A DNA stretch of 64,000 nt from Runella defluvii (GTDB taxonomy: Bacteria; Bacteroidota; Bacteroidia; Cytophagales; Spirosomataceae). The stretch lies in NCBI RefSeq assembly GCF_014195535.1, contig NZ_JACIBY010000017.1:62001-126000 (forward strand), read 5' to 3'. This document shows positions 1-64,000 of this stretch, one piece after another; position 1 is the stretch's first letter; each line of letters opens with the position of its first letter. The translations under genes and the position numbers were made by a program. The notes under the pieces were generated by a model. It was not told the DNA's origin. It searched no databases and worked only from the letters and a program-made list of their open reading frames with translations.

Positions 1-1
1 T

Positions 2-1105
2 ACACTTCTGATTAAGAAAGGATTATACCGAACTGGAAACATCATCATTGACAAGCCCTTAACCCTGATTGGACAACATTATCCTGTTTTAGACATTCAG
101 TTTAAAAATGAAATTTTCACCGTAACATCGAGTGACGTTATCATCAAAGGCATCGAATTTAGGAACGTGGGAATGACCAGTATGATTGACTGGGCAGCCA
201 TCAAAGTACTAGAAGCGAGCAACGTTCAAATTATAAACAATCGCATTCGGAACTGTTATTTCGGCATTTATTTATCGGCCTCCGACCATTGTTTGGTACA
301 AGGGAATGACATCGAAGGCAACCCCAAAGAAGAACAAAATACTGGCAACGGTATCCACGCGTGGAAATGTGATAGCATACTTATCCAACGCAATCACACC
401 CAAGGGCACCGCGACGGTATTTATTTTGAGTTTGTGACCAATTCTACCATCCAACACAATGATAGTCAAGGCAATATTCGTTATGGATTGCATTTTATGT
501 TTTCGCATAACAACGGTTATTTCTACAATCATTTTCACAAAAACGGCGCAGGAGTAGCCGTGATGTACACCAAATTTGTGACTATGAAACACAACGTTTT
601 TGAGCAAAATTGGGGAGGGGCAGCCTACGGACTTTTGCTTAAAGACATTTCAGATAGCCACATCGAACAAAATATGTTCAAAACCAATACCGTCGGCGTA
701 TATATGGAAGGGTGTAGTAGATCGGTATTTACTAAAAATCAGTTTATCGAAAACGGTTATGCTCTCCGCGTCCAGGCCAACTGCGACGATAACTCACTTA
801 CTTACAACAACTTTCGCGGAAATACTTTTGATGTAGCCACCAACGGAGAAGTTGTTTTAAACCGTGTTTCGCACAACTATTGGGATAAATACGAAGGCTA
901 CGACCTCAACCGCGACGGCATTGGCGATGTGCCTTTTCGCCCAGTAAGCCTCTACGCCACTGTTATAGAGCGTATTCCTCAGGCCATGATGTTGCTCAGG
1001 AGTTTTACCGTTTCACTTCTCGATCGCATCGAAAAAATTATACCAACCCTTACTCCTGAAGGAATGAAAGATGAAAAACCATTGCTGAAACCCCTAAAAT
1101 TATAA
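2..1105 (+). CDS. nosD: NosD, periplasmic Cu-maturation protein (5' end outside window)
   Basis: The frame is open from the window edge, so the N-terminus and signal peptide are missing and 367 residues remain. The visible part is a run of short beta-strand repeats (patterns such as NxIxxN, GIYL, GIHAW) typical of the right-handed parallel beta-helix of NosD/CASH-domain proteins, with the usual ending region containing DLNRDGIGDVPFRP. NosD works in the periplasm with the NosFY ABC transporter in assembling the copper centres of nitrous oxide reductase NosZ. The gene is followed after 4 bp by nosF and then nosY, the conserved order, which makes the call firm. nosZ itself would lie left of the window. 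A GTG at 167 is only an internal codon. Confidence 0.93.
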   Translation, partial: TLLIKKGLYRTGNIIIDKPLTLIGQHYPVLDIQFKNEIFTVTSSDVIIKGIEFRNVGMTSMIDWAAIKVLEASNVQIINNRIRNCYFGIYLSASDHCLVQGNDIEGNPKEEQNTGNGIHAWKCDSILIQRNHTQGHRDGIYFEFVTNSTIQHNDSQGNIRYGLHFMFSHNNGYFYNHFHKNGAGVAVMYTKFVTMKHNVFEQNWGGAAYGLLLKDISDSHIEQNMFKTNTVGVYMEGCSRSVFTKNQFIENGYALRVQANCDDNSLTYNNFRGNTFDVATNGEVVLNRVSHNYWDKYEGYDLNRDGIGDVPFRPVSLYATVIERIPQAMMLLRSFTVSLLDRIEKIIPTLTPEGMKDEKPLLKPLKL

Positions 1106-1109
1106 ACCC

Positions 1110-1829
1110 ATGATTCGCGCAGAAGCAATTTCAAAATCCTTTGGTAAACTCAACGTCCTCCGTGAAATCAGCGTGCAGCTTGAGGCAGGGCGGGTAGTAG
1201 CGGTCATAGGGCCCAATGGTTCGGGTAAAACCACCTTTATCAAAACACTGCTCGGAATGGTTGTTCCTGACCGAGGAAGGGTGTTATTTACGAATCAGGC
1301 CATTACAAAACAACATACTTATCGCTCACAGATTGGCTATATGCCCCAAATTGGTCATTATCCAGCCAACCTGAAAATCAAGCAGTTGTTTGAAATGATG
1401 ATTGATATACGCAATGATGCCACTATGCAGTTAGACGAGGATTTGGTAGCAGCTTTTCAGTTAAAAGCATTATTTGAAAAACCATTAGGAACATTGTCAG
1501 GGGGAACCAAACAAAAAGTAAGTGCGGCTTTGGCATTTCTATTTAATCCTTCTGTATTGATTTTGGACGAACCTACGGCTGGTTTAGACCCGCTATCAAG
1601 TGAAGTCTTGAAGGATAAAATTCAGAAAGAATCCCAAAAAGGGAAACTCATTTTGATTACTTCTCATGTGATGTCAGACTTAGACGAACTCGCCACCGAT
1701 GTACTGTATCTGCAAGATGGAAGCGTACAATTTTATAAAACTATCGCCGAACTCAAACTTGAAACGGGCGAGAGTAAACTTGGTCGCGTGATTGCCCAAC
1801 TAATGTCAAAAATCCCCCAAATGTCATGA
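1110..1829 (+). CDS. nosF: NosF, ABC transporter ATPase for N2O reductase maturation
   Basis: A 239-residue ABC ATPase. Walker A GPNGSGKT is at residues 34-41, the signature LSGGTKQK at 129-136, Walker B VLILDEP near 149-155, followed by AGLDP, and an H-loop ITSH near 184. It energises the NosDFY complex on the cytoplasmic face of the inner membrane. It begins 4 bp after nosD and its stop overlaps the nosY start in an ATGA, so the two are translationally coupled. The ATPase alone could belong to other export systems; the nosD and nosY neighbours fix the assignment. Confidence 0.94.
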   Translation: MIRAEAISKSFGKLNVLREISVQLEAGRVVAVIGPNGSGKTTFIKTLLGMVVPDRGRVLFTNQAITKQHTYRSQIGYMPQIGHYPANLKIKQLFEMMIDIRNDATMQLDEDLVAAFQLKALFEKPLGTLSGGTKQKVSAALAFLFNPSVLILDEPTAGLDPLSSEVLKDKIQKESQKGKLILITSHVMSDLDELATDVLYLQDGSVQFYKTIAELKLETGESKLGRVIAQLMSKIPQMS

Positions 1830-2593
1830 ATAAAATCACCAAATACGTCCTATACGACATCATCCGAAACCGTTTCGTGATGGGTTATACCCTACTGCTA
1901 TTGGCCATAAGCATGAGCTTTTTTAGCTTCGAGTCCGACCCCAACAAAGGGCTTTTGAGTTTACTAAACATCATTTTAATGGTCGTGCCGTTGGTTAGTA
2001 TCATTTTTTCGACCATTCATTTTTATAATTCATACGAATTTATTGAGCTGATGTCGGCACAACCACTGAGTCGAAAAGCCATTTTTTTAAGTGAATACAT
2101 GGGCGTTGCTACTTCTTTGAGTTTAGCTTTTTTAGTCGGTGTCGGTCTTCCTACCCTTGCTTTCGGTGGTGGTGAAAGCAGCCTTATATTGATAATGAGT
2201 GGGTTTCTCCTCACACTTTCTTTTGTCTCTCTAGCATTTCTAGCTTCCGTCATCACCCGCGACAAAGCCAAAGGCATTGGCCTCGCACTGGTGATATGGT
2301 TTTATTTTTCTTTGGTATATGACGGACTGGTTCTCAGTATTTTATTCTCCTTCAACGACTATCCACTCGAAAAAGCCATGCTTGTACTGACTGCTCTCAA
2401 TCCTACCGATTTAGCACGAATCATGGTACTGATGAAAATGGACATTTCGGCCTTGATGGGCTTTACGGGTGCTGTTTTTCAAGATTTTTTTAGCACCAAT
2501 TACGGGTTACTGGTAGCCATGTTTATTCTTATGAGTTGGGTAGTACTTCCAATTACTATTGCCTGCCGAATTTTTCAAAGAAAAGACCTTTAA
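1826..2593 (+). CDS. nosY: NosY, ABC transporter permease for N2O reductase maturation
   Basis: A 255-residue integral membrane protein of the ABC-2 permease type with about six hydrophobic segments (roughly 16-36, 42-69, 92-113, 119-143, 150-176 and 227-249). It is the membrane partner of NosF and NosD. The start codon lies inside the last codons of nosF (ATGA overlap). Length and topology match NosY. It closes the visible nos genes; no nosL or nosX-like gene follows. A 95-bp gap then separates it from a fasciclin lipoprotein on the same strand. Confidence 0.92.
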   Translation: MNKITKYVLYDIIRNRFVMGYTLLLLAISMSFFSFESDPNKGLLSLLNIILMVVPLVSIIFSTIHFYNSYEFIELMSAQPLSRKAIFLSEYMGVATSLSLAFLVGVGLPTLAFGGGESSLILIMSGFLLTLSFVSLAFLASVITRDKAKGIGLALVIWFYFSLVYDGLVLSILFSFNDYPLEKAMLVLTALNPTDLARIMVLMKMDISALMGFTGAVFQDFFSTNYGLLVAMFILMSWVVLPITIACRIFQRKDL

Positions 2594-2688
2594 CTAGGTC
2601 CGACGATAGTCAGACCGAAAATTCTGACGCTAATCTGGCTGTCGTCTGACCATACAAATCAATCCTTTTAAACAAACCTCTTACAACA

Positions 2689-3240
2689 ATGAAACATCAA
2701 CTCCTTTCTCTTACATTCCTAGCCATATTTGCGGCTTGTCAATCATCCCAAGAGTCGAAAGATCAATCAACTGCTGCTACTGCCGAAAGTGCGCTCGCTG
2801 CTGGGCAGTCGGGCGTAGAAGACAATGATTCACAAAAAGACGTCGTAAAGGTAGCCGTAGGGTCGCCCGACCATACCACGCTCGTCAAAGCAGTTCAAGC
2901 CGCAGGGCTTGTTGATGCGCTTTCCAACGCAGGGCCTTTTACGGTGTTTGCACCCACCAATGCCGCCTTTGACAAACTTCCCGCAGGAACCATCGAAGAC
3001 TTATTGAAACCAGAAAACAAAGACAAACTCAAGGTCGTTTTGGAGCATCATGTCATGACGTCTGCACTGGCTGCCGATTTTTTCCAAGAAGGGCAAAGCA
3101 TGGGTATGGTCGATGGAACCAACGCCACTTTCCACCTCAAAGGAAAAGATGTGTATATCGGTGATGCCAAAATTCTAGCTTCAATACGCGCTTCTAATGG
3201 CTATGTTCACGTAATAGATGGTGTTGTTGTTCCTAAATAA
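2689..3240 (+). CDS. Fasciclin (FAS1) domain lipoprotein
   Basis: 183 residues. The N-terminus is a lipoprotein signal with the lipid-attachment Cys at residue 17 (FAAC), then a low-complexity Ser/Ala/Gln linker to about residue 50, then one FAS1 domain with the hallmarks TVFAPTNAAFDKLP and the closing segment NGYVHVIDGVVVPK. FAS1 domains are adhesion or binding modules; no catalytic role is visible. It should be anchored in an outer or inner membrane leaflet facing the periplasm. FAS1 genes do occur near nos genes in Bacteroidota as far as I recall, but a part in N2O respiration is inference from position only. Confidence 0.85.
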   Translation: MKHQLLSLTFLAIFAACQSSQESKDQSTAATAESALAAGQSGVEDNDSQKDVVKVAVGSPDHTTLVKAVQAAGLVDALSNAGPFTVFAPTNAAFDKLPAGTIEDLLKPENKDKLKVVLEHHVMTSALAADFFQEGQSMGMVDGTNATFHLKGKDVYIGDAKILASIRASNGYVHVIDGVVVPK

Positions 3241-3248
3241 AATTTACC

Positions 3249-3539
3249 ATGACCACCCACAATATCCCCGAACTATTGCCGTACAGCGGCATTAAAACCA
3301 AAAAAATTGAGGCTAATGAGCACTTTAGAGTGGTGCTCATTAGCCTTCAACAGGGACAACGTCTCGATGAACACACCTCTCCTACCGATGCTTTCATTTA
3401 TGTATTGGAAGGCAATGCCAATTTCAATTTGGAAGGAGTAGCTCACTTTCTGTCGCCTGGTGATGGGTTTTCGTTCAAAGCCCATGCAGAACATTCAGTC
3501 AACGCGCTTACAGATTTTAAGATGCTTCTGTTTAGATAA
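3249..3539 (+). CDS. Small single-domain cupin protein
   Basis: 96 residues, no signal peptide, so cytoplasmic. It shows both cupin motifs: LDEHTSPTDAFIYVLEG near residues 37-53 and PGDGFSFKAHAEHSV in the C-terminal half. His residues of the two motifs could bind one metal ion. It starts 8 bp after the fasciclin gene and is likely cotranscribed with it. The substrate cannot be read from the sequence. The promoter of the next gene begins about 7 bp after its stop codon. Confidence 0.8.
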   Translation: MTTHNIPELLPYSGIKTKKIEANEHFRVVLISLQQGQRLDEHTSPTDAFIYVLEGNANFNLEGVAHFLSPGDGFSFKAHAEHSVNALTDFKMLLFR

Positions 3540-3545
3540 ATCCCG

Positions 3546-3553
3546 TACCTTTG
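3546..3553 (+). promoter_or_regulatory. Bacteroidota -7 promoter box TACCTTTG
   Basis: TACCTTTG matches the Bacteroidota -7 consensus TAnnTTTG. It lies 20 bp before the ATG at 3574, giving a short leader, and supports that ATG as the true start instead of upstream in-frame codons inside the cupin gene. No good TTTG -33 box is evident. Confidence 0.55.
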
Positions 3554-3573
3554 CAAAAATTTTGGACAATCAA

Positions 3574-3963
3574 ATGAATCCCAAACGGCACATAGCATTC
3601 TTTTTGCTCCTGCTTGTCAGCTTCAAAACGCTGGTAGTGCCGTTTGTGTATCTTGATTTTGAGTTACGCAAAGAATACATCGTTCATCACCTTTGCGAAA
3701 ACCGCTTTAAACCCCAATTGCACTGCGACGGAAAATGCTATTTGGCCAAACAACTCCAGAAAGTAGCCGAAGATAACGCCCGCCAAGAAACGCAAAAACA
3801 GAGCGATACCGTCAAAAAACTCCTTCAAGAAGTTTTTGATGACACTCCTTTGACGATTCCAACCCTTTCCTTTGCTTTCATTCACAAAGAGCAGCTGTTT
3901 TTGTACCAGTGCTCTCCTCAACAAGGCTTTCTAAACAAGCTGATTCTTCCTCCTATTGCCTAG
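3574..3963 (+). CDS. Small membrane-anchored Cys-motif protein (unknown function)
   Basis: 129 residues if started at the ATG just after the TACCTTTG box; the open frame reaches further upstream, but that part lies inside the cupin gene. Residues 8-28 form one hydrophobic segment (signal or membrane anchor). After it comes a compact motif HHLCENRFKPQLHCDGKCYL with Cys 41, 51 and 55 and neighbouring His, then a charged helical stretch. I recognise this as a recurrent small Bacteroidota protein type of unknown role. The Cys/His spacing would suit metal binding or a redox role at the membrane surface, which is inference. It heads a probable unit with the following lipoprotein, TonB receptor and Asp-box protein. 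Confidence 0.7.
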   Translation: MNPKRHIAFFLLLLVSFKTLVVPFVYLDFELRKEYIVHHLCENRFKPQLHCDGKCYLAKQLQKVAEDNARQETQKQSDTVKKLLQEVFDDTPLTIPTLSFAFIHKEQLFLYQCSPQQGFLNKLILPPIA

Positions 3964-3992
3964 TGGTTTCGGGTACGTATTAAGTGTACTTT

Positions 3993-4012
3993 TTGCTCCC
4001 TCCAAGGAGCAA
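3993..4012. other. Small hairpin between 3574-3963 gene and next lipoprotein
   Basis: TTGCTCC and GGAGCAA pair around a 6-base loop. No T-run follows on the plus strand, so it is not a clear terminator; it may be an mRNA structure. Confidence 0.35.
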
Positions 4013-4051
4013 CGGAAATTAGTTTTACACTAGTAGCATTAGTCAAACCAA

Positions 4052-4492
4052 ATGAAAATCAAGCACATACTTTTGTGCGGATGGTGCATTACGTCTGCTT
4101 GCAGCAATCCACAAAAAGACCAAGCCGAAAAACTTGAGAAAGAAGTCATGATGATTCACGATGCAGTGATGCCCAAAATGGGAGAACTCATTTCGCTCAA
4201 ATCAGCCATTAGCAAGCGCATTGCGCAGTTGGATAGCATTACCCAAAGCACTCCTACAGATTCGCTTTCTCATTCCTTACTTAAAAATGCGCTTCTACTT
4301 AGCAGTCAGCTTAAAAAAGCAGACGACGGGATGATGGATTGGATGCACCGCTACAAGGGCGATTCGCTCAAAAAACTCGCTCCCGAAGAAGCCATCAAAG
4401 CACTGACTCACGAAAAAATCAAGATTGAACAAGTAAGCGATGACATGCTCAAAAGCATTGAAGACGCTCAAAAATTCCTGAAACAACAATGA
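4052..4492 (+). CDS. Helical lipoprotein of unknown function
   Basis: 146 residues with a lipoprotein signal (TSAC, Cys 17). The mature part is predicted almost wholly helical and rich in Lys, Glu, Ser and Met, with a DGMMDWMHRY segment about two thirds along; this looks like a helical-bundle domain with Met and His clusters. No enzyme motif is seen. Its stop overlaps the ATG of the TonB receptor gene (ATGA), so it is translationally coupled and probably works with the receptor, for instance as a periplasmic or surface partner. The Met-rich patch fits a metal-binding role only as speculation. Confidence 0.75.
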   Translation: MKIKHILLCGWCITSACSNPQKDQAEKLEKEVMMIHDAVMPKMGELISLKSAISKRIAQLDSITQSTPTDSLSHSLLKNALLLSSQLKKADDGMMDWMHRYKGDSLKKLAPEEAIKALTHEKIKIEQVSDDMLKSIEDAQKFLKQQ

Positions 4493-6855
4493 AAAATTTA
4501 TATATCACGCTCCTCGTTTTCTGCGGAGCGATTTCGCAACTACTTCATGCTCAATCGCTAAAAGGTAAGATTTTTGATGCGGCTACCAAAGAACCCATTA
4601 TTGGAGCCTCCGTTCACATCATCAATACCAACACAGGCACTGCCAGCGACAACAACGGGTCATTTGTCTTTCAAACTATTGCCAAAGGTGCTAAAATTCG
4701 TATTTCAACGATTGGGTTTGTTTCTCAAGAAATTGAAGTTACGTCGGAGAAGTCATTGAGCATTGCGTTAGAACCCGCCATCGAAAACCTCCAAACGGTT
4801 GTCGTGACGGGGAATCGCGAGGCGGCACTTCGTACCCAAACACCCATCGCGATTTCGAAGCTATCGCCCAAAATGATTGAAGAAGCAAAACCAACAGCGA
4901 TTTATGAGGTCATCAACAAAACGCCTGGGGTGATGATGGTCAACCTCAACAACGAGCAACATTCGATGTCGATTCGCCAGCCGATGACAACCAATGCTTA
5001 CTACCTATACTTGGAGGATGGTGTACCAATCCGCCCAATGGGCGTGTTCAATCACAATTCGTTGCTCGAAATGAATCAGTTTACCGTGAGTTCGATTGAG
5101 GTAGTGAAAGGCCCCGTGTCTTCCATTTACGGCCCAGAAGCGGTCGGTGGAGCGGTCAATTTCATCTCACAACGACCCACCGCCGTGCCTACCGCTCGCA
5201 TCGGCCTCCAAGCCGACCAATGGGGCTACCGCCGCGTTCAGTACGGGGCGGGCGCTACCTTAGGAAAATTTGGGATTTACGTAGGAGGCTTGGTTGCTGA
5301 GCAAAAAGAAGCGTGGATGACCAGTTCAGATTATACTAAAAACGCACAATACGCTCGTTTGGAGTATCATTTTACGCCAAAAACTCGCTTGATTTATACC
5401 GTTTCGTATGCCAAGTACAACTCACAAACCAGCGGGAGTGTCGATAGCGTCGCTTTTTATAATCGCCAGTACATCAGTACAACTGATTTTACGTACCGTA
5501 AATCTTACTCACTCCGTACACGATTGACCTTGGAGCACGAGTGGAAAGATGGCTCACAATCGTTCTTAACCGTCTTTGGACGTGACAACAAACACGGGCA
5601 AAATCCAAGTTACGGTATTCGTTGGACGTCGGGAGCGACTACAGCGCGGGGTGAAATTAACTCCAATGATTTTCAAAGCCTTGGGGTGATTGCTCAACAC
5701 ACCCAAAAATTCAATTTTCTGAACTCAAAACTGATTGCAGGTGGAACCCTTGATTTCTCTCCCAATAAGTACTGGTCGTACCAAATCGACTTAGCGGCTC
5801 AACTTCGTGCCGACAAAAAATCGGTTGAAAAATACACCATTATTAAAGAACGACCTGATATTCAAATTGCCAACTACAATGCTGACATTTTAAATACAGC
5901 ATTTTACGTTCAATACGATTTTGAGCCAATTAAAAACCTTCGACTTTCGGCAGGTTTACGGTACGATAATATGTCGTTTGACTTTGTCAACAACTTAGAC
6001 ATCGACAAAACTACCAGCCAAGCGGTTGGAGGGAGTAAATCATACAAACAAACTACGCCAAAATTAGGATTGACGTACGATTTGGGCCAAGGAAAAGGGG
6101 TTTATGCCAATTTCTCTAAAGGTTTTGCCCCCTCAGGGCTGACCGCTATTTTTCGTAAACGCCCTACTCCTGCTGCCAATGGCGACTTGTTCTATTATAA
6201 CTTGATTCCAGCCACGTTCACCAACGCTGAAGTGGGGGGATGGGTGTCTTTGTTGAAAAACAAAATATACATTGATGCGTCTTTGTACCAAATGAACGGC
6301 AGCAATGAGCTCCTCAATATTCGCCAGCCAGACAACTCAACAGATTATCAGGCGGCAGGTAAGACGTTGCATAAAGGAATAGAACTAGGCATTACTTACA
6401 AACCCTCTAAACAAATTTTTGCCCGTATTGGCGGCACTTATTCGATTCACCGTTTTGTGGAGTTTATTCTTAGTCAAAAAGCCTCAGATGCTCTTAAAGA
6501 CGTAAATGGCAAAGATATGCCTTCGGCTCCTCGATGGGTATGGAACGGCGAAATTAGCTATTATCCAAAATGGTTTAGAAATTTCCGCACCTCTGTTGAA
6601 TGGCAGCACGTAAGTAAATGGTACCAAAATCAAGTAAATACCATCGCTTACAACGGCTATGATTTGGTTAATTTCCGCGCAGGTTATCAGTGGAAAGGCA
6701 TCGAGTTGTTTACCAACATTATGAACCTCACCGACGCCCTCTACGCCACCAATGCTACCCGTGGTAATGCCTCAACTGACCGTACTACGTTTACCCCTGC
6801 TGCTCCTCGAACCTTTGTACTTGGGGTACATTACAACGTTGCTGGGAAAAAATAA
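4489..6855 (+). CDS. TonB-dependent outer-membrane receptor (possible copper/metal uptake)
   Basis: 788 residues. Signal peptide about 1-21 (ends LLHAQ), a CarboxypepD_reg-like beta-sandwich at about 24-104, a plug domain at about 115-225 (VVKGPVSSIYGPEAVGGAVN) and then a 22-strand-type barrel. It imports a substrate across the outer membrane using TonB energy. There is no SusD gene next to it, so it is not a SusCD polysaccharide system but a stand-alone siderophore/metal/vitamin type. The plug is Met-rich (MMVNL, SMSIRQPM, RPMGVF). Being beside nosDFY raises the possibility that it carries copper, as NosA/OprC do in other phyla; this is inference and the substrate is unproven. The C-terminus ends in KK instead of an aromatic residue. 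Confidence 0.88.
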   Translation: MKNLYITLLVFCGAISQLLHAQSLKGKIFDAATKEPIIGASVHIINTNTGTASDNNGSFVFQTIAKGAKIRISTIGFVSQEIEVTSEKSLSIALEPAIENLQTVVVTGNREAALRTQTPIAISKLSPKMIEEAKPTAIYEVINKTPGVMMVNLNNEQHSMSIRQPMTTNAYYLYLEDGVPIRPMGVFNHNSLLEMNQFTVSSIEVVKGPVSSIYGPEAVGGAVNFISQRPTAVPTARIGLQADQWGYRRVQYGAGATLGKFGIYVGGLVAEQKEAWMTSSDYTKNAQYARLEYHFTPKTRLIYTVSYAKYNSQTSGSVDSVAFYNRQYISTTDFTYRKSYSLRTRLTLEHEWKDGSQSFLTVFGRDNKHGQNPSYGIRWTSGATTARGEINSNDFQSLGVIAQHTQKFNFLNSKLIAGGTLDFSPNKYWSYQIDLAAQLRADKKSVEKYTIIKERPDIQIANYNADILNTAFYVQYDFEPIKNLRLSAGLRYDNMSFDFVNNLDIDKTTSQAVGGSKSYKQTTPKLGLTYDLGQGKGVYANFSKGFAPSGLTAIFRKRPTPAANGDLFYYNLIPATFTNAEVGGWVSLLKNKIYIDASLYQMNGSNELLNIRQPDNSTDYQAAGKTLHKGIELGITYKPSKQIFARIGGTYSIHRFVEFILSQKASDALKDVNGKDMPSAPRWVWNGEISYYPKWFRNFRTSVEWQHVSKWYQNQVNTIAYNGYDLVNFRAGYQWKGIELFTNIMNLTDALYATNATRGNASTDRTTFTPAAPRTFVLGVHYNVAGKK

Positions 6856-6884
6856 GAAATCTTATAAACAACCATTTATCCCCT

Positions 6885-8072
6885 ATGAAATACCTTGCAT
6901 TGCTTCTTGTAATAATCAGCGGCTTAGAACGAATTATTTCCAAAACGATTCCGCTTTCTGACCCTAGTAAAACGGGTGCTACCCCTCGTTTTACTACCGA
7001 CCAGCGTGGCCGACCTGTATTAAGTTGGGTAGAAAAAGAAGGCGAAAAAAATCAGTTCTTTTTTTCGGTGTCAAACGATAATGGAAAAACGTTTGGAGAC
7101 AAAGTAGCCATCGGTGCGCCAAGTAACTGCTCGGTTCACGCCGAAGGGATGCCTCGTATCGCCTTCAAGTCAGACGGAACCATTTACGCCACTTTTGAGC
7201 TAAAAAAACCGACCAAGGAAGCTGCTCGGGCTTCTGATTTGATGTATATTACTTCCAACGATAATGGGCAAACGTGGTCGTCCCCAAAAGCACTTCACCG
7301 CGATACCACACCAGGAAAAGGGCATTCGTTTAGTGATGTGGCACGTTTACCCAACGGAGAATTAGGATTTGTATGGTTGGATGATAAACTGGGAAAGTAC
7401 GAAGGAAGAAGTGTAAAATTTGTGCAAACTCTTCCCAACGGCGGGTTTTCGGAAGAAGTGGTGGTCGATTCAAACGCCTGTCAATGCTGCCGAACAGTCG
7501 TATTTGTTGATCATTCGGGGCACATTCATCTCACTTACCGCGACCTAAATGCCGATGGCACCAGAGACATGAGCCATTGTGTCTCCAACGATGGTGGTCA
7601 TACATTTTCTATTCCAAAACTAGTTCACTCCGACTTGTGGAAAATTAATGCTTGTCCGCACACAGGCCCCAGTATGACACAAGTAGGGAAAGACTTATTT
7701 GTGTCATGGTTTAGTGGTACCTCTGCCAACCATGAAGCGGGCATTCGGATAGCCAAACTTGGGCAAGAAAAATTGTATTCTTCGGAGTTAAGCGTCCGCG
7801 CCAAGCACCCACAATCAGCGGCCTATCAAGGAAGCTTAGCCGTTGTCTGGGACGAGTCGATGGAGAAAAATGACCGTTATTTTTCCAAAATTGCCCTTCG
7901 TTTTATTCATAAAAACGGAGCAGAAAAAACGACCTACCTCACAACTGACTTTGATAATGCCTCATATCCTGTGCTTCTATCCACATCGCAGGGATTATTG
8001 GTAGCGTACGAATTACAGAAACCAAACCAAGAACCTATTATCGTCGTCAGTAAAATTGACCCCGCACTGTAA
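6885..8072 (+). CDS. Asp-box (BNR/sialidase-fold) beta-propeller protein
   Basis: 395 residues with a short hydrophobic N-terminus that probably serves for export. Three Asp boxes of the form SNDNGxT(F/W) are visible (SNDNGKTFGDK, SNDNGQTWSSP, SNDGGHTFSIP), the mark of a sialidase-type beta-propeller. An unusual SNACQCCRTVVF segment with three close cysteines sits between blades, and INACPHTGPSM follows later. The Arg triad and Tyr/Glu pair of true sialidases are not obvious, so glycosidase activity is doubtful. It starts 29 bp after the TonB receptor and ends at a strong terminator, so it closes the unit. A substrate- or metal-binding role with the receptor is plausible. Confidence 0.75.
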   Translation: MKYLALLLVIISGLERIISKTIPLSDPSKTGATPRFTTDQRGRPVLSWVEKEGEKNQFFFSVSNDNGKTFGDKVAIGAPSNCSVHAEGMPRIAFKSDGTIYATFELKKPTKEAARASDLMYITSNDNGQTWSSPKALHRDTTPGKGHSFSDVARLPNGELGFVWLDDKLGKYEGRSVKFVQTLPNGGFSEEVVVDSNACQCCRTVVFVDHSGHIHLTYRDLNADGTRDMSHCVSNDGGHTFSIPKLVHSDLWKINACPHTGPSMTQVGKDLFVSWFSGTSANHEAGIRIAKLGQEKLYSSELSVRAKHPQSAAYQGSLAVVWDESMEKNDRYFSKIALRFIHKNGAEKTTYLTTDFDNASYPVLLSTSQGLLVAYELQKPNQEPIIVVSKIDPAL

Positions 8073-8074
8073 AC

Positions 8075-8104
8075 AAAAAAGCCCTCGTTACACGAGGGCT
8101 TTTT
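8075..8104. terminator. Bidirectional rho-independent terminator
   Basis: GCCCTCGT pairs with ACGAGGGC over a 3-base loop, with an A-run before and a T-run after. It serves the plus-strand Asp-box gene and the minus-strand mutarotase gene, which converge here. Confidence 0.9.
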
Positions 8105-8106
8105 AA

Positions 8107-8448
8107 TTAGTCGTTGGTTTCCAACTTAAATATATGTTTCATCAGCACCCATTTTTCGCCTTCTTTGGCCATGGGCAACGCTTGCTGATAGTTCCACATC
8201 AATGCTTCCCACGCTTGTACCGCAGGATTTGCGGCATCGGCTGCCCCTTTTGCTTCAAATGAAAAATCCTCGGTGGTTTCCATTATCATAAAAAGTCGAT
8301 TTCCGACCCGATAAATCTCCATGTCCGTTATTCCCGACGAGACGATACTCTCAGTAATAGCAGGTTGGATTTTTTCGTGGTACTTTTCGTATTCAGCGAT
8401 GAGTGCGGGGTCATCCTTTAAATCAAGGGCGAGGCAATACCGTGGCAT
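8107..8448 (-). CDS. L-rhamnose/L-fucose mutarotase family protein
   Basis: 113 residues, cytoplasmic. It shows the DUF718/RhaM pattern: RYCLALDLKDDPALIAEYEKYH at the start, DMEIYRVGNRLFMIMET in the middle and a Trp-rich C-terminal half. The family interconverts the alpha and beta anomers of a deoxysugar. Which sugar (rhamnose or fucose) cannot be told. It lies 15 bp after the glycine-rich gene on the same strand and is probably cotranscribed from that gene's promoter. No sugar isomerase, kinase or aldolase lies nearby. Confidence 0.82.
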   Translation of the reverse strand: MPRYCLALDLKDDPALIAEYEKYHEKIQPAITESIVSSGITDMEIYRVGNRLFMIMETTEDFSFEAKGAADAANPAVQAWEALMWNYQQALPMAKEGEKWVLMKHIFKLETND

Positions 8449-8463
8449 CTGAGCTTCTGTGGT

Positions 8464-9060
8464 TTATTTTCCAAAAAGACCACCTAACAAGCCACCAAGG
8501 CCACCGCCTGCACCACCAGCATTACCTGAGTTTCCACCCAAAAGGCTACCGCCAATGCGCATCACATCATTCATGTCAAGTTTACCGTCAGCAAGGGCAT
8601 AGCCAATTTGGTTAAAATCAAAACCACCTTGTTGCTGTTGCTGAGGAGCTTGTCCGCCCAACAACGACCCCATGATACCACCAAAGTCCATGCTGTTATC
8701 GTTAGGATTACTTGTTTTTGAAATCATTGAGCTAAGCACTCCTGGAAGAACTTGTGCGATGATATTTCCTGCTGCGCTGTTCGATAAGCCAAATTTCTCC
8801 ATCAAGCTACCAATCGCGTTTTGAGCAATTCCAGCCACAATTGGATTGTTCATTAGGCTTCCACCTTGTCCGCCTTGGCCAGACAAAAGGCCCATCAAGC
8901 CGCTCAAATTTCCGCCTTGAGCTTCGTTTTGCAAGCCTCCCACGACCGATTGGAACACTGTTTGCATGGCAGCATTGTTGTTCTGATTAGGGATGGCAGG
9001 GTTATTAACGATGGCGTCCTGAGAATTGTCTTGAATAAGACTCATTAATTGCTCTAACAT
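8464..9060 (-). CDS. Gly/Gln-rich DUF937-like protein
   Basis: 198 residues, no signal peptide. The N-terminus MLEQLMSLIQDNSQDAIVNN and the repeated GLxxLL / GGLLG patterns resemble DUF937 proteins (related to YidB). A Gln5-6 tract and a glycine-rich tail (GGAGGGLGGLLGGLF) point to a flexible or self-associating protein. No function is known. It diverges from the NuiA-like gene over only 49 bp; its -7 box on the minus strand (plus-strand 9088-9095) gives a leader of about 20 bases. Confidence 0.7.
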   Translation of the reverse strand: MLEQLMSLIQDNSQDAIVNNPAIPNQNNNAAMQTVFQSVVGGLQNEAQGGNLSGLMGLLSGQGGQGGSLMNNPIVAGIAQNAIGSLMEKFGLSNSAAGNIIAQVLPGVLSSMISKTSNPNDNSMDFGGIMGSLLGGQAPQQQQQGGFDFNQIGYALADGKLDMNDVMRIGGSLLGGNSGNAGGAGGGLGGLLGGLFGK

Positions 9061-9076
9061 TGTCTTGAAAAAGTTT

Positions 9077-9084
9077 TAAGTTTG
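9077..9084 (+). promoter_or_regulatory. -7 box TAAGTTTG for NuiA-like gene
   Basis: TAAGTTTG fits TAnnTTTG and lies 25 bp before the ATG at 9110. It overlaps the transcription start expected for the opposing promoter at 9088-9095. Confidence 0.6.
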
Positions 9085-9087
9085 GCT

Positions 9088-9095
9088 CAAATTTA
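9088..9095 (-). promoter_or_regulatory. -7 box TAAATTTG for DUF937-like gene
   Basis: Read on the minus strand the sequence is TAAATTTG, matching TAnnTTTG, 27 bp before the start codon at 9060. The two promoters face each other and overlap, so they should compete for RNA polymerase. Confidence 0.6.
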
Positions 9096-9109
9096 GAGAT
9101 AATTTTAAA

Positions 9110-9565
9110 ATGGAAAACATCCAAAAAGAGAATCTTGAGAATATCCCTCCTGTTGTTTCCGATGTTGAGACGCAATGGCAGGCAGAAGTCACTAATTTAT
9201 TGCCTAATTTGTTGTATCCTAGCGAATCGGATGAACCTTTGGAATGGATTGATATTGCACAGGCGCAACCATCTCCGTTGACAATCAACAACTTATTGGT
9301 ATATCTTTCCATCCCATTAGATACCTTTGTGGAGGAGATGGCTGTCGAAAATTTTTGGACTCCCGTCACCACAATAGAAGAATGGTACGAAGAAGAAGAG
9401 CGCCAAACGGTAGCACAATTTTTACAACTTAAAAGTTTATTGGAAACCCATTTAAAAAATTTCCAGGCTTTTAGAGTAGGACAAACTGAAATTGACCTGT
9501 ATTTACTAGGACAGACTGCCAACAACCAATGGGCAGGTTTAAAAACCAAAGTAATCGAAACATAA
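9110..9565 (+). CDS. Nuclease A inhibitor (NuiA)-like protein
   Basis: 151 residues, acidic, cytoplasmic. The segment NLLYPSESDEPLEWIDI matches the characteristic start of the NuiA domain (LLFPSESDxPFE in known members), with the usual domain length of about 130 residues. NuiA of Anabaena binds and blocks the sugar-non-specific nuclease NucA. No DNA/RNA non-specific nuclease gene of the DRGH type is in this window, so the partner is elsewhere or the protein has another target. ATG at 9110 is chosen because it fits the TAAGTTTG promoter. Confidence 0.8.
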   Translation: MENIQKENLENIPPVVSDVETQWQAEVTNLLPNLLYPSESDEPLEWIDIAQAQPSPLTINNLLVYLSIPLDTFVEEMAVENFWTPVTTIEEWYEEEERQTVAQFLQLKSLLETHLKNFQAFRVGQTEIDLYLLGQTANNQWAGLKTKVIET

Positions 9566-9602
9566 ATCAAACCACCGTAACATTTATTATTTTTTGAATA
9601 CC

Positions 9603-11078
9603 ATGTACCAAGACGCCACAATTTCAGAAATTAACGAAGCGATGCAGCGCGCCTACGCGGCTTTTTTGGAATACCGCCACAAAAGCGGTAAAGAAAAAGC
9701 CACGTTTATTCGGGCCGTTGCCGACGAAATAGAAGCCCTCGGAGAGGCTGTTATTGAAGTAGCCATGCGCGAAACGCACCTGCCGTCGGTTCGCCTTACG
9801 GGCGAGCGCGGACGTACCTGCAACCAGCTTCGGAACATTGCCGATGTGGTTGCGGAGGGTTCGTGGGTGGACGCCACCATCGACACAGCCATCCCTGACC
9901 GCCAGCCTTTACCCAAACCCGACATCCGCAATATGCTCGTTCCCATCGGGCCAGTTGTCGTATTTGGGGCAAGTAATTTTCCATTTGCTTATTCAACAGC
10001 GGGTGTTGACCCCGCAGCGGCTTGGGGTGCAGGTTGTCCCGTAGTTCTAAAAGCCCACCCTGCTCACCCCGAAACTTCGGAGATGGTTGCGGGTGCGGTT
10101 CGCAAAGCGATTGAAAAAACGGGGATGCCACAAGGACTTTTTGAGCACCTACAAGGAGCAGGTTTTGAAGTAGGCAAAGCGCTTGTATTGCACCCCAAAA
10201 CGGCAGCAGTAGGTTTCACTGGCTCATACGTGGGAGGAAAAGCCTTGTTCGATTTGGCCAACCAACGCCCCGTACCTATTCCTGTTTTTGCCGAAATGGG
10301 CAGTACTAACCCTGTTTTCCTTTTACCCGATGCGCTTGAGAAAGAAGCGACCAAGTACGCTAAAATGTACGCAGGTTCTATCACGGGAGGCATGGGGCAG
10401 TTTTGTACCAAACCAGGCTTGATTATTGGAGTAGAAGGCGAAGGACTCGATACGTTTAGCAAAACCCTTGCCAACGAAATCCGTCAAATCGCTCCTGTGC
10501 CTATGTTACACGCGGGGATTGCGAAAGCCTTCCGTACCAAACGCAGTGAAGTCATTGGCCACGAAGCCGTGACAATAGACGCCGAAACCGAAGGAACTTA
10601 CCAAGATTTAGACGGTATCCCGTCGGTGGCTTCCGTCAATGGCGATGATTTTTTACAAAACACGACCCTTCACCAAGAAGTGTTTGGGCCATTTTCATTG
10701 ATTATCAAGTGCAAGGACACGGCCGAAATGAACGACATTATCGAACATTTGGAAGGACAGCTTACTTGCACCGTCATTGGAACTGACGCCGACCTCGCCA
10801 ACGCTGCCGACTTGATTGCGGCCGTGAGCCTTTTATGCGGTCGGGTGCTTCTCAATGGCGTTCCGACGGGGGTAGAAGTTTGCGCAGCGATGCAGCACGG
10901 TGGGCCTTTCCCCGCCAGCACCGACGGGCGTTTTGGCTCCGTAGGCGCGCACGCCATCAAGCGTTTTGTGCGTCCGTTGGCATACCAAAACTTTCCACAA
11001 CACCTTCTCCCCGACGAGCTCAAAGACGGAAACCCATTAGGAATCTGGAGAATGGTCAATGCGAATTGGGAAAAGTAA
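9603..11078 (+). CDS. NADP-type aldehyde dehydrogenase (2-oxoglutarate-semialdehyde DH family)
   Basis: 491 residues from the ATG at 9603; an in-frame TTG 9 bases earlier is less likely. The Rossmann segment, catalytic Glu 231 (FAEMGSTNP) and nucleophile Cys 268 (GQFCTKPG) are present. The sequence pattern (REThLPSVRLTGERGRT-type N-terminus) is that of the ketoglutarate-semialdehyde / fatty-aldehyde NADP+ dehydrogenase branch, which oxidises 2,5-dioxopentanoate to 2-oxoglutarate at the end of oxidative pentose or uronate pathways. No other genes of such a pathway are adjacent, so the exact substrate is inferred from family. The gene is followed by a long palindromic terminator. Confidence 0.88.
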   Translation: MYQDATISEINEAMQRAYAAFLEYRHKSGKEKATFIRAVADEIEALGEAVIEVAMRETHLPSVRLTGERGRTCNQLRNIADVVAEGSWVDATIDTAIPDRQPLPKPDIRNMLVPIGPVVVFGASNFPFAYSTAGVDPAAAWGAGCPVVLKAHPAHPETSEMVAGAVRKAIEKTGMPQGLFEHLQGAGFEVGKALVLHPKTAAVGFTGSYVGGKALFDLANQRPVPIPVFAEMGSTNPVFLLPDALEKEATKYAKMYAGSITGGMGQFCTKPGLIIGVEGEGLDTFSKTLANEIRQIAPVPMLHAGIAKAFRTKRSEVIGHEAVTIDAETEGTYQDLDGIPSVASVNGDDFLQNTTLHQEVFGPFSLIIKCKDTAEMNDIIEHLEGQLTCTVIGTDADLANAADLIAAVSLLCGRVLLNGVPTGVEVCAAMQHGGPFPASTDGRFGSVGAHAIKRFVRPLAYQNFPQHLLPDELKDGNPLGIWRMVNANWEK

Positions 11079-11111
11079 TTAAAAATAAAAGGCAAGGAGC
11101 AAATTGCAAGA

Positions 11112-11159
11112 GGCAAAATAAAAGGTGCTTAGAAATTTCTAAGCACCTTTTATTTTGCC
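11112..11159. terminator. Perfect 24-bp-arm palindrome, probable terminator
   Basis: Positions 11112-11135 and 11136-11159 are exact reverse complements with no loop. The core AAAAGGTGCTTAGAAA pairs with its complement, and flanking A- and T-rich ends would act as a rho-independent terminator on both strands. It is unusually long and perfect. Confidence 0.75.
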
Positions 11160-11255
11160 GTTCCTGTCTGATTTTTCGTCCTTCATCCCGAAAGACTTGA
11201 ATCCTCGCCCAATGTCGCTTATTTTCGTTTCAACAATTTAACCTTAACTACTACT

Positions 11256-12167
11256 ATGATTACGTTTGGAATAATTGCTGTACTCGCTTTTTTACTTGTT
11301 TGGATGACCGTAAAGGTCGTTCCACAACAAACTGCGTTTGTCATCGAACGCCTTGGCAAATTTTATGGTGTCCTTCAGCCTGGTATCAACTGGGTCGTAC
11401 CTTTTTTTGACCGTATCGCCTATAAACATAGCCTAAAAGAAAAAGCGATTGATATACCAGAACAAATTTGTATCACCCGCGACAACGTTCAGGTACGCGT
11501 GGACGGCGTTTTGTTTTTACAGGTAGTCGATCCGCAGCGTGCTTCCTACGGAATTAACGATTATGTATTTGCCGTGACTCAGTTAGCCCAAACTACCATG
11601 CGTTCGGAAATTGGGAAAATTGACCTTGATAAAACGTTTGAAGAACGTACGACCGTTAACCACGCCGTGGTGCAAGCCATCGACGAAGCGGCGATTGGTT
11701 GGGGTGTAAAAATGCTCCGTTACGAAATTAAAAATATTACCCCTCCCCAAAGCGTTCTCCATGCGATGGAAAAACAAATGCAGGCCGAACGTGAACGTCG
11801 TGCGTTGATTTTGCAATCGGACGGAGAAAAGATGGCGGCTATTAACCAGGCAGAAGGACAAAAACAAAAAATAGTTCTAGAATCAGAAGCCTTAAAATTA
11901 CGCCAAATTAATGAATCAGAAGGTCAAGCATCAGCCATTAAAGCAGTTGCAGATGCTACCGCTGAAAGCATTAGATTAGTTGCAGCAGCCATCAAAGAAG
12001 AAGGGGGTATGGATGCCGTTCAATTGAAAGTAGCCGAACAAATGGTACAGCAGTTCGGAAACTTAGCTAAGAGTACCAACACGATGATTCTCCCTGCCAA
12101 CTTCGGAGACATGTCTTCGATGATTGCCACGGCGATGAGCGTCGTTAAGCAACAGGAAAAAAAATAA
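11256..12167 (+). CDS. SPFH/Band 7 (stomatin/QmcA-like) membrane protein
   Basis: 303 residues. One N-terminal transmembrane segment (about 3-20), then the SPFH core with FVIERLGKFYGVLQPG and the ERTTVNHAVVQAIDEA region, then a charged coiled coil (residues about 165-235) and an Ala-rich tail. These proteins form large ring-like assemblies in the membrane and guard membrane proteins and proteases. Paired with an nfeD gene 23 bp downstream, the classical two-gene operon, so the two products probably act together. Confidence 0.9.
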   Translation: MITFGIIAVLAFLLVWMTVKVVPQQTAFVIERLGKFYGVLQPGINWVVPFFDRIAYKHSLKEKAIDIPEQICITRDNVQVRVDGVLFLQVVDPQRASYGINDYVFAVTQLAQTTMRSEIGKIDLDKTFEERTTVNHAVVQAIDEAAIGWGVKMLRYEIKNITPPQSVLHAMEKQMQAERERRALILQSDGEKMAAINQAEGQKQKIVLESEALKLRQINESEGQASAIKAVADATAESIRLVAAAIKEEGGMDAVQLKVAEQMVQQFGNLAKSTNTMILPANFGDMSSMIATAMSVVKQQEKK

Positions 12168-12190
12168 TTAACCATTAATTTTTACCCGAA

Positions 12191-12628
12191 ATGGAAATCT
12201 CATCCACCCAAATCTGGATTATCGTCGGAGTAGTGATGCTCATAGCAGAACTACTTTCAGTATCTTTCGTATTTGCTTTTATTGGTGTGGGGGCATTCGT
12301 AACTGCTTTGTTAACGTGGATAGGCGTGTTGCCCATGATTAATGCGCAATTGTTCTGTTTTTCGGTCGTGTCCGTTTTGTCACTGTTTGCGTTTAGAAAA
12401 CCACTTCAAGCGCTTACAAAAAAGTCCTCCGATAAATCAATGGAATATTCCGAGTACGTGGGCGATAAAGCAATGGTCGTCATCGACATCCCTGCCGACG
12501 GGGAAGGGAAGGTTTTTTACCGAGGTACCGAATGGATTGCCCTCTCGAAATCGCACGAGCGCATTCACAAAGGCAAATCGGTTGTTATTCAAGAACTCGA
12601 CGGCATTCGCCTCATTGTGGCAGAATAA
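12191..12628 (+). CDS. NfeD family membrane protein
   Basis: 145 residues, the short (NfeD1b-like) form without the N-terminal ClpP-like protease domain. Two to three transmembrane segments occupy about residues 8-63; a C-terminal OB-fold follows (GDKAMVVIDIPADGEGKVFYRG). It is the usual partner of SPFH proteins. A terminator lies 24 bp after the stop. Confidence 0.88.
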   Translation: MEISSTQIWIIVGVVMLIAELLSVSFVFAFIGVGAFVTALLTWIGVLPMINAQLFCFSVVSVLSLFAFRKPLQALTKKSSDKSMEYSEYVGDKAMVVIDIPADGEGKVFYRGTEWIALSKSHERIHKGKSVVIQELDGIRLIVAE

Positions 12629-12651
12629 AACACAAGCAATCAACTATTTAC

Positions 12652-12688
12652 ACAAAAAAAGTCACTGATTATCAGCGACTTTTTTTGT
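12652..12688 (+). terminator. Rho-independent terminator after nfeD-like gene
   Basis: An A7 run, the stem GTCACTGAT / ATCAGCGAC with one mismatch, and a T7 run form a strong hairpin ending the SPFH-NfeD operon. Confidence 0.85.
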
Positions 12689-12742
12689 AATATCTCCAAC
12701 CATTTTTACCAAAAGTGAGTCTTCATAGAAAAATATACGGCT

Positions 12743-12955
12743 ATGCGGTTACTATTTATTTTCACTTTTTTATTGGCAATGACCAGTTGTAAAAAAGAAC
12801 TCCCTCCAGAATGTGTGGAGAAGCCCGTTGACTCCTTTAATTGCTATCTCAGCTATGCGCCCGTTTGTGGTTGCAATGGTAAAACATACAGCAACGCTTG
12901 CTTTGCCGAAGCGTATGGCATTCTCAATTATACCATGGGTGCCTGCAAAAAATAA
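12743..12955 (+). CDS. Kazal-like domain lipoprotein
   Basis: 70 residues. Lipoprotein signal with Cys 16 (AMTSC), then a compact domain with six cysteines (24, 34, 42, 44, 53, 68) and the Kazal hallmark PVCGCNGKTYSNACFAEA. Kazal domains inhibit serine proteases by a canonical loop. A small surface- or periplasm-anchored protease inhibitor is the simplest reading. The gene stands alone after a terminator, and its stop codon directly abuts the stop of the convergent oxidoreductase gene. Confidence 0.85.
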   Translation: MRLLFIFTFLLAMTSCKKELPPECVEKPVDSFNCYLSYAPVCGCNGKTYSNACFAEAYGILNYTMGACKK

Positions 12956-14287
12956 TTAGTATTTAAACGGCTTACCTCCCGCCAATACTTCTTGTGATTT
13001 TGCATCAAACGTGACACGCTGACCTGTGCGGTAGGCTGCATTGGCCATAATGGTCGCGATTGAGTGCTGGTACCCTGCTTCAATTGGGGCATTAGGCTGC
13101 TTACGGCTACGCACACATTCCATCCAGTTTTTGATGTGGTTAAACGTCAGCGGGTCGTTACCTGTATTGGCACTGGTTTCTACTTTCGCTCCCTCTAATT
13201 TCATCGTTGGCAACAAGTTGGCTTGCAATCCCATTGCTTTCGCTTCGCGCTCACGCAAACCACCCGTTGGACTGATTTCGTTGGTATCAAGGTTAATCAT
13301 ACCACCGTTTGAGTAGTACAATTCCTTGGTTTCGCCCGCAGCGTTAGAAAAACGGCTTGTGAATTGCACTTGGAAACCTGTTTTTGGATCATCCAATGGG
13401 CCGTAATCAAACACTACCGTCAACGTATCTGGGTTCGTTCGGCCGTCTTTCCACTGGTAAATCCCGCCGTTGGCTACGGCCGAACGTGGGTGTGGCAAGC
13501 CGCTAAACCAGTGTACAGTATCAATTTGGTGACTCATCCATTGGCCTGGAATCCCCGAAGAATACGGCCAGAACAAACGGTACTCCAAGTATTTACGTGG
13601 GTCAAAAGCTGTTTTAGGGCGATTGAGCTGATAACGCATCCAATCTACATCCGACTCTTTCAAATCTTTGGTCAATTCAGGACGGCGCCAGCGACCAGGC
13701 TGATTGACGTTCCACATCAATTCTACCATCACGATTGGCCCAAACTTGCCCGACTTGATAAAATCGGCCGCTGCCCAGTAGTTTTCACCGCTACGACGTT
13801 GCGAACCAATTTGTACAATTTTGCCCGATGCTTTTACGGCTTTCAATACCGCACGGTTGTCTTCCATGGTTTCCGAAAGCGGTTTTTCGGCATAAACGTC
13901 GCAACCTGCTTGCACAGCCTCAATGGTATGAATGGCGTGTTGAAAATCGGCCGTACTCATAAAAACGGCGTCCACCACTTTGGCGTCATACATTTCTTCG
14001 TTGTTACGAAACGCCTTTACGTTGCCCCCTAATTGTTTGTCCAAGTAGGCTTTTCCTTCGTCGCGGCGGCGATTCCAAATGTCGGAAATAGCCGTCATTT
14101 CAAAGTTCATTTGCTTTGCAAGTTCCTTGAATGGCCCGACATGTGACGAACGGTGACGGTCTGAAAAACCAACTACCCCAACCCGTACGCGGTCATTGGC
14201 ACCAATGATTTTGGCATAACTACTTGCCGACATGGCCGTTGCGGCACTGGCTAGAATTGACTTTTGTATAAATTCTCTGCGTTGCAT
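12956..14287 (-). CDS. Tat-exported Gfo/Idh/MocA family oxidoreductase
   Basis: 443 residues. The N-terminus MQRREFIQKSILASAATAMS is a twin-arginine signal, then a Rossmann fold begins at VRVGVVGFSDRH, with the family motif AEKPLSETMEDN (EKP) in the middle and a beta-sheet C-terminal domain. Such enzymes oxidise or reduce sugars or cyclitols with NAD(P); the periplasmic Tat-linked members in Bacteroidota often act in glycan or inositol breakdown with a tightly bound cofactor. The substrate cannot be told from context. Start ATG at 14287 is supported by the Tat motif. Confidence 0.88.
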   Translation of the reverse strand: MQRREFIQKSILASAATAMSASSYAKIIGANDRVRVGVVGFSDRHRSSHVGPFKELAKQMNFEMTAISDIWNRRRDEGKAYLDKQLGGNVKAFRNNEEMYDAKVVDAVFMSTADFQHAIHTIEAVQAGCDVYAEKPLSETMEDNRAVLKAVKASGKIVQIGSQRRSGENYWAAADFIKSGKFGPIVMVELMWNVNQPGRWRRPELTKDLKESDVDWMRYQLNRPKTAFDPRKYLEYRLFWPYSSGIPGQWMSHQIDTVHWFSGLPHPRSAVANGGIYQWKDGRTNPDTLTVVFDYGPLDDPKTGFQVQFTSRFSNAAGETKELYYSNGGMINLDTNEISPTGGLREREAKAMGLQANLLPTMKLEGAKVETSANTGNDPLTFNHIKNWMECVRSRKQPNAPIEAGYQHSIATIMANAAYRTGQRVTFDAKSQEVLAGGKPFKY

Positions 14288-14443
14288 GAGCGGAAACTTT
14301 GTTTAGTATGTCATTAAAGAAGACAACCTTTTTTCCTATTTACTTTCTAAATGCACAAAAATCCTACCTAAAATCCCATAAAATTTACGCAAACGTTCCC
14401 GACTGTAAGTCTCTAATTCAGGGGTTTGTGACGCGGGTTACTC

Positions 14444-14640
14444 GGGATGTAAGCATCCCTCTCCACAGTACGCACTCGTCGGGATGTGAGCATCCCTCTT
14501 CACAGTACGCACTCGTCGGGATGTGAGCATCCCTCTCCACAGTACGCACTCGTCGGGATGTGAGCATCCCTCTTCACGGTATGCACTCGTCGGGATGTGA
14601 GCATCCCGACGCACAAGAACGCACAAGAGCGTCCCGACGC
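14444..14640. repeat. 37-bp palindromic tandem repeat, five copies, plus degenerate tail
   Basis: The 359-bp gene-free gap between the oxidoreductase start and the pckA end is mostly this array. Copies begin at 14444, 14481, 14518, 14555 and 14592, an exact 37-bp period. Each copy carries the hairpin GGGATG-TGAG-CATCCC followed by a linker such as CTCTTCACAGTACGCACTC. The last copy has 9-bp arms, GTCGGGATG and CATCCCGAC, and is followed by a CGTCCCGACG remnant. A related two-copy element lies at 47331-47400. The rest of the gap (14288-14443) holds no feature I can support. Confidence 0.9.
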
Positions 14641-14646
14641 TTAATT

Positions 14647-16263
14647 CTATTCGACACTCTGCACTCTCCCCTCGACATTCTCCAATGGTCCTGCGTGAAT
14701 GATTTCTTCTGAGCAACCGTCTTTATAGGTTTCAAAGTTTTTGGTAAAAAGTGATGCCAATTTTTTCGCCGTTGCTACATAGTCTTCATGGCTTGCCCAC
14801 GTATTTTGTGGAATCAATAATTCACTCGGAACTGCAGCGCATGATGTTGGAATTTCAAGCCCAAAAATAGCATCGACGACCGTAGGTGCCTTGGCCAATT
14901 CGCCGTTGTGAATCGCGTCCAAAATGGCACGGGTATAGCGCAATTTTATTCGTGAACCCACGCCATAGGCTCCACCCGTCCAGCCTGTGTTGACTAACCA
15001 AACATGGGTATCATTTTCTTGGATTTTTTGGGCCAGCAATTCTGCGTATTTGCTCGGGTGCCACACCATAAACGCCGCTCCAAAACAAGCCGAGAACGTC
15101 GCTGTTGGCTCTGTGACGCCCATTTCAGTGCCCGCTACTTTGGCCGTATAGCCACTAATAAAATGGTACATGGCCTGCGCAGGTGTCAGTTTAGAAACAG
15201 GCGGAAGTACTCCGTAGGCATCGCAGGTCAAGAAAATGATGTTTTTGGGATGACCACCTACGCACGGTATTTTAGCGTTTGGAATAAACTCAATGGGGTA
15301 CGAAGCGCGGGTATTTTCGGTAATAGAGGTATCATCGTAATCAACTTCGTGCGTTGTGGGGTCATAAACGACGTTTTCTAACACCGTGCCAAACTTAATG
15401 GCTTGAAAAATTTCGGGCTCTTTTTCAGCACTTAAATTGACGGCTTTGGCATAGCACCCTCCTTCAATATTAAACACCCCATCGGCCGACCAACAGTGCT
15501 CGTCGTCGCCAATCAATTGGCGATGTGGGTCAGCTGAAAGGGTTGTTTTTCCCGTTCCACTCAAGCCAAAAAACAAAGAAACATCGCCGTCAGCGCCTTC
15601 GTTGGCCGAGCAATGCATGGATAACACGCCGATTTTGGGCATGATATAGTTCATAATCGTGAACACCCCTTTCTTCATTTCCCCCGCATATTCTGTTCCC
15701 AAAATCACAAACTGCTTCCGTTCAAAACACAAATCAATGCTCGTCCGCGAATTCATGTGGGTAGTATAGGGATTGGCTGGAAACTCACCCGCGTTGTAAA
15801 TCACGTAATCGGGCTCGCCGAAGGTCGCTAGTTCCTCTTGCGTTGGTCGAATCAGCATGTTGTTCATAAACAAGGCATGATACGGGCGCGTACAAATCAC
15901 CCGTACTTTGATACGATACTTGGCATCCCAGCCCGCAAACCCGTCCACGACATACATCCGCGTGCGGGTATTAAAGTAGTCGATAGCCCGCTGAATATTG
16001 ATGTTGAACGTATGCTCATCCATCTTGATGTTCACATTTCCCCACCAAATATCATTGACACTTTCGGGGCGTTCAATGATGCGTTTGTCTTTGGGGCTGC
16101 GGCCCGTTTTTTCGCCCGAATCAAGCATCAACGCGCCTTTATCCGAAATAGCCGCCACTTTTTCGTACAAAATGGCCATTTGGTACAACTGAGCGGGCGA
16201 CGCATTGCGAATCGTCTCTTTGTTTTTAATGCCGTACTGGAGAAGGTTGAATGAAGTGCTCAT
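14647..16263 (-). CDS. pckA: ATP-dependent phosphoenolpyruvate carboxykinase
   Basis: 538 residues from the ATG at 16263 ([12 protein letters not shown]); the frame stays open upstream, but a -7 box at 16322-16329 places the transcript start near 16315. The kinase-1a P-loop GLSGTGKT is at residues 233-240, with the PEPCK signatures MHCSANEG and the substrate region RSPKDKRI. It turns oxaloacetate plus ATP into phosphoenolpyruvate, CO2 and ADP, the entry to gluconeogenesis, in the cytoplasm. Length and motifs are typical for the family. Confidence 0.97.
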
Positions 16264-16321
16264 AAGAGAAAGTGAATGGTTGATGACATTTTGGTCAAAA
16301 AAGAGGAATAAATAATCCTCC

Positions 16322-16329
16322 CAAATGTA
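16322..16329 (-). promoter_or_regulatory. -7 box TACATTTG for pckA
   Basis: Read on the minus strand TACATTTG matches TAnnTTTG, 58 bp before the pckA start. No convincing -33 TTTG is seen. Confidence 0.5.
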
Positions 16330-16408
16330 CAAACCAATCCCTAACGAAGCACAGGATAACCGTCACATTTTCAGCACTTTTATGCTAAATAAGTAATGAT
16401 AAATGTCA

Positions 16409-17908
16409 TTATTGTTTTTTATTCTCCAACACCCAAAGTCCCCTTAACGACTGATTGACAGGGTTATGATAAGGGGGGCGTTCGAGGTAGCCGAGCAAGA
16501 GGTCGGTGTCGCCGTCGCGGTCGTAATCGGCTTTTTCCATCAGCATCCACTTGTCTTGGCGGGGCTGGGCAAAGGTTTTGGCTTTAAATTTGAGGTTACC
16601 TTGGTTTTCCAAAAACACAAATCCTTCTTGGGGTTTGGCGGGAAAATACGAAATCGCGGCAATGTCCACATCCCCGTCTTTGTCGAAATCTTCAGCAAGG
16701 GCCTTTGCGGCACCGTTTAAGCCAAAAAAGTACGCTTCTTTGAAGTGTAAATGACCGTCGTTTAAGAAGATACGAATCCCGTGATAGGGTTTCAAAATCA
16801 TGGAATAATCGGCATTGTCGCCGTTGGCATAAAGAATATCAATGTTTCCATCACCGTTAAAATCGGCCAATTCGGCGTAGCTAGAGCCATATACGGGGGG
16901 AAAACGATGCAGTATTTGTTTTTCAAAACGTCCACCACCACGGTTGTAATAGACCACCATTTGTTCATCACCTTGCGCCAACAACACAAAATAATCGAGC
17001 TTACCGTCGCGGTTAAAATCGTAAGGCTGAACCACCCGCGCCCCTGCCAACGCGTCCAATTGAAACGCTTGATAGGTATGATTAGGCAGTTGTTTGTACC
17101 ACGAAAATTGTCCCAAATGAAACCCAAACTCACACACCATCATATCGTTGAGGCCATCGCCATCCACGTCGGTAACGTACTGACTCACTGGCCGACGAAG
17201 GTTAGAAATCAAGGTTTTTGAATCCCATTTTTTTCCATCAGCCGCCTTTTTGTACTGAACCATTGTCCCCGTCATCTTGTCGTTGGGATCCATGATGCCC
17301 ATCGCCAGCGCATTGAGGCTTCCATCGGTATTGAAGTGCACATCCGATGGCGCCGACCCCACGGTGATGGAGTCAGTTCGCTTAAATTGCCCATCCAAAA
17401 TATGAATCTTTCCCGTGCGCGTACCGACGTACAACTTCTGGGTTTTGTCATCAAATTTTAGCATCGACACCATCGGTAGTTTTTCTACGTCTGGAACATC
17501 CGTTTTGGGAGCAAACAAGGTCAAATCACTTGAAATGGGGCAGTTTTTCGACGAATCGGGAAGTTTATCGGGGGCATTGGTAAGGTAATATTTTACAATT
17601 TTCTCCCACTCTTCTTTGGAAAGAATAGGGGTTTCTGGGTAAATATTCGCTTGCGTAAATGCAATAATTTCGTCGGTTGACAACTCTCCATACACGCTCA
17701 TTGTTGGGGCAGGTTCTACTCCCAACCGAAGCGCCATTTGGGGCAGAACCCCCTTTTCCCACGTTTTTTTGTCCAACAAACTAGGAGAAGGCATCTCGTG
17801 ACAACCACCACAATAACTCTGCGCAAGTCGTTCCTCTTCTGACTTTGAATTGAAATTACAGGCGTTTATTAACAGTATTAGTGCCCCAAATGCAATAATT
17901 TTTCTCAT
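16409..17908 (-). CDS. Lipoprotein with heme-c site and FG-GAP/VCBS propeller
   Basis: 499 residues. Lipoprotein signal with Cys 17 (LINAC), then a single heme c attachment motif CGGCH at residues 33-37 followed by EMPSP, then from about residue 150 a beta-propeller made of FG-GAP/VCBS blades with calcium-binding-like DxDGDGxxD segments (DVDGDGLND, DFNRDGKLDY, DFNGDGNIDI, DFDKDGDVDI, DYDRDGDTDL). It resembles electron-transfer or substrate-binding proteins on the periplasmic or outer-membrane surface. The fusion of a tiny cytochrome module to the propeller hints at a redox role. Standing alone on its strand, its partner is unknown. Confidence 0.82.
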   Translation of the reverse strand: MRKIIAFGALILLINACNFNSKSEEERLAQSYCGGCHEMPSPSLLDKKTWEKGVLPQMALRLGVEPAPTMSVYGELSTDEIIAFTQANIYPETPILSKEEWEKIVKYYLTNAPDKLPDSSKNCPISSDLTLFAPKTDVPDVEKLPMVSMLKFDDKTQKLYVGTRTGKIHILDGQFKRTDSITVGSAPSDVHFNTDGSLNALAMGIMDPNDKMTGTMVQYKKAADGKKWDSKTLISNLRRPVSQYVTDVDGDGLNDMMVCEFGFHLGQFSWYKQLPNHTYQAFQLDALAGARVVQPYDFNRDGKLDYFVLLAQGDEQMVVYYNRGGGRFEKQILHRFPPVYGSSYAELADFNGDGNIDILYANGDNADYSMILKPYHGIRIFLNDGHLHFKEAYFFGLNGAAKALAEDFDKDGDVDIAAISYFPAKPQEGFVFLENQGNLKFKAKTFAQPRQDKWMLMEKADYDRDGDTDLLLGYLERPPYHNPVNQSLRGLWVLENKKQ

Positions 17909-17960
17909 AGGAAGTGTTTACTTTGTACTCAAAAGCGAAAAACAGCCCTAAAACTACGCA

Positions 17961-19052
17961 ATGAAATCCACAACTTCTTTCTTTTGGCGACTTCACCAAG
18001 TATTCTTTATTTATACGCTATTGGTATATGGGCTTGCTTTTTTTACGTTTACAGGGCATTGGATTGCGGGCTTTTTAATGATGAGTTTGCCAGTAGTGCT
18101 TCTACTCCACCTACTCATTTTTTGTTACTTTGCCCTTCGCAAATCTTCCAAAATAGCCCTTTCAGGCGCCGCACTGTTGCTGAGTTTTCCCTTTTGGAGC
18201 CGCACTTTTCAATTTTCTTGGGGCGCGCCTACCGCACCTGAGAAACAAGAATTGACGGTTTTGTCGTACAACGTCATGTCGTTTGACGCCTACAATTTTA
18301 TTCAAAACATCCACCCCGAAAACAACCAAGCCATGCTGGAGTGGGTCAAAGGGCTGGACACCGACATCCAGTGTTATCAGGAGTTTTACAACTCCGATAC
18401 GCGCCCCCATTTGAATACGTTAAAACAACTCAAAAAAGCAGGCTATCCGTATTATACCGTTTTGCACCCCGACATAGCTCCCCGCGAACAGCACTGCATG
18501 GGGCTGGCGATTTTGTCAAAATACCCCATCATCGACCGTGGAGAGGTTGAATTTCATGACCAAAATGGCTTGCTTTTTGCCGACATTGTGGTTCGTAAAG
18601 ACACCATTCGGGTCATTAACCTGCACTTGCGTTCGATGATTGTTCGCTTTGGTGGACTGAAAGAAGCCTACCTCGAAAAAGACTATAAACAAGGCAAAAA
18701 AGAAGCTAAAAAAGTAACTCAACGCCTCAAAATGGGCTTTGTTCACCATTCCGAAGAAGCTGACGTGTTGCTAGAATGGATACGAAAAAGTCCCCACCCT
18801 GTGTTGGTATGTGGTGATTTCAACGAGATTCCGTACGGCTATGTCTATGGCGAAGTTCGGTCTATGCTCGCCAATGCCTTTGAAGAAAAAGGCCACGGAT
18901 TTGGGTTCTCGTACCGCAATACACCGCGTTTTATCCGAATCGACAACCAATTTTTTGACAAAAAAAAGCTGGAAGTCATCGACTTCCAGACCCGAAGAGA
19001 CATTCCTTACTCCGACCACTACCCCGTCATTGGGCGTTACAGGTTGTTGTAA
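17961..19052 (+). CDS. Membrane-anchored endonuclease/exonuclease/phosphatase (EEP) family protein
   Basis: 363 residues. Three hydrophobic segments fill about residues 8-80, then an EEP (DNase I-like) domain with the usual catalytic landmarks: SYNVMSF, CYQEF (Glu), NLHLRS, VCGDFNEIP (Asp/Asn) and the final SDHYPV (Asp-His). These enzymes hydrolyse phosphodiester bonds in nucleic acids, lipids or inositol phosphates using Mg2+. With the domain tethered by membrane helices, the active side is probably periplasmic. Its end overlaps the end of the convergent gene by 16 bp. Confidence 0.87.
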   Translation: MKSTTSFFWRLHQVFFIYTLLVYGLAFFTFTGHWIAGFLMMSLPVVLLLHLLIFCYFALRKSSKIALSGAALLLSFPFWSRTFQFSWGAPTAPEKQELTVLSYNVMSFDAYNFIQNIHPENNQAMLEWVKGLDTDIQCYQEFYNSDTRPHLNTLKQLKKAGYPYYTVLHPDIAPREQHCMGLAILSKYPIIDRGEVEFHDQNGLLFADIVVRKDTIRVINLHLRSMIVRFGGLKEAYLEKDYKQGKKEAKKVTQRLKMGFVHHSEEADVLLEWIRKSPHPVLVCGDFNEIPYGYVYGEVRSMLANAFEEKGHGFGFSYRNTPRFIRIDNQFFDKKKLEVIDFQTRRDIPYSDHYPVIGRYRLL

Positions 19053-19774
19053 TAGGCAAAAATTTTAGCCATATCTGCCCGCGATTTCATGCTTAGGTCA
19101 TTGGTTTTGATGAATTTTTCAACGTCGTCGGCGCGGTCGCCCAAAGCTTCCAATAGTTTCTTTTTTGATGTGCCAATCTGAAACAACGTGTTGCCTCGAA
19201 CGGCGAAATACTGCGGGCTTTTTGAAATTTTGGTATCCCGACTTCCCGTACCAAGTGCTTCGTTGAAGGTGGGCTTAATGATGTTTAGTTTGGTATATTC
19301 TACCAACGAGATTCGTCCTGCCGCAATCAATTCCATAAATCCTTGCACGGGCTCTTCCGCCCGAAATTGTCGCGCATTCATAAACACGCGGCGTTCGGCC
19401 CCTTCAATCGTAAAAAAGCGCACCATGCTCCCACTCACCGCCCGAATTTCGTTGGCAGGCGTTTTGATTTCGACTTCGTTGGCATACAAATCGAGGCGAA
19501 TTGGTACGTTGGCAATGCTATCTCCTTCGCGGCCAGGAGGCCCAATTTTTTGAAATAACTTAATGCTTCCTTCTTTCCAAGTAGAATCGAGGTACGGATT
19601 TCCGAACACCTCCCCGCGCGGCCCTTTGATGCCAAAAAGCCCCACGTTGGCGTTGAGTGGCACCTTTAGTCCTTCGGTATTCATCATATCCCGAGCTACG
19701 TTGCTCATATTTTGGGCTACCGCACTAAACGACAGCCAACTTGCGCAGAAAAAGAAAAAAAAGGGTCGAAACAT
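19037..19774 (-). CDS. Secreted protein of unknown function
   Basis: 245 residues with a very aromatic signal peptide (MFRPFFFFFCASW, cleavage near AVAQN). The mature part alternates beta-strand segments (LDLYANEVEIKT, MVRFFTIEGAERRVFMN) with a C-terminal helical region rich in Lys and Asp (DDVEKFIKTNDLSM). The pattern YANEVEIKTPAN... recalls small Bacteroidota periplasmic proteins annotated only as hypothetical. No enzyme motif was found. Convergent with the EEP gene. Confidence 0.7.
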   Translation of the reverse strand: MFRPFFFFFCASWLSFSAVAQNMSNVARDMMNTEGLKVPLNANVGLFGIKGPRGEVFGNPYLDSTWKEGSIKLFQKIGPPGREGDSIANVPIRLDLYANEVEIKTPANEIRAVSGSMVRFFTIEGAERRVFMNARQFRAEEPVQGFMELIAAGRISLVEYTKLNIIKPTFNEALGTGSRDTKISKSPQYFAVRGNTLFQIGTSKKKLLEALGDRADDVEKFIKTNDLSMKSRADMAKIFAYYNNL

Positions 19775-19880
19775 GGTTATAAAGAAGAGGTTATCGTTTG
19801 TGAGTTAACGTAAAACTACAACGATTTTTTGTCTGCTAGGTGGACAAAGCTTCGGTTTATTTTTCTTAAAAGCCTCACCG

Positions 19881-19951
19881 TGACTTTTCTCAACCAGATG
19901 TATGACTTTTCTCATGGAAAATATCAATAAAAATGGGTGATTTTGAGAAAA
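19881..19951. promoter_or_regulatory. Two direct and one inverted TTTTCTCA motif upstream of 19971 gene
   Basis: TGACTTTTCTCA occurs at 19881-19892 and 19903-19914, a 22-bp period, and TGAGAAAA (its inverted core) at 19944-19951, 20 bp before the next start codon. The spacing of two helical turns suits a regulator that binds direct repeats. Confidence 0.45.
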
Positions 19952-19970
19952 TTAAAAGACAAAAACTACC

Positions 19971-20417
19971 ATGGCCAAGAATCCTAAATTCGACCTCCAA
20001 CGATTTCATTTTGAACATCGGCTTTGGGGAAAAGAAATTGATTTTGTCAACGAAGAAGTGACCATTTTTGCGCATTTGCTCGACGAAATGAAGGTCATTT
20101 TACCCACTGACTTAGCGACAGATTTTGCCGAAACGCTCCAGCGTATTTCGCGCGAAATGGAGCATTTTAAACGCATCAACAATACCCTCAAAAGCGAGAT
20201 TCATGCCCAAGAAAACGTCATGGCCATCGCCCTGAAAAACGAAACGGTTCAATACAACGACGACATTTGGGCGACGCAGGTCTATCTGCGGGAAAAGATG
20301 GATTTTTACCACGACAATTACCGCAAATTCAAAACCGAATTCCGACTGTTTATTGGCAAAGACCTGGAAAATCATTTTTCGCTCAAGGAAGTTTCCTCGT
20401 TACAAGAAACAGCCTAA
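19971..20417 (+). CDS. Helical cytoplasmic protein of unknown function
   Basis: 148 residues without signal or membrane segment. It is strongly charged and predicted nearly all helical (LLDEMKVILPTDLATDFAETLQ..., REKMDFYHDNYRKFKTEFRLF), with coiled-coil character. Not recognised. The regulatory-looking repeats just upstream and a real gap on each side support it as a separate gene. The next gene begins 54 bp later and may be read through from it. Confidence 0.65.
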   Translation: MAKNPKFDLQRFHFEHRLWGKEIDFVNEEVTIFAHLLDEMKVILPTDLATDFAETLQRISREMEHFKRINNTLKSEIHAQENVMAIALKNETVQYNDDIWATQVYLREKMDFYHDNYRKFKTEFRLFIGKDLENHFSLKEVSSLQETA

Positions 20418-20471
20418 GGCTTGATTTTTATAGGAGGACTGTGTAAGTTGTCGCCAGAATCAGATATTCTA

Positions 20472-21305
20472 ATGCGACAACTTATTTTTTTTGTGCTCTT
20501 GGCCAGCCTCACTTCGGTTCATGCTCAACACCCCGCCCTTGAGCAGCACCTCGCCGACTACCTTGCGAAGTTACCCTCTTCGGTAAAGGTCAATTACCGC
20601 GTCGAATCACTTGAAGGAAAACGTTATGCAAGCCTTAGAGACGACGAACGGGTGCCCTCTGCCAGTATTATTAAAATCCCCATTTTGGTCGAAATCATGG
20701 AGCAAGTCAAAGCCCAGCGCTTTGAACTTACCGACTATTATACCCTTCAAAACGCCGACAAAGTAGGCGGAGCAGGGACTATTTTTCAAGAACGTGAAGG
20801 CAAAGCTTTTACCTACGAGCAACTTGCCCACCAGATGATGGTGGCAAGCGACAACACGGCAACCAACATCTTGATTCGGAAAGTAGGGCGCGAAGCCGTA
20901 AACGAACGAATGAAAACGCTTGGTTTTCCCAATCTCCAACTCAATCGCGTGATGATGGATACCGCCGCCGTGGCCAAAGGCATCGAAAATTACGTAAATG
21001 CGGACGAAATCAACCGTTTACTCAGCCTTATTTACCAACGTAAGGTTGCCACGCCTGCCCTTTGTGATTTGATGGTGGCATTTTTGCTTGACAATCATGA
21101 CACTAGCACCTTGCCATCACTCATTCCTCGGCAAGTAGGCATTGCCCATAAAACGGGAACGCTTACTTATATTCGGGGCGATGCAGGGATTATTTTCACC
21201 AAAAAACCATTTGTAATATCCGTATTTGTACGTGGTACCGACCTCAACAGGGCCGAAACAATCATCGCAGAAATCGGTAAAATAGCCTACGAAGCATTAA
21301 AGTAG
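20472..21305 (+). CDS. Class-A beta-lactamase-like serine hydrolase (lacks the Glu166 position)
   Basis: 277 residues from the ATG at 20472, which gives a clean signal peptide (MRQLIFFVLLASLTSVHAQ); upstream TTG and CTG codons in frame are disfavoured. Motifs: S65-I-I-K68 (SxxK), S126-D127-N128 (SDN) and K227-T228-G229. The omega-loop segment reads NRVMMDTAAVAKGIENYV, with no Glu where class A beta-lactamases carry the deacylating Glu166. It is therefore more likely a penicillin-binding or other acyl-serine hydrolase of the periplasm than an antibiotic-resistance enzyme. An AGGAGG 30 bp upstream of the ATG is too distant to decide the start. Confidence 0.82.
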   Translation: MRQLIFFVLLASLTSVHAQHPALEQHLADYLAKLPSSVKVNYRVESLEGKRYASLRDDERVPSASIIKIPILVEIMEQVKAQRFELTDYYTLQNADKVGGAGTIFQEREGKAFTYEQLAHQMMVASDNTATNILIRKVGREAVNERMKTLGFPNLQLNRVMMDTAAVAKGIENYVNADEINRLLSLIYQRKVATPALCDLMVAFLLDNHDTSTLPSLIPRQVGIAHKTGTLTYIRGDAGIIFTKKPFVISVFVRGTDLNRAETIIAEIGKIAYEALK

Positions 21306-21338
21306 AATCAAATCATCAACCCTAATAACTCCATATCC

Positions 21339-22892
21339 ATGAATACAATTTTTGATTTTTTGGGACAAATTCCTTGGTGGTGTTGGCCTATTGTTTTTCT
21401 CGCAATTGTTGCCATTCGGGACATTAACCAGAAAAAACATACCATCAAACACAATTTCCCCGTGGTGGGCCACCTACGGTATTGGATTGAAACCATTGGG
21501 CCTGAATTTCGGCAGTACATCGTGGCCAACAACCGCGAAGAACTTCCCTTCAACCGTCGGCAGCGGTCGTGGATTTATGCTTCGTCCAAACGCGAAAACA
21601 ATTTTCAGGGTTTTGGAACAGACCAAGACGTGAACGGAGCAGGGTACATTTTTATCAAGCCCGCTTTGCTCACCAAACGCCTCCCCAAAGACCACCCTTA
21701 CCGCGAAAATCCGTACGTTTTGCCTTCGGCCAAGGTGATTGGCTTACCACACAATCGCCGAAAGCCCTATCGCCCTAAGCAGGTGATTAATATTTCGGGC
21801 ATGAGTTTTGGGTCTTTATCAGCGCGCGCGATTGAGTCGTTGAACAAAGGAGCGGCCAAGTTTGGCTGCTACCACAACACGGGCGAAGGCGGTTTTTCAC
21901 CTTACCATAACAAAGGCGGCGATGTGGTGCTAAATATAGGAACAGCTTACTTTGGCATCCGCGACGACGATGGGAATTTTGTGATGCAAAAACTGGTGGA
22001 TTTGACCAAAAATAATCCGTCTATTCGGATGTTGGAGTTGAAACTTTCGCAAGGAGCAAAACCTGGGAAAGGGGGCGTATTGCCTGCGTCAAAAATCACC
22101 CAAGAAATCGCCGATATCCGCCATATTCCGCTGGGAAAAGATGTGATTTCGCCCGCAGCGCACAGTGCATTTTCCAACATTCCCGAAATGATTGACTTCA
22201 TCGAAAGCATGGCCGACGCGACAGGACTTCCTGTGGGCATCAAAGCCGCCGTTGGGAAGCTAGAAATGTGGGAAGAACTGGCCGAATTGATGGTAAAAAC
22301 GGGCAAAGGCCCCGATTTTATTGCCATTGATGGTGGAGAAGGAGGAACGGGAGCGGCACCACCGTCGTTTGCCGACCACGTTTCGCTGCCGTGGGTGTAT
22401 GCGTTTTCGAGTGTGTATAAAATTTTCAAAAAGCACAACCTTACCCACCGCGTTACGTTCATTGGTTCGGGCAAACTTGGCTTACCTGCGCAAGCCATTA
22501 TGGCCTTTTCGATGGGCGTCGATGTCATCAATATTGCCCGCGAAGCCATGATTTCTATCGGTTGTATCCAAGCCCAAGTCTGCCACAACAACCGCTGCCC
22601 AACGGGTATCGCCACCCAAAACAAATGGTTGCAAGCAGGGGTTGACCCTACGTTGAAAAGCGAGCGTTTTTACAATTATGCCAAAACCCTCACCAAAGAA
22701 GTGCTAGAGATTTCCATTGCCTGCGGCTACGAGCACCCTTCTCAGTTTACGATGGACGATGTGGACGTAGCAATGGGCGACAACAACCACACTCGCCCGC
22801 TTCGAATCGCGTACGAATACGAAAAAGTACCCGTCGCTTACGATGGCATTCATAAGTTGGTCAACTGTGCGCATTTAGGTGGTGGGAATTAA
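21339..22892 (+). CDS. FMN-binding glutamate synthase-domain protein (membrane-anchored)
   Basis: 517 residues. One transmembrane helix (about 10-27), then the glutamate synthase central/FMN domain with INISGMSFGSLS, the GGEGGTGAAPPSFADH barrel motif and the [3Fe-4S] cysteines in CIQAQVCHNNRCPTG. Unlike GltB it has no glutaminase domain. The family probably couples FMN and an iron-sulfur cluster to an amino-acid-type redox reaction at the membrane; the physiological substrate is not established. Starts 33 bp after the serine hydrolase gene. Confidence 0.87.
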   Translation: MNTIFDFLGQIPWWCWPIVFLAIVAIRDINQKKHTIKHNFPVVGHLRYWIETIGPEFRQYIVANNREELPFNRRQRSWIYASSKRENNFQGFGTDQDVNGAGYIFIKPALLTKRLPKDHPYRENPYVLPSAKVIGLPHNRRKPYRPKQVINISGMSFGSLSARAIESLNKGAAKFGCYHNTGEGGFSPYHNKGGDVVLNIGTAYFGIRDDDGNFVMQKLVDLTKNNPSIRMLELKLSQGAKPGKGGVLPASKITQEIADIRHIPLGKDVISPAAHSAFSNIPEMIDFIESMADATGLPVGIKAAVGKLEMWEELAELMVKTGKGPDFIAIDGGEGGTGAAPPSFADHVSLPWVYAFSSVYKIFKKHNLTHRVTFIGSGKLGLPAQAIMAFSMGVDVINIAREAMISIGCIQAQVCHNNRCPTGIATQNKWLQAGVDPTLKSERFYNYAKTLTKEVLEISIACGYEHPSQFTMDDVDVAMGDNNHTRPLRIAYEYEKVPVAYDGIHKLVNCAHLGGGN

Positions 22893-22943
22893 ATAGTGAA
22901 GCGGGTTACTTTTAATACAGTGTTAAGTAAATAGCTTTATTTT

Positions 22944-23023
22944 TTACCCGCAGAAAGCCGCAGAATTATAAGCGCTGATTGTCGCTGAAAAAGGGCTTTA
23001 TATTGTCATTAATCTGCGGGTAA
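22944..23023. repeat. Intergenic CGCAG/CTGCG inverted-repeat element
   Basis: The 317-bp gap between the GltB-domain gene and dprA holds this element of about 80 bp bounded by TTACCCGCAG and CTGCGGGTAA, with further CCGCAG and GCGCTGATT segments inside. It has the look of a dispersed non-coding repeat. It contains no open frame of note. Confidence 0.55.
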
Positions 23024-23076
23024 TAGTAAAAGAAACTTAGCTTACAGTGTATTTAATCCGCTTTTTTTATTCAACA

Positions 23077-23139
23077 AATAAGCCACTTCAAAAAGAAAAT
23101 AAGCCATTTCATAAAACATTTCAGCCATTTCGTTAAATA
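23077..23139. promoter_or_regulatory. Three 21-bp direct repeats of AGCCAYTTC upstream of dprA
   Basis: AGCCACTTCA (23081), AGCCATTTCA (23102) and AGCCATTTCG (23123) recur at exactly 21 bp, two helical turns, and end 71 bp before the dprA start. LytTR-family regulators bind such paired direct repeats; E. coli YpdB is known to use GGCATTTCAT-type repeats with the same period. A role in dprA control is inference. Confidence 0.6.
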
Positions 23140-23209
23140 TACCCGCACAAAAACTAACCCAACAAAGTCCCCCTCGTCCAATGAAAAACAGGTATAACTC
23201 CCTTCTTTC

Positions 23210-24307
23210 ATGTCAGACGAAAAAATCTACCAGCTTGCGCTTCATTTGACCAACGGCCTTGGCAGTGTTCTCATTCGGCAATTGATTGCCCACTTCGGAA
23301 GTGCCCAAAAAATCTTTCAAGCCAACCTCAAAAGCCTAACGAGGGTCAATGGAATTGGGGAAGCAACGGCGCGAATAATACTCCAAAAAGAAGGCATTCG
23401 AGAAGCAGAAAATGAGCTCAAAAAACTAGCATCCGTCGATGGGAAGTTACTTTTTTATACTGACCCCGAATTTCCAACGCGTTTCAAATCGCTCTACGAC
23501 GCCCCTGTGTTACTGTACGGAAAGGGGAATTTCAACCTCAACGAAGGTCGGTTTGTGGGGGTGGTCGGAACCCGCAAAGCAACCGATTACGGCAAAAATA
23601 CCTGCGAGCAGATTGTGGAAGGATTGGCCAACAAAGGAGTGACGATTGTGAGTGGCTTGGCCTACGGCATCGACATCGCGACGCACCGCGCTTGTGTCAA
23701 ACTCCGCGTGCCTACCCTCGGAGCCATGGCAACGGGGATTGACCTTATTTACCCTTCAACTCACGCCAAAACCGCCCAAGAAATGCAGGTAAATGGGGGG
23801 ATTTTGACGGAATATCCGTTAGGCACCAAGCCTGATTTTATGCGTTTCCCTGCCCGAAACCGCATTATTGCAGGCTTATCTGATGCCATTATTGTCGTAG
23901 AAGCGGCCGAAAAAGGAGGCGCACTCATCACGGCCGAATACGCCAACAATTACAACCGCGACGTGTTTGCCGTTCCAGGCAACCTCTCCAATTCGTATTC
24001 TACGGGTTGCAATCAGCTCATTCGCACGCACAAGGCACAGATTTTTACAGGCGTGGACGATTTGATGGATGCCCTCAGTTGGCTTCCCGATGGTACTGCC
24101 TCCACCACTCCTCCCCCTCTTCCCGAGCATTTTACCCAAGCCGAAAGCACCATCGTGTCGCTTCTGCGCCAAAAGGGAGAAATGCAGATTGACGAACTCG
24201 CGTGGGAAAGCCAAATTCATCTGGGAAAGTTATCCCCACTTTTGCTAAATTTAGAACTGCAAGGATACCTCCGAAGCTTGCCAGGCAAGAAGTTTGCCTT
24301 AGCCTAA
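23210..24307 (+). CDS. dprA: DNA-processing protein A
   Basis: 365 residues. A helix-hairpin-helix region at the N-terminus (LTRVNGIGEATARII), a central Rossmann-like DNA_processg_A domain with GVVGTRKATDYG, TIVSGLAYGIDIATHR, RNRIIAGLSDAIIVVEA and GGALITAEYA, and a C-terminal winged-helix (DprA_WH) of about 60 residues. DprA loads RecA on incoming single-stranded DNA during natural transformation and is also common in non-competent bacteria. Its last 4 bases overlap the convergent lipoprotein gene. Confidence 0.95.
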   Translation: MSDEKIYQLALHLTNGLGSVLIRQLIAHFGSAQKIFQANLKSLTRVNGIGEATARIILQKEGIREAENELKKLASVDGKLLFYTDPEFPTRFKSLYDAPVLLYGKGNFNLNEGRFVGVVGTRKATDYGKNTCEQIVEGLANKGVTIVSGLAYGIDIATHRACVKLRVPTLGAMATGIDLIYPSTHAKTAQEMQVNGGILTEYPLGTKPDFMRFPARNRIIAGLSDAIIVVEAAEKGGALITAEYANNYNRDVFAVPGNLSNSYSTGCNQLIRTHKAQIFTGVDDLMDALSWLPDGTASTTPPPLPEHFTQAESTIVSLLRQKGEMQIDELAWESQIHLGKLSPLLLNLELQGYLRSLPGKKFALA

Positions 24308-24849
24308 CGTACCTTGTAAGTGACGGTCGAATGGGGAGTTTGGCAATAATTATAGGCATCTAAAAGCTGCAACGACCCTTTACTATTGGTTTTTAACCAA
24401 CTTTTAGTGGGCAGTTGTTGGAGTAAATCCAGCATACATTCGTCGGTCGCAAAAGCCTTTTTTAAGTTACGTGCGCTCAAATACAGCAGTTCTTCGTTGG
24501 GAGTAGTGCTGAAGAAATACTCATCTGTACTACCTTCTCCAAAATTATGCCGACAATAAATCGTCATACCGTCAGATTGAACCACTTCATAAAACTGATC
24601 AAGGTATAATCGGTATCGTTTCCCATTTTTTTCTTCGTATCCCCATACTTTATTGGCATTTATTTGCTGCTTTTTGCCCGACAAAGTTTTCACAACTACT
24701 CGTTGCGATTGCCAACGCAGCTGCACCGCCCGAAGCTCAGGATGAACTTGGGTATCGTTCTCTTCGCGATAAATCAGGCGGTAGTGCGTTGGCGCGCAAC
24801 TTTGGGAAACTACTAACAAAAGTGTGAACAGAAGGGCGGGATAACGCAT
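24304..24849 (-). CDS. Lipoprotein of unknown function linked to RND efflux operon
   Basis: 181 residues with a lipoprotein signal (VSQSC, Cys 18). The mature protein is mixed alpha/beta with the segment LSGKKQQINANKVWGYEEKNGKRYRLYLDQFYEVV, a pattern seen in small Bacteroidota lipoproteins annotated only as hypothetical. Its ATG overlaps the stop of the membrane fusion protein gene by one base, so it belongs to the efflux operon and could be an accessory part or simply a passenger. Function unknown. Confidence 0.7.
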   Translation of the reverse strand: MRYPALLFTLLLVVSQSCAPTHYRLIYREENDTQVHPELRAVQLRWQSQRVVVKTLSGKKQQINANKVWGYEEKNGKRYRLYLDQFYEVVQSDGMTIYCRHNFGEGSTDEYFFSTTPNEELLYLSARNLKKAFATDECMLDLLQQLPTKSWLKTNSKGSLQLLDAYNYCQTPHSTVTYKVR

Positions 24850-25991
24850 TATTTTTTGCTTATTTTAATAGATTGTCCATTACGGATTTCTTCGGACGCT
24901 TTGCGCACAATGGTTTCTTTGGAATGAATCCCTCCAAATACTTCAACCAAACTATCGAGCACATTGCCTTTTTCCACGGGCACCCATTCGGCTTTGTTGT
25001 CATTTACCCGAATCACAAACGTTTTTTCGGTCGAACTTACCACCGACGTTTTAGGCACAAATAGTGTGGACATCGTCCGCTCCACGGGCAATTTCACTTC
25101 GGCATACATGCCAGATTTCAACAAATTGCGTTGGTTGTTAAAATCAAACTCGGCCATCATTGAGCGATTGGCTTCCACCAAACTTTGCGCACTTCGCGCC
25201 AAACGCGCATTGAAAGTTTGTTCAGGAATGGCATTGACCGTAAACGACACCGAACTCTTGTCAGGAAGCTGATTGGCATAGCTTTCGGGAATAGCTACCG
25301 TCAGACGCAACGTTCGGCTATCTTCCAGCACAAACAGCGGTTTGCCGTTGCTGTCGCCCGCCCCTACCAACGCCCCTGCGCTGATGTTCCGCTCCGTAAT
25401 AATGCCATCAAATGGCGCGGTAATGGTTAAGTATTGACGCAATTCGGTCTTGGTTTGGTACGTCGAACGACTCGCTTGGACATTTCCCTTGGCCACGCTT
25501 ACCATCGCGCTGTCGGCCAGCATTTTTGCTTGGGCTTGTTCGAGTTCATGCGGCGAGACGGCACCTTCTACTTTGTTGGTTTGCAAAAGCCGTTGGTAGG
25601 TTTGTTTGCTCGCGCGAAAACGCGCTGTTTGTTCAATCAAAACGGCTTCTTGTGCCTGTACGTGTGCTTGCGCTTGGCTCACTTCCGACAGCACTTCGGG
25701 CGCATCCAACTGCGCCAAAACTTGTCCTTTGCGCACCCACGACCCGCGATCTACTTGCACCGCCCGTACAAAACCTTTCACTTTGGCATACAAGCTCACT
25801 CGGTTCCAGGGTTTCAGTTCACCTGGTAGCACAATGTTTTTCTCAGGACGCATTTCCTGTACCTCCACCACTTCTACTTGCTGGGTTTCAGGCGCGGTGC
25901 TTTTCTTTTTTTCTTCACTGGCTTCGGTAGAACAGGCAGTAATAGCTGCCCCCGCCACCAATGGCGCTAAGAGGGTCCAATACGATTTCAT
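24849..25991 (-). CDS. RND efflux membrane fusion protein (periplasmic adaptor)
   Basis: 380 residues. Lipoprotein signal with Cys 20 (ITAC), then the adaptor architecture: barrel-sandwich hybrid half (VRKGQVLAQLDAPE), an alpha-helical hairpin rich in Gln/Ala (about 85-170), second half-lipoyl motif (TAPFDGIITERNISAGALV), beta-barrel and membrane-proximal domains. It bridges the RND pump and the TolC-like channel. It overlaps the pump gene by 4 bp (ATGA). Confidence 0.92.
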   Translation of the reverse strand: MKSYWTLLAPLVAGAAITACSTEASEEKKKSTAPETQQVEVVEVQEMRPEKNIVLPGELKPWNRVSLYAKVKGFVRAVQVDRGSWVRKGQVLAQLDAPEVLSEVSQAQAHVQAQEAVLIEQTARFRASKQTYQRLLQTNKVEGAVSPHELEQAQAKMLADSAMVSVAKGNVQASRSTYQTKTELRQYLTITAPFDGIITERNISAGALVGAGDSNGKPLFVLEDSRTLRLTVAIPESYANQLPDKSSVSFTVNAIPEQTFNARLARSAQSLVEANRSMMAEFDFNNQRNLLKSGMYAEVKLPVERTMSTLFVPKTSVVSSTEKTFVIRVNDNKAEWVPVEKGNVLDSLVEVFGGIHSKETIVRKASEEIRNGQSIKISKK

Positions 25992-28900
25992 ATAGTTGGG
26001 GTCAACGAGGATTTGTAATAGTTGCTTTCAGGATCTTCAGGGTCAAGCGATACCGACTGGGTAGTGGCGGTGTGCTGAAATTGCGTAAATACGCAAGGCA
26101 AAATGAGCAAAGCCGCGAGCGTGGAGGCTATCAGCCCGCCAATAACGGCTTGTCCCAAAGGAGCAATTTGGTCGCCCCCTTCTCCAAAGCCCGACGCCAT
26201 CGGAAGCATCCCCGCAATCATCGCAATACTGGTCATCAAAATGGGACGAATACGGCTGTTGGCGGCCAACATCACCGCTTTACGGCTGTCGCCAAGGGTC
26301 AAGCGAAGGTTTTCGGCATTGGTCACCATCAAGATGGCATTGGCGACGGATACTCCTACCGACATAATTAAGCCCATGTACGACTGGAGATTGAGCGTTG
26401 CTCCGCAAGCCAACAACATCAGCAACGACCCCGCTACCACGGCAGGAATGGCCGATAAAATCACGAGTGACAGTTTGAACGACTGGTAATTGGCCGCCAA
26501 AAGCAAGAAAATAATCACAATCGCGACCAGCAAACCCGTTTGAAGACTGGTGAGGGTGTCGCCCAGCAATTTGGTTTGGCCACGCATGTCCACCTGCACG
26601 CCGCGCGGTGGGTCGCCCGCATCTTTGATGGCTTTCAGAACGGCTTTTTGTGCCGAGCCTAAGTCTTTGTTGTGCAAATTGGCCGTGATTGTCACTAAGC
26701 GGTTAGGCCCTGCGCGGTCGTATTGACCTGGGACCGTCTCCTCCGAAAAAGTAGCCACGTCCGACAATAAAGGGTGCATGGCTCCGCTACGCAACGGAAT
26801 GTTCCCGATGTCTTCGGGGCTGGTCATTTTATATTCAGGTATTTGCACCTGCACCTGATACGCCAACCCTTTCGAGTCATCGAGCCAGAGGTTTTTATCG
26901 GTAAAACGGCTGGACGAAGTCGCTGCCACCATCGAACGGGCAATTTGGGTAGAAGTCACGCCCAATTGCCCCGCACGCTCGCGATCGAGGGTGACTTTCA
27001 AAATAGGGTACGCCAGCGGTTGCGCAATTTTCACGTCGCGTAAAAAAGGAATTCGCTTCATCTCGTCCTGAATTTTTCCCGCAAAACGCCCTGCTTCTTT
27101 TAAATCTTTGGCCGCCACCGTCACCTCAATGGGCGTTGCCGAACCTTGACTCATGATTTTATCAACCAACTCAATGGGCTCAAATGACACCTTAGCCGCA
27201 GGTAATTCTTTACGAATTTTCTCGCGCAACTCTTCTTTCAGTTCGTCCATATTGACGTGGTGTGCTTCATTGAGCGATACTTGCATGACGGCTTCGTGCG
27301 GCCCGCTGTTGAACACAAAAATGTTGGAAGTTCCGTAACTTGAAGGAACTGTTCCGACGTAGGCCGACGAAATAGCAACGTTTTCTTCCCCAACCGTTGA
27401 TTTTATAATGTCCAACACTTTGAGCGTAGCCAACTCCGTGCGCTCAACCCGCGTTCCATCTTGCACGCTCAGCCGCAACTGAAACTGATGGCTGTTGGCA
27501 TGGGGTAAAATATCGGTTCCAATCCACAAAAAGCACAACACAATCACGCCCACGCTTCCCACCAAATAGCCCCCTACAACCCACTTACGACCTCCTAAAG
27601 CGCGATTGAGCAAGGTAGAATAACGCTGTTTAAACTTCTCAAATCCTGTAGCTTTGGGATCGGGATGTGTGCCTTCATAAATCACCGTTTGGGTTTCTTG
27701 GGCATCCAAGGCCAAGGTGGCAGGTTCGTGCGAAGGGTGGCTTTTGAGCAGCCAATTGGCAAGCACAGGCACAAACGTCTGCGACAAAATAAAGGACGCA
27801 ATCATGGCAAATCCCACCGACAACGACAACGGTAAGAACATCGACCGAGGCACGCCACTCATGACAAAAGCAGGCGCAAACACGGCTAATATCGCCATCA
27901 AAATGAGAAATTCGGGAAAAATAATTTCTTTACAGGCTTCCCAAATAGCCACTGCTTTGGGTTTGCCCATTTCGAGGTGCTGGTGAATATTTTCAATCGA
28001 CACCGTGGCTTGGTCCACCAAAATCCCAACGGCCAACGCCAATCCCGACAAGGTCATGATGTTGATGGTTTGTCCTGCCAAATTCAATAAAATCACGGCC
28101 GACAATACCGAAATTGGAATGGTCACGACGACGATAATCACACTCCGCCAATCGCGCAGAAATAACAATACCATCAACCCCGTCAGCACTGCGCCCAAAA
28201 TCCCTTCCGTTACGAGGCTTTTGAGGGCGTTTGTTACATACACCGACTGATCAAACTCGTACGAAATCTTGACGTCTTCGGGGATAGAGTTCTGAAGTTC
28301 GGGGAGCGCTTTTTTGATGTTGTTCACCACGTCAAGCGTCGAAGCATCAGATTTTTTTACGACAGGAATATACACTGCGCGGCGGCCATTAACAAGGGCA
28401 TAGCTAACGGTCACGTCTGCGCCGTCTTCCACCGTGCCAACGTCACGCACAAAAACCGTTGGCCCCGCTCCTACGCGAATCGGGATGTCCAAAAAATCTT
28501 CGGGCTTTTTTACCAAAGAATTAACGGGCGTCATCAGCGTTTTTTCTCCCATCCGAATATTCCCTGCGGGCGAAATTTGGTTATTGGTCACAATCGCCTT
28601 GATGATTTCGTCGGGCGTCAATTGATAACTTCGTACCAATTGCGGATTTACTTTGATGATAATTGTGCGCTGGTTTCCTCCCAAAGGCGGCGGACTCGAC
28701 ACCCCAGGAATCCGCGAAAACATGGGGCGCACCCGCGACGAGGCAAAATCTTGGATTTCGTTGAGCGAACGGGTTTTACTTTCAAAAACCAACTGACCCA
28801 CGGGCACCGAACTCGCATCAAAACGAACCACTTGCGGCGGCACCGTCCCCTCTGGCATATACGCTTTGGCCCGCGACACGTTGTTGGCCACCTCGGCGGC

Positions 28901-29215
28901 GGCTTGGGCCATGTCTGTGCCTGGATAAAATTGAAGGCGAATCAACGATAGCCCTTGAATGGTTTTTACTTCCACATCCCGAATCCCCGATACGTACAAA
29001 AAGTGGTCTTGGTAACGCGTAGCCATAAAACCATCCATTTGATCGGGAGCCATACCGCCGTATTGCTGCACCACATAAATGGTCGGCAAATCCAAATTGG
29101 GAAAAATATCAACAGGAATAGTGAACAATGACATCACCGAAAAAAACAGGATGCCAAACACGCCCACTACCACTGAAATGGGTTTCCGCAAGGCAGAACG
29201 AATGAGTTGATACAT
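25988..29215 (-). CDS. RND-family efflux pump, inner-membrane transporter
   Basis: 1075 residues, full length, with the twelve transmembrane helix layout and two large periplasmic loops of AcrB/HAE-type pumps. The N-terminus is canonical (PISVVVGVFGILFFSVMSL, then FTIPVDIFPNLDLP). The TM4 proton-relay region reads GILVDQATVSIENIH, with one Asp kept where AcrB has a DD pair. It uses the proton gradient to export a hydrophobic or metal substrate; which one is not visible. Gene order tolC-like, pump, adaptor, lipoprotein is on the minus strand. Confidence 0.92.
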   Translation of the reverse strand: MYQLIRSALRKPISVVVGVFGILFFSVMSLFTIPVDIFPNLDLPTIYVVQQYGGMAPDQMDGFMATRYQDHFLYVSGIRDVEVKTIQGLSLIRLQFYPGTDMAQAAAEVANNVSRAKAYMPEGTVPPQVVRFDASSVPVGQLVFESKTRSLNEIQDFASSRVRPMFSRIPGVSSPPPLGGNQRTIIIKVNPQLVRSYQLTPDEIIKAIVTNNQISPAGNIRMGEKTLMTPVNSLVKKPEDFLDIPIRVGAGPTVFVRDVGTVEDGADVTVSYALVNGRRAVYIPVVKKSDASTLDVVNNIKKALPELQNSIPEDVKISYEFDQSVYVTNALKSLVTEGILGAVLTGLMVLLFLRDWRSVIIVVVTIPISVLSAVILLNLAGQTINIMTLSGLALAVGILVDQATVSIENIHQHLEMGKPKAVAIWEACKEIIFPEFLILMAILAVFAPAFVMSGVPRSMFLPLSLSVGFAMIASFILSQTFVPVLANWLLKSHPSHEPATLALDAQETQTVIYEGTHPDPKATGFEKFKQRYSTLLNRALGGRKWVVGGYLVGSVGVIVLCFLWIGTDILPHANSHQFQLRLSVQDGTRVERTELATLKVLDIIKSTVGEENVAISSAYVGTVPSSYGTSNIFVFNSGPHEAVMQVSLNEAHHVNMDELKEELREKIRKELPAAKVSFEPIELVDKIMSQGSATPIEVTVAAKDLKEAGRFAGKIQDEMKRIPFLRDVKIAQPLAYPILKVTLDRERAGQLGVTSTQIARSMVAATSSSRFTDKNLWLDDSKGLAYQVQVQIPEYKMTSPEDIGNIPLRSGAMHPLLSDVATFSEETVPGQYDRAGPNRLVTITANLHNKDLGSAQKAVLKAIKDAGDPPRGVQVDMRGQTKLLGDTLTSLQTGLLVAIVIIFLLLAANYQSFKLSLVILSAIPAVVAGSLLMLLACGATLNLQSYMGLIMSVGVSVANAILMVTNAENLRLTLGDSRKAVMLAANSRIRPILMTSIAMIAGMLPMASGFGEGGDQIAPLGQAVIGGLIASTLAALLILPCVFTQFQHTATTQSVSLDPEDPESNYYKSSLTPTI

Positions 29216-29235
29216 ACTTCTATGGTGCGTTTGAT

Positions 29236-30648
29236 TTACTTAACTTGATTCATAAACAGGGACAAATCGCCTTCGGCGGCGGCTTTCAACAGTAAAAAGC
29301 GCCACGCATTGCTGGTTGCTACGTAGCCGTCGATTTCGGCGCGGTTGAGCGTCACAAAGCTTTGAAACAACGTCGGCAAATCCGTTAGTCCACTTTGGTA
29401 ACGAGCCTTGGCTTGGTTGTAGGCTTGCTGGGCGGCTTTGAGTTGAATAGGCGCTTGTTTGGCCAATTCCAGCCCCATTGTCAGTTGCGTATCAGCCTCC
29501 TGGTTTTGGCGATTGATGCGCAGCGATTGCTCGTTGTACAAATACCTAAAACGGTCTATCTGCCACTGTTCACTTTTATATTCTTGCCTCACCCTCAGCA
29601 TGTTTGTTATGCTCCACCGTGCGGCAACGCCCACCAAATAGTTGGAAACTTGATAGCCCAACCCACGGCTAAAGCTAAAATCGGCGACATCGCTCACATC
29701 AGCGGCATTTGACACCCCCGACCCCCGCGCCCAAGCAGCCCCTACCAGCGAAATGAACGGTAGTCCCGAACGTTTGATGGCATTGCTGCGCGCCACCGAA
29801 AGGCTAAGTTGGGTTTGGAAAAGTTTTAAAACAGGATTTTTGGGTGAAAGTGAATCCGAAAGAAACGTAGTTTGGGGAAGTGTACGATAAAACCCAAGGC
29901 TGTCCACCTGAAGATTTTTTTGAACCTCACCCACTAGTTCCGAAAGGCGCAATCGCTGAACTTGTGCCCGCTGCTGGCTTTCTAGCAACGACAACCGCGC
30001 CCGAACTGCCTCTGCCGTGGCCAAGGAACTATCGACCGCCGCGCGCATCCCCGACTGTACGCCTGCATCGACCACCCGCTTGAAGGTCAGGGCGCGGTCG
30101 AGGTTAGTGCGCTGTACCTCAACCAGTTTTTGCTGAATGAGAAGTAACAAATACGCATCAATCACCCGAATTTGGTGTTGAAAAAGCTCATTTTCGTAGT
30201 CCGCTTGCGCCCGCTTCCAATCTGCCTGAGCGACCTCCACGTTGGCTTTTACCCTGCCAAAATTGACAACTCGCCAGTCAATAACAGCACTCACAAAACT
30301 CCCCGTGGTGGGTTGATAGACAGGCTCTGGGCGAATCCCCCCAGAAGTAGAAATGGTCGTACCTTCGTTTGGAAAAAACGAACCGTGGATACTGTTGTTG
30401 GTCGAAAAAGTATATTGGTCTTGCACCACGATGGAAGGCAAGTACTCCGTTTTTGCCAATTGCACTCGTCGTTCAATACTTTTGGCTTCGGCCTGCTTTG
30501 CTTTCAAAAAAGGGTAATTTTGAACACCTTGCTCCATGGCTTGCGACAGCGAAAGTGTTTGTGCTTGCCCAGAAAACCCTTGGCTCACCAGCAATACCAA
30601 CCCAAAAACCTGGCTCAACGGCCGAATGTAGCTAATACCTTTTTTCAT
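29236..30648 (-). CDS. TolC-family outer-membrane efflux channel
   Basis: 470 residues from ATG 30648 (MKKGISYIRPLSQVF); an in-frame TTG three codons earlier is not preferred. Signal peptide ends near GFSGQAQ. Two repeated halves of long helices typical of OEP domains are seen (LSLSQAMEQGVQNYPFLKAKQ at the start, then the second half near NAIKRSGLPFISLVG). It is the exit channel of the RND complex and the first gene of the operon, transcribed away from the response regulator. Confidence 0.9.
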   Translation of the reverse strand: MKKGISYIRPLSQVFGLVLLVSQGFSGQAQTLSLSQAMEQGVQNYPFLKAKQAEAKSIERRVQLAKTEYLPSIVVQDQYTFSTNNSIHGSFFPNEGTTISTSGGIRPEPVYQPTTGSFVSAVIDWRVVNFGRVKANVEVAQADWKRAQADYENELFQHQIRVIDAYLLLLIQQKLVEVQRTNLDRALTFKRVVDAGVQSGMRAAVDSSLATAEAVRARLSLLESQQRAQVQRLRLSELVGEVQKNLQVDSLGFYRTLPQTTFLSDSLSPKNPVLKLFQTQLSLSVARSNAIKRSGLPFISLVGAAWARGSGVSNAADVSDVADFSFSRGLGYQVSNYLVGVAARWSITNMLRVRQEYKSEQWQIDRFRYLYNEQSLRINRQNQEADTQLTMGLELAKQAPIQLKAAQQAYNQAKARYQSGLTDLPTLFQSFVTLNRAEIDGYVATSNAWRFLLLKAAAEGDLSLFMNQVK

Positions 30649-30703
30649 AGAAACCAACGTAGTGGAAGTGCGGTTATCAGTAATAGCTCACAAAACAATA
30701 GCC

Positions 30704-30848
30704 CAATTCTGGAAACATTTAGGAAAAATGGGAGTCTAGGGCAAAAAACGGGTTAAACGCATTAAAAAAAGTAGCCTCAGCAAGGTTACTTTTTTTAATG
30801 CGCTCAACCTCGACAAAAAAGTACCTTGTCTAAATGTTTCCAGAATTG
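30704..30848. promoter_or_regulatory. Nested inverted repeat between efflux operon and two-component system
   Basis: Outer arms CAATTCTGGAAACATTTA (30704-30721) and TAAATGTTTCCAGAATTG (30831-30848) are perfect 18-bp complements. Inside lies a second palindrome at 30758-30802. Each outer arm sits right before a promoter-like TA...TTTG sequence of one of the divergent units, 56 bp from the tolC-like start and 36 bp from the regulator start. The arms are good candidates for the operator of the neighbouring response regulator. Confidence 0.75.
30758..30802. terminator. Bidirectional terminator-like hairpin inside divergent promoter region
   Basis: Arms CGCATTAAAAAAAGTAGCCT and its near-complement (one G-T wobble) with A7 and T7 runs and a CAGCA loop. 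It would end transcription on both strands, which is odd between two divergent genes; it may insulate the two promoters. Confidence 0.65.
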
Positions 30849-30853
30849 ACTTC

Positions 30854-30861
30854 TACCTTTG
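30854..30861 (+). promoter_or_regulatory. -7 box TACCTTTG for response regulator gene
   Basis: TACCTTTG matches TAnnTTTG and begins 5 bases after the right outer operator arm, 22 bp before the ATG. The region where the -33 box should be is covered by the arm, as expected for an activated or autoregulated promoter. Confidence 0.6.
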
Positions 30862-30883
30862 TTTTGTTGAATCAAATACGTCT

Positions 30884-31561
30884 ATGAAAGTACTGGTTGT
30901 TGAAGACGAAAAAGGATTGGCTGAAAGCATCAGCGAATACATGATCAAAGAAGGATTTGTGTGCGAAACCGCAGGCACCTTTTTGGAGGCCGACCAGCGG
31001 ATTTATTTATACGACTACGATTGTGTTATTGTAGATTTGAACTTGCCCGACGGCAATGGGTTTCAACTGATTCAATCGCTCAAAAAAATGCTTACAACCA
31101 CGGGCGTCATTATTATTTCGGCCCGCAATGCCCTAGAAGATAAAATCAAGGGGCTAGAAATTGGGTCGGACGACTACCTGACCAAGCCTTTTCATTTGTC
31201 TGAACTCAACGCCCGCGTCAAATCGCTGATTCGGCGCCGCAACTTTAGTGGGCATACCGAAATTGAGTTTCACGAAATTTTGGTCCAACCTGCTTCCCGA
31301 AAAGTCTATGTAAAAGGGCAATTGGCCGTACTTTCGCGCAAAGAATACGATTTATTGCTATATTTCTTGTCGAACGTGGACGTGGTGCTCACCAAAGCAT
31401 CCATTGCCGAACATTTGTGGGGGGACAACATCGACTCCGTTGACTCATTGGACATCGTTTACTCACACATCAAAAATCTTCGGCGAAAATTGCTCGAAAA
31501 AGGCTGTACCGACTACGTGCGTTCGGTTTATGGAATTGGCTATAAATTTGGGCTTTCGTGA
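30884..31561 (+). CDS. OmpR-family response regulator
   Basis: 225 residues. Receiver domain with the acidic pocket VEDE near residue 8, phosphoacceptor D51 (CVIVDLNLPDGNGF) and K101 (YLTKPF), then a Trans_reg_C winged helix from about residue 130 (SRKEYDLLLYFL, DYVRSVYGIGYKF). It forms a pair with the downstream histidine kinase whose GTG start overlaps its stop codon. By position and divergent layout it probably controls the RND efflux operon and itself. Confidence 0.93.
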   Translation: MKVLVVEDEKGLAESISEYMIKEGFVCETAGTFLEADQRIYLYDYDCVIVDLNLPDGNGFQLIQSLKKMLTTTGVIIISARNALEDKIKGLEIGSDDYLTKPFHLSELNARVKSLIRRRNFSGHTEIEFHEILVQPASRKVYVKGQLAVLSRKEYDLLLYFLSNVDVVLTKASIAEHLWGDNIDSVDSLDIVYSHIKNLRRKLLEKGCTDYVRSVYGIGYKFGLS

Positions 31562-32814
31562 AACTATTAACCAAAACCAACCGCATTTATCTAACATTCT
31601 CAACGGCCATTTATTTGTTTGCGGGACTGGCCTTCTACCAAGTCATTAAAATCCTTATTTATGATGAAGTAGAAAACCGCTTGAAGGTCGAAAAACGTGA
31701 CTTTGAGCAATACCTCAAAATCCACGACAACTGGTCGAGTGGCTATTTTGTTGAAAATAAAATCGAAGTCTCGCCCGTCACTGGCCCCATCCAAGCTGCG
31801 GAGTTTTTTACGGACACCCTGATGCGCAGCCGTTACGAAGACGAACTTACGCCATTTCGGCAACTTACGTTTTATGCCACCATCGGTGGTGTGGTGCGTG
31901 AAGTCACCATTCGTAAATCGCTCATTCAAACCTTCCGACTGATTGAAATCATCACCGCAACCATGGTGGTTTGCCTGGTGCTGTTGTTGATAGGGACTTT
32001 TTGGTTTCAGGGAAAATCTTCGGGGCGAATCTGGCATCCGTTTTACGAAACCCTTTCACGGATGAAAAACTTTGACCTCACCCACGAAAAACCTTTGCAG
32101 TTGGACAAGCCCGAAATTGACGAATTTGAAGAATTGAACGAGGTATTCCGAAAAATGGGCGAAAAAATGCAACACGACTACCGAAGCCTCAAGGAGTTTA
32201 CCGAAAATGCCTCGCACGAAATCCAAACGCCGTTGGCGCTCATCAATGCCAAAGTCGAACAGTTGATTCAACACGCCAAACTTTCCGAAACCCAAACCCA
32301 CTTGATTGAAGATATTTACCAAGCCTCGCGACGCATGGCTCGGCTCAATCAAGGGCTGTTGCTTTTGGCAAAAATTGAAAATCACCAGTTTACGACGAAC
32401 CACACCATCAATTTGACCGAATTGCTGGTCAACAAGTTGGGCGACATGGAAGAAATGATACACTACAAACAGTTGGAAGTCCAGCTCGAAAACGACACTC
32501 CTTTTGTGGTAGAATTACCGCCCGCTTTGGCCGAAACTTTGGTTAATAATTTGGTCAACAATGCCATCAAACACAACCACGCTCAAGGACAGATTCGGTT
32601 ACACTCGACGCCCCAGCAAATCTGCCTCAGTAATACGGGACACGCACTGATAAGCCCTCCCGAACGCTTGTTTGAACGCTTTAAAAAAGAAGGCACAGGC
32701 CCCGACTCGGTAGGGCTTGGCTTGGCCATTATCAAGGAAATTTGTACCAATTACAACTTACAAATCAACTACACCGTCGGTGATGGATGGCATCAGTTTT
32801 GTATCTCTTCCTAA
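31558..32814 (+). CDS. Sensor histidine kinase (pair of OmpR-type regulator)
   Basis: 418 residues, GTG start in a GTGA overlap with the regulator stop. Two transmembrane helices (about 8-30 and 126-150) enclose a small periplasmic sensor of about 95 residues; HisKA with phospho-accepting H220 (FTENASHEIQTPLALINAK) and a HATPase_c domain (NLVNNAIKHN, GLGLAIIKEI) follow. It senses an envelope signal, likely toxic compounds exported by the adjacent pump. Confidence 0.92.
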   Translation: MKLLTKTNRIYLTFSTAIYLFAGLAFYQVIKILIYDEVENRLKVEKRDFEQYLKIHDNWSSGYFVENKIEVSPVTGPIQAAEFFTDTLMRSRYEDELTPFRQLTFYATIGGVVREVTIRKSLIQTFRLIEIITATMVVCLVLLLIGTFWFQGKSSGRIWHPFYETLSRMKNFDLTHEKPLQLDKPEIDEFEELNEVFRKMGEKMQHDYRSLKEFTENASHEIQTPLALINAKVEQLIQHAKLSETQTHLIEDIYQASRRMARLNQGLLLLAKIENHQFTTNHTINLTELLVNKLGDMEEMIHYKQLEVQLENDTPFVVELPPALAETLVNNLVNNAIKHNHAQGQIRLHSTPQQICLSNTGHALISPPERLFERFKKEGTGPDSVGLGLAIIKEICTNYNLQINYTVGDGWHQFCISS

Positions 32815-32830
32815 GATTTTTCTATCTTTG
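32797..32830 (+). promoter_or_regulatory. Two-part Bacteroidota promoter: TTTTG then 21 bp then TATCTTTG
   Basis: A -33 TTTTG at 32797-32801 and a -7 TATCTTTG at 32823-32830 are correctly spaced and lie just before the ATG at 32850. One of the best promoter matches in the window. Confidence 0.7.
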
Positions 32831-32849
32831 ACTCACCAACGCGCCAAAG

Positions 32850-33209
32850 ATGAAATCCTATTTTCGCATCGACGAAGTTACGTACTCCCATTTATTGGGC
32901 AGGCTCAACGACCTGCACGTGACCGATAAGCGCGGTACGCTCCCTGATTTTACTTTTTTTCATAAAGACGAATGGCTCGCCGACACGGCCGTCATCGAGG
33001 AACTCGCGCGGCACAAAGGCGAATGGCAGGTTAATTTGGTCTTTGCCCATACCACCAACCCTATGCGGTTTATCCGCCGACAAATCACTTCGTATTCGTG
33101 CCCGCGTAAGGCATCCTTGTTTGCGTCTTTGATGCGCCGACTGGCGGCAAAAGACCAGCGCGGTACGCAGGCAATCAGTATAAATGATATATTTGTAGCA
33201 CAGAACTGA
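32850..33209 (+). CDS. Small protein of unknown function
   Basis: 119 residues, soluble, basic. Not recognised. It begins KSYFRIDEVTYSHLLGRL and has a CPRKASLFASLMRRLAAKDQRG stretch rich in Lys and Arg near the C-terminus. It has its own strong promoter, and the promoter of the following TetR gene lies inside its 3' end, so the two genes may share control. Codon use looks like that of the neighbours. Confidence 0.6.
   Translation: MKSYFRIDEVTYSHLLGRLNDLHVTDKRGTLPDFTFFHKDEWLADTAVIEELARHKGEWQVNLVFAHTTNPMRFIRRQITSYSCPRKASLFASLMRRLAAKDQRGTQAISINDIFVAQN
33188..33195 (+). promoter_or_regulatory. -7 box TATATTTG for TetR gene
   Basis: TATATTTG inside the 3' end of the preceding gene, 34 bp before the TetR start codon. 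No clear -33 box. Confidence 0.5.
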
Positions 33210-33229
33210 GCATCATCGCACGAGTTATC

Positions 33230-33850
33230 ATGCACAATACCAAAGAAAAAATCGTACTAGCTTCCATAAAGCTCTTCAATGAGCATGGGGTGGCAAGTGT
33301 CAGGCTTCAACAAATAGCCGATGAAACGGGTATTAGCGTCGGTAATTTGGCCTACCATTTTCGCAACAAAGAGGCCATTGTCTCTTCTGTTTACGAAAAA
33401 CTATTTGATGAATTTCGGCAACTTCTCAGTACGTACCTTCTCACACCTTCTTTTGCCGATTTCGACGGGCAGATGGCAGGCTATTTTGAATTTTTCAAAA
33501 CCTACCGTTTTTACATTACCGATTTGTTTTCTGCCGAACATCCCCTGCCCGACATTCAAGCCGAATGGGAGATGTTTATGAACAAAATGATTTTGCAAAT
33601 CAAAAACCGTATCGACTTCCACGTCAGTCGAGGCGAGCTCCTTCCCGAATCGTCGCAAGGAACGTACTACCTCATTTCGGAGTCGATTTGGATGACGCTG
33701 GTTTTTTGGATTCCTCAACAAACCCTACGCCGTAAACCCGTCACGGAAGGGCGCTATCGGACAGCCGTGTGGAACCATTTAAAACCTTACTTTACTCAAA
33801 AAGGCTTAGATACCTTTGAGCTCATCTCCCCCGTCCTTTCCCAAAATTAA
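33230..33850 (+). CDS. TetR/AcrR-family transcriptional regulator
   Basis: 206 residues. The N-terminal helix-turn-helix is canonical (ASIKLFNEHGVASVRLQQIADETGISVGNLAYHFRNKEAIV). The C-terminal ligand domain is rich in aromatic residues (YFEFFKTYRFYITDLF) and is of no known specificity. It is the last gene before the hydrogenase island on the same strand, so the two palindromes in front of hupS are possible targets, but a local gene is equally possible. Confidence 0.88.
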   Translation: MHNTKEKIVLASIKLFNEHGVASVRLQQIADETGISVGNLAYHFRNKEAIVSSVYEKLFDEFRQLLSTYLLTPSFADFDGQMAGYFEFFKTYRFYITDLFSAEHPLPDIQAEWEMFMNKMILQIKNRIDFHVSRGELLPESSQGTYYLISESIWMTLVFWIPQQTLRRKPVTEGRYRTAVWNHLKPYFTQKGLDTFELISPVLSQN

Positions 33851-33943
33851 TCTTCAAATCCTGACCAATGTCATGTCTTTGCAGTAGTACATCTGCTACT
33901 TTGTGAAGCACATGTACCTACCGATATTTAGGTTTATTCTAAA

Positions 33944-33985
33944 TTAGAAAAAAATTTCTAAATTTAATTAGAAAATATTTTCTAA
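33944..33985. promoter_or_regulatory. Two tandem 18-bp palindromes upstream of hydrogenase promoter
   Basis: TTAGAAAAAAATTTCTAA (33944-33961) and TTAGAAAATATTTTCTAA (33968-33985) are perfect palindromes starting 24 bp apart, with a further TTCTAA half-site to the left. They lie 16 bp upstream of the -7 box at 34001 and cover the -33 position, which has no TTTG. They are likely the binding sites of a dimeric regulator of the hydrogenase island. Confidence 0.7.
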
Positions 33986-34000
33986 AAAGTCGGAAGTGGT

Positions 34001-34008
34001 TATATTTG
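34001..34008 (+). promoter_or_regulatory. -7 box TATATTTG of hydrogenase island
   Basis: TATATTTG matches TAnnTTTG and gives a leader of about 45 bases to the hupS ATG at 34062. The missing -33 box and the palindromes in its place suggest activation. Confidence 0.55.
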
Positions 34009-34061
34009 TTCACTTTTTAGTACAATTTTAGCAAACCAAAACCCTTAAGCTATTTTTTCTT

Positions 34062-35045
34062 ATGGCAAATGTACTATGGCTGCAAGGAGGCGCGTGCAGT
34101 GGCAATACCATGTCATTCTTAAATGCCGAAGAGCCTACGGTGGTTGACCTCGTCACCGATTTCGGCGTCAATATTCTCTGGCACCCTTCCATTGGGCTTG
34201 AGATTGGTCACCAAGTGACCGAGCTACTCGACGACATCATCAAGGGAAAAGTGCAATGCGACATTTTGGTATATGAAGGAAGTATCATCAAAGGCCCTAA
34301 AAATACAGGCACGATGAACTACTTCTGCGACCGCCCCATGAAGGACTGGGTAAAGGAGTTATCGGAGGTAGCGGGTTTTGTGGTTGCCATTGGCGACTGC
34401 GCCACCTGGGGCGGAATTCCCGCCGTGGAACCCAACCCCAGCGAATCGACGGGCGTACAGTTTTTGCGCAAAGAAAAAGGTGGCTTTTTGGGGGCTAATT
34501 ACAAATCAAAAGGTGGTTTGCCCGTCATCAACATCCCTGGCTGTCCTGCTCACCCCGACTGGATTACGCAAATTTTGGTGGCCATTGCTACGGGTCGTAT
34601 CGGGGATGTTTTATTAGACGACTACCACCGTCCCAAAACGTTCTTTACCGATTTTGTCCAAACGGGCTGTACCAACGTTGTCAATTTTGCCAATAAAGTG
34701 GATGGAGGTTTTGGAAAACGAGGCAACGGTTGCTTGTTCTACGAAGTGGGCTGCCGTGGGCCCATGACCCGGGCGAGTTGTAACAAAATATTGTGGAACC
34801 GTCAATCGAGTAAAACCCGCGCCAATCACCCCTGCTTAGGTTGTACTGAACCAGGCTTCCCGCACCACGATTTGGCCAAAGGAAGTGTCTTCAAAACCCT
34901 CAAGTATTTGGGCTTTTTGCCCCAAGACGTACCTGCGGGCAACTCCAAACTTGGTTACTACATGCGCGCTGGTTTTGAAAAAACAATGCACGCCGTGGAA
35001 GTCGGGCTTGGTATCGAAAAAGCCCACAGCCAAGGTTCTAAATAG
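34062..35045 (+). CDS. hupS: [NiFe]-hydrogenase small subunit (group 2a-like)
   Basis: 327 residues. It carries the iron-sulfur cluster relay of uptake hydrogenases: proximal-cluster cysteines C12 (GGACSGNT), C113 (GDCATWGG) and C161 (PGCPAHPDW), and distal/medial ligands in GCLFYEVGCRGPMT and HPCLGCTEPGFP (C258, C261). There is no Tat signal and no C-terminal membrane helix, unlike group 1 enzymes; the N-terminus (MANVLWLQGGACSGNTMSFL) and overall pattern match the soluble cyanobacterial HupS/mycobacterial HucS type. It passes electrons from H2 oxidation to an unknown acceptor. First gene of the island, 44 bp before the large subunit gene. Confidence 0.95.
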   Translation: MANVLWLQGGACSGNTMSFLNAEEPTVVDLVTDFGVNILWHPSIGLEIGHQVTELLDDIIKGKVQCDILVYEGSIIKGPKNTGTMNYFCDRPMKDWVKELSEVAGFVVAIGDCATWGGIPAVEPNPSESTGVQFLRKEKGGFLGANYKSKGGLPVINIPGCPAHPDWITQILVAIATGRIGDVLLDDYHRPKTFFTDFVQTGCTNVVNFANKVDGGFGKRGNGCLFYEVGCRGPMTRASCNKILWNRQSSKTRANHPCLGCTEPGFPHHDLAKGSVFKTLKYLGFLPQDVPAGNSKLGYYMRAGFEKTMHAVEVGLGIEKAHSQGSK

Positions 35046-35089
35046 TTTCCCCCAATCGCATTTTATCACTTCAATTTGAACACACTCCA

Positions 35090-36682
35090 ATGGCAATCAC
35101 CAAAGAACTAAATATATCCCCCGTAGGTCGGGTAGAAGGCGACCTCGACGTAAAAGTATATATGGAAGATGGCGTAGTGACCCGCGCCCACACGCAAGCG
35201 GCGATGTTCCGTGGTTTTGAGCAAATTATGGCGGGCAAAGACCCCCAATCGGGCTTGATTGTTACCCCTCGTATTTGTGGAATTTGCGGTGGTTCGCACT
35301 TGTACTGTGCTTCATCGGCTTTAGACACCGCTTGGGGCACCACCTTGCCGCCGAATGCCCTCTTGCTTCGTGCCTTGGGACAAGCCACCGAAACCATCCA
35401 AAGTATTCCGCGTTGGTTTTACGCCATTTTTGCCACCGACTTGGCCAATAAAAAATTTGCGAACAAACCCCTTTACGCCGAAGTTGTAAAACGCTGGGCA
35501 GCGTATGTGGGTACTTCCTTCCAAAAGGGAGTCACCACGAGCGCGCTACCTGTGCAAGTGTATGCACTTTTTGGCGGTCAATGGCCGCACTCTAGCTACA
35601 TGGTACCTGGCGGGGTGATGAGCGCCCCTACCCTCAAAGACATCACGCGGGCCCACGCTATCATGAACCAATTCCGCAAAGATTGGCTCGAAAGCATCTT
35701 TTTGGGCTGTTCGATTGAGCGTTACATGCAAATCAAAACGTGGGACGATTTGATGGAGTGGGTCGAAGAAAACGAATCGCAACGCAACTCCGACTTGGGC
35801 TTGTACATTCGGGCAGGGATTGAGTTTGGGCTCCATAAATTTGGACAAGGGGTAGGTAAATTTGTGGCGTTTGGTACCTATATTCACAAAGATTTGTGGA
35901 ACCAGCCCAAAATTGAAACCCGTAATAACGCCGTGATTAGTCCTGGTGGTTTTTGGGACGGCAAAAAGTACTATGAATTAGACCATTTGCAAGTGCAAGA
36001 GCACGTCAAGCACGCATGGTACGCCGATGTACCCGCCGCCCACCCTTGGGACGAACCATTGCCAACGCCGCTGCCGTCGCAAAACTTGGCCGAAACCAAC
36101 TTTAACGATAAATACAGCTGGTCGAAAGCACCGCGTTACATGAATTTTGCGGCCGAAGCTGGGCCTTTGTCGCGCGTGATTATGAATGCCAATCCTGCCA
36201 ACAAAGCACACCAATTCCAAGATCCGCTCTTCATGGATATTATGGAGAAAATGGGGCCAAGTGTGTTTACCCGCACGTTGGCACGCTTGCACGAAGCGCC
36301 TCGTTTGTACTTAATGATTGACGAATGGCTCCGTCAAGTGGACCTCAACGGCGACTTTTACATCAAACCCACTGAACGCGACGGCAAAGGTTGGGGAGCT
36401 ACGGAAGCAGCGCGTGGGGCATTGGCACACTGGATTGAAATTGAAAACGGCGTCATCAAAAACTATCAAGTGATGGCTCCAACCACTTGGAACGTAGGCC
36501 CTAACGACGAAACGGGCAACCCTGGGCCCATTGAGGCCGCCTTGGAAGGCACCGAAATCGAAGACCCGCATGACCCCGTGGAAGTAGGTTTGGTGGCTCG
36601 TTCGTTTGACTCTTGCTTGGTATGTACCGTTCACGCCCACGATGGCAAAAGTGGTCAGGAACTAGCGAAGTTTAAGTTGTAA
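35090..36682 (+). CDS. hupL: [NiFe]-hydrogenase large subunit (group 2a-like)
   Basis: 530 residues. The active-site cysteines are in RICGICGGSH (C63, C66) and in the C-terminal DSCLVCTVH (C509, C512). A 15-residue tail after H515 should be removed by the maturation protease once nickel is in place. It binds the Ni-Fe(CN)2CO centre and splits H2. The DSC (not DPC) form and ending AHDGK are typical of group 2a as I know it. It functions in the cytoplasm with HupS. Confidence 0.95.
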   Translation: MAITKELNISPVGRVEGDLDVKVYMEDGVVTRAHTQAAMFRGFEQIMAGKDPQSGLIVTPRICGICGGSHLYCASSALDTAWGTTLPPNALLLRALGQATETIQSIPRWFYAIFATDLANKKFANKPLYAEVVKRWAAYVGTSFQKGVTTSALPVQVYALFGGQWPHSSYMVPGGVMSAPTLKDITRAHAIMNQFRKDWLESIFLGCSIERYMQIKTWDDLMEWVEENESQRNSDLGLYIRAGIEFGLHKFGQGVGKFVAFGTYIHKDLWNQPKIETRNNAVISPGGFWDGKKYYELDHLQVQEHVKHAWYADVPAAHPWDEPLPTPLPSQNLAETNFNDKYSWSKAPRYMNFAAEAGPLSRVIMNANPANKAHQFQDPLFMDIMEKMGPSVFTRTLARLHEAPRLYLMIDEWLRQVDLNGDFYIKPTERDGKGWGATEAARGALAHWIEIENGVIKNYQVMAPTTWNVGPNDETGNPGPIEAALEGTEIEDPHDPVEVGLVARSFDSCLVCTVHAHDGKSGQELAKFKL

Positions 36683-36693
36683 ATTATTTTTTA

Positions 36694-36800
36694 ACCACAA
36701 AGGACTCAAAGAATCGCACAAAGTTCACAAAGAGAAAAATAACATTGTGTTCTTGGAGCTGCATCGTTGATTCCTTTGTGATGAACTTCTTTTGCATATC
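36694..36800. repeat. CACAAAG-type intergenic repeat element
   Basis: The gap between hupL and the protease gene holds AACCACAAAGGACTCAAAG, GCACAAAG and TTCACAAAG, and at its right end the inverted CCTTTGTG and GAACTTC. The pattern is that of a dispersed non-coding repeat that has landed inside the operon. No promoter is evident. Confidence 0.5.
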
Positions 36801-36802
36801 AC

Positions 36803-37294
36803 ATGAAAAAAACAGCGATAATGGGGTTTGGGAACCCGTGCCGAAGCGACGACGGAGTCGGCTGCTTTGTAATTGAACAACTCAAAAACCAATTCGCTGA
36901 AAATGAACAGGTAAGTTTATTTGACATGGGCACTTCAGCTTTTGAGGTGCTCTTTCACTTACAAGGTCATGAACGAATCATCGTGGTGGATGCCGTGGTC
37001 AATTCGGGAGAAACCCCAGGAACATTGTATCGACTGCCTGCCTCCGAAATCAACGCACACATTCAGGATGACCCGATGGTGTTTTTGCACAGCTTAAAAT
37101 GGGATCAAGCACTTTCGTACGCCAAAAAAATCTTACGCGAAGCCTACCCCGACGACATTCAGGTGTATTTGATTGCCGTGGACAACCTTCGGCTTGACAT
37201 TGGTTTGAGTCAGCCCGTTCGTGAAGCAGGCGACCGCGTTGTTGCGTTGATTTTGAACGAATTGGAATTAGCTACGTATGACACTACAGCTTAA
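36803..37294 (+). CDS. hupW: Hydrogenase maturation protease
   Basis: 163 residues of the HycI/HyaD/HoxW peptidase fold. Conserved GFGNPCRSDDGVG near the N-terminus, Asp in DMGTS, VVDAV and the metal-binding His in FLHSLKW. It reads nickel in the large-subunit precursor and clips the C-terminal tail after His 515. Its 3' end overlaps the next gene by 17 bp. The symbol follows cyanobacterial usage (HupW for the group 2a protease); hupD would be an equal choice. Confidence 0.9.
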   Translation: MKKTAIMGFGNPCRSDDGVGCFVIEQLKNQFAENEQVSLFDMGTSAFEVLFHLQGHERIIVVDAVVNSGETPGTLYRLPASEINAHIQDDPMVFLHSLKWDQALSYAKKILREAYPDDIQVYLIAVDNLRLDIGLSQPVREAGDRVVALILNELELATYDTTA

Positions 37295-37586
37295 AAATGG
37301 GCATTTGATTCTCCCTGTGGCGTTGGTGCAGTCGGTGTTGGAAAACGAAGCGCAGGTCAATTGGGTGTATTATCCCGAGCGGCAAACCTTATTGTTGGCA
37401 GGAAAATCCAAACAGTTTTTTGAAAAACTCCATAAAACGAATTGGCAAACGCTCAAAGACAAAAACTTACTTGGAGACAAAGCTTTTTACCTCCGTGGCT
37501 TGTTGCTTGATTTTGAGCTCGACGAGCACGACCGTGAACTAGCTTACGACGTTACCCAAGTGGGCATTATCAACGTACGACTGTGA
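37278..37586 (+). CDS. Small hydrogenase-island protein A, unknown
   Basis: 102 residues, soluble. Not recognised. Beta-rich first half (LKNGHLILPVALVQSVLENE, VNWVYYPERQTLLLAG), helical middle (KQFFEKLHKTNWQTLKD), acidic C-terminus (LDFELDEHDRELAYDV). Its start lies inside the protease gene and its stop overlaps the next GTG start, so it is tightly coupled to hydrogenase maturation genes. A role in assembling or regulating the enzyme is inferred from position only. Confidence 0.72.
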   Translation: MTLQLKNGHLILPVALVQSVLENEAQVNWVYYPERQTLLLAGKSKQFFEKLHKTNWQTLKDKNLLGDKAFYLRGLLLDFELDEHDRELAYDVTQVGIINVRL

Positions 37587-37909
37587 ACCCATTTCCCGAT
37601 TCTCGCGCAGGTTTTACCCTCAACATCCGAGGTTTGTACAGAGATTTAGAGGTACTTATCAACGACCGTTGGCTTCATTCGACCGAAGTACGTTACCGAA
37701 TCGAAACCCGAAAAGGACGTTGGCATCTGACCATGGTCTATGTGTATGTTCAGAACCCATTTCAGTTTTTATGCCGAAGGCTCGACCATTACGATACCGA
37801 AGAAAAAGCTAAATTATACGCTCAATTGTTTCGGCGCGGCATGCAGCGCGACGCCCGAGGAACCCTTAAATCTAACGCTTTACATGTTTTCGATATTTGC
37901 CTCAATTGA
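37583..37909 (+). CDS. Small hydrogenase-island protein B, unknown
   Basis: 108 residues, GTG start in a GTGA overlap with the preceding gene. Not recognised. It is basic, with the segments YRIETRKGRWHLTMVYVYV and DTEEKAKLYAQLFRRGMQRD. Its C-terminal coding overlaps the TPR gene start by 26 bp. The tight packing argues that it is a true gene and acts with its neighbours. Confidence 0.7.
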   Translation: MNPFPDSRAGFTLNIRGLYRDLEVLINDRWLHSTEVRYRIETRKGRWHLTMVYVYVQNPFQFLCRRLDHYDTEEKAKLYAQLFRRGMQRDARGTLKSNALHVFDICLN

Positions 37910-39398
37910 CCAACTCCCTGCTTTACAGGCCATTATTGACAGCGAATTTCGCCTCAACGAAGTCGTCAGTGTCAAAGAAATGCCTTCGATTGGGGAAGAA
38001 ATCACGAACCGATTTTTGGTAATACGTGACCATGAAATTTTTATTCCGATTGATTGGGCCAACGAAGCTCCGCCCTTTCTTCTCCCTTATCCCCTGGAGT
38101 TTAGCGCGCAAAATTTGTTGGCAGTGGTTTATACCAAACTCGGAAATTATGAGAAAGCGTACGAATTGGCCGAATTCAACCCGTTTCTTCTGCGGGACAT
38201 CGACACCCTCAAATGCCTCCAACACGGGGTGCAGGTGAGAATCACGGAGGAGCCGTTCACAAAGCTGCCGTCCTTTGAAATGTATCGGTATTGGCACAAC
38301 ACCGCCGTCATGGCTCACTATGGCGAATTGACGCACTTTGTGCATTACGTTACCATAAAGAAATACTACCAAAAAGCCCTCGAAGCGGCCCCCGATGATG
38401 AATGGCGGGCGTTTACGGGCAAACATTATGCCTCGCTCTTGTTAGACGCGGACGAACTGAGTGAAGCCGAGTGGCTAGTAAATCAATGCCGAGATACGGC
38501 CATTTCCGAAGATGCACAGTTTGAATTATTGGCGGTTCTTTGTGCGATTTGGATAAAGAAAATACAGGTGCCTTACGATACGGAGCTGCTCCAACAAATC
38601 AAAAATACGTTGGCCACTCTTGTCTCCTATTATGAACAACGACAAAACGGGGCACAAGCAGCTTTGTTACTCACAGATGCTTCTCAAATTGCTAATTTGA
38701 CCGATAGTTTTGCCGAATCGTTGGGTTACATCAATCGAGCCATTGCGTTATTGCGCCAAGAAGATATTCCTGAACTGGTAGCCAATGCGCACTACCGAAA
38801 AGGGACACTGTTATACACATGGGCTCAAAATGGCAATCCACAATTTTTGAAACCTGCCATGGAAGCCTACCAAGAAGCACTCAAACTATTTACCCGCGAC
38901 AATGCGCCTGAGGTGTTTGCCGAAATTCATCACCATTTGGGCGTGATTTATTCAGAAATTCCTGACGAAGTCAAGAAAAAAGGGATTTGGGCGGCTGTTT
39001 CGGTAAGTTCTTTCAAAGAAGCACTCCGCTATTTTACCCGCGAAACCAATCCGTACGAATACGCGCGCATCTGCAACAGTTACGCCAATGCCCTCACCAA
39101 ATACCCCGAAGCTGCCCAAAGCGACAACCACGCTAAAGCGCTGTCGTTTTATCGGGAGGCGTTGGACGTACGGACGGCGGCAGACTACCCGCACGAACGG
39201 GCTTTGACCTTGCTCAATTTTTTAGAAATAGGCTGGTTTGTTCACCACGAAAACGAAGCAAGCGAAAAAGCGCTGTTGGGAGAAATGGAAAGCTACATTG
39301 CCGAACTACCCAAGTTGACTAGCGATGCGTCGTTGTTGATAGAAGTAGCGCAGCACCAAGAAAAATTGGAGAAATTAAGAACATTGGTTGGACTATAA
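37884..39398 (+). CDS. TPR-repeat protein of the hydrogenase island
   Basis: 504 residues from ATG 37884 (MFSIFASIDQLPALQA); the frame is open further upstream, but that part would run deep into the preceding gene. The second half has several TPR-like helical pairs (AMEAYQEALKLFTRDNAPEV, SSFKEALRYFTRETNPYEYA, ALSFYREALDVRTAADYPHE), each set being about 34-40 residues. No signal peptide, so cytoplasmic. TPR arrays bind other proteins; it may be a chaperone or scaffold for the hydrogenase. I recall TPR genes beside actinobacterial group 2a hydrogenases but cannot check. Confidence 0.82.
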   Translation: MFSIFASIDQLPALQAIIDSEFRLNEVVSVKEMPSIGEEITNRFLVIRDHEIFIPIDWANEAPPFLLPYPLEFSAQNLLAVVYTKLGNYEKAYELAEFNPFLLRDIDTLKCLQHGVQVRITEEPFTKLPSFEMYRYWHNTAVMAHYGELTHFVHYVTIKKYYQKALEAAPDDEWRAFTGKHYASLLLDADELSEAEWLVNQCRDTAISEDAQFELLAVLCAIWIKKIQVPYDTELLQQIKNTLATLVSYYEQRQNGAQAALLLTDASQIANLTDSFAESLGYINRAIALLRQEDIPELVANAHYRKGTLLYTWAQNGNPQFLKPAMEAYQEALKLFTRDNAPEVFAEIHHHLGVIYSEIPDEVKKKGIWAAVSVSSFKEALRYFTRETNPYEYARICNSYANALTKYPEAAQSDNHAKALSFYREALDVRTAADYPHERALTLLNFLEIGWFVHHENEASEKALLGEMESYIAELPKLTSDASLLIEVAQHQEKLEKLRTLVGL

Positions 39399-39479
39399 AA
39401 TCTTAATACCCCCACGCTTTTACCTAAATCAACGCTAGGAATGGCTTTAACCCTGACTTTTGAAGTCGAAAAAATAAGT

Positions 39480-39506
39480 CCTTCCAAGTTTTGAAAACTT
39501 GGAAGG
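39480..39506. repeat. 27-bp palindrome CCTTCCAAGTTTT-G-AAAACTTGGAAGG
   Basis: Perfect 13-bp arms around one base, in the 130-bp gap between the TPR gene and hypA. Related palindromes with the GTTTT/AAAAC core occur at 45467-45499 and 61751-61790. It may end or attenuate transcription in the middle of the island. Confidence 0.8.
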
Positions 39507-39528
39507 GTCATACAAAACCGCTTGATAA

Positions 39529-39870
39529 ATGCACGAAATATCATTGGTACGGAACATTTTCAGAACGTTGGAAGAAGAATTTCCCAACGACATGCAGCGC
39601 ATTCGCGGGATTTATTTAAAAGCGGGACTTTTGTCTAATGTCCAGCCTATTTTGATGCAGAATGCGTTTCAGGCTGTTTTGGAAGACCAGCCCAAGTACA
39701 ATAAAACCAGCTTACACGTCGAGGTTTTGTCCATTTTAATTCATTGCGACCTCTGTGGACAAACATCAGAAGTTGAACAATACCGCTTCGTGTGTAGTCA
39801 TTGCGGGCGGCCAAGTCGAAACGTGATACAAGGAGAAGAATTACTCATCAGTAAAGTAGAATTTGACTAA
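39529..39870 (+). CDS. hypA: Hydrogenase nickel incorporation protein HypA
   Basis: 113 residues. The N-terminal MHEISLV holds the nickel-binding His2, and the zinc ribbon has C73, C76, C89 and C92 (HCDLCG ... VCSHCG). HypA delivers Ni to the large-subunit precursor together with HypB, in the cytoplasm. Starts 23 bp after a palindrome and 6 bp before hypB. Confidence 0.95.
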   Translation: MHEISLVRNIFRTLEEEFPNDMQRIRGIYLKAGLLSNVQPILMQNAFQAVLEDQPKYNKTSLHVEVLSILIHCDLCGQTSEVEQYRFVCSHCGRPSRNVIQGEELLISKVEFD

Positions 39871-39875
39871 TTGCT

Positions 39876-40589
39876 ATGCAAAAACCTAAATCAAACCAAG
39901 CTTCCGTCGGGTCGGTACAGTGCGAAAACACGACGCTTAACCTACTAAAAGTAAACGATTTTGTGGCCAAAGCCATCCGCGACCGACTGCCGAACATCTT
40001 GGTCATCAACGTTTGTTCGTCGCCTGGCAGTGGTAAAACCACCCTCATGCAAGAAACGGGCAAGCGGCTTAAAGGCAAGTTAAACATGGCCGTTTTGGTG
40101 GGTGACCCCGAAACCGAGCGCGATGCCATCCGTATGCGCGATGTGGGTATCAACGCCCTGCAAATTGTAACGGGCGGCATGTGCCACATTGAGGCGCAGA
40201 TGATTTTCCAAGCCCTCGACCACATCGACCTCACGGGTACCGATGTGCTATTTATTGAAAACGTGGGCAATTTGGTTTGTCCAGCGGCTTTTGATTTGGG
40301 CGAAGACTACCGCGTAACGGTCTTGGCCTGCACCGAAGGCGACGACAAGCCCAAAAAATACCCTCGGATGTTTTTGACGAGCGAACTGCTCATCGTTTCC
40401 AAGTCTGACTTGTTGCCTTACGTTCCGTTTTCGGTGGAAGCGGTCACCAAAGACGCTCGCGACGTAAATCCTGACATCGAAGTACTTAGCATTTCGAGTT
40501 TGAAAGGCGACGGGATGGAAGCATGGTGCGATTGGTTGGTCGAACGGGTGCATGCAAAAAAAGAAAAAACCTCCGAAAAAGTAATGTAA
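39876..40589 (+). CDS. hypB: Hydrogenase nickel incorporation GTPase HypB
   Basis: 237 residues. P-loop SSPGSGKT at about 48-55, metal-binding C103-H104 (GGMCHIEA) and the FIENVGNLVCPAAFDLG region. It lacks the His-rich nickel-storage stretch seen in some HypB proteins, so it is the plain GTPase form. It drives nickel delivery with HypA. Confidence 0.95.
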   Translation: MQKPKSNQASVGSVQCENTTLNLLKVNDFVAKAIRDRLPNILVINVCSSPGSGKTTLMQETGKRLKGKLNMAVLVGDPETERDAIRMRDVGINALQIVTGGMCHIEAQMIFQALDHIDLTGTDVLFIENVGNLVCPAAFDLGEDYRVTVLACTEGDDKPKKYPRMFLTSELLIVSKSDLLPYVPFSVEAVTKDARDVNPDIEVLSISSLKGDGMEAWCDWLVERVHAKKEKTSEKVM

Positions 40590-40596
40590 AACAGTT

Positions 40597-42963
40597 ATGT
40601 GGGTGGAAACTGCCGAAAATACAATCCAGCAAGTTGTTTCTCAAAAGTCAGTTTCTTTTGAAGAACAAACGTATGGTATTCGGCTCACGGGCATTGTGCA
40701 AGGGGTTGGGTTTCGGCCATTTGTTTATCAACTAGCCCATGAATGGGGGCTGACAGGGACAGTAAGCAACGGTCCCGAAGGCGTAAAAGTGGTTTTAACG
40801 ACCGACCTAACTACGGCAAACCGTTTTTTAGAAACCCTTTTGGCCAATACCCCGCCCCAAGCTTTGGTAGAAAAATATGAGTTAGAGTCGCTCCCTTTTT
40901 GTTCCTTTCAAACGTTTAAAATCATTGAAAGTCAGGCTGGGAAACTTACCAATGGACTCAAACTTACCCCCGATTTTGCGATGTGTTCTTCCTGCCGAGC
41001 GGAACTACATGACCCACAAAACCGTCGTTTTCGGTATCCATTCATCACCTGCACCCAATGCGGTCCGCGCTATTCCATTCAGCGAGCAGTTCCCTACGAC
41101 CGCGCCCAAACGACGATGCAGGTCTTTGAAATGTGTCCCGCTTGTTTGGACGAATACAACGACCCTAATCATCGTCGTTTTTACTCCCAAACCAATTCTT
41201 GTCCCACCTGCGGCATTCAATTGGGCTGGTACACGTGCCGACAAGCTACTGCGTATTCTTCCTCTTTTTTACACGATACCCATTGGATTTTAGACCGCGC
41301 CCATCGGGCCTTGAAAGCGGGAAAAATTGTTGCGGTGAAAGGAATTGGGGGGTATCTTTTGCTTTGTGATGCCACCCATGAAAGCGCAGTGGCAACCCTT
41401 CGCGAACGAAAACACCGACCCACTAAACCCTTTGCCGTCCTTTATCCAACGTTAGACGTTTTACAACGAGAAGCAACCGTCGGTGACCAAGAATCCGATG
41501 CTTTGTTGAGTTCAGTTGCGCCGATTGTGTTGGTTCGTCCACATAAAACCACTTCCATTGCTCCGTCAGTCAATCCTGGCCTTGCGCACTTGGGGGTTAT
41601 GTTACCCTATGCTCCTTTGTTGGAATTACTGGCGCACGATTTTGGAAAACCATTGGTAGCAACGAGTGGAAATCGAAGTGGAAGTCCCATTATTTTCAAA
41701 GACGCTGACGCCTTGACCGAACTCAGTCAAGTCGCCGATTTTATCTTAACGCACAACCGAGAAATTGTACTTCCCCAAGACGACTCCGTCTTACGGTTTT
41801 CACCTTTTTATGCCAAACAAATTGTACTCCGTCGCAGTCGAGGGCTAACGGGAAGCGTAAACGCCACTGGTCTTACCTCAACTACGTCTATCCAACTTTC
41901 GTTTGGCGCTTCTCAAAAAAGTACATTTACGCTCCTTGCCGCAGACAACCTGCATACAAGTCAGTACCTTGGTGATTTGGAAGACTGGGAAACCCAAACG
42001 CATTTTAAACATACGCTCCAGCACCTTGTAAAGGTATTTGATGTAGAACCTAACCGTTTTTCAGCCGATGCCCACCAAGGTTATTTTTCTACCCAACTAG
42101 CGCACGAATGGGCAAAAGCGACGAAGTCAACCCTTCAAAAAATTCAACATCACGTTGCGCACTTTGCCGCTGTTTTGGCAGAGCACCGACTCCCCTCTTC
42201 TCCTGAACCCATCGCAGGAATTGTTTGGGATGGCACGGGATTAGGCTCCGACGGGCACAGCTGGGGCGGCGAGTTTTTTTTGTATTTTCCTAATCCTTCT
42301 CGTCCCTTGGGAGAAAACATCGAGCGAATAGCGTATTTTGAGTATTTCGACTCGTTGGCGGGGGATAAAATGGCAGTAGAACCTCGATTGTCGGCTTTTT
42401 CATTGCTTTTTCCTGAAAAAGAAGAACTAATCAACAACAAGTTTTCGGAGAAAGAACGTAGCTTTTACGCCAAACTTTTAGCCAAAAATACCCTAAAAAC
42501 GTCCTCCGTTGGAAGACTATTTGACGCCGTCGCTAGTCTATTAATCGGCATTGACAAAACAAGCTACGAAGGAGAAGCCGCCCTCCAATTGGAGGAATTG
42601 GCCGAACGCTATTTTTTAAAACATAGACTTTTAGTCACGCAATACTATTCATTGAAAAATCTCAATTATCGGTTTATTCCTTCCAAAGAACTGCTAGAAG
42701 CAATAGCCGAAGATGTCCTCACGGGCGTTCCAGTAGATGAAATCGCGGCGAAATTTCATGTAACGCTCGTCAAAATTATAGAAAAATTTACCCAAGAAAC
42801 AGGCGTCCAAAAAGTGGCTTTCAGCGGTGGTGTTTTCCAAAATGCGCTGTTGGTGGACCTTTGCATTGCGGTCTTGGGAGATACCCACGAGCTGTTTTTC
42901 CATCAACAATTTTCACCCAACGACGAATGTGTTTCGTTTGGACAGGCTGTGTTAACCCCTTAA
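40597..42963 (+). CDS. hypF: Carbamoyltransferase HypF
   Basis: 788 residues, full length. Domains in order: acylphosphatase (GIVQGVGFRPFVYQ), two zinc fingers (CSSCRAEL ... CTQCGPRYS; CPACLDEY ... CPTCG), YrdC-like domain (KPFAVLYPTLD, ATSGNRSGSPI) and a Kae1-like domain with HHVAHFAAVLAEH and the C-terminal AFSGGVFQNALL. It uses carbamoyl phosphate and ATP to make the thiocarbamate on HypE that becomes the CN ligand of the Fe. Confidence 0.96.
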   Translation: MWVETAENTIQQVVSQKSVSFEEQTYGIRLTGIVQGVGFRPFVYQLAHEWGLTGTVSNGPEGVKVVLTTDLTTANRFLETLLANTPPQALVEKYELESLPFCSFQTFKIIESQAGKLTNGLKLTPDFAMCSSCRAELHDPQNRRFRYPFITCTQCGPRYSIQRAVPYDRAQTTMQVFEMCPACLDEYNDPNHRRFYSQTNSCPTCGIQLGWYTCRQATAYSSSFLHDTHWILDRAHRALKAGKIVAVKGIGGYLLLCDATHESAVATLRERKHRPTKPFAVLYPTLDVLQREATVGDQESDALLSSVAPIVLVRPHKTTSIAPSVNPGLAHLGVMLPYAPLLELLAHDFGKPLVATSGNRSGSPIIFKDADALTELSQVADFILTHNREIVLPQDDSVLRFSPFYAKQIVLRRSRGLTGSVNATGLTSTTSIQLSFGASQKSTFTLLAADNLHTSQYLGDLEDWETQTHFKHTLQHLVKVFDVEPNRFSADAHQGYFSTQLAHEWAKATKSTLQKIQHHVAHFAAVLAEHRLPSSPEPIAGIVWDGTGLGSDGHSWGGEFFLYFPNPSRPLGENIERIAYFEYFDSLAGDKMAVEPRLSAFSLLFPEKEELINNKFSEKERSFYAKLLAKNTLKTSSVGRLFDAVASLLIGIDKTSYEGEAALQLEELAERYFLKHRLLVTQYYSLKNLNYRFIPSKELLEAIAEDVLTGVPVDEIAAKFHVTLVKIIEKFTQETGVQKVAFSGGVFQNALLVDLCIAVLGDTHELFFHQQFSPNDECVSFGQAVLTP

Positions 42964-42990
42964 TTATCAACCCCTCTCAACCTTACTTTT

Positions 42991-43269
42991 ATGTGTTTAG
43001 CAATTCCTGGTAAAATAAAATCCATAGAATTCCAGTACGACGGAACAGTACGCATGGCCAAAGTGCTCTTTGGTGGCATCACCAAAGAAGCCAGTTTGGA
43101 AATGGTGCCCGATGCCAAAGAAGGCGATTATGTGTTGGTACACGTGGGAGTGGCCATCAGCATCGTCGATGAAGAAGAGGCCCGAAAAACCTTCGCGTAT
43201 TTGGAGGAAATCGGAGAAATTGATGAGCTGGTAGAATCTTCCCAATTAGACCGCCCTAACCCCCTCTAG
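42991..43269 (+). CDS. hypC: HypC hydrogenase chaperone
   Basis: 92 residues starting MCLAIPGKI, the hallmark with the essential Cys2. It carries the Fe(CN)2CO unit with HypD and hands it to the large-subunit precursor. Five bases separate it from hypD. Confidence 0.96.
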
Positions 43270-43274
43270 TTCCC

Positions 43275-44369
43275 ATGAAATACTTATCAGAATTTCGCGA
43301 CCCCGAAGTAGTCGAACACTACCTCGAAGAACTGCACAAAGTAGCCACCCGCCCGTGGACAATTATGGAAATTTGCGGCGGTCAAACGCACAGTTTGGTC
43401 AAAAATGGCCTTTTAAACTTGCTGCCCAAACAAATCACCATGGTACACGGCCCAGGCTGCCCCGTGTGCGTGACTCCGCTAAACCTCATCGACAAGGCCG
43501 TTTACTTGGCCGAAGAAAAAGGAGTCATTTTATGTTCTTTTGGTGACATGATTCGCGTGCCAGGGTCGAGCCGTAGTTTGTTGGAAGCCAAAGCCAACGG
43601 TGCCGATGTTCGGATTTTATACTCACCCTTGGAAGCAGTCAAAATTGCCCAAGAACACCCTCACCGCCAGGTCGTTTTCTTTGCCGTAGGGTTTGAAACT
43701 ACCGCTCCTGCCAATGCGCTTTCGGTGCTCCATGCGCGTCGGTTAGGGCTGACCAATTATTCCATTTTAGCTTCTCATGTACTTGTTCCTCCCGCTATGG
43801 AGGCCGTTATCAACGACGGTGAGGCTCAGATTCAGGGCTTTTTGGCGGCAGGGCACGTTTGTACCATTATGGGATTGGAGGAATACGAACCCATTGTTCA
43901 AAAATACCATATTCCAATGGTAGTCACGGGGTTTGAACCTGTGGATTTGTTGCAAGGAATCTTGATGACGGTCAAACAACTCGAAAATGGCGAGGCCAAA
44001 CTCGAAAACCAATACAGTCGCGTGGTGAAAGCCAACGGCAACCCCGAAGCAAGAAAAGTCATCGAACAAGTGTTTGAGGTCTCAGACCGCGAATGGCGCG
44101 GCATCGGAAACATCCCACTCAGTGGTTGGGAAGTCAACGCATCGTTGGCGGAATTTGATGCCAATCGAAAGTTTTCTATTTCCATTGCCAAAGCCTCCGA
44201 ATGCGCCGATTGTATTGCAGGACAAGTCCTGAAAGGTATCAAAAAACCGTTTGAATGCTCGCAATTTGGCAAAGGGTGCACGCCCATCACGCCGCTGGGT
44301 GCCCCCATGGTATCGTCGGAAGGAGCCTGCGCTGCCTATTACCACTTTGCCGAAGCCGATGTCGTATAA
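43275..44369 (+). CDS. hypD: HypD, Fe(CN)2CO assembly protein
   Basis: 364 residues with a [4Fe-4S] cluster and redox thiols: the conserved CGGQTH near the N-terminus, [20 protein letters not shown] and the C-terminal cysteine pattern ([22 protein letters not shown]). It is the scaffold where cyanide and CO ligands are built onto iron. Confidence 0.96.
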
Positions 44370-44396
44370 TTTTTGACTCATCACGTTTACAAATAA

Positions 44397-45437
44397 ATGA
44401 TAACACTTGATTGCCCCATGCCCCAACTTGACTTCGACGTCATTACGCTCGGTCACGGTAGCGGCGGGATACTGACCAACCAATTACTCGAATCAGGCGT
44501 ATTTGATTTGCTCAAAAACCCGTTGCTCGACGAACACCACGACGGTGCCATGTTTGAGTGGTCGGGGAGAACGGCATTTTCTACCGATAGCTACGTCATC
44601 TCGCCCATTTTTTTTCCTGGAGGAAACATCGGCGAACTGGCCGTTAACGGAACAGTCAACGATTTGGCCATGTGCGGCGCGGTGCCCAAATACCTTTCGT
44701 TGAGCTTCATCTTAGAAGAAGGGCTTACGATGAAAGAGTTTTGGGAACTACTGGTCTCCATTCGTCGAGCTGCCGAAAAGGCAGGCGTAAGCATCGTGAC
44801 GGGCGACACCAAAGTGGTAGAACGGGGCAAAGGAGATAAAATTTTCATCAATACCTCTGGCTTGGGTAACATCCACCCGCAAGCCCACATTTCTACTAAA
44901 AATGTACGGGCAGGTGATAAAATCATCGTAAGCGGGTCGATTGCCACGCACGGCATCGCCATCATGTCGGTGCGGGAAGGATTGGAGTTTGAAACAACCC
45001 TTACCAGCGATTCCGCCCCGTTGAACCATACTGTGAAAGCATTATTGGACGAATTTGGCGCGGATATTCACTTGCTTAAAGACCCGACGCGCGGTGGCGT
45101 AGCATCTGTCCTTAACGAAGTAGCCCGCGATTCTCGCTTGGGCGTCAATCTTTTTCAGCAGCCGATACCCGTCCTCGAAGAGGTACGCGGCGCTTGTGAA
45201 TTGCTTGGCCTTGACCCACTTTACGTGGCTAATGAAGGGGTTTTTATGGCTTTTGTTCCTGCTGAAAAAGCCGAAGAAATTGTGCAAAAACTTCGGACGT
45301 TGGAATATGGCCAAGATGCTGCCATCATTGGTGAAGTAACCACCGAACACCCCAAACAAGTAGTGCTTCACAGCCGAATTGGGGGAAAACGGGTGGTAAA
45401 TATGTTGGTGGGAGAACAACTTCCCCGCATTTGTTAA
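44397..45437 (+). CDS. hypE: HypE, thiocarbamate dehydratase
   Basis: 346 residues if begun at 44397; ATG 44418 (MPQLDFDVITLGHGSGG) is an equal choice. AIR-synthase-like fold with GHGSGG at the ATP site and the C-terminal PRIC, whose Cys is carbamoylated by HypF and dehydrated to the thiocyanate that gives the CN ligand. All six hyp genes are thus present and in the same direction. Confidence 0.95.
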   Translation: MITLDCPMPQLDFDVITLGHGSGGILTNQLLESGVFDLLKNPLLDEHHDGAMFEWSGRTAFSTDSYVISPIFFPGGNIGELAVNGTVNDLAMCGAVPKYLSLSFILEEGLTMKEFWELLVSIRRAAEKAGVSIVTGDTKVVERGKGDKIFINTSGLGNIHPQAHISTKNVRAGDKIIVSGSIATHGIAIMSVREGLEFETTLTSDSAPLNHTVKALLDEFGADIHLLKDPTRGGVASVLNEVARDSRLGVNLFQQPIPVLEEVRGACELLGLDPLYVANEGVFMAFVPAEKAEEIVQKLRTLEYGQDAAIIGEVTTEHPKQVVLHSRIGGKRVVNMLVGEQLPRIC

Positions 45438-45466
45438 CCTTTAAACCTTTCTCCAACCCTCATTCC

Positions 45467-45499
45467 AAACCTTATAGGTTTTTAAAACCTATAAGGTTT
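45467..45499. repeat. 33-bp palindrome between hypE and NHL gene
   Basis: AAACCTTATAGGTTTT and AAAACCTATAAGGTTT are perfect 16-bp arms around one base. It forms a hairpin in the hypE to NHL gap and may act as a weak terminator or mRNA end. Confidence 0.8.
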
Positions 45500-45520
45500 C
45501 TAACGATAAGGTTTCTAACG
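45491..45520. repeat. Tandem 15-bp duplication ATAAGGTTTCTAACG x2
   Basis: Two exact copies of ATAAGGTTTCTAACG lie end to end, starting in the right arm of the palindrome and ending 3 bp before the NHL start codon. Confidence 0.8.
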
Positions 45521-45523
45521 AAA

Positions 45524-46696
45524 ATGAACTTAAACATAGACATCACCGACGCCCCACTTTCCCCACTTTCCACTTCCAGTGCTCGCACTACTTATGCGGC
45601 ATCGTTGGCAGGGAAAGCGCCGATGGTCGAAAAAGTAACCATTTTTCGGGGAGATGAAGGGAATCCTTTATTAGCGCCACGCGGTGTGTGGGCCGTTGGA
45701 AACCGTCTGTTGGTGGCAGATACGGGTCAAAATCGGCTATTTTGTTGGAACCAATTGCCAGAGACAGAATTTGCAGTCCCCGACCTTGTGTTAGGCCAAC
45801 TCGAAACGTCGCATACGGGACGAAACGCGGGTAGTAAAGTCCATGCAGGCTCGTTGCAGTACCCTTCGGGGATTTGGTCAGACGGGCAACGATTGGTCGT
45901 TGCCGACGCGTGGAATCACCGAGTACTCATTTGGAATAGCTTCCCTACTCAAAATGGGCAGGACGCCGATGTAGTTATCGGGCAACCCGACTTTGAAAGC
46001 AACTTACCGAACCTTCGAGGCGTTGGAGCTACGCCTTCGGCTCAGTCGCTGTATTGGCCATACGGTGTTTTTTCGGACGGCCAACGGCTATGGATTTGCG
46101 ATACGGGCAATCGTCGGGTTTTGTTTTATGAGGCATTTCCCACCCAAAATTTCACTGCCGCCGACGCCGTCATTGGAAAACCAGATTTTACAGAACGCGA
46201 CTACGAAAACCACGAACCAATTTGGCCCTATTCCGTCCGAGTAAATGCCGAAGGAGTACTGTCGATTGCCGATACGCAATATTACCGAAACCTCATTTGG
46301 CACCGTTGGCAAGACGCCTTTACCCAGCCCGCTGACGTCATCATCGGCCAGCCCGATTTTGACGCAAATGGAATGAATCAATTCAGTTTGTTTCCCCAAC
46401 AAAACTCCATGAGCTGGACCTACGACGCCTTTTTTCACCAAAATGGGTTATTTGTTGCCGATACGGGAAATAGCCGTTTGCTTTGGTTTGACCGCATTCC
46501 TACCGAAAACAACGCCTTGGCCGACAACCTCATTGGCCACGATAATTTTAGAACTGGCAGCGAAAATAGCAATACCCGCTTTGGCACCGACAAGCAATTG
46601 TACTGGCCATTTTCGCTTTGTGCCGTAGAGCGTTGTTTGGTGGTAGCCGATACGGGCAATCACCGCGTGCTTTTGTATCAAATCACCAATCCTTAA
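45524..46696 (+). CDS. Six-bladed NHL-repeat beta-propeller of the hydrogenase island
   Basis: 390 residues from ATG 45524 (MNLNIDITDAPLSPL); the frame opens earlier at a TTG inside hypE. Six blades carry the pattern (W/Y)P(Y/S)G...L(V/W)VADTxxxRVLxW, e.g. LVVADAWNHRVLIWN, LWICDTGNRRVLFYE, LVVADTGNHRVLLYQ, between GQPDF-type linkers. No signal peptide. NHL propellers bind proteins or small ligands; none has an enzyme motif here. Placed between hypE and the permease, it probably serves the hydrogenase, perhaps as a scaffold or partner in electron transfer. Such genes are, as I recall, also found by actinobacterial group 2a hydrogenases. Confidence 0.85.
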   Translation: MNLNIDITDAPLSPLSTSSARTTYAASLAGKAPMVEKVTIFRGDEGNPLLAPRGVWAVGNRLLVADTGQNRLFCWNQLPETEFAVPDLVLGQLETSHTGRNAGSKVHAGSLQYPSGIWSDGQRLVVADAWNHRVLIWNSFPTQNGQDADVVIGQPDFESNLPNLRGVGATPSAQSLYWPYGVFSDGQRLWICDTGNRRVLFYEAFPTQNFTAADAVIGKPDFTERDYENHEPIWPYSVRVNAEGVLSIADTQYYRNLIWHRWQDAFTQPADVIIGQPDFDANGMNQFSLFPQQNSMSWTYDAFFHQNGLFVADTGNSRLLWFDRIPTENNALADNLIGHDNFRTGSENSNTRFGTDKQLYWPFSLCAVERCLVVADTGNHRVLLYQITNP

Positions 46697-46708
46697 CCAG
46701 TCACTTAC

Positions 46709-47317
46709 ATGGAACTCGCCCCTTTGTTTTTCGCCGTTATCGTCGGGTTTTCTCATTGTTTTGAAGCCGACCACCTGGTGGCGGTCAGTAGCATTGTCAC
46801 CCGCAGAGACTCCACCTCAGCCGCGCTCAAAGACGGGGCGTTTTGGGGTCTTGGTCATACGTCCACGATACTACTGGTGGCATTGGTGTATATGCTTGGC
46901 AAATTTGTACTTTCCGAAGCCATTTTCCAATACTTTGAAGCAGGGGTAGGTCTGATGCTCATCGTGTTAGGCATTCACCGAATTATAAAATTAAAATCCG
47001 AACTCCATCACCCTCACCTCCACGAACCTGCTTATGGATTGGCCTACGGTGTGGGGCTTATGCACGGCTTGGCAGGAAGTGGCGGGCTGTTGATTTCAGT
47101 ACTAACTCAAATCAAAGAACCAAGTCATGCTTTTCTGTACTTGTTGTTGTTTGGCCTCGGTTCTGTCGCAGGCATGATGGTAGCGGCGGGGGCTTTTAGT
47201 CTGCCTTTTTCGAGTAAATTGTTCCAAAATCGCCACCTCTTGCGTGGGTTAACACTGGTTTCAGCCGCTTTGTGTGTGGGTTTAGGGGTAAAAATTGTTT
47301 TGGAGAATGTTTTCTAA
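46709..47317 (+). CDS. UreH/NiCoT-like membrane protein, probable nickel transporter
   Basis: 202 residues with six transmembrane segments. Helix 1 has HCFEADHLVAV, close to the H-x4-DH nickel motif of NiCoT/UreH-type permeases, and a His-rich cytoplasmic loop (HHPHLHEPAYGLAYG) follows, then GLMHGLAGSGG. The family imports or handles Ni or Co. As the last gene of the island it should supply nickel for HypAB. It could instead be of the general TauE-like exporter class, but the His motif and position favour nickel. Confidence 0.82.
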   Translation: MELAPLFFAVIVGFSHCFEADHLVAVSSIVTRRDSTSAALKDGAFWGLGHTSTILLVALVYMLGKFVLSEAIFQYFEAGVGLMLIVLGIHRIIKLKSELHHPHLHEPAYGLAYGVGLMHGLAGSGGLLISVLTQIKEPSHAFLYLLLFGLGSVAGMMVAAGAFSLPFSSKLFQNRHLLRGLTLVSAALCVGLGVKIVLENVF

Positions 47318-47330
47318 AAAGGATTAAATA

Positions 47331-47400
47331 GTCGGGTTGTGAGCAGCCCTTCTCACAATTAACGGTCGGGTTGTGAGCAACCCTCCCCACAAGAACAACC
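47331..47400. repeat. Two-copy palindromic repeat related to the 14444 array
   Basis: GTCGGGTTGTGAGCAGCCC (47331) and GTCGGGTTGTGAGCAACCC (47365), 34 bp apart, share the GTCGGGxTGTGAGCAxCCC frame and the TCTCAC linker with the array at 14444. A third partial copy (ACAACCCTCCTCAC) follows. The element is therefore dispersed and sits in intergenic gaps. Confidence 0.8.
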
Positions 47401-47412
47401 CTCCTCACTAAT

Positions 47413-47643
47413 ATGAATTACAACGAAGCTGATTTTGTCCAATACGCCCTCCAGCAAATGGAGATTCCGATACTTCACCGTAACGGCAACTACTTTGACC
47501 TCGCAGGCGGCTTTTCGTTGGAAGTCGAAAGCCGAGATTTGTACCGCCTTTCGTTTGAGCAATGGGTCATTTCTCCCTTCGACGACATCGGGACGCTCTG
47601 TCAGTTTATTAAAACTAACCTCACACCCCGCACGAATGAATAA
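47413..47643 (+). CDS. Small unknown protein upstream of DUF151 gene
   Basis: 76 residues, acidic, soluble (FVQYALQQMEIPILHRNGNYFDLAGGF...). Not recognised. Its last 8 bp overlap the start of the next gene, which supports translation and a joint role. Confidence 0.6.
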   Translation: MNYNEADFVQYALQQMEIPILHRNGNYFDLAGGFSLEVESRDLYRLSFEQWVISPFDDIGTLCQFIKTNLTPRTNE

Positions 47644-48184
47644 ATACGAAGTTTTTGTGATAGCCATGGCCGAAAGTGAGTCGCAACGTGGTCATTATGT
47701 TTTAATTTTGGAAGAGCCCATTTCTAAACGACGTATTCCAATTATTGTTGGGACAAATGAAGCGCAAGCCATCGCCATACATTTAGAGGGACTTCAACCT
47801 TCGCGCCCCCTTACCCACGATTTATGCCAAACCATCATCCAACAGTTAGGTGCTAAAGCCAAGGAGGTCTGTATTTACCAAATTCAACACGATATTTTTT
47901 ATGCCAAACTGCTACTACAAGGCCCAAAGGAGCTACTAGAAATCGAAAGCCGTCCTTCAGACGCCATTGCCTTAGCAGTACGGATGCACTGTCCGTTGTA
48001 CGTAAGTGATCAGGTCTTGGAAGAAGCAGGGTATTTGTTGGATGAAAAAGGCCGTGAGAAAAAATCGTATGCCGAATATACGTTGGAAGAACTGGAAGAA
48101 TTGTTGTCAAAAGTAATTGCCAAAGAAGATTACGAAAGTGCCGCCCGCTTGCGCAGTGCCATCGAAAAGCGCAAACAAAGTTGA
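47636..48184 (+). CDS. Bifunctional nuclease-domain (DUF151) protein with UvrB/C motif
   Basis: 182 residues from ATG 47636. The DUF151/BFN domain occupies about 1-125 (RRIPIIVGTNEAQAIAIHLEG, IESRPSDAIALAVRMHCPLYV), and the C-terminus carries a UVR motif (EELLSKVIAKEDYESAARLRSAIEK). DUF151 proteins have been described with DNase/RNase activity in plants and occur widely in Bacteroidota. The frame is open upstream in the region of the small gene, but the ATG here is the natural start. Confidence 0.87.
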   Translation: MNKYEVFVIAMAESESQRGHYVLILEEPISKRRIPIIVGTNEAQAIAIHLEGLQPSRPLTHDLCQTIIQQLGAKAKEVCIYQIQHDIFYAKLLLQGPKELLEIESRPSDAIALAVRMHCPLYVSDQVLEEAGYLLDEKGREKKSYAEYTLEELEELLSKVIAKEDYESAARLRSAIEKRKQS

Positions 48185-48230
48185 GAATTTTTCCCAAATT
48201 GCGGCACTATCATCTAAACCTGGTTTACCT

Positions 48231-49046
48231 ATGCTCCCATCTATTACTTTAAATAACGGCATTCAAATGCCCCAATTAGGACTCGGCGTGTATGACCCTC
48301 AACCTGGCCACGATATTCGGCAAGCGGTTTTGTGGGCGTTAGAGCTTGGGTATCGGCTCATTGATACGGCCGCAGCCTATCACAACGAAATGGAAGTAGG
48401 ACAAGCCATCCGCGACAGCGGTTTAGCGCGCGAAGATATTTTCTTGACCACCAAAGTTTGGAACGACGACCAAGGTTATGACAATACCCTCAAAGCATTT
48501 GAAGAAAGCCTCCGTAAGCTCAACACCGATTACGTTGATTTGTACCTGATTCACTGGCCCGTACGCGAACATCGAATCCAAACGTGGAAAGCCCTTGAAA
48601 AAATTTATACCGAGGGCAAGGCCCGTGCCATTGGGGTTTCCAATTATTATGCCCCTCATTTTGAAGAGCTTTGGCCGCACACATCTATCGTTCCAGCCGT
48701 TAATCAAATTGAGCTAAGTCCGTATTGTCACTTGCCCGAAGAATTGAACTACTGTCGCCAACGAGGTATTCAAATTGAAGGGTATGCGCCTTTGGTTCGA
48801 GGGCTAAAATCCGATGACCCGCGACTCATCAGCATCGCTGAAAAATACAACAAAAGTACGTTTCAGGTGCTTATCCGTTGGACACTTCAGCAAGGAGCCA
48901 TCACGATTCCAAAATCGGTTTCAAAACACCGTATCGCGGCCAATATAGACGTTTTTGACTTTGAATTGTCGGCCGAAGATGTTGCAGAAATGAATACATG
49001 GCACGACGATACCCGCATTGCCTGGAACCCTATGGAGTTTTTGTAA
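48231..49046 (+). CDS. Aldo/keto reductase
   Basis: 271 residues from ATG 48231 (MLPSITLNNGIQMPQLGLG). Catalytic tetrad elements: Asp and Tyr in DTAAAYHNE, Lys in LTTKVWN, His in LYLIHWP; C-terminal NADP-binding IPKSVSKHRI. It is a TIM-barrel NADPH reductase of the AKR3/AKR5 type (methylglyoxal or 2,5-diketogluconate-like substrates). The real substrate is unknown. Confidence 0.92.
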   Translation: MLPSITLNNGIQMPQLGLGVYDPQPGHDIRQAVLWALELGYRLIDTAAAYHNEMEVGQAIRDSGLAREDIFLTTKVWNDDQGYDNTLKAFEESLRKLNTDYVDLYLIHWPVREHRIQTWKALEKIYTEGKARAIGVSNYYAPHFEELWPHTSIVPAVNQIELSPYCHLPEELNYCRQRGIQIEGYAPLVRGLKSDDPRLISIAEKYNKSTFQVLIRWTLQQGAITIPKSVSKHRIAANIDVFDFELSAEDVAEMNTWHDDTRIAWNPMEFL

Positions 49047-49049
49047 GGA

Positions 49050-49982
49050 ATGAAAAACAAAGCCTCTATTACCTCTCCACACGACAAGCTTGTCAAAGAA
49101 CTTTTCTCTGACCGTCAGCTTGCGCGTGCTTTTTTGGAAGAAATGCTTCCTAGTGATGTAGTATCTTTATTAAATTTAGAATCGCTTCAGCACCAAAACA
49201 ATTCGTATTTATCTCCACCTATGGAGGAAATATTTTCAGATGTGGTCGTTGAAGTCAACCTAAAAAATAGCGACGATTCACTACAAATATCCCTCTTGAT
49301 TGAACATAAATCATACAAAGATCCTCGCGTGGGTTTTCAGCTTATGCGTTATTTGGCAGAAGGATACTGGCAGCAGTTAAAAAATAAACAACCCCTCCGC
49401 CCCATAGTCCCCCTCTTGTTCTATCATGGAAAGCAGCGCTGGCGTTTAAAACAAATGGAGGACTTTTTCCCCAATTACCCTCCAATTTTCCAGCGGTATA
49501 TTCCTTCGTTTGGGATAGAATTTGTCAGCTTAATTCAAATGCAAGACGAGCGTCTGGAGCAATTGAGAGACGGAGTACTGAGTGCAACTCTTGGGTTATT
49601 ACGCTACTCTCATGACTGGCCAACACTGCTTAAACGATTACCAAGAATCATGGAGTCTTTAAGTTCCTCCCAAGGAACTGGCTTTGTTATGAGTTTGTTT
49701 GTATATTTGTTTAGTGTGACCGAACTGACGGTAGAACAGTTAAAAGAAAATTTACCTGAAGATATAAAAACGACTTTTATGAGCACCTACGATAGAATCA
49801 TGGCAGAAGGTATTGAGAAAGGTATCGAGAAAGGCATTGAAAAGGGTATCGAGAAAGGTATCGAAAAGACGATATTGAATGCTTTTGACAACGGAATTGC
49901 CTTAGAGACGATTCGTGTTATTACGGGTGAAAGTACCGAAAAAATCAAGGAAGTCCTACAACGAAATAACCGCCTAGCCTAA
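49050..49982 (+). CDS. Rpn/YhgA-like recombination-promoting nuclease
   Basis: 310 residues. PD-(D/E)xK-type nuclease fold with SPHDKLVKELFSD at the N-terminus, EIFSDVVVEV and LLIEHKSYKDPR (the active-site E-x-K), and HGKQRWRL, as in the Rpn family (formerly called putative transposases). It begins 4 bp after the aldo/keto reductase gene. A coding 12-bp repeat near the C-terminus makes five GIEK units. Rpn nucleases promote RecA-independent recombination and have been linked to phage defence in E. coli. Its 3' end overlaps the convergent gene by 9 bp. Confidence 0.88.
   Translation: MKNKASITSPHDKLVKELFSDRQLARAFLEEMLPSDVVSLLNLESLQHQNNSYLSPPMEEIFSDVVVEVNLKNSDDSLQISLLIEHKSYKDPRVGFQLMRYLAEGYWQQLKNKQPLRPIVPLLFYHGKQRWRLKQMEDFFPNYPPIFQRYIPSFGIEFVSLIQMQDERLEQLRDGVLSATLGLLRYSHDWPTLLKRLPRIMESLSSSQGTGFVMSLFVYLFSVTELTVEQLKENLPEDIKTTFMSTYDRIMAEGIEKGIEKGIEKGIEKGIEKTILNAFDNGIALETIRVITGESTEKIKEVLQRNNRLA
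49809..49868 (+). repeat. 12-bp coding repeat, five units (GIEK x5)
   Basis: Units GGTATTGAGAAA, GGTATCGAGAAA, GGCATTGAAAAG, GGTATCGAGAAA and GGTATCGAAAAG keep the reading frame. Copy-number change by slipped replication would lengthen or shorten the Rpn protein by 4-residue steps. Confidence 0.85.
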
Positions 49983-51101
49983 GGTGCGTTTCATGGCCTC
50001 TACTACTCGTTGAAGGTCTTCTTCTGTCAAATTTGACCCCGACGGAAGGCATAAACCGTCGTCGAAAAGGGTTTGTGCTATCTGTCCACCGTAGTAAGGC
50101 GTATCTTCAAACACGGGTTGGAGGTGCATGGGTTTCCACAAAGGCCGCGCTTCAATGCTCTCTGCCGCCAAAGCCATTCGTAGGACTTCGCGCGTCACGC
50201 CGCTCGTTTTTGTCACATCCACCCGAATACAGCTCAACCAGCGATTCGCATAGCTCCCTTCTCTTTCAGGCTGAAACGCAATACGGTCATCCCCTTCAAA
50301 GGCTTGTTGGTACCATGCAAAATTTGCCCGCCGCTGGCTTACGCGCTCGTCGATAACCTGCATTTGGCCACGGCCAATTCCCGCACAAATGTTGCTCATT
50401 CGGTAATTATAACCAATCTGTGAATGTTGATAATGAGGTGCATTGTCGCGGGCTTGAGTAGCCAAAAAACGAGACTGTTGTATCAATTTTTCATCATCAG
50501 AAAGCAACGCCCCACCACCCGAGGTGGTGATGATTTTATTTCCATTAAAAGACAAAATATTCAGTTTTCCAAAACTCCCCAGTTTACGACCCTGCCAACT
50601 CGCCCCCAATCCCTCAGCGGCATCTTCGATAAGGGGCACTTCGTAATGTGCACACACGTCTATGATTTCGTCGATTTTGGCGGGCATACCGTACAAATGC
50701 ACCACAATCACTGCTTTTACATTTTTTCCTTTGGCTCGTTCGCCCTTGATTGCTTCTTCTAACGCCTCAGGACAGATATTCCACGTTTCCCATTCTGAAT
50801 CCACAAATACGGGAGTAGCTCCTTGATACACAATAGGATTGGCAGACGCAGCAAAGGTAAACGACTGACAAATAACGACATCTCCCTGCCCAACTCCCAG
50901 CATCACCAACGCTAAATGCAACGCCGCCGTCCCCGACGACAACGCCGCCGCATGGCCTACGCCTACATAACGGCTCAGGTCTTGTTCAAACCCATCGACA
51001 TTAGGCCCCAGTGGTGCTACCCAATTGGTTTCAAATGCTTCTTGTACGTACTTTTGTTCGTGGCCGCTCATGTGCGGCGAGGAAAGCCAAATTTTATTCA
51101 T
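49974..51101 (-). CDS. DegT/DnrJ/EryC1/StrS-family aminotransferase
   Basis: 375 residues from ATG 51101 (MNKIWLSSPHMSGHE); an upstream extension in frame is not likely. PLP fold with SSGTAALHLAL, FTFAASANPIVYQGATPVFVD, DAAEGLGAS and the Schiff-base lysine in SFNGNKIITTSGGG. Such enzymes put an amino group on nucleotide-activated keto-sugars for surface polysaccharides or glycoproteins. It diverges from the nagA-like gene across a 66-bp region with an inverted repeat. Confidence 0.92.
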   Translation of the reverse strand: MNKIWLSSPHMSGHEQKYVQEAFETNWVAPLGPNVDGFEQDLSRYVGVGHAAALSSGTAALHLALVMLGVGQGDVVICQSFTFAASANPIVYQGATPVFVDSEWETWNICPEALEEAIKGERAKGKNVKAVIVVHLYGMPAKIDEIIDVCAHYEVPLIEDAAEGLGASWQGRKLGSFGKLNILSFNGNKIITTSGGGALLSDDEKLIQQSRFLATQARDNAPHYQHSQIGYNYRMSNICAGIGRGQMQVIDERVSQRRANFAWYQQAFEGDDRIAFQPEREGSYANRWLSCIRVDVTKTSGVTREVLRMALAAESIEARPLWKPMHLQPVFEDTPYYGGQIAQTLFDDGLCLPSGSNLTEEDLQRVVEAMKRTLG

Positions 51102-51115
51102 TATTCCGTAGAAAT

Positions 51116-51145
51116 CTTGCCGAAAGTTCCACATCTTTCGGCAAG
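51116..51145. promoter_or_regulatory. Inverted repeat in the divergent aminotransferase/nagA gap
   Basis: CTTGCCGAAAG and CTTTCGGCAAG, perfect 11-bp arms with an 8-base spacer, in the middle of the 66-bp divergent region. It could be an operator shared by the two genes or a hairpin in one leader. Confidence 0.6.
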
Positions 51146-51167
51146 TTCGCAAATTAAACCCGATTCC

Positions 51168-52289
51168 ATGTACGTTCTGACCAATTGCACCATTTACACG
51201 GGCGAAACTGTCCTTACCCACCATGCCGTGGTCGTTGACGGAAACCGCATCGACCGCGTAGTACCTACCGATTTGATTCCAAACGACTTACCCGTTTACG
51301 ACCTCCAAGGCCATGACCTGACTGCAGGCTTTATTGACATTCAATTATACGGCGGACAAAAAGGCTTTTTGGTACGGGATTTATCGACCGAATCGCTGGA
51401 TGACATGGTCAATACCCACCAGCAAGACGGAACAGCGGCCATTATTCCCACCTTGTATTCTACGTCAAGGGAACGAATTTTAAAGGCCATTGAAGTGACC
51501 AAAGCCTATATTGCGTCGGGAAAAACGGGGGTGTTGGGGCTACATATTGAAGGGCCGTTTATCAATCCTGAAAAAAGAGGGGCACATAGCGCCGCGCAAG
51601 TACGGATTCCCACCGAAACAGAACTAGAAGAGATCATTGAGCAAAGCCAAGGCATGCTTACCCTGATGACGATTGCGCCCGAAGTATGGCCGCCTCAGCT
51701 TCTTGCTCGCCTCCAAAACAGCCACATCCAACTCTCGATGGGGCATACCAACGCGACCTACCAACAAGCCAAGGCTTTTTTTTCCTCGGGAATTTCGATG
51801 GCGACGCACCTTTACAATGCTATGCGCCCCTTTGAAAGCCGCGAACCTGGCGTAGTTTCGGCGATTTGGGACACGCCAACGGTACACGCCAGCATCATTG
51901 CCGACGGTCACCACTGCGACGCCGCCACCATTCGTATCGCCAAGCAGCTCATGGGCGACCGCCTTTTTTTGATTTCGGACGCTACTTTGGCAAAAATTGA
52001 GCCTCAACGCTTCGTTTTTGAAGACTTTACCGCTAACTACGACGGTCATCGCCTGCTCAACGACGATGGCAAATTGGCGGGTTCGGCCATCACGCTGCTC
52101 GATGCCGTTCGTTTTTGTGTCCAAACGGTGGGGCTTCCCAAAGAAGAAGTTTTTCGGATGGCCTCCACTTACCCTGCACAAGTGGTGGGTGTTGGTGAGC
52201 GTTTTGGAAGAATCAAAGCAGGTTACACTGCCACTTTTGCCGTTCTCGACGACCAGCAACGCCTCGTTTCTTTTTACCCACCTCGCTAA
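51168..52289 (+). CDS. nagA: N-acetylglucosamine-6-phosphate deacetylase-like
   Basis: 373 residues from ATG 51168 (MYVLTNCTIYTGE). Amidohydrolase TIM barrel: LTAGFIDIQLYGG, LGLHIEGPFINPEKRGAH (HxEGPF), SMGHTNATY, HLYNAM and LISDAT with the catalytic Asp. It releases acetate from GlcNAc-6-P to give GlcN-6-P in amino-sugar recycling. It has no nagB neighbour here. An upstream in-frame extension into the divergent aminotransferase gene was rejected. Confidence 0.88.
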   Translation: MYVLTNCTIYTGETVLTHHAVVVDGNRIDRVVPTDLIPNDLPVYDLQGHDLTAGFIDIQLYGGQKGFLVRDLSTESLDDMVNTHQQDGTAAIIPTLYSTSRERILKAIEVTKAYIASGKTGVLGLHIEGPFINPEKRGAHSAAQVRIPTETELEEIIEQSQGMLTLMTIAPEVWPPQLLARLQNSHIQLSMGHTNATYQQAKAFFSSGISMATHLYNAMRPFESREPGVVSAIWDTPTVHASIIADGHHCDAATIRIAKQLMGDRLFLISDATLAKIEPQRFVFEDFTANYDGHRLLNDDGKLAGSAITLLDAVRFCVQTVGLPKEEVFRMASTYPAQVVGVGERFGRIKAGYTATFAVLDDQQRLVSFYPPR

Positions 52290-52324
52290 TAAAACTTAAA
52301 ATCTCTCCCCAAAAAACCACTACA

Positions 52325-52612
52325 ATGAAACCAGAAAAACTAGCCGCACTTACCGACGAACAACTGCTCAAGCAAAAAAAAATAATCAAAAATACCCATA
52401 ATATTATCCTAGCTACGGGAGTCGTAGCCATGCTTCTCGCCTTTATAATGTTTGGTTATCACATTGGGAAAGACGCAGCTACAGGTGGCCAAAGTACTTT
52501 TTATTATAAGCCTCTACTTCCTTTTGTCTTCATTTTTATCATTGGCAATGTGGTCGTTTTGTCAGAAAAAAAATCCATTGACGACGAAATCAAGAAACGG
52601 AAGTTGGGGTAA
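52325..52612 (+). CDS. Small two-TM membrane protein of unknown function
   Basis: 95 residues. A Lys-rich N-terminal helix (KLAALTDEQLLKQKKIIKN), two transmembrane segments (about 27-46 and 65-80) and a charged C-terminus. Not recognised; small membrane proteins of this shape are common in Bacteroidota. Starts 35 bp after nagA and is followed by a 12-bp inverted repeat. Confidence 0.65.
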   Translation: MKPEKLAALTDEQLLKQKKIIKNTHNIILATGVVAMLLAFIMFGYHIGKDAATGGQSTFYYKPLLPFVFIFIIGNVVVLSEKKSIDDEIKKRKLG

Positions 52613-52626
52613 ACATTAGGATAGTT

Positions 52627-52670
52627 CAATAGAATCCCCAGATGAAGAACCTAGTCTTGGGATTCTATTG
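52627..52670. other. 12-bp inverted repeat overlapping DUF3667 promoter
   Basis: CAATAGAATCCC and GGGATTCTATTG are perfect arms 20 bp apart. The right arm begins at the G of the -33 TTG of the next promoter, so it could be the terminator of the preceding gene or an operator for the next. Confidence 0.55.
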
Positions 52671-52687
52671 CCAATTTAGTAGATTTG
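52657..52687 (+). promoter_or_regulatory. Promoter of DUF3667 gene: TTG, 20 bp, TAGATTTG
   Basis: A -33 TTG at 52657-52659 and a -7 TAGATTTG at 52680-52687, correctly spaced, about 48 bp before the ATG at 52735. Confidence 0.6.
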
Positions 52688-52734
52688 ACGTTTGCCTAGC
52701 GGCCCCAAAACCTAAACCATAGAATTTCAAGCAC

Positions 52735-53493
52735 ATGAGTCACCATTGCTTAAATTGCCACCAAACGTTAGAAAGTAATTTTTGCCCAAATTGCGGACAG
52801 AATGCAAAAACCCACCGTTTTTCGCTTGAACATTTCGTCTTACACGACCTTGTTCATGGAGTCTTTCACCTTGATAAAGGTTTTTTCTACACCCTCAAAG
52901 AGCTCTTTCTTCGCCCTGGGCACAGCATTAGAGCGTATGTGCAAGGCAAAAGGGTAAAGCACTTCAACTATTTTACCTTCATCATTTTAATCATTACGAT
53001 TGGGCACTTGGTAGGTACTATGTCTAAAATCAATTTAATAGATACAACCAATTACTTCTCAGACGACCAGCGGTTATTAACAAAATTTGGAGAACTAATG
53101 CAGGCATATCCCAAGCTATTTACCCTCGCTAGAATCCCTGTTTTGGCCGTATTTAGCCTACTTTTTTTCAGAAAAAGTCAACAAAATTTTACCGAGCATT
53201 TGGTTCTTAACATCTACAAAGTCAGCGGCGAATTGTGTATCGCTATCGTTTTTACCCTCCTCGCAGCTCTCTTCAAAAATAGTATCCCTTATGCCTATTT
53301 TTTTGACGGGGTGGCTCTTTTTATGTTGATTTACTCAGTATGGTTTTACTACCAGTATTTTTCCACCTTTGGCTACTCCAAAATGGGTTTATTCCTTCGT
53401 AGCCTACTTACCGCCATCATTATAACTGTGGCCGTTTCAAGTATTACAGCCTTTGCGATTGGCATCAACGACGGATTCAACGACGCACACTGA
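52735..53493 (+). CDS. DUF3667 membrane protein with zinc ribbon
   Basis: 252 residues. N-terminal zinc ribbon CLNCHQTLESNFCPNCGQ, then the DUF3667 signature HDLVHGVFHLDKGFFYTLKELFLRPGHSIRAYVQGKR, then several transmembrane helices (about 82-98, 130-150, 165-185, 190-210, 220-240). Common in Bacteroidota; function unknown. Confidence 0.88.
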   Translation: MSHHCLNCHQTLESNFCPNCGQNAKTHRFSLEHFVLHDLVHGVFHLDKGFFYTLKELFLRPGHSIRAYVQGKRVKHFNYFTFIILIITIGHLVGTMSKINLIDTTNYFSDDQRLLTKFGELMQAYPKLFTLARIPVLAVFSLLFFRKSQQNFTEHLVLNIYKVSGELCIAIVFTLLAALFKNSIPYAYFFDGVALFMLIYSVWFYYQYFSTFGYSKMGLFLRSLLTAIIITVAVSSITAFAIGINDGFNDAH

Positions 53494-53514
53494 TGCCCTT
53501 TCATAATTATTCAT

Positions 53515-54282
53515 CTACCCCTCCATCCACGCTTTAAAGTGCGGGGCTTTTTCGCGGCTTACCAGGATGTCGTGCGAGGGCTCGGGCTGGAGTTCGAGTT
53601 TGAGCTTACCGTTAAAATAGGTATGAATCTTCTGCACGGCTGCCAACGAAGCAATGTACTGCCGATTCAGGCGAAAAAATAAGGTAGGATTGAGCAACCG
53701 TTCTAATTCTTCAAGGGTATAATCGACCAAAAACTGTCGGTTGTCGCTTCGGACTAAGCACACCATTTCATTGGTGGTATAAAAATAAGCGATTTCCTCT
53801 TGAGGAATGGGCAACAGTTGGTCGTTGTAAGGCACCAAAAAGCGAGTCTTGTGCTTTCGCCCCACGGCAGGCATTGAATCTAGCAGCGATTGGATTTTTA
53901 GGGTGTAGTCATTGGCCGAAAAACCCCGTTGGCTTTCTTTAAACTTCGTAATCGCCGCTTCCAATTCTTGCGGTTTGATGGGCTTCAACAAATAGTCTAT
54001 ACTCTTGACTTTGAAGGCTTTGATGGCATATTCATCGTAGGAAGTCGTAAAAATAATGGGGCTAGGAATCGCCATTGATTCAAAAATAGCAAAACTGAGT
54101 CCGTCGGAAAGCTGGATGTCCGAGAAGATTAAATCGGGTGCAGGATGCGTTGAAAACCAACGCTTTGAGCTTTCTATACTATCCAAAACCGCCACAATTT
54201 CGATTTCTTCATCAATTTTTTTTATCAGCTTCTCAAGGCGTTCGGCGGCGGGATATTCGTCTTCAATCAGGATGGCTTTCAT
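53515..54282 (-). CDS. LytTR-family response regulator
   Basis: 255 residues. Receiver domain with D55 (PDLIFSDIQLSDG), EDE at the acidic pocket and the KP pair of YLLKPI, then a LytTR DNA-binding domain from about 145 (FFRLNRQYIASLAAVQKIHTYFNGKLKLEL). LytTR regulators bind direct repeats spaced by two helical turns. It pairs with the kinase gene 4 bp upstream, and both are in the same transcription unit as the TonB receptor at 56238, whose upstream region has three 21-bp-spaced repeats. Confidence 0.92.
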   Translation of the reverse strand: MKAILIEDEYPAAERLEKLIKKIDEEIEIVAVLDSIESSKRWFSTHPAPDLIFSDIQLSDGLSFAIFESMAIPSPIIFTTSYDEYAIKAFKVKSIDYLLKPIKPQELEAAITKFKESQRGFSANDYTLKIQSLLDSMPAVGRKHKTRFLVPYNDQLLPIPQEEIAYFYTTNEMVCLVRSDNRQFLVDYTLEELERLLNPTLFFRLNRQYIASLAAVQKIHTYFNGKLKLELQPEPSHDILVSREKAPHFKAWMEG

Positions 54283-54286
54283 GAAT

Positions 54287-55324
54287 TTAGGCTTCTAACA
54301 AAGGCAGTTTTACTTTAAATGACCACTCATTTCGCAGGACTTCAACTTGCTGTTCGGTGAGCAATCGATACCGATTGATGATGTTTTGAAGACCCACTTT
54401 GGTCGATTTCTCAAAGGTCATTTTTTCTTGTAGGTTGTTCTCCACCGTCAAAAACCCATCTTCTTGTACAATCCTGATTTTCAACGGCTTTTCTTTGGAA
54501 ACTACGTTGTGTTTAATCGCATTCTCAATCAACATTTGAATACTCAACGGCGCTACGTGCAACTGATTTGTATCGGTCAAAAGTTCAGTCTCAACCTGCA
54601 AATTCTCCCGAAAACGAATTTTATTGAGGTAAATGTACGCGTCCAAAAACTGCATTTCCTCCTCCAACGTCACGGTATTTTTTTCCCGACTCACCAACAC
54701 GTACCGATACACGTCCGACAGCTTATCGAGGTAGTTTTGGGCGGGGCTATTTTCATCGTCGATGAGCGAAGCCAACGTATTCAGGCTATTGAACAAAAAA
54801 TGGGGGTCTAATTGGTTTTTGAGCGCATCTAATTGCGACTGCACATTTTCGCGAGCCAAGGCTTCGGTCTTTTGCACGTGCGATTTCCACGACTGAAAAA
54901 AGAACGCGCTTTCGTACATCAACGTCACGATAATGGTCGGAATGAGGCTGATTTTAAAGCCAATCAACACCTCATTGATACGGTCGAAATTGGAGATTTG
55001 GGAACAAAAAAAGTAATCAATAAAAGCACTTACTACCAAGGTATATGTCAAACCCACGATGGTTTGCCTAATCAACCGACGAGCAGTTTGGCGATAATGC
55101 GGAAACTTCTTCCTCAGGTAAATAAAAATGGCACGGTTTCCCTCCCAAATCAACAACGTGTTCATAAAACACGAGCTTACCCAATAAAAAATATCTTTGG
55201 TGTTTCCACTCGTAAAGACTTCTTTGTGCATCACGATTGGAAGCAAAATACTTAAAAGTGGAATACCAATTAGCCGTGCTTTGCGGTCGTTGATATAGGG
55301 AGGTTCCATGCGAAATTTCCTCAT
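54287..55324 (-). CDS. LytS-like sensor histidine kinase
   Basis: 345 residues. Four hydrophobic segments in the first 140 residues, then a linker coiled coil, the His_kinase domain with phospho-His in LDPHFLFNSLNTLASLI and a C-terminal HATPase (IENAIKHN). Typical short kinase partner of LytTR regulators. It starts 6 bp after the NAD(P)-binding gene stop. Confidence 0.9.
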   Translation of the reverse strand: MRKFRMEPPYINDRKARLIGIPLLSILLPIVMHKEVFTSGNTKDIFYWVSSCFMNTLLIWEGNRAIFIYLRKKFPHYRQTARRLIRQTIVGLTYTLVVSAFIDYFFCSQISNFDRINEVLIGFKISLIPTIIVTLMYESAFFFQSWKSHVQKTEALARENVQSQLDALKNQLDPHFLFNSLNTLASLIDDENSPAQNYLDKLSDVYRYVLVSREKNTVTLEEEMQFLDAYIYLNKIRFRENLQVETELLTDTNQLHVAPLSIQMLIENAIKHNVVSKEKPLKIRIVQEDGFLTVENNLQEKMTFEKSTKVGLQNIINRYRLLTEQQVEVLRNEWSFKVKLPLLEA

Positions 55325-55330
55325 TTTTTA

Positions 55331-56218
55331 TCAAAGATAGAGAATATTTACACCTGTTGGTTCTTCAAAAAACACCTCCAATGACGTGCTCGGCTCACCA
55401 AGTTCTTTCCAAAGTGCTTGACCGTGAAAATCTTCGGTGGTCCCTTCATAAAAGGCAAATAAGTCGGCCAGGCTTTTCATGGTAGGCGAGAAAAAACCAA
55501 TCATTTTAACCATCCAAAGAGGCAAAACTTGCAGTTTAAGGGAAGGTTTTTGGGCTTTTAGCCGTTGATAAACGGCTTCGTAGTCCATTTTTTCGCGTCC
55601 TTGTACTACGTAGTGTTGGTAATAAGCCGTTGGGTTTCCTACCGCTTTGGCAACCCATTGGGCATAATCCGTGGAATTGGTCCAGTAAAACTCTACGGGT
55701 TTTCCCACCCACTGCAAGGTGTCTTTTTTGATGGCCCATTCGATGCTGTCCAAAAACCACGTTGGGTGAAAAATCGTAAACGCAATACCCGATTCTTCAA
55801 TGAAACGATGCCCTTCGCGGCGGGTTTGATTTTGGTAAAACTCCTTAGGCTGACGAATCGACGGGTGAGCACCTAACGCGCCAATTTTCAAAATTTGCTG
55901 AACACCTACCGCTTGGCAGGCTTCCACGATGTTTTTGACCCCTTCTCGCTCCAAGAAGAACGAACTTTTCGCGCCATTTTCCTCGGCACTTAGATTGATG
56001 TAAACGTACGTACTGCCTTTCAACGCGCGGGTCAAACTTGGTACATTTTGTACGTCGGCTACGGCAAATGTCACTTCTTTTGGGAGCGATTGTTTGGCTT
56101 TTTCAAGATTACGCACCACTGCCCGTACTTGATAGCCGTACGCCAAAAGTGCCTTCACTACGGGAATGGCCAAACGCCCCGTAGCGCCTATGACTGAAAT
56201 AATGGTTGATGAATTCAT
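55331..56218 (-). CDS. NmrA-like NAD(P)-binding protein
   Basis: 295 residues from ATG 56218 (MNSSTIISVIGATGRLAIP); a TTG six codons earlier is not preferred. The Rossmann motif GATGRLAIPVVKALL is clear, then NmrA-type atypical SDR features (GVQQILKIGALGAHPSI). It has no YxxxK catalytic pair, so it may be a redox sensor or an enzyme with an unusual substrate. It lies between the TonB receptor and the kinase, so it is in that operon. Confidence 0.85.
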   Translation of the reverse strand: MNSSTIISVIGATGRLAIPVVKALLAYGYQVRAVVRNLEKAKQSLPKEVTFAVADVQNVPSLTRALKGSTYVYINLSAEENGAKSSFFLEREGVKNIVEACQAVGVQQILKIGALGAHPSIRQPKEFYQNQTRREGHRFIEESGIAFTIFHPTWFLDSIEWAIKKDTLQWVGKPVEFYWTNSTDYAQWVAKAVGNPTAYYQHYVVQGREKMDYEAVYQRLKAQKPSLKLQVLPLWMVKMIGFFSPTMKSLADLFAFYEGTTEDFHGQALWKELGEPSTSLEVFFEEPTGVNILYL

Positions 56219-56237
56219 GCTTTGGAAATTTAACAAA

Positions 56238-58598
56238 TTAAAAGGTTAGACGATAAAACGGAATGGGCAAAAATCCTTGTTGGTAGGCCGTCCCGATTTT
56301 ATTTACGCGTGGGTTGTAAGCTTGTTGAAAAATATTCTGGTGATTCGTAATATTTTGTAAATCAATAGCTAACTCGTGTGTACTGCGACGACGGTTGAGT
56401 TTATAACCAATCTTGAGGTCGGTGCGAAAGTAGCCACTTTGTTGCTGTGTAAATGCCCGAGATTCGTCATAAATAGTGGTATTCGCTTCGGCCGATGCCT
56501 CCAAATTGATGGGGCGAATGTATTTCCCACCTGCCGACGTAAGTTTCCAATTGATGCTCAACACGCCCCGATTGCCCAGCGGAATGTCTTTGCCCGCCAG
56601 CACATTCAGCACGTAGCGGTTGTTGAAAGGCGTATTGCGTTCGACACCGTCGCTACCTTTGTATTTTGAATCAAACAACGAACCCGTTACCAAAAAATAG
56701 TAATTATTGGAAAAGTACTTTTCGAGGGTCATTTCAAGGCCATAGTTCCGCCCTGTCCCTTTGTTTACGAGGTTACCTACGTTGGTTGGTGCAAAATCAA
56801 CCCCTTCAATGAGCACCGAATAATAGCCCAAACTCGGCTGAATCGGAACGTTAAACAACGACTGATAATAGGCTTCCAACTTCAAGCGTAGATTTTCGCC
56901 GAGACTTCGCTCATATCCCAAAACAAAATGATGGCTTTTGGTAAACCCTAAGTCTTTGTTTGTCAATGAGTAGCTTCCATTGGTATTTTGGGTTTGGTAA
57001 AAATACAGCAACAACGGCTGTAAATTACTGTGCAATCCATAGGCGAGGTTGAACGTACTGCGGTCGGTTGCTTGGTAAGCCAACCCAACGCGTGGCTCCA
57101 ACGCCGCCGAATTGTTGAGTTGATAATGCAAGCCCGTCAGCCCCGCATTGAGGGTCAAGTTTTGGCTAAAACGGTGTTTCCACTGCACATACGCCTGGGT
57201 AAGCATGGTTTCGCCGTCGGTATTACGGAGCATAACGGCGTTGGGATACAGGTTAGAATTCAGCAATTTAAAGCGACTCAAGTCCACAATTACCCCTGCC
57301 GAAAGTTTGTCTTTGGCACTGATTTTATGATTAACGCTGGCATTGAGGGATAGTTTTTCGTTGGTAAACTCAGCCTGTTGTGCCAAAATCTCTTCCGATA
57401 TTACCTTTGTTTCTTGTTTATAAATTACGGTATCTCCTTTGAAATTTTGGTAACTTCTCGATGCCGAGAGCGTCACTTTTCCAAAGGTTTTGTCCGTAAA
57501 ACGGTGCTCGTACGACAGCGCCGCAATGCCCGTTTCAAAACGGACGCGGGTGTTGGTATTTTCGTCACCGTACGCATCTCCTTTCTCCGTGTCCACGTCT
57601 TTTCCCAAAAATGTAATGTTACTTTTTCCCGCCAGCGTCCAAAACGACAATTGCCCTTTTTTACCTACTGGAACGTCCGTTTTAAAAGTAAAATCCTGAT
57701 AATAAGGCGTTCCTGCAATATCAAAACCCAAATTAGACATAATACCAAACAACGAATAGCGATAATTAAGCAAATACGACGCCTTCGATTTTTTGCTGTA
57801 AGGCCCTTCGGCACCCACCTCAACCCCGTTGAAACCTACTTGGGTCAGAAACTCATGCTTTTCGTCGTTGCCTTTTCGTAAGCGCAAATCAAAAACCGAC
57901 CCAAGGGCATTGGCATATTCGGCAGGAAACGCCCCCGACATAAAATCAGATTTAGCCAACAGGTTGGTATTCAGCATTGAGACAGGCCCACCCGACGTAC
58001 CCAACGAGCTAAAGTGGTTGGGATTGGGGATGTTGACACCATCCAAACGCCACAGCAAAGAGGCAGGCGAATTTCCACGAACCACGATGTCATTTCTAGC
58101 ATCGTTGGCACCACTGACACCCGCAAAATTGGCCGCCATCCGCGACGGGTCGCCCAAGCTTCCTGCGTATTTGAGGGTTTCGGAAGGAGCAAACGGTCGC
58201 GCACTTACGGTTGACATTTCGTTGTTGGCCACTTTATTGTCCTCGCTTCGTTTGTACTTGACGGTCACTTCGTTGAGGTTTTTGAAGCTTTCGGTCATCG
58301 ACAAGTCCAATACCACCTCTTTACCCGCATTCACAATCACGTCTTTGGCAAAAATGTCTTCGTAGCCTAGGTACGTCACCCGCAGCGATGCCCTACCGAC
58401 ATTCACTTTTAGCAAACGAAAATTTCCATCCGCGTCGGTGGTGGTTCCGTTGAGCGGATTACTGCCCACTACCACCACCGTAGCCCCTACTACGGGCGCT
58501 TTAGAAGCCGCATCCGTAATCTTACCACGGACGGTTTGGGTAGATTGGGCAAAAGAATAATATCCCAAAAATAGGAGGAAGAAAAACATTGTTTTCAT
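56238..58598 (-). CDS. TonB-dependent outer-membrane receptor
   Basis: 786 residues. Signal peptide MKTMFFFLLFLGYYSFAQ, CarboxypepD_reg-like domain (GKITDAASKAPVVGATVVVV), plug (VRGNSPASLLWRLDGVNIPNPNHFSS) and barrel ending in FYRLTF with a C-terminal aromatic residue, as expected for outer-membrane insertion. No SusD neighbour. Substrate unknown. First gene of the reverse-strand unit receptor, NmrA-like, kinase, LytTR regulator, which points to a self-regulated uptake system. Confidence 0.9.
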   Translation of the reverse strand: MKTMFFFLLFLGYYSFAQSTQTVRGKITDAASKAPVVGATVVVVGSNPLNGTTTDADGNFRLLKVNVGRASLRVTYLGYEDIFAKDVIVNAGKEVVLDLSMTESFKNLNEVTVKYKRSEDNKVANNEMSTVSARPFAPSETLKYAGSLGDPSRMAANFAGVSGANDARNDIVVRGNSPASLLWRLDGVNIPNPNHFSSLGTSGGPVSMLNTNLLAKSDFMSGAFPAEYANALGSVFDLRLRKGNDEKHEFLTQVGFNGVEVGAEGPYSKKSKASYLLNYRYSLFGIMSNLGFDIAGTPYYQDFTFKTDVPVGKKGQLSFWTLAGKSNITFLGKDVDTEKGDAYGDENTNTRVRFETGIAALSYEHRFTDKTFGKVTLSASRSYQNFKGDTVIYKQETKVISEEILAQQAEFTNEKLSLNASVNHKISAKDKLSAGVIVDLSRFKLLNSNLYPNAVMLRNTDGETMLTQAYVQWKHRFSQNLTLNAGLTGLHYQLNNSAALEPRVGLAYQATDRSTFNLAYGLHSNLQPLLLYFYQTQNTNGSYSLTNKDLGFTKSHHFVLGYERSLGENLRLKLEAYYQSLFNVPIQPSLGYYSVLIEGVDFAPTNVGNLVNKGTGRNYGLEMTLEKYFSNNYYFLVTGSLFDSKYKGSDGVERNTPFNNRYVLNVLAGKDIPLGNRGVLSINWKLTSAGGKYIRPINLEASAEANTTIYDESRAFTQQQSGYFRTDLKIGYKLNRRRSTHELAIDLQNITNHQNIFQQAYNPRVNKIGTAYQQGFLPIPFYRLTF

Positions 58599-58610
58599 GG
58601 CTTTTTTGTT

Positions 58611-58645
58611 GTTGGTTTTCGGTTCAAAATTCTCCGAAAACCAAC
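58611..58645. other. 12-bp inverted repeat upstream of TonB receptor
   Basis: GTTGGTTTTCGG and CCGAAAACCAAC, perfect arms around an 11-base loop that contains a promoter-like GAATTTTG on the minus strand. It could be an operator or a leader hairpin of the receptor mRNA. Confidence 0.55.
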
Positions 58646-58664
58646 ACTTCCAAAACCCAACAGC

Positions 58665-58714
58665 AGGTGAAGTGGCAAAATCAATGGGTGAAATTCACAC
58701 AACCACGGGTGAAA
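58665..58714. promoter_or_regulatory. Three RGGTGAAR direct repeats at 21-bp spacing
   Basis: AGGTGAAG (58665), GGGTGAAA (58686) and GGGTGAAA (58707) are exactly 21 bp apart. They lie just upstream of the -33 region expected for the TonB receptor promoter. Spacing and number suit a LytTR regulator such as the one encoded in the same operon; the divergent hybrid regulator is the other candidate. Confidence 0.65.
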
Positions 58715-58739
58715 CGCGCAGCAATACCGCTTTTTTGTC

Positions 58740-58747
58740 TATTTTTG
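58740..58747 (+). promoter_or_regulatory. -7 box TATTTTTG for hybrid regulator gene
   Basis: TATTTTTG fits TAnnTTTG, 39 bp before the ATG at 58786. No clear -33 box. Confidence 0.4.
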
Positions 58748-58785
58748 TCCTCTAACCCATTCCAACTTTCTGTCTTTACGACTCC

Positions 58786-61719
58786 ATGTATTCTATGAAG
58801 CGAAAACGCTCCGAGGCACACAAATTGGTATATAGACTCATTCTCAAATCATTGGTGTTTTGTCTTTGGGGAATAGTGGCAGGAGGGATACAAACGTCCC
58901 AAGCCCAAAACAAAATCGACACTTACTTGTCTTTCCAGGGACAGGCGCGCATGGACAGCCTTTTGTTACTACAACATTTAGTTTGGTACAACATCGACAG
59001 TACCACTGCCTTTGCCCAAATTGATATTATAAAAAAGCATGGTCTTCAGTCCAACGATCAGTTGTTGGCTATTTATGCCGATTTTCTAAAAACCTATTAC
59101 TTATTGGGAGGTAAGCAAAAGAACCTCGAAGCCGCTTATGCTCGTTTTCAGAATGTATCAAAAAAGTTAAAAAAATTACCTGAAAGCGCACTAAAAACAG
59201 CTCTTATGGCTGAGGTGGAACATAGCATGGGCGTGACATTGTACTTGACCCACGACTCTACCAGCAAATGTATCAACCATTTATTAGCCGCTGATTTGGC
59301 CTTTCGGAAAATCGGCTACGAGCATTTTACTTTTGCAGGATACCGTTTTACGTATTTGGCCTTGTATTATTTAAAGCGAGCTTCGGACCCAGAAACCGCC
59401 TTAAAGTACTTAAAAGAAGGCGAGACTTACATTCAGAACGACCCCGTTGATTTTCACCGCATTCAGTTGTACCGCAACATTGCGTTGTGTTTGGTAGAAA
59501 AAAAACAGTACAAAGAGGCCATCCGCTACAATCAATTAGGTATTGCACAGGTGCGTACTCGTAAAGACAGCCTGCGAATTGGCGCTTTAAACGGTAATAT
59601 TGGTGAAATCATTTTAGTCCACTTTCCAAACCCCAAAGAAGCCGAGCCTTACTTTAAAAAAGAGTTGTGGTATCGGCTCCGTTTCAAACCCGACGGTTAT
59701 GGAGACATTTCCAAATTGTACAGTAATTTATGCCAAGTGGCTGGCCATAAACGAAGTCCAGAAGAAGTGGCTCACTATTATAATCAAGCCATAAAAATAG
59801 CCGAGCTCAACACCGACAAGACCGCATGGTACCCCACGCTCAGCGATATTTATCGGAGTAGGATGATTGCCGACACCCTGCTTGGCGATTATAAAAGTGC
59901 ACTAAAGCACGAATTTTTGTTTCAGGATGCACAAAGTAAAATCAAAAAAGAAGACCTAAGCAAGTCAGCGATTGAAGCTTCGGTGCGGTTTGACTCAGAA
60001 AAACTAAAACTGCAAGCCGAACTCGCTAATCAACAAACCCAAAACTCGCGATTTTGGGTTGCGTTTGTTTCTTTGTTATTACTTGTGACGTTGTTGGTGG
60101 GGTATTTTATCTATTATCGCTTGCAAACTCGAAGGGAAGAATTGGCCCGCCAATTGCTGTTTGAGCAAAAAGAAGCGGAACGTTTGGCGGAATTAGACAC
60201 CCTAAAAACCCGATTTTTCACCAACATATCCCACGAGTTTCGTACGCCATTGACGTTGCTTTTATCTCCCCTGCAAGATTTACAAAAGGAGTTTCCTGGG
60301 CGTACTATTTTCCAAATGATGCAGCGAAATGCCGAACGATTACTGTCATTGATTAGTCAGTTGTTGGATTTAAGCAAATTAGAAGCGGGAAAAATGGAGG
60401 TTCAATTGCAAGAAGGCGATTTGTCCCAATTTTTACAGTACATATTTTCTTCGTTTGAATCTCTAGGACAAGACAAAAATATTTTATTCCAATACCAACA
60501 AAGTCGAGAACATCAATTTGCTTATTTTGATGCGGACAAAATTGAAAAAATTACGACCAATTTACTTTCTAACGCTTTTAAATTTACGCCAGAAAATGGA
60601 CGTGTTCAGATACGAGCTGATTATACTGACACTTCATTATTGATAGAAGTAAAAGATTATGGCATTGGGATAGACAAAGAACGTTTACCCAAAATATTTG
60701 AACGTTTTTACCAAATTGACGACAGTACACAACGTCATTATGAAGGAACAGGTGTGGGTTTAGCGTTGGTAAAAGAGCTGGTAGAAGTATTGGGTGGAAC
60801 AATCAGCGTAGCAAGTGAACTAGGACGTGGAACTACCTTTACTATTAGCCTACCTACTGAATTTTTAGATAAAAAACCCGAAAACGGACCAAACACTTTA
60901 CATTTCAACAATACTGCTAAAGTTTCTGACAATGTTTTAGAAAATAAAGCGGCGAATGAAGAAGAGTATCCCGTGTTACTTATTGTAGAAGATAACGCAG
61001 ATTTGCGCGCGTACATTCGGAGTCAGTTTGAATCAACTTTCTTTATTATTGAGGCCAAAGATGGGAAAGATGGATTAGAAAAAGCATTGGAGACTATTCC
61101 AGATTTGGCCATTTGCGACCTGATGATGCCCCATTTGGATGGGTTTGAATTTTGCAAACAGCTCAAAACCGACATGCGAACAAGCCACATTCCAGTCGTG
61201 ATGCTGACTGCAAAAGCCGCCATGGAAGACCGTTTAGTAGGTCTTGAGTTAGGCGCCGACGATTATCTTTCTAAGCCATTCAATACCGATGAATTGCAAA
61301 TTCGGGTTCGTAATTTGATAAAAATCCGTGAAAACATTCACCAAAAATACAACGCGCCAAAACTCTTGACAACGGAAGTTGAGCCAGCAATTCAACCCCA
61401 AACTCATGACAAAGAATTTTTAGAAAAAATCAATCATGTATTAGATAATAATATCAGCAACTCAACCTTTGAAATGGATAATTTAGCTAAAATTTTATCT
61501 ATTTCAAGTACTCAACTTCGTCGAAAACTAAAGGCACTTACAAATCAAACCATTATTGAATACGTAAGAAATTATCGACTTGATAAAGCCGCTCAAATGT
61601 TAAAAAACGGAGATGGCTCTGTTTCTGAAATTGCTTATAAAGTTGGCTTTGAAAGTCTTTCTTATTTCTCAAAAGTATTCCAAGAACGTTTCCAACAAAG
61701 TCCTTCTGATTGGAAATAA
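58786..61719 (+). CDS. Hybrid two-component regulator (TPR sensor, kinase, receiver, AraC HTH)
   Basis: 977 residues in one chain. N-terminal signal/anchor (about 15-40), a helical TPR-like sensor of about 380 residues, a transmembrane helix (423-445), HisKA with H483 (NISHEFRTPLTLLLSPL), HATPase (about 585-690), receiver with D778 (LAICDLMMPHLDG), and a C-terminal AraC-type HTH (IIEYVRNYRLDKAAQMLKNG, VGFESLSYFSKVFQ). This is the HTCS layout of Bacteroidota, but with TPRs instead of the usual Reg_prop propellers. It is divergent from the TonB receptor operon and may control it. A later in-frame ATG at 58795 is possible. Confidence 0.92.
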   Translation: MYSMKRKRSEAHKLVYRLILKSLVFCLWGIVAGGIQTSQAQNKIDTYLSFQGQARMDSLLLLQHLVWYNIDSTTAFAQIDIIKKHGLQSNDQLLAIYADFLKTYYLLGGKQKNLEAAYARFQNVSKKLKKLPESALKTALMAEVEHSMGVTLYLTHDSTSKCINHLLAADLAFRKIGYEHFTFAGYRFTYLALYYLKRASDPETALKYLKEGETYIQNDPVDFHRIQLYRNIALCLVEKKQYKEAIRYNQLGIAQVRTRKDSLRIGALNGNIGEIILVHFPNPKEAEPYFKKELWYRLRFKPDGYGDISKLYSNLCQVAGHKRSPEEVAHYYNQAIKIAELNTDKTAWYPTLSDIYRSRMIADTLLGDYKSALKHEFLFQDAQSKIKKEDLSKSAIEASVRFDSEKLKLQAELANQQTQNSRFWVAFVSLLLLVTLLVGYFIYYRLQTRREELARQLLFEQKEAERLAELDTLKTRFFTNISHEFRTPLTLLLSPLQDLQKEFPGRTIFQMMQRNAERLLSLISQLLDLSKLEAGKMEVQLQEGDLSQFLQYIFSSFESLGQDKNILFQYQQSREHQFAYFDADKIEKITTNLLSNAFKFTPENGRVQIRADYTDTSLLIEVKDYGIGIDKERLPKIFERFYQIDDSTQRHYEGTGVGLALVKELVEVLGGTISVASELGRGTTFTISLPTEFLDKKPENGPNTLHFNNTAKVSDNVLENKAANEEEYPVLLIVEDNADLRAYIRSQFESTFFIIEAKDGKDGLEKALETIPDLAICDLMMPHLDGFEFCKQLKTDMRTSHIPVVMLTAKAAMEDRLVGLELGADDYLSKPFNTDELQIRVRNLIKIRENIHQKYNAPKLLTTEVEPAIQPQTHDKEFLEKINHVLDNNISNSTFEMDNLAKILSISSTQLRRKLKALTNQTIIEYVRNYRLDKAAQMLKNGDGSVSEIAYKVGFESLSYFSKVFQERFQQSPSDWK

Positions 61720-61750
61720 ATTAAAGCCCCCAATAATACTACAAAATAAA

Positions 61751-61790
61751 CTTTCCAAGTTTTAGATATAAGTACCTAAAACTTGGAAAG
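61751..61790. repeat. Palindromic element CTTTCCAAGTTTTAG / CTAAAACTTGGAAAG
   Basis: 15-bp perfect arms with a 10-base loop, in the gap between the convergent hybrid regulator and T9SS protein. It belongs with the CCAAGTTTT palindrome at 39480 and probably ends transcription from both sides. Confidence 0.75.
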
Positions 61791-61824
61791 CCTCAATCAA
61801 CTTTGCTCATTTAATTTACACGTA

Positions 61825-64000
61825 TTATTTCTTAATGACTTTCAAAACCTCCTGTTTGTCATTTGTAATGACTCGTAATAAATACAAACCTTCAGGAAGC
61901 ATTTCAACGTTCATTTCTTCATAATGCGCATTTGTTTCAGGGCTAAAAGTCCGATGCAACACCTGACGACCTGCAACATCCAGCAACGTAGTTTGCACCA
62001 CTTGCCCTTTGCTCTCTTGGACTTTCAAGCGGAGGATATTGGTGACGGGGTTGGGGAGAACGGTGGCGAAAAGCCCGTTATCCGTTATCTGTTTTCCGTT
62101 ATCCGACCCTTGCCCATTTGCCCCTTGCCCTTTGCCATTTGCCCCTTCACTATCCGCTGCACGTGCTGCTCCTACCCCTACCCCATCTCGTGACTGGATA
62201 CGGAACCAGTATTCTTGGTAGGCCAACACGTTGCCTTGCGGTTGACGCGTTGCGGGGTAAATACTGCCCCAACCCTTCATGTCCCAATAACGAATACTCA
62301 ATTTGTACAACCCTTTGGGCAAACCTGCATCGTATGAATTTCCACCCGCACCGTTGTCTTGATAGAATCCGTAGGCAGGGTGGTTTTGGGCATAAAGCTC
62401 CGTCCAGCCTTCACGGTTGGCATACATGAAATACGGCGCGTTGTTTTCGTGCGTGTTGAACGAACGAATTACGCCCATTTCGGGTGTTGCCAACATGTCA
62501 AAGGTCAATGAGCCGTCAGTACTTAATCCGCACGCTTCTACGTTGATAGTCCAGTAGCGTGGAGCCATTTTGTTGACGTTTTCTACGTAATACAACGTCG
62601 GATTCACTTGCGTACTTTGATCCAATTCGGGGCCACCGTCGCGGGTGATGAATTGGCTTGTCCACAACGACTTATCATTCGCAGGTTTCACTGCTGACTT
62701 AGATTCACCAATGTTAATCAACGTCACCACAAACGCATTCCAATAAATATCTTTACGAACACTTTCTGAGCTTTGGCAACCACCTTCAAAGAGGCATTTC
62801 GCCCAATACGTTTGCTTCGTTACGTTGCTAAACGCTACCTCAAAACTTGGCGCTGTAACACCCGTGTTCCAAAACGTCTGACTTCCTGCGGGGCAGTTGG
62901 CTGATATTCTCACCGTTGTACCTGTGCAAACTATCTCTTGGCTTGCCGTAATCACGGGAGCTACCTGCGTTGGGGTTAACGTAAACGTCACTACGTTACT
63001 CTTTTCACTCACGCAACCATTTTCCGTTTGACAACGAGCGTAATACGACGTCGTTTGACTTGGTACGGTTGAAGGAAGACTTGGCAAAGCCACGTTCGTC
63101 GTCGCATTGTACCAAAATGTGCGCAAACTGCCACACGTTGATTGGCCACTGAAACTCGCCGATGGGTTACAACTGCTCGTCGGTGACAATGATACCGTCG
63201 GTGCCGATGGAATGGTGACCAGTTTTAACCGCATTACGCCAGATTCTGATTCCACACACAAAGGCGTTCCGTCTGATTTACGACAACGTACGCGGTAGTT
63301 GTGGAATTGGTTATCCACCAAGCCTACAGGTACGCCCGCGCTGTACTCACCACCATCAACGGAATAAAGTATCACTTCACCAGCTGCACAGTTCGCATTA
63401 AAAGTTAGCGTAGTAGTCACTAGGCTACACACTTCTTTGGTTTCCCCTACGGCAACCATCACGCCGTCCACCAATAGCGACACATTCTGCGGAACAGAGG
63501 CACGATTATTAATCGTCAATTCTATCACGCCCGAATAAGTCGAAGCACAATTGGCGTCGCAAGCAGCTTGGTAGCGGTGGGGTTGGTTATTGGAAGGCTG
63601 GGAAACTGGTGGATTGGTTGACCATCCGCTCCATGCACCACTGCCTACTTGTACACGCCAAACGGGAGTACCCACTACACACAAACCCGTAACGTTAAAC
63701 TGTAAACCGTTCACAGGATTCGCATCCGTATCACAAAGAACGGGATTGTTGCCCTCGTTCAAGGTTTGTTGTAAAGCTAAAAGTGTAATCGTTGGTTTAC
63801 TTTGAACAGCTACGACTGCCGTCGCTGTAACCGCCGAGCAACCGCCCGACGCGGGAATTGTGTACGTTACCGTGTAAGTCCCTGCCGTTGAAGTGCTTGG
63901 ATTAATTGTCCCTGTATTGGCATCGATACTCAAACCTGACGTAGAACTGAATGTTCCACCGCTACCCGTTAAGGTCACCACCGCAGATGTCACACTTTTG
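61825..64000 (-). CDS. Large T9SS-secreted Ig/PKD-like protein (5' end outside window)
   Basis: The frame is open to the right window edge, so the N-terminus is missing; about 725 residues are seen. The visible part is a series of beta-sandwich segments (YTVTYTIPASGGCSAVTATAVV, SYYARCQTENGCVSEKSNVVTFTL and similar) with paired Cys, and ends in a type A sorting domain of the type IX secretion system (NPVTNILRLKVQESKG, LLDVAGRQVLHRTF, MLPEGLYLLRVITNDKQEVLKVIKK). It is exported to the cell surface or released. Part of it near residues 590-620 is a low-complexity Gly/Gln/Asn linker. Probable adhesin or surface structure; the substrate is not clear. Confidence 0.88.
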   Translation of the reverse strand, partial: KSVTSAVVTLTGSGGTFSSTSGLSIDANTGTINPSTSTAGTYTVTYTIPASGGCSAVTATAVVAVQSKPTITLLALQQTLNEGNNPVLCDTDANPVNGLQFNVTGLCVVGTPVWRVQVGSGAWSGWSTNPPVSQPSNNQPHRYQAACDANCASTYSGVIELTINNRASVPQNVSLLVDGVMVAVGETKEVCSLVTTTLTFNANCAAGEVILYSVDGGEYSAGVPVGLVDNQFHNYRVRCRKSDGTPLCVESESGVMRLKLVTIPSAPTVSLSPTSSCNPSASFSGQSTCGSLRTFWYNATTNVALPSLPSTVPSQTTSYYARCQTENGCVSEKSNVVTFTLTPTQVAPVITASQEIVCTGTTVRISANCPAGSQTFWNTGVTAPSFEVAFSNVTKQTYWAKCLFEGGCQSSESVRKDIYWNAFVVTLINIGESKSAVKPANDKSLWTSQFITRDGGPELDQSTQVNPTLYYVENVNKMAPRYWTINVEACGLSTDGSLTFDMLATPEMGVIRSFNTHENNAPYFMYANREGWTELYAQNHPAYGFYQDNGAGGNSYDAGLPKGLYKLSIRYWDMKGWGSIYPATRQPQGNVLAYQEYWFRIQSRDGVGVGAARAADSEGANGKGQGANGQGSDNGKQITDNGLFATVLPNPVTNILRLKVQESKGQVVQTTLLDVAGRQVLHRTFSPETNAHYEEMNVEMLPEGLYLLRVITNDKQEVLKVIKK

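Follow-up and report, generated by a model that had tools for sequence, protein, structure and literature searches.

A group 2a [NiFe]-hydrogenase island of Runella defluvii without HucM, HucE and the HucS tail, and a putative TetR operator before hupS

Introduction

A 64-kb stretch of the Runella defluvii chromosome (64,000 nucleotides, hereafter the window) carries a [NiFe]-hydrogenase island, and raises the question of what kind of enzyme it encodes, how electrons would leave that enzyme and how its genes would be controlled. How a group 2a enzyme passes its electrons to the membrane is known for the mycobacterial complex, which relies on HucM (PMC10017518); according to PMC13098282, it is still unsettled which signals and regulators act on the huc operon of M. 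smegmatis. In PMC7784904, HucL is recorded for 34 Bacteroidota genomes, with Runella listed among the group 2a carriers.

Results and Discussion

Layout of the island

Fourteen consecutive plus-strand ORFs, identified from the ORF list and translations, span positions 34062-47317 and encode, in order, HupS, HupL, a HupD-type protease, two small proteins, a TPR protein, HypA, B, F, C, D and E, an NHL protein and a permease-like protein (Table 1). HypB, F, C, D, E and the protease scored above the curated NCBIfam cut-offs, and HupS and HupL above the Pfam gathering scores; together with the tree described below, these assignments bear out the earlier note, which described this span as a complete one-strand group 2a cluster. 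The nickel-permease label that it gave to the last gene is weak, as the product, a permease-like membrane protein, matched no Pfam family at E <= 0.01; a relative in the hup cluster of R. slithyformis gave sub-cut-off matches to NicO (1.4e-4) and DsbD_2 (9e-5). The start given for the TPR protein is a chosen, putative one (37740 in the ORF list), and no known RNA family reached the gathering threshold in 24000-50000.

Four further genes lie outside this span, yet recur beside hup in related loci: smallB2 and the TetR gene upstream, and the 76-aa and nuclease genes downstream. The gene for smallB2, whose product matched no Pfam or NCBIfam family, has the same position on the Runella slithyformis plasmid and in almost every locus that carries TetR upstream of hupS; the 76-aa and nuclease genes were seen less often, because many of the loci obtained end before them.

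Table 1. Features of the hydrogenase locus, in window coordinates
Feature	Position	Strand	Basis
23.9-kb segment with RND efflux genes, two-component system and hup island	24308..48205		missing at the site in a close sister genome
smallB2, 119 aa, smallB paralogue, paired with TetR upstream of hupS	32850..33209	+	34% identity to smallB, E 3e-18
TetR-family regulator, proposed controller of the hydrogenase regulon	33230..33850	+	Pfam TetR_N 6e-11, PF13972 2.5e-9; palindrome co-occurrence
Putative operator copy 1, TTAGAAAAAAATTTCTAA	33944..33961		this site and copy 2 are the sole matches in 64 kb
Putative operator copy 2, TTAGAAAATATTTTCTAA, 15 bp upstream of TAnnTTTG box	33968..33985		palindrome scan
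Box fitting TAnnTTTG, TATATTTG	34001..34008	+	61 bases before hupS start
HupS/HucS small subunit, 327 aa, no Tat signal	34062..35045	+	Pfam, PDB match, residue conservation
HupL/HucL large subunit, 530 aa, C-terminal extension after CTVH	35090..36682	+	Pfam, PDB match, tree
HupD-type maturation protease	36803..37294	+	PF01750 1.5e-19, TIGR00072 7.5e-36
smallA, 102 aa, predicted MraZ-like fold	37278..37586	+	AlphaFold model, HMM relatives
smallB, 108 aa	37583..37909	+	HMM relatives mainly in actinobacterial 2a clusters
TPR protein (hcaA-like)	37884..39398	+	Pfam TPR_1 3.5e-7 on longer reading; aligned across loci
HypA	39529..39870	+	TIGR00100 3.8e-15, under that family's cut-off
HypB	39876..40589	+	TIGR00073 2e-70
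HypF	40597..42963	+	TIGR00143 2.7e-206
HypC	42991..43269	+	TIGR00074 2.1e-22
HypD	43275..44369	+	TIGR00075 3.1e-150
HypE	44397..45437	+	TIGR02124 3.4e-133
NHL-repeat protein (hcaB-like), real start possibly further downstream	45431..46696	+	PF01436 2.7e-16
Permease-like membrane protein, putative nickel transport	46709..47317	+	NCBIfam matches far under cut-off
76-aa protein, recurrent hup neighbour	47413..47643	+	no Pfam match; 16/71 named loci
Bifunctional nuclease (BFN) domain protein, recurrent hup neighbour	47636..48184	+	PF02577 4.3e-37; 15/71 named loci

The small, TPR and NHL proteins, once thought to set the island apart, turn out to be usual in 2a operons. Repeat proteins hcaA (printed 'TTP', presumably TPR) and hcaB (NHL) are frequent there (PMC7248562), and the cyanobacterial 'extended hyp-operon' contains two small, TPR, NifU-like and NHL genes (PMC2408588, PMC3126725). 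TPR and NHL genes, recognised here by Pfam, are frequent in group 2a and not strictly defining. HMM matches also placed smallA relatives in three 2a clusters of other phyla (L128, L130 and L142) and smallB relatives in 10 of the 17 non-Bacteroidota loci. The AlphaFold model of smallA (pLDDT 96.9) is predicted to have an MraZ-like fold, with VIA Z scores of 8.2-8.5 against MraZ chains and 4.4 for the next family; the best Foldseek match had an E of 3.1e-3, and none reached <=0.001. We do not claim smallA as a DNA-binding protein, as a common fold shows no function. The smallB model was of moderate quality (pLDDT 76) and had no clear structural match.

Affiliation of the enzyme and its conserved residues

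HupL shares 59% identity with a mycobacterial HucL, and the top PDB matches of both subunits were Huc of M. smegmatis (HucL, E 1e-191; HucS, 2e-136), with the next enzymes far behind. In a quick tree, HupL fell inside the group 2a clade (SH-aLRT 99; Bacteroidota-type clade, likewise 99), with 2b and 1d outside; the outgroup consisted of two sequences that we take from their annotation to be 2b, two that we take to be 1d and one unassigned enzyme, all on long branches, and 2c-2f, cyanobacterial and archaeal sequences were left out. Clustering with group 2b sensory (HoxC/HupV) or group 1 membrane-bound (HoxG) enzymes, which the earlier note had named as the sequence outcome that would speak against it, was not seen among these sequences. 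Its description of a small subunit without a Tat signal is confirmed by direct reading of the HupS N-terminus (MANVLWLQGGACSGN), and the proposed likeness to mycobacterial HucS agrees with the best PDB match.

Nine HupS cysteines are kept in the Bacteroidota-type rows (C12 in 98/100, with 2 gaps; the other eight in 100/100), which would fit three [3Fe-4S] clusters of the type found in Huc. The HupS residues K212 (97/100), Y299 (92/100) and Y227 (99/101) align with Huc Lys212, Tyr301 and Tyr229, the roles of which at the menaquinone site have been described (PMC10017518); a Gemmatimonadaceae MAG (L121) stands among the 'others' in the cysteine, K212 and Y299 counts and among the Bacteroidota-type in the Y227 and tail counts. 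Given the tree, the PDB matches and these conserved Huc residues, the enzyme is of an already known type, the group 2a (Huc-type) hydrogenase of the Bacteroidota lineage. Donation to a soluble acceptor, for redox balance or O2 consumption and not for quinone respiration, would agree with the island proteins, among which we recognised no membrane-anchoring subunit or cytochrome, but is very unlikely given that at least 92% of rows keep the menaquinone-holding residues and that the island has no recognisable gene for an NAD- or ferredoxin-linked partner.

Bacteroidota-type loci without HucM, HucE and the HucS tail

Menaquinone as the acceptor, our preferred reading, has to accommodate the absence of three parts of Huc. 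HMMs for HucM and HucE found nothing in 96 Bacteroidota-type loci, some of them short contigs, versus 11/17 (HucM) and 15/17 (HucE) other 2a loci, the two without HucE (L134 and L136) having <700 bases downstream of HupL. The HucS tail ED(M/I)FV was likewise found in 0/101 Bacteroidota-type sequences versus 17/18 others. Bacteroidota-type counts include L121 and two Pseudomonadota-labelled MAGs (L087 and L120) that lie inside the clade, and the HupL relatives sampled were the best 80 of 460 confirmed, so that other phyla are thinly represented. The Bacteroidota-type loci thus lack HucM, HucE and the HucS tail and keep the cluster cysteines and menaquinone-site residues. These losses map to one clade and may therefore represent one event; the link between tail loss and HucE loss is no more than correlative. 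For M. smegmatis, losing hucE had the same effect as losing hucS (PMC6883350), hence an enzyme without HucE might be inactive or work otherwise.

At the genome level, DUF1641, the HucM family, was unmatched in R. defluvii and in all 25 HupL-positive genomes; the same search, as a control, found the family in 3/14 control genomes. The HucE query had matches elsewhere in all 25 genomes, mostly to the NifU domain and some to the Rieske domain, making a stand-in for HucE possible. This would also be consistent with an ordinary Huc in which unrelated proteins encoded elsewhere fill the HucM and HucE roles, the Bacteroidota form being no real variant. The conserved catalytic and menaquinone-site residues suit that explanation, as does Sphingopyxis alaskensis, which oxidises atmospheric H2 (PMC10305171) and has no HucM in 21.6 kb around its hydrogenase, so that HucM may not be universal. 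We nevertheless consider it somewhat unlikely, as DUF1641 went unmatched, the two HucE-query matches of the R. defluvii genome cover the NifU domain only, and the HucS tail itself is changed. Replacement of HucM by smallA or smallB was rejected, since relatives of both occur in 2a clusters that have HucM and the fold of smallA is predicted to be MraZ-like.

A palindrome linked to a TetR gene

The candidate operator upstream of hupS is an 18-bp palindrome, TTAGAAA-N4-TTTCTAA, with two matches in the window versus 0.00 expected in shuffles. All 79 palindrome sites were 18 bp long, where 16-20 was allowed. We take TAnnTTTG to be the Bacteroidota -7 promoter consensus, and read the fitting box before hupS as a candidate promoter; such a box lay within 25 bp of 20/79 sites, and for 16 of these the spacing was 15 bp (with one box on the opposite side). 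A scan with the sigma-70 consensus gave 13 candidates versus 18.2 expected and was uninformative.

The palindrome preceded hupS in 36 of the 43 named loci with TetR within 4 kb upstream (seven lacked it), in 3/24 without TetR and in 0/14 from other phyla; loci with the HupS start not found or <350 bp from an end are omitted, and the unnamed loci L036-L059 were, together with the window, counted apart because some of them repeat named loci (e.g., L050 and L077). It was present in 15/15 genomes positive for HupL and TetR versus 0/9 HupL-negative genomes of the family. These 15, all with TetR upstream of hupS, were chosen from 25 HupL-positive genomes; among the loci of the ten left out, the palindrome was before hupS in one, elsewhere in one and absent from seven, and one was unscored. 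A TetR dimer would fit a palindrome of 18 bp, and the neighbouring TetR most likely acts on the two copies upstream of the hupS promoter, judging from this association.

Some loci have the operator without TetR or TetR without the operator, and many have a second TetR, as might be expected if the palindrome were bound by another regulator, or were a promoter or transcript signal unrelated to the neighbouring TetR. This is unlikely in view of the strong co-occurrence (Fisher p 1e-8, with kinship among loci ignored), the single TetR at this locus of the window and the fit to a TetR dimer. The two-component system beside the island (30884-32814) was set aside as regulator because it does not accompany hup across the named loci: its PorY-like kinase occurred in 0/71 and its response regulator was matched in 1/71, and both are found in G361, a genome with the same insertion (see below).

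Elsewhere in the genome, the same palindrome also lies before the gene of a TonB-dependent receptor, giving a palindromic operator near a regulator gene and common to several promoters. Its position before both hupS and the receptor gene suggests a TetR regulon. From this genomic context, the receptor may bring in nickel; receptors of the same TonB family also occur in HupL-negative genomes.

Genomic setting

The island lies within a 23.9-kb segment that is missing at this site in five congeners, and G361 has the same insertion as the window. Insertion by a recognisable mobile element was rejected, as the window contains no tRNA, no recombinase was recognised among the left-end ORFs and the junctions have in common no more than a repeat of 8 bases that looks like chance. 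Just beyond the right end there is an Rpn-family gene.

Proposed mechanism and physiological role

Judged from its genes, the island probably encodes a group 2a, Huc-type enzyme that is coupled to quinone without HucM, HucE or the tail and is controlled by TetR. HypA-F, the HupD protease and the permease-like, smallA, smallB, TPR and NHL proteins would build and mature HupSL, which is presumably cytoplasmic given the missing signal peptide. HupSL most likely oxidises low-concentration H2, and its electrons would, as in Huc, travel along three [3Fe-4S] clusters directly to menaquinone and then feed O2 respiration; the genome encodes two COX1-family oxidase subunits. This transfer would proceed without HucM (the quinone-channel stalk), HucE (NifU-Rieske) and the conserved HucS tail, and the membrane contact of HupSL must then differ from that of Huc. 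TetR would control hupS, putatively by repression through the two palindromes, and the receptor, a candidate nickel importer, through the same operator. More specifically, we tentatively propose a distinct Bacteroidota variant of Huc that would reach menaquinone via the changed HucS C-terminus, would in many members form a TetR regulon of hydrogenase, hyp and the probable TonB nickel receptor, and would be carried on an island that travels between genomes.

The earlier note linked such enzymes to H2 recycling or to survival in air. Recycling of H2 from nitrogenase is unlikely: searched with the NifH family, and not NifD or NifK, the genome yielded only three short matches, which cover 39-47 of the 271 positions (best E 4e-5; two narrowly pass the cut-off). 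The 14 control genomes all have matches to this family too, so hits of this kind carry little weight. That the enzyme serves survival is doubtful, since most tested 2a enzymes peak during growth: expression and activity were highest then in three species (PMC7784904) and likewise in S. alaskensis (PMC10305171), although in M. smegmatis carbon starvation induces Huc (PMC13098282). We found no report of H2 uptake by a Bacteroidota 2a enzyme in the literature as far as it was available, and, for various Bacteroidota lineages that have HucL, PMC7784904 was aware of no H2 oxidation having been reported; a cultured Runella would therefore be a good test organism.

Comparison with known systems

The R. 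defluvii island resembles Huc of M. smegmatis (PDB 7UTD, 7UUS and 8DQV) in its full-length HupL and HupS homologues, cluster cysteines, menaquinone residues and lack of a Tat signal, and the Huc-related cluster of M. intracellulare in the small, weakly TPR-like and NHL genes that follow. Unlike Huc of M. smegmatis, it has no HucM (DUF1641) or HucE, its HucS C-terminus differs, a TetR gene and palindromic operator lie upstream, and smallB is duplicated. The cyanobacterial hupSL and extended hyp-operon, compared by description, likewise place small, TPR and NHL proteins beside hupSL/hyp (PMC2408588, PMC3126725), but also comprise a NifU-like gene, have two small proteins that are predicted to span the membrane, and are tied to N2 fixation, a link that the NifH search leaves unsupported for this island. 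The plasmid-borne 2a hydrogenase of S. alaskensis, which oxidises H2 below the atmospheric level (PMC10305171), shares the absence of a nearby HucM but has HucE and the HucS tail. The closest counterpart is presumably the Bacteroidota HucL radiation of group 2a (PMC7784904), for which that source, as far as it was available, mentions neither an absence of HucM or HucE nor the HucS tail or any regulator. Being large and without HucM and HucE, this lineage offers a natural experiment on which components trace-H2 oxidation requires. The operator makes the regulator and its targets open to direct testing and singles out a candidate nickel receptor of the outer membrane.

Identity and gene content of the hup island

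The hup island consists of 14 consecutive ORFs, all on the plus strand, in agreement with the complete one-strand cluster claimed in the earlier note. Profile searches identified HupS, HupL, a HupD-type protease, a TPR protein, HypA, B, F, C, D and E, and an NHL protein; the permease had a weak NicO- or ArsG-like resemblance, and the two small proteins (smallA and smallB) had no family match in these searches. By far the best PDB match of both HupS and HupL was Huc, the group 2a enzyme of Mycobacterium smegmatis, and HupL shared 59% identity with its Mycobacterium intracellulare counterpart. The proposed group 2a identity was borne out by phylogeny: in a tree of 100 HupL rows, built by a quick method with long-branched outgroups (a pair each from 2b and 1d, plus one unassigned enzyme), the window HupL fell within a Bacteroidota-type clade (SH-aLRT 99, starred), itself within 2a (99, starred), with all five outgroup enzymes outside.

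The HupL motifs RICGICGGSH and SFDSCLVCTVH are intact, with 15 residues beyond them as the extension for the protease; the mature Huc large chain (PDB) terminates at the same histidine. HupS conserves nine cysteines as well as the residues matching Lys212, Tyr229 and Tyr301 of Huc, described in PMC10017518 as menaquinone contacts of an enzyme with three [3Fe-4S] clusters. The host genome (8.0 Mb, 50 contigs) contained a single HupL match at E <= 0.001, and the nearest named genome was that of Runella sp. MFBS21 (HupL 100% identical after rounding), in a collection that may omit records of the window's own genome.

Other arrangements occurred among the compared loci. Two hupS genes stand in tandem ahead of one hupL in Saprospiraceae and related loci (L080, L081, L093, L095, L098, L099, L107, L123, L127), two hupSL pairs share a single cluster in Chitinophagales-type loci L111 and L115, and in an Acidobacteriota locus (L128) the 2a cluster is preceded by an additional, divergent HupS-like gene (27% identity). 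Bacteroidota-type HupL was also found in MAGs labelled Thalassobius, Rickettsiales and Gemmatimonadaceae (L120, L087 and L121, respectively). Mis-binning is likely for L120, because its HupL is identical in the tree to that of an order-level relative; the L121 HupL forms a deep, separate branch.

Coordinates of the features discussed
Feature	Location	Strand
hup island	window 34062-47317	+
smallB2	window 32850..33209	
TetR gene	window 33230..33850	
Flanks of the hup-bearing segment	window 24307 and 48206	
Efflux and PorY-like genes	window 24308-33000	
Rpn-family nuclease/transposase gene	window 49050-49982	
Second HupS-like gene	L128:1236-2309	
Genes preceding TonB receptor	L179:5884-8500	

Iterated HMM searches, in which some matches had weak E-values (down to 4e-4), detected relatives of smallA in 3 and of smallB in 10 of 17 non-Bacteroidota 2a loci. 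Because of these relatives, smallA and smallB look like accessory families of 2a hydrogenases rather than oddities of this island, and they do not serve as the distinguishing feature previously proposed. The predicted structure of smallA is of high confidence (pLDDT 96.9) and is MraZ-like (best Foldseek E 3e-3, with none reaching 0.001; VIA Z 8.5 versus 4.4 for the next family). SmallB2, beside the TetR gene upstream of hupS, is a paralogue of smallB.

Absence of known Huc partners

HucM belongs to the DUF1641 family: in M. intracellulare, the gene adjoining hucS encodes this domain and matches the Huc membrane subunit (PDB). With HMMs built from collected sequences, HucM was found in 11/17 and HucE in 15/17 non-Bacteroidota 2a loci, and each in 0/96 Bacteroidota-type loci, some of which are short or one locus under two names. 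By tblastn, HucM and HucE were detected in 9/14 and 12/14 of the other named 2a loci and neither in the 71 named Bacteroidota-type loci, of which 55 cover 2.5 kb or more ahead of HupL and 6 kb or more beyond it. None of the 25 HupL-positive genomes identified in the order contained DUF1641. The HucE query gave weaker matches in all 25; most of these were to the NifU domain, and some genomes had matches to the Rieske domain. Both matches in the host genome were confined to NifU.

The tail ED(M/I)FV(V/P) terminates 17 of the 18 other HupS rows, the exception being a divergent second HupS-like protein, and none of the 101 Bacteroidota-type rows, where SK is the usual ending (87 rows). According to PMC6883350, Huc activity in M. 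smegmatis needs HucE, and HucE and HhyE are absent from 9.5% of surveyed hydrogenase-positive species. The string 'Bacteroid' does not occur in the main text of the HucM papers PMC10017518 and PMC11018855.

A putative operator associated with TetR

Two copies of the palindrome TTAGAAA-N4-TTTCTAA upstream of hupS are the sole matches in the 64 kb; the expectation from shuffled sequence was 0.00. In the 350 bp ahead of hupS, the palindrome is present in 36 of the 43 named Bacteroidota-type loci that have a TetR match no more than 4 kb upstream, in 3 of the 24 that lack one, and in 0 of 14 loci from other phyla; among unnamed loci, including the window, the counts were 15/16 with TetR versus 1/8 without. 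Fisher values for this co-occurrence ignore kinship. With lengths of 16-20 bp allowed, all 79 sites of the named set and window measured 18 bp; 51 precede hupS, 21 precede hypA, B or C, 5 precede smallB2 or TetR, one precedes hypE and one is unassigned. A TAnnTTTG box occurs within 25 bp of 20 of the 79 sites, at 15 bp in 16 of these; given this spacing, where the box is present, a protein bound at the palindrome would lie immediately 5' of the -7 box, where it could obstruct the promoter.

A whole-genome scan of 24 genomes found 1-4 sites in each of 15 HupL-positive genomes, chosen from 25 and all with TetR upstream of hupS, and none in nine HupL-negative genomes of the same family; the reversed control pattern was present in 2/24. 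Judging by their loci, most of the ten left-out HupL-positive genomes lack the site, and mostly TetR as well, so the putative switch is one of the TetR-carrying part of the lineage. Flavobacteriaceae loci have neither TetR nor operator. Literature searches on TetR and hydrogenases turned up no title about a regulator of this kind for a group 2a enzyme.

The host genome has a third site on another contig, where it starts 96 bp ahead of the gene for a TonB-dependent receptor. The site is retained at the orthologues of G361 (99%) and G352 (80%); in the HupL-negative sister G335, whose orthologue is 97% identical, the stretch containing it is missing. In G010, the third site is inside the hup cluster, and no site lies upstream of the best match to the receptor (62%). 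The hup cluster on the R. slithyformis plasmid includes a different TonB receptor (26% identity over 190 residues) with a site ~70 bp before its start. As these two distant receptors share the same operator, they suggest that metal import, most likely of nickel, is part of the putative regulon. Besides its receptor, this plasmid cluster (pRUNSL01; L026, L194) encodes CobN, DUF2149, an ExbB-like protein and a permease, which suggests metal uptake tied to the hydrogenase. In L179, the operator-bearing TonB receptor is preceded by a DUF3500 protein and by a membrane protein with a HupE/UreJ domain.

Distribution and mobility

Of 390 genomes sampled from Cytophagales, 25 carried HupL; 4 of the 7 listed Runella genomes did so, as did 5 of 395 sampled phylum-wide. 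In G335 the window positions flanking the hup-bearing segment are neighbours, 18 bp apart, and thus a 23.9-kb segment is missing there; it is present in G361. G176, G168, G010 and G352 likewise lack it at this site, where ~1.8 kb of other sequence stands instead, and in G010 and G352 hup is on other contigs. Both R. slithyformis and Hymenobacter psoromatis carry related islands on plasmids. The window HupL groups with Emticicia and Lacihabitans (95, starred) and that of the R. slithyformis plasmid with Arsenicibacter (82, unstarred), a pattern that fits transfer among Bacteroidota.

The segment also encodes an RND efflux system that includes its membrane-fusion and outer-membrane components, together with a two-component pair (PorY-like sensor kinase and response regulator) that has no link to hup in the named loci. 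The Rpn-family gene lies just outside the island.

Function and comparison with other 2a hydrogenases

Aerobic H2 respiration by the host is plausible from its gene content, since the genome encodes two COX1-family oxidase subunits. PMC7784904 describes 2a hydrogenase expression as growth-linked in three species, and S. alaskensis is described in PMC10305171 as drawing H2 down below atmospheric level. The S. alaskensis locus has HucE, and HucM was not found in 21.6 kb around its hydrogenase; by analogy with this consumer of sub-atmospheric H2, HucM may be dispensable for 2a hydrogenases.

The extra genes had been thought to set the island apart, a view contradicted by PMC7248562, in which 2a operons often contain hcaA ('TTP' repeat, presumably TPR) and hcaB (NHL). 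PMC7784904 names Runella among 2a carriers, describes a radiation associated with Bacteroidota and notes NHL proteins in the vicinity of hucL; an extended hyp-operon is described for cyanobacteria in PMC2408588 and PMC3126725. On the strength of these accounts, the window island is a member of a known lineage, with the usual extra genes.
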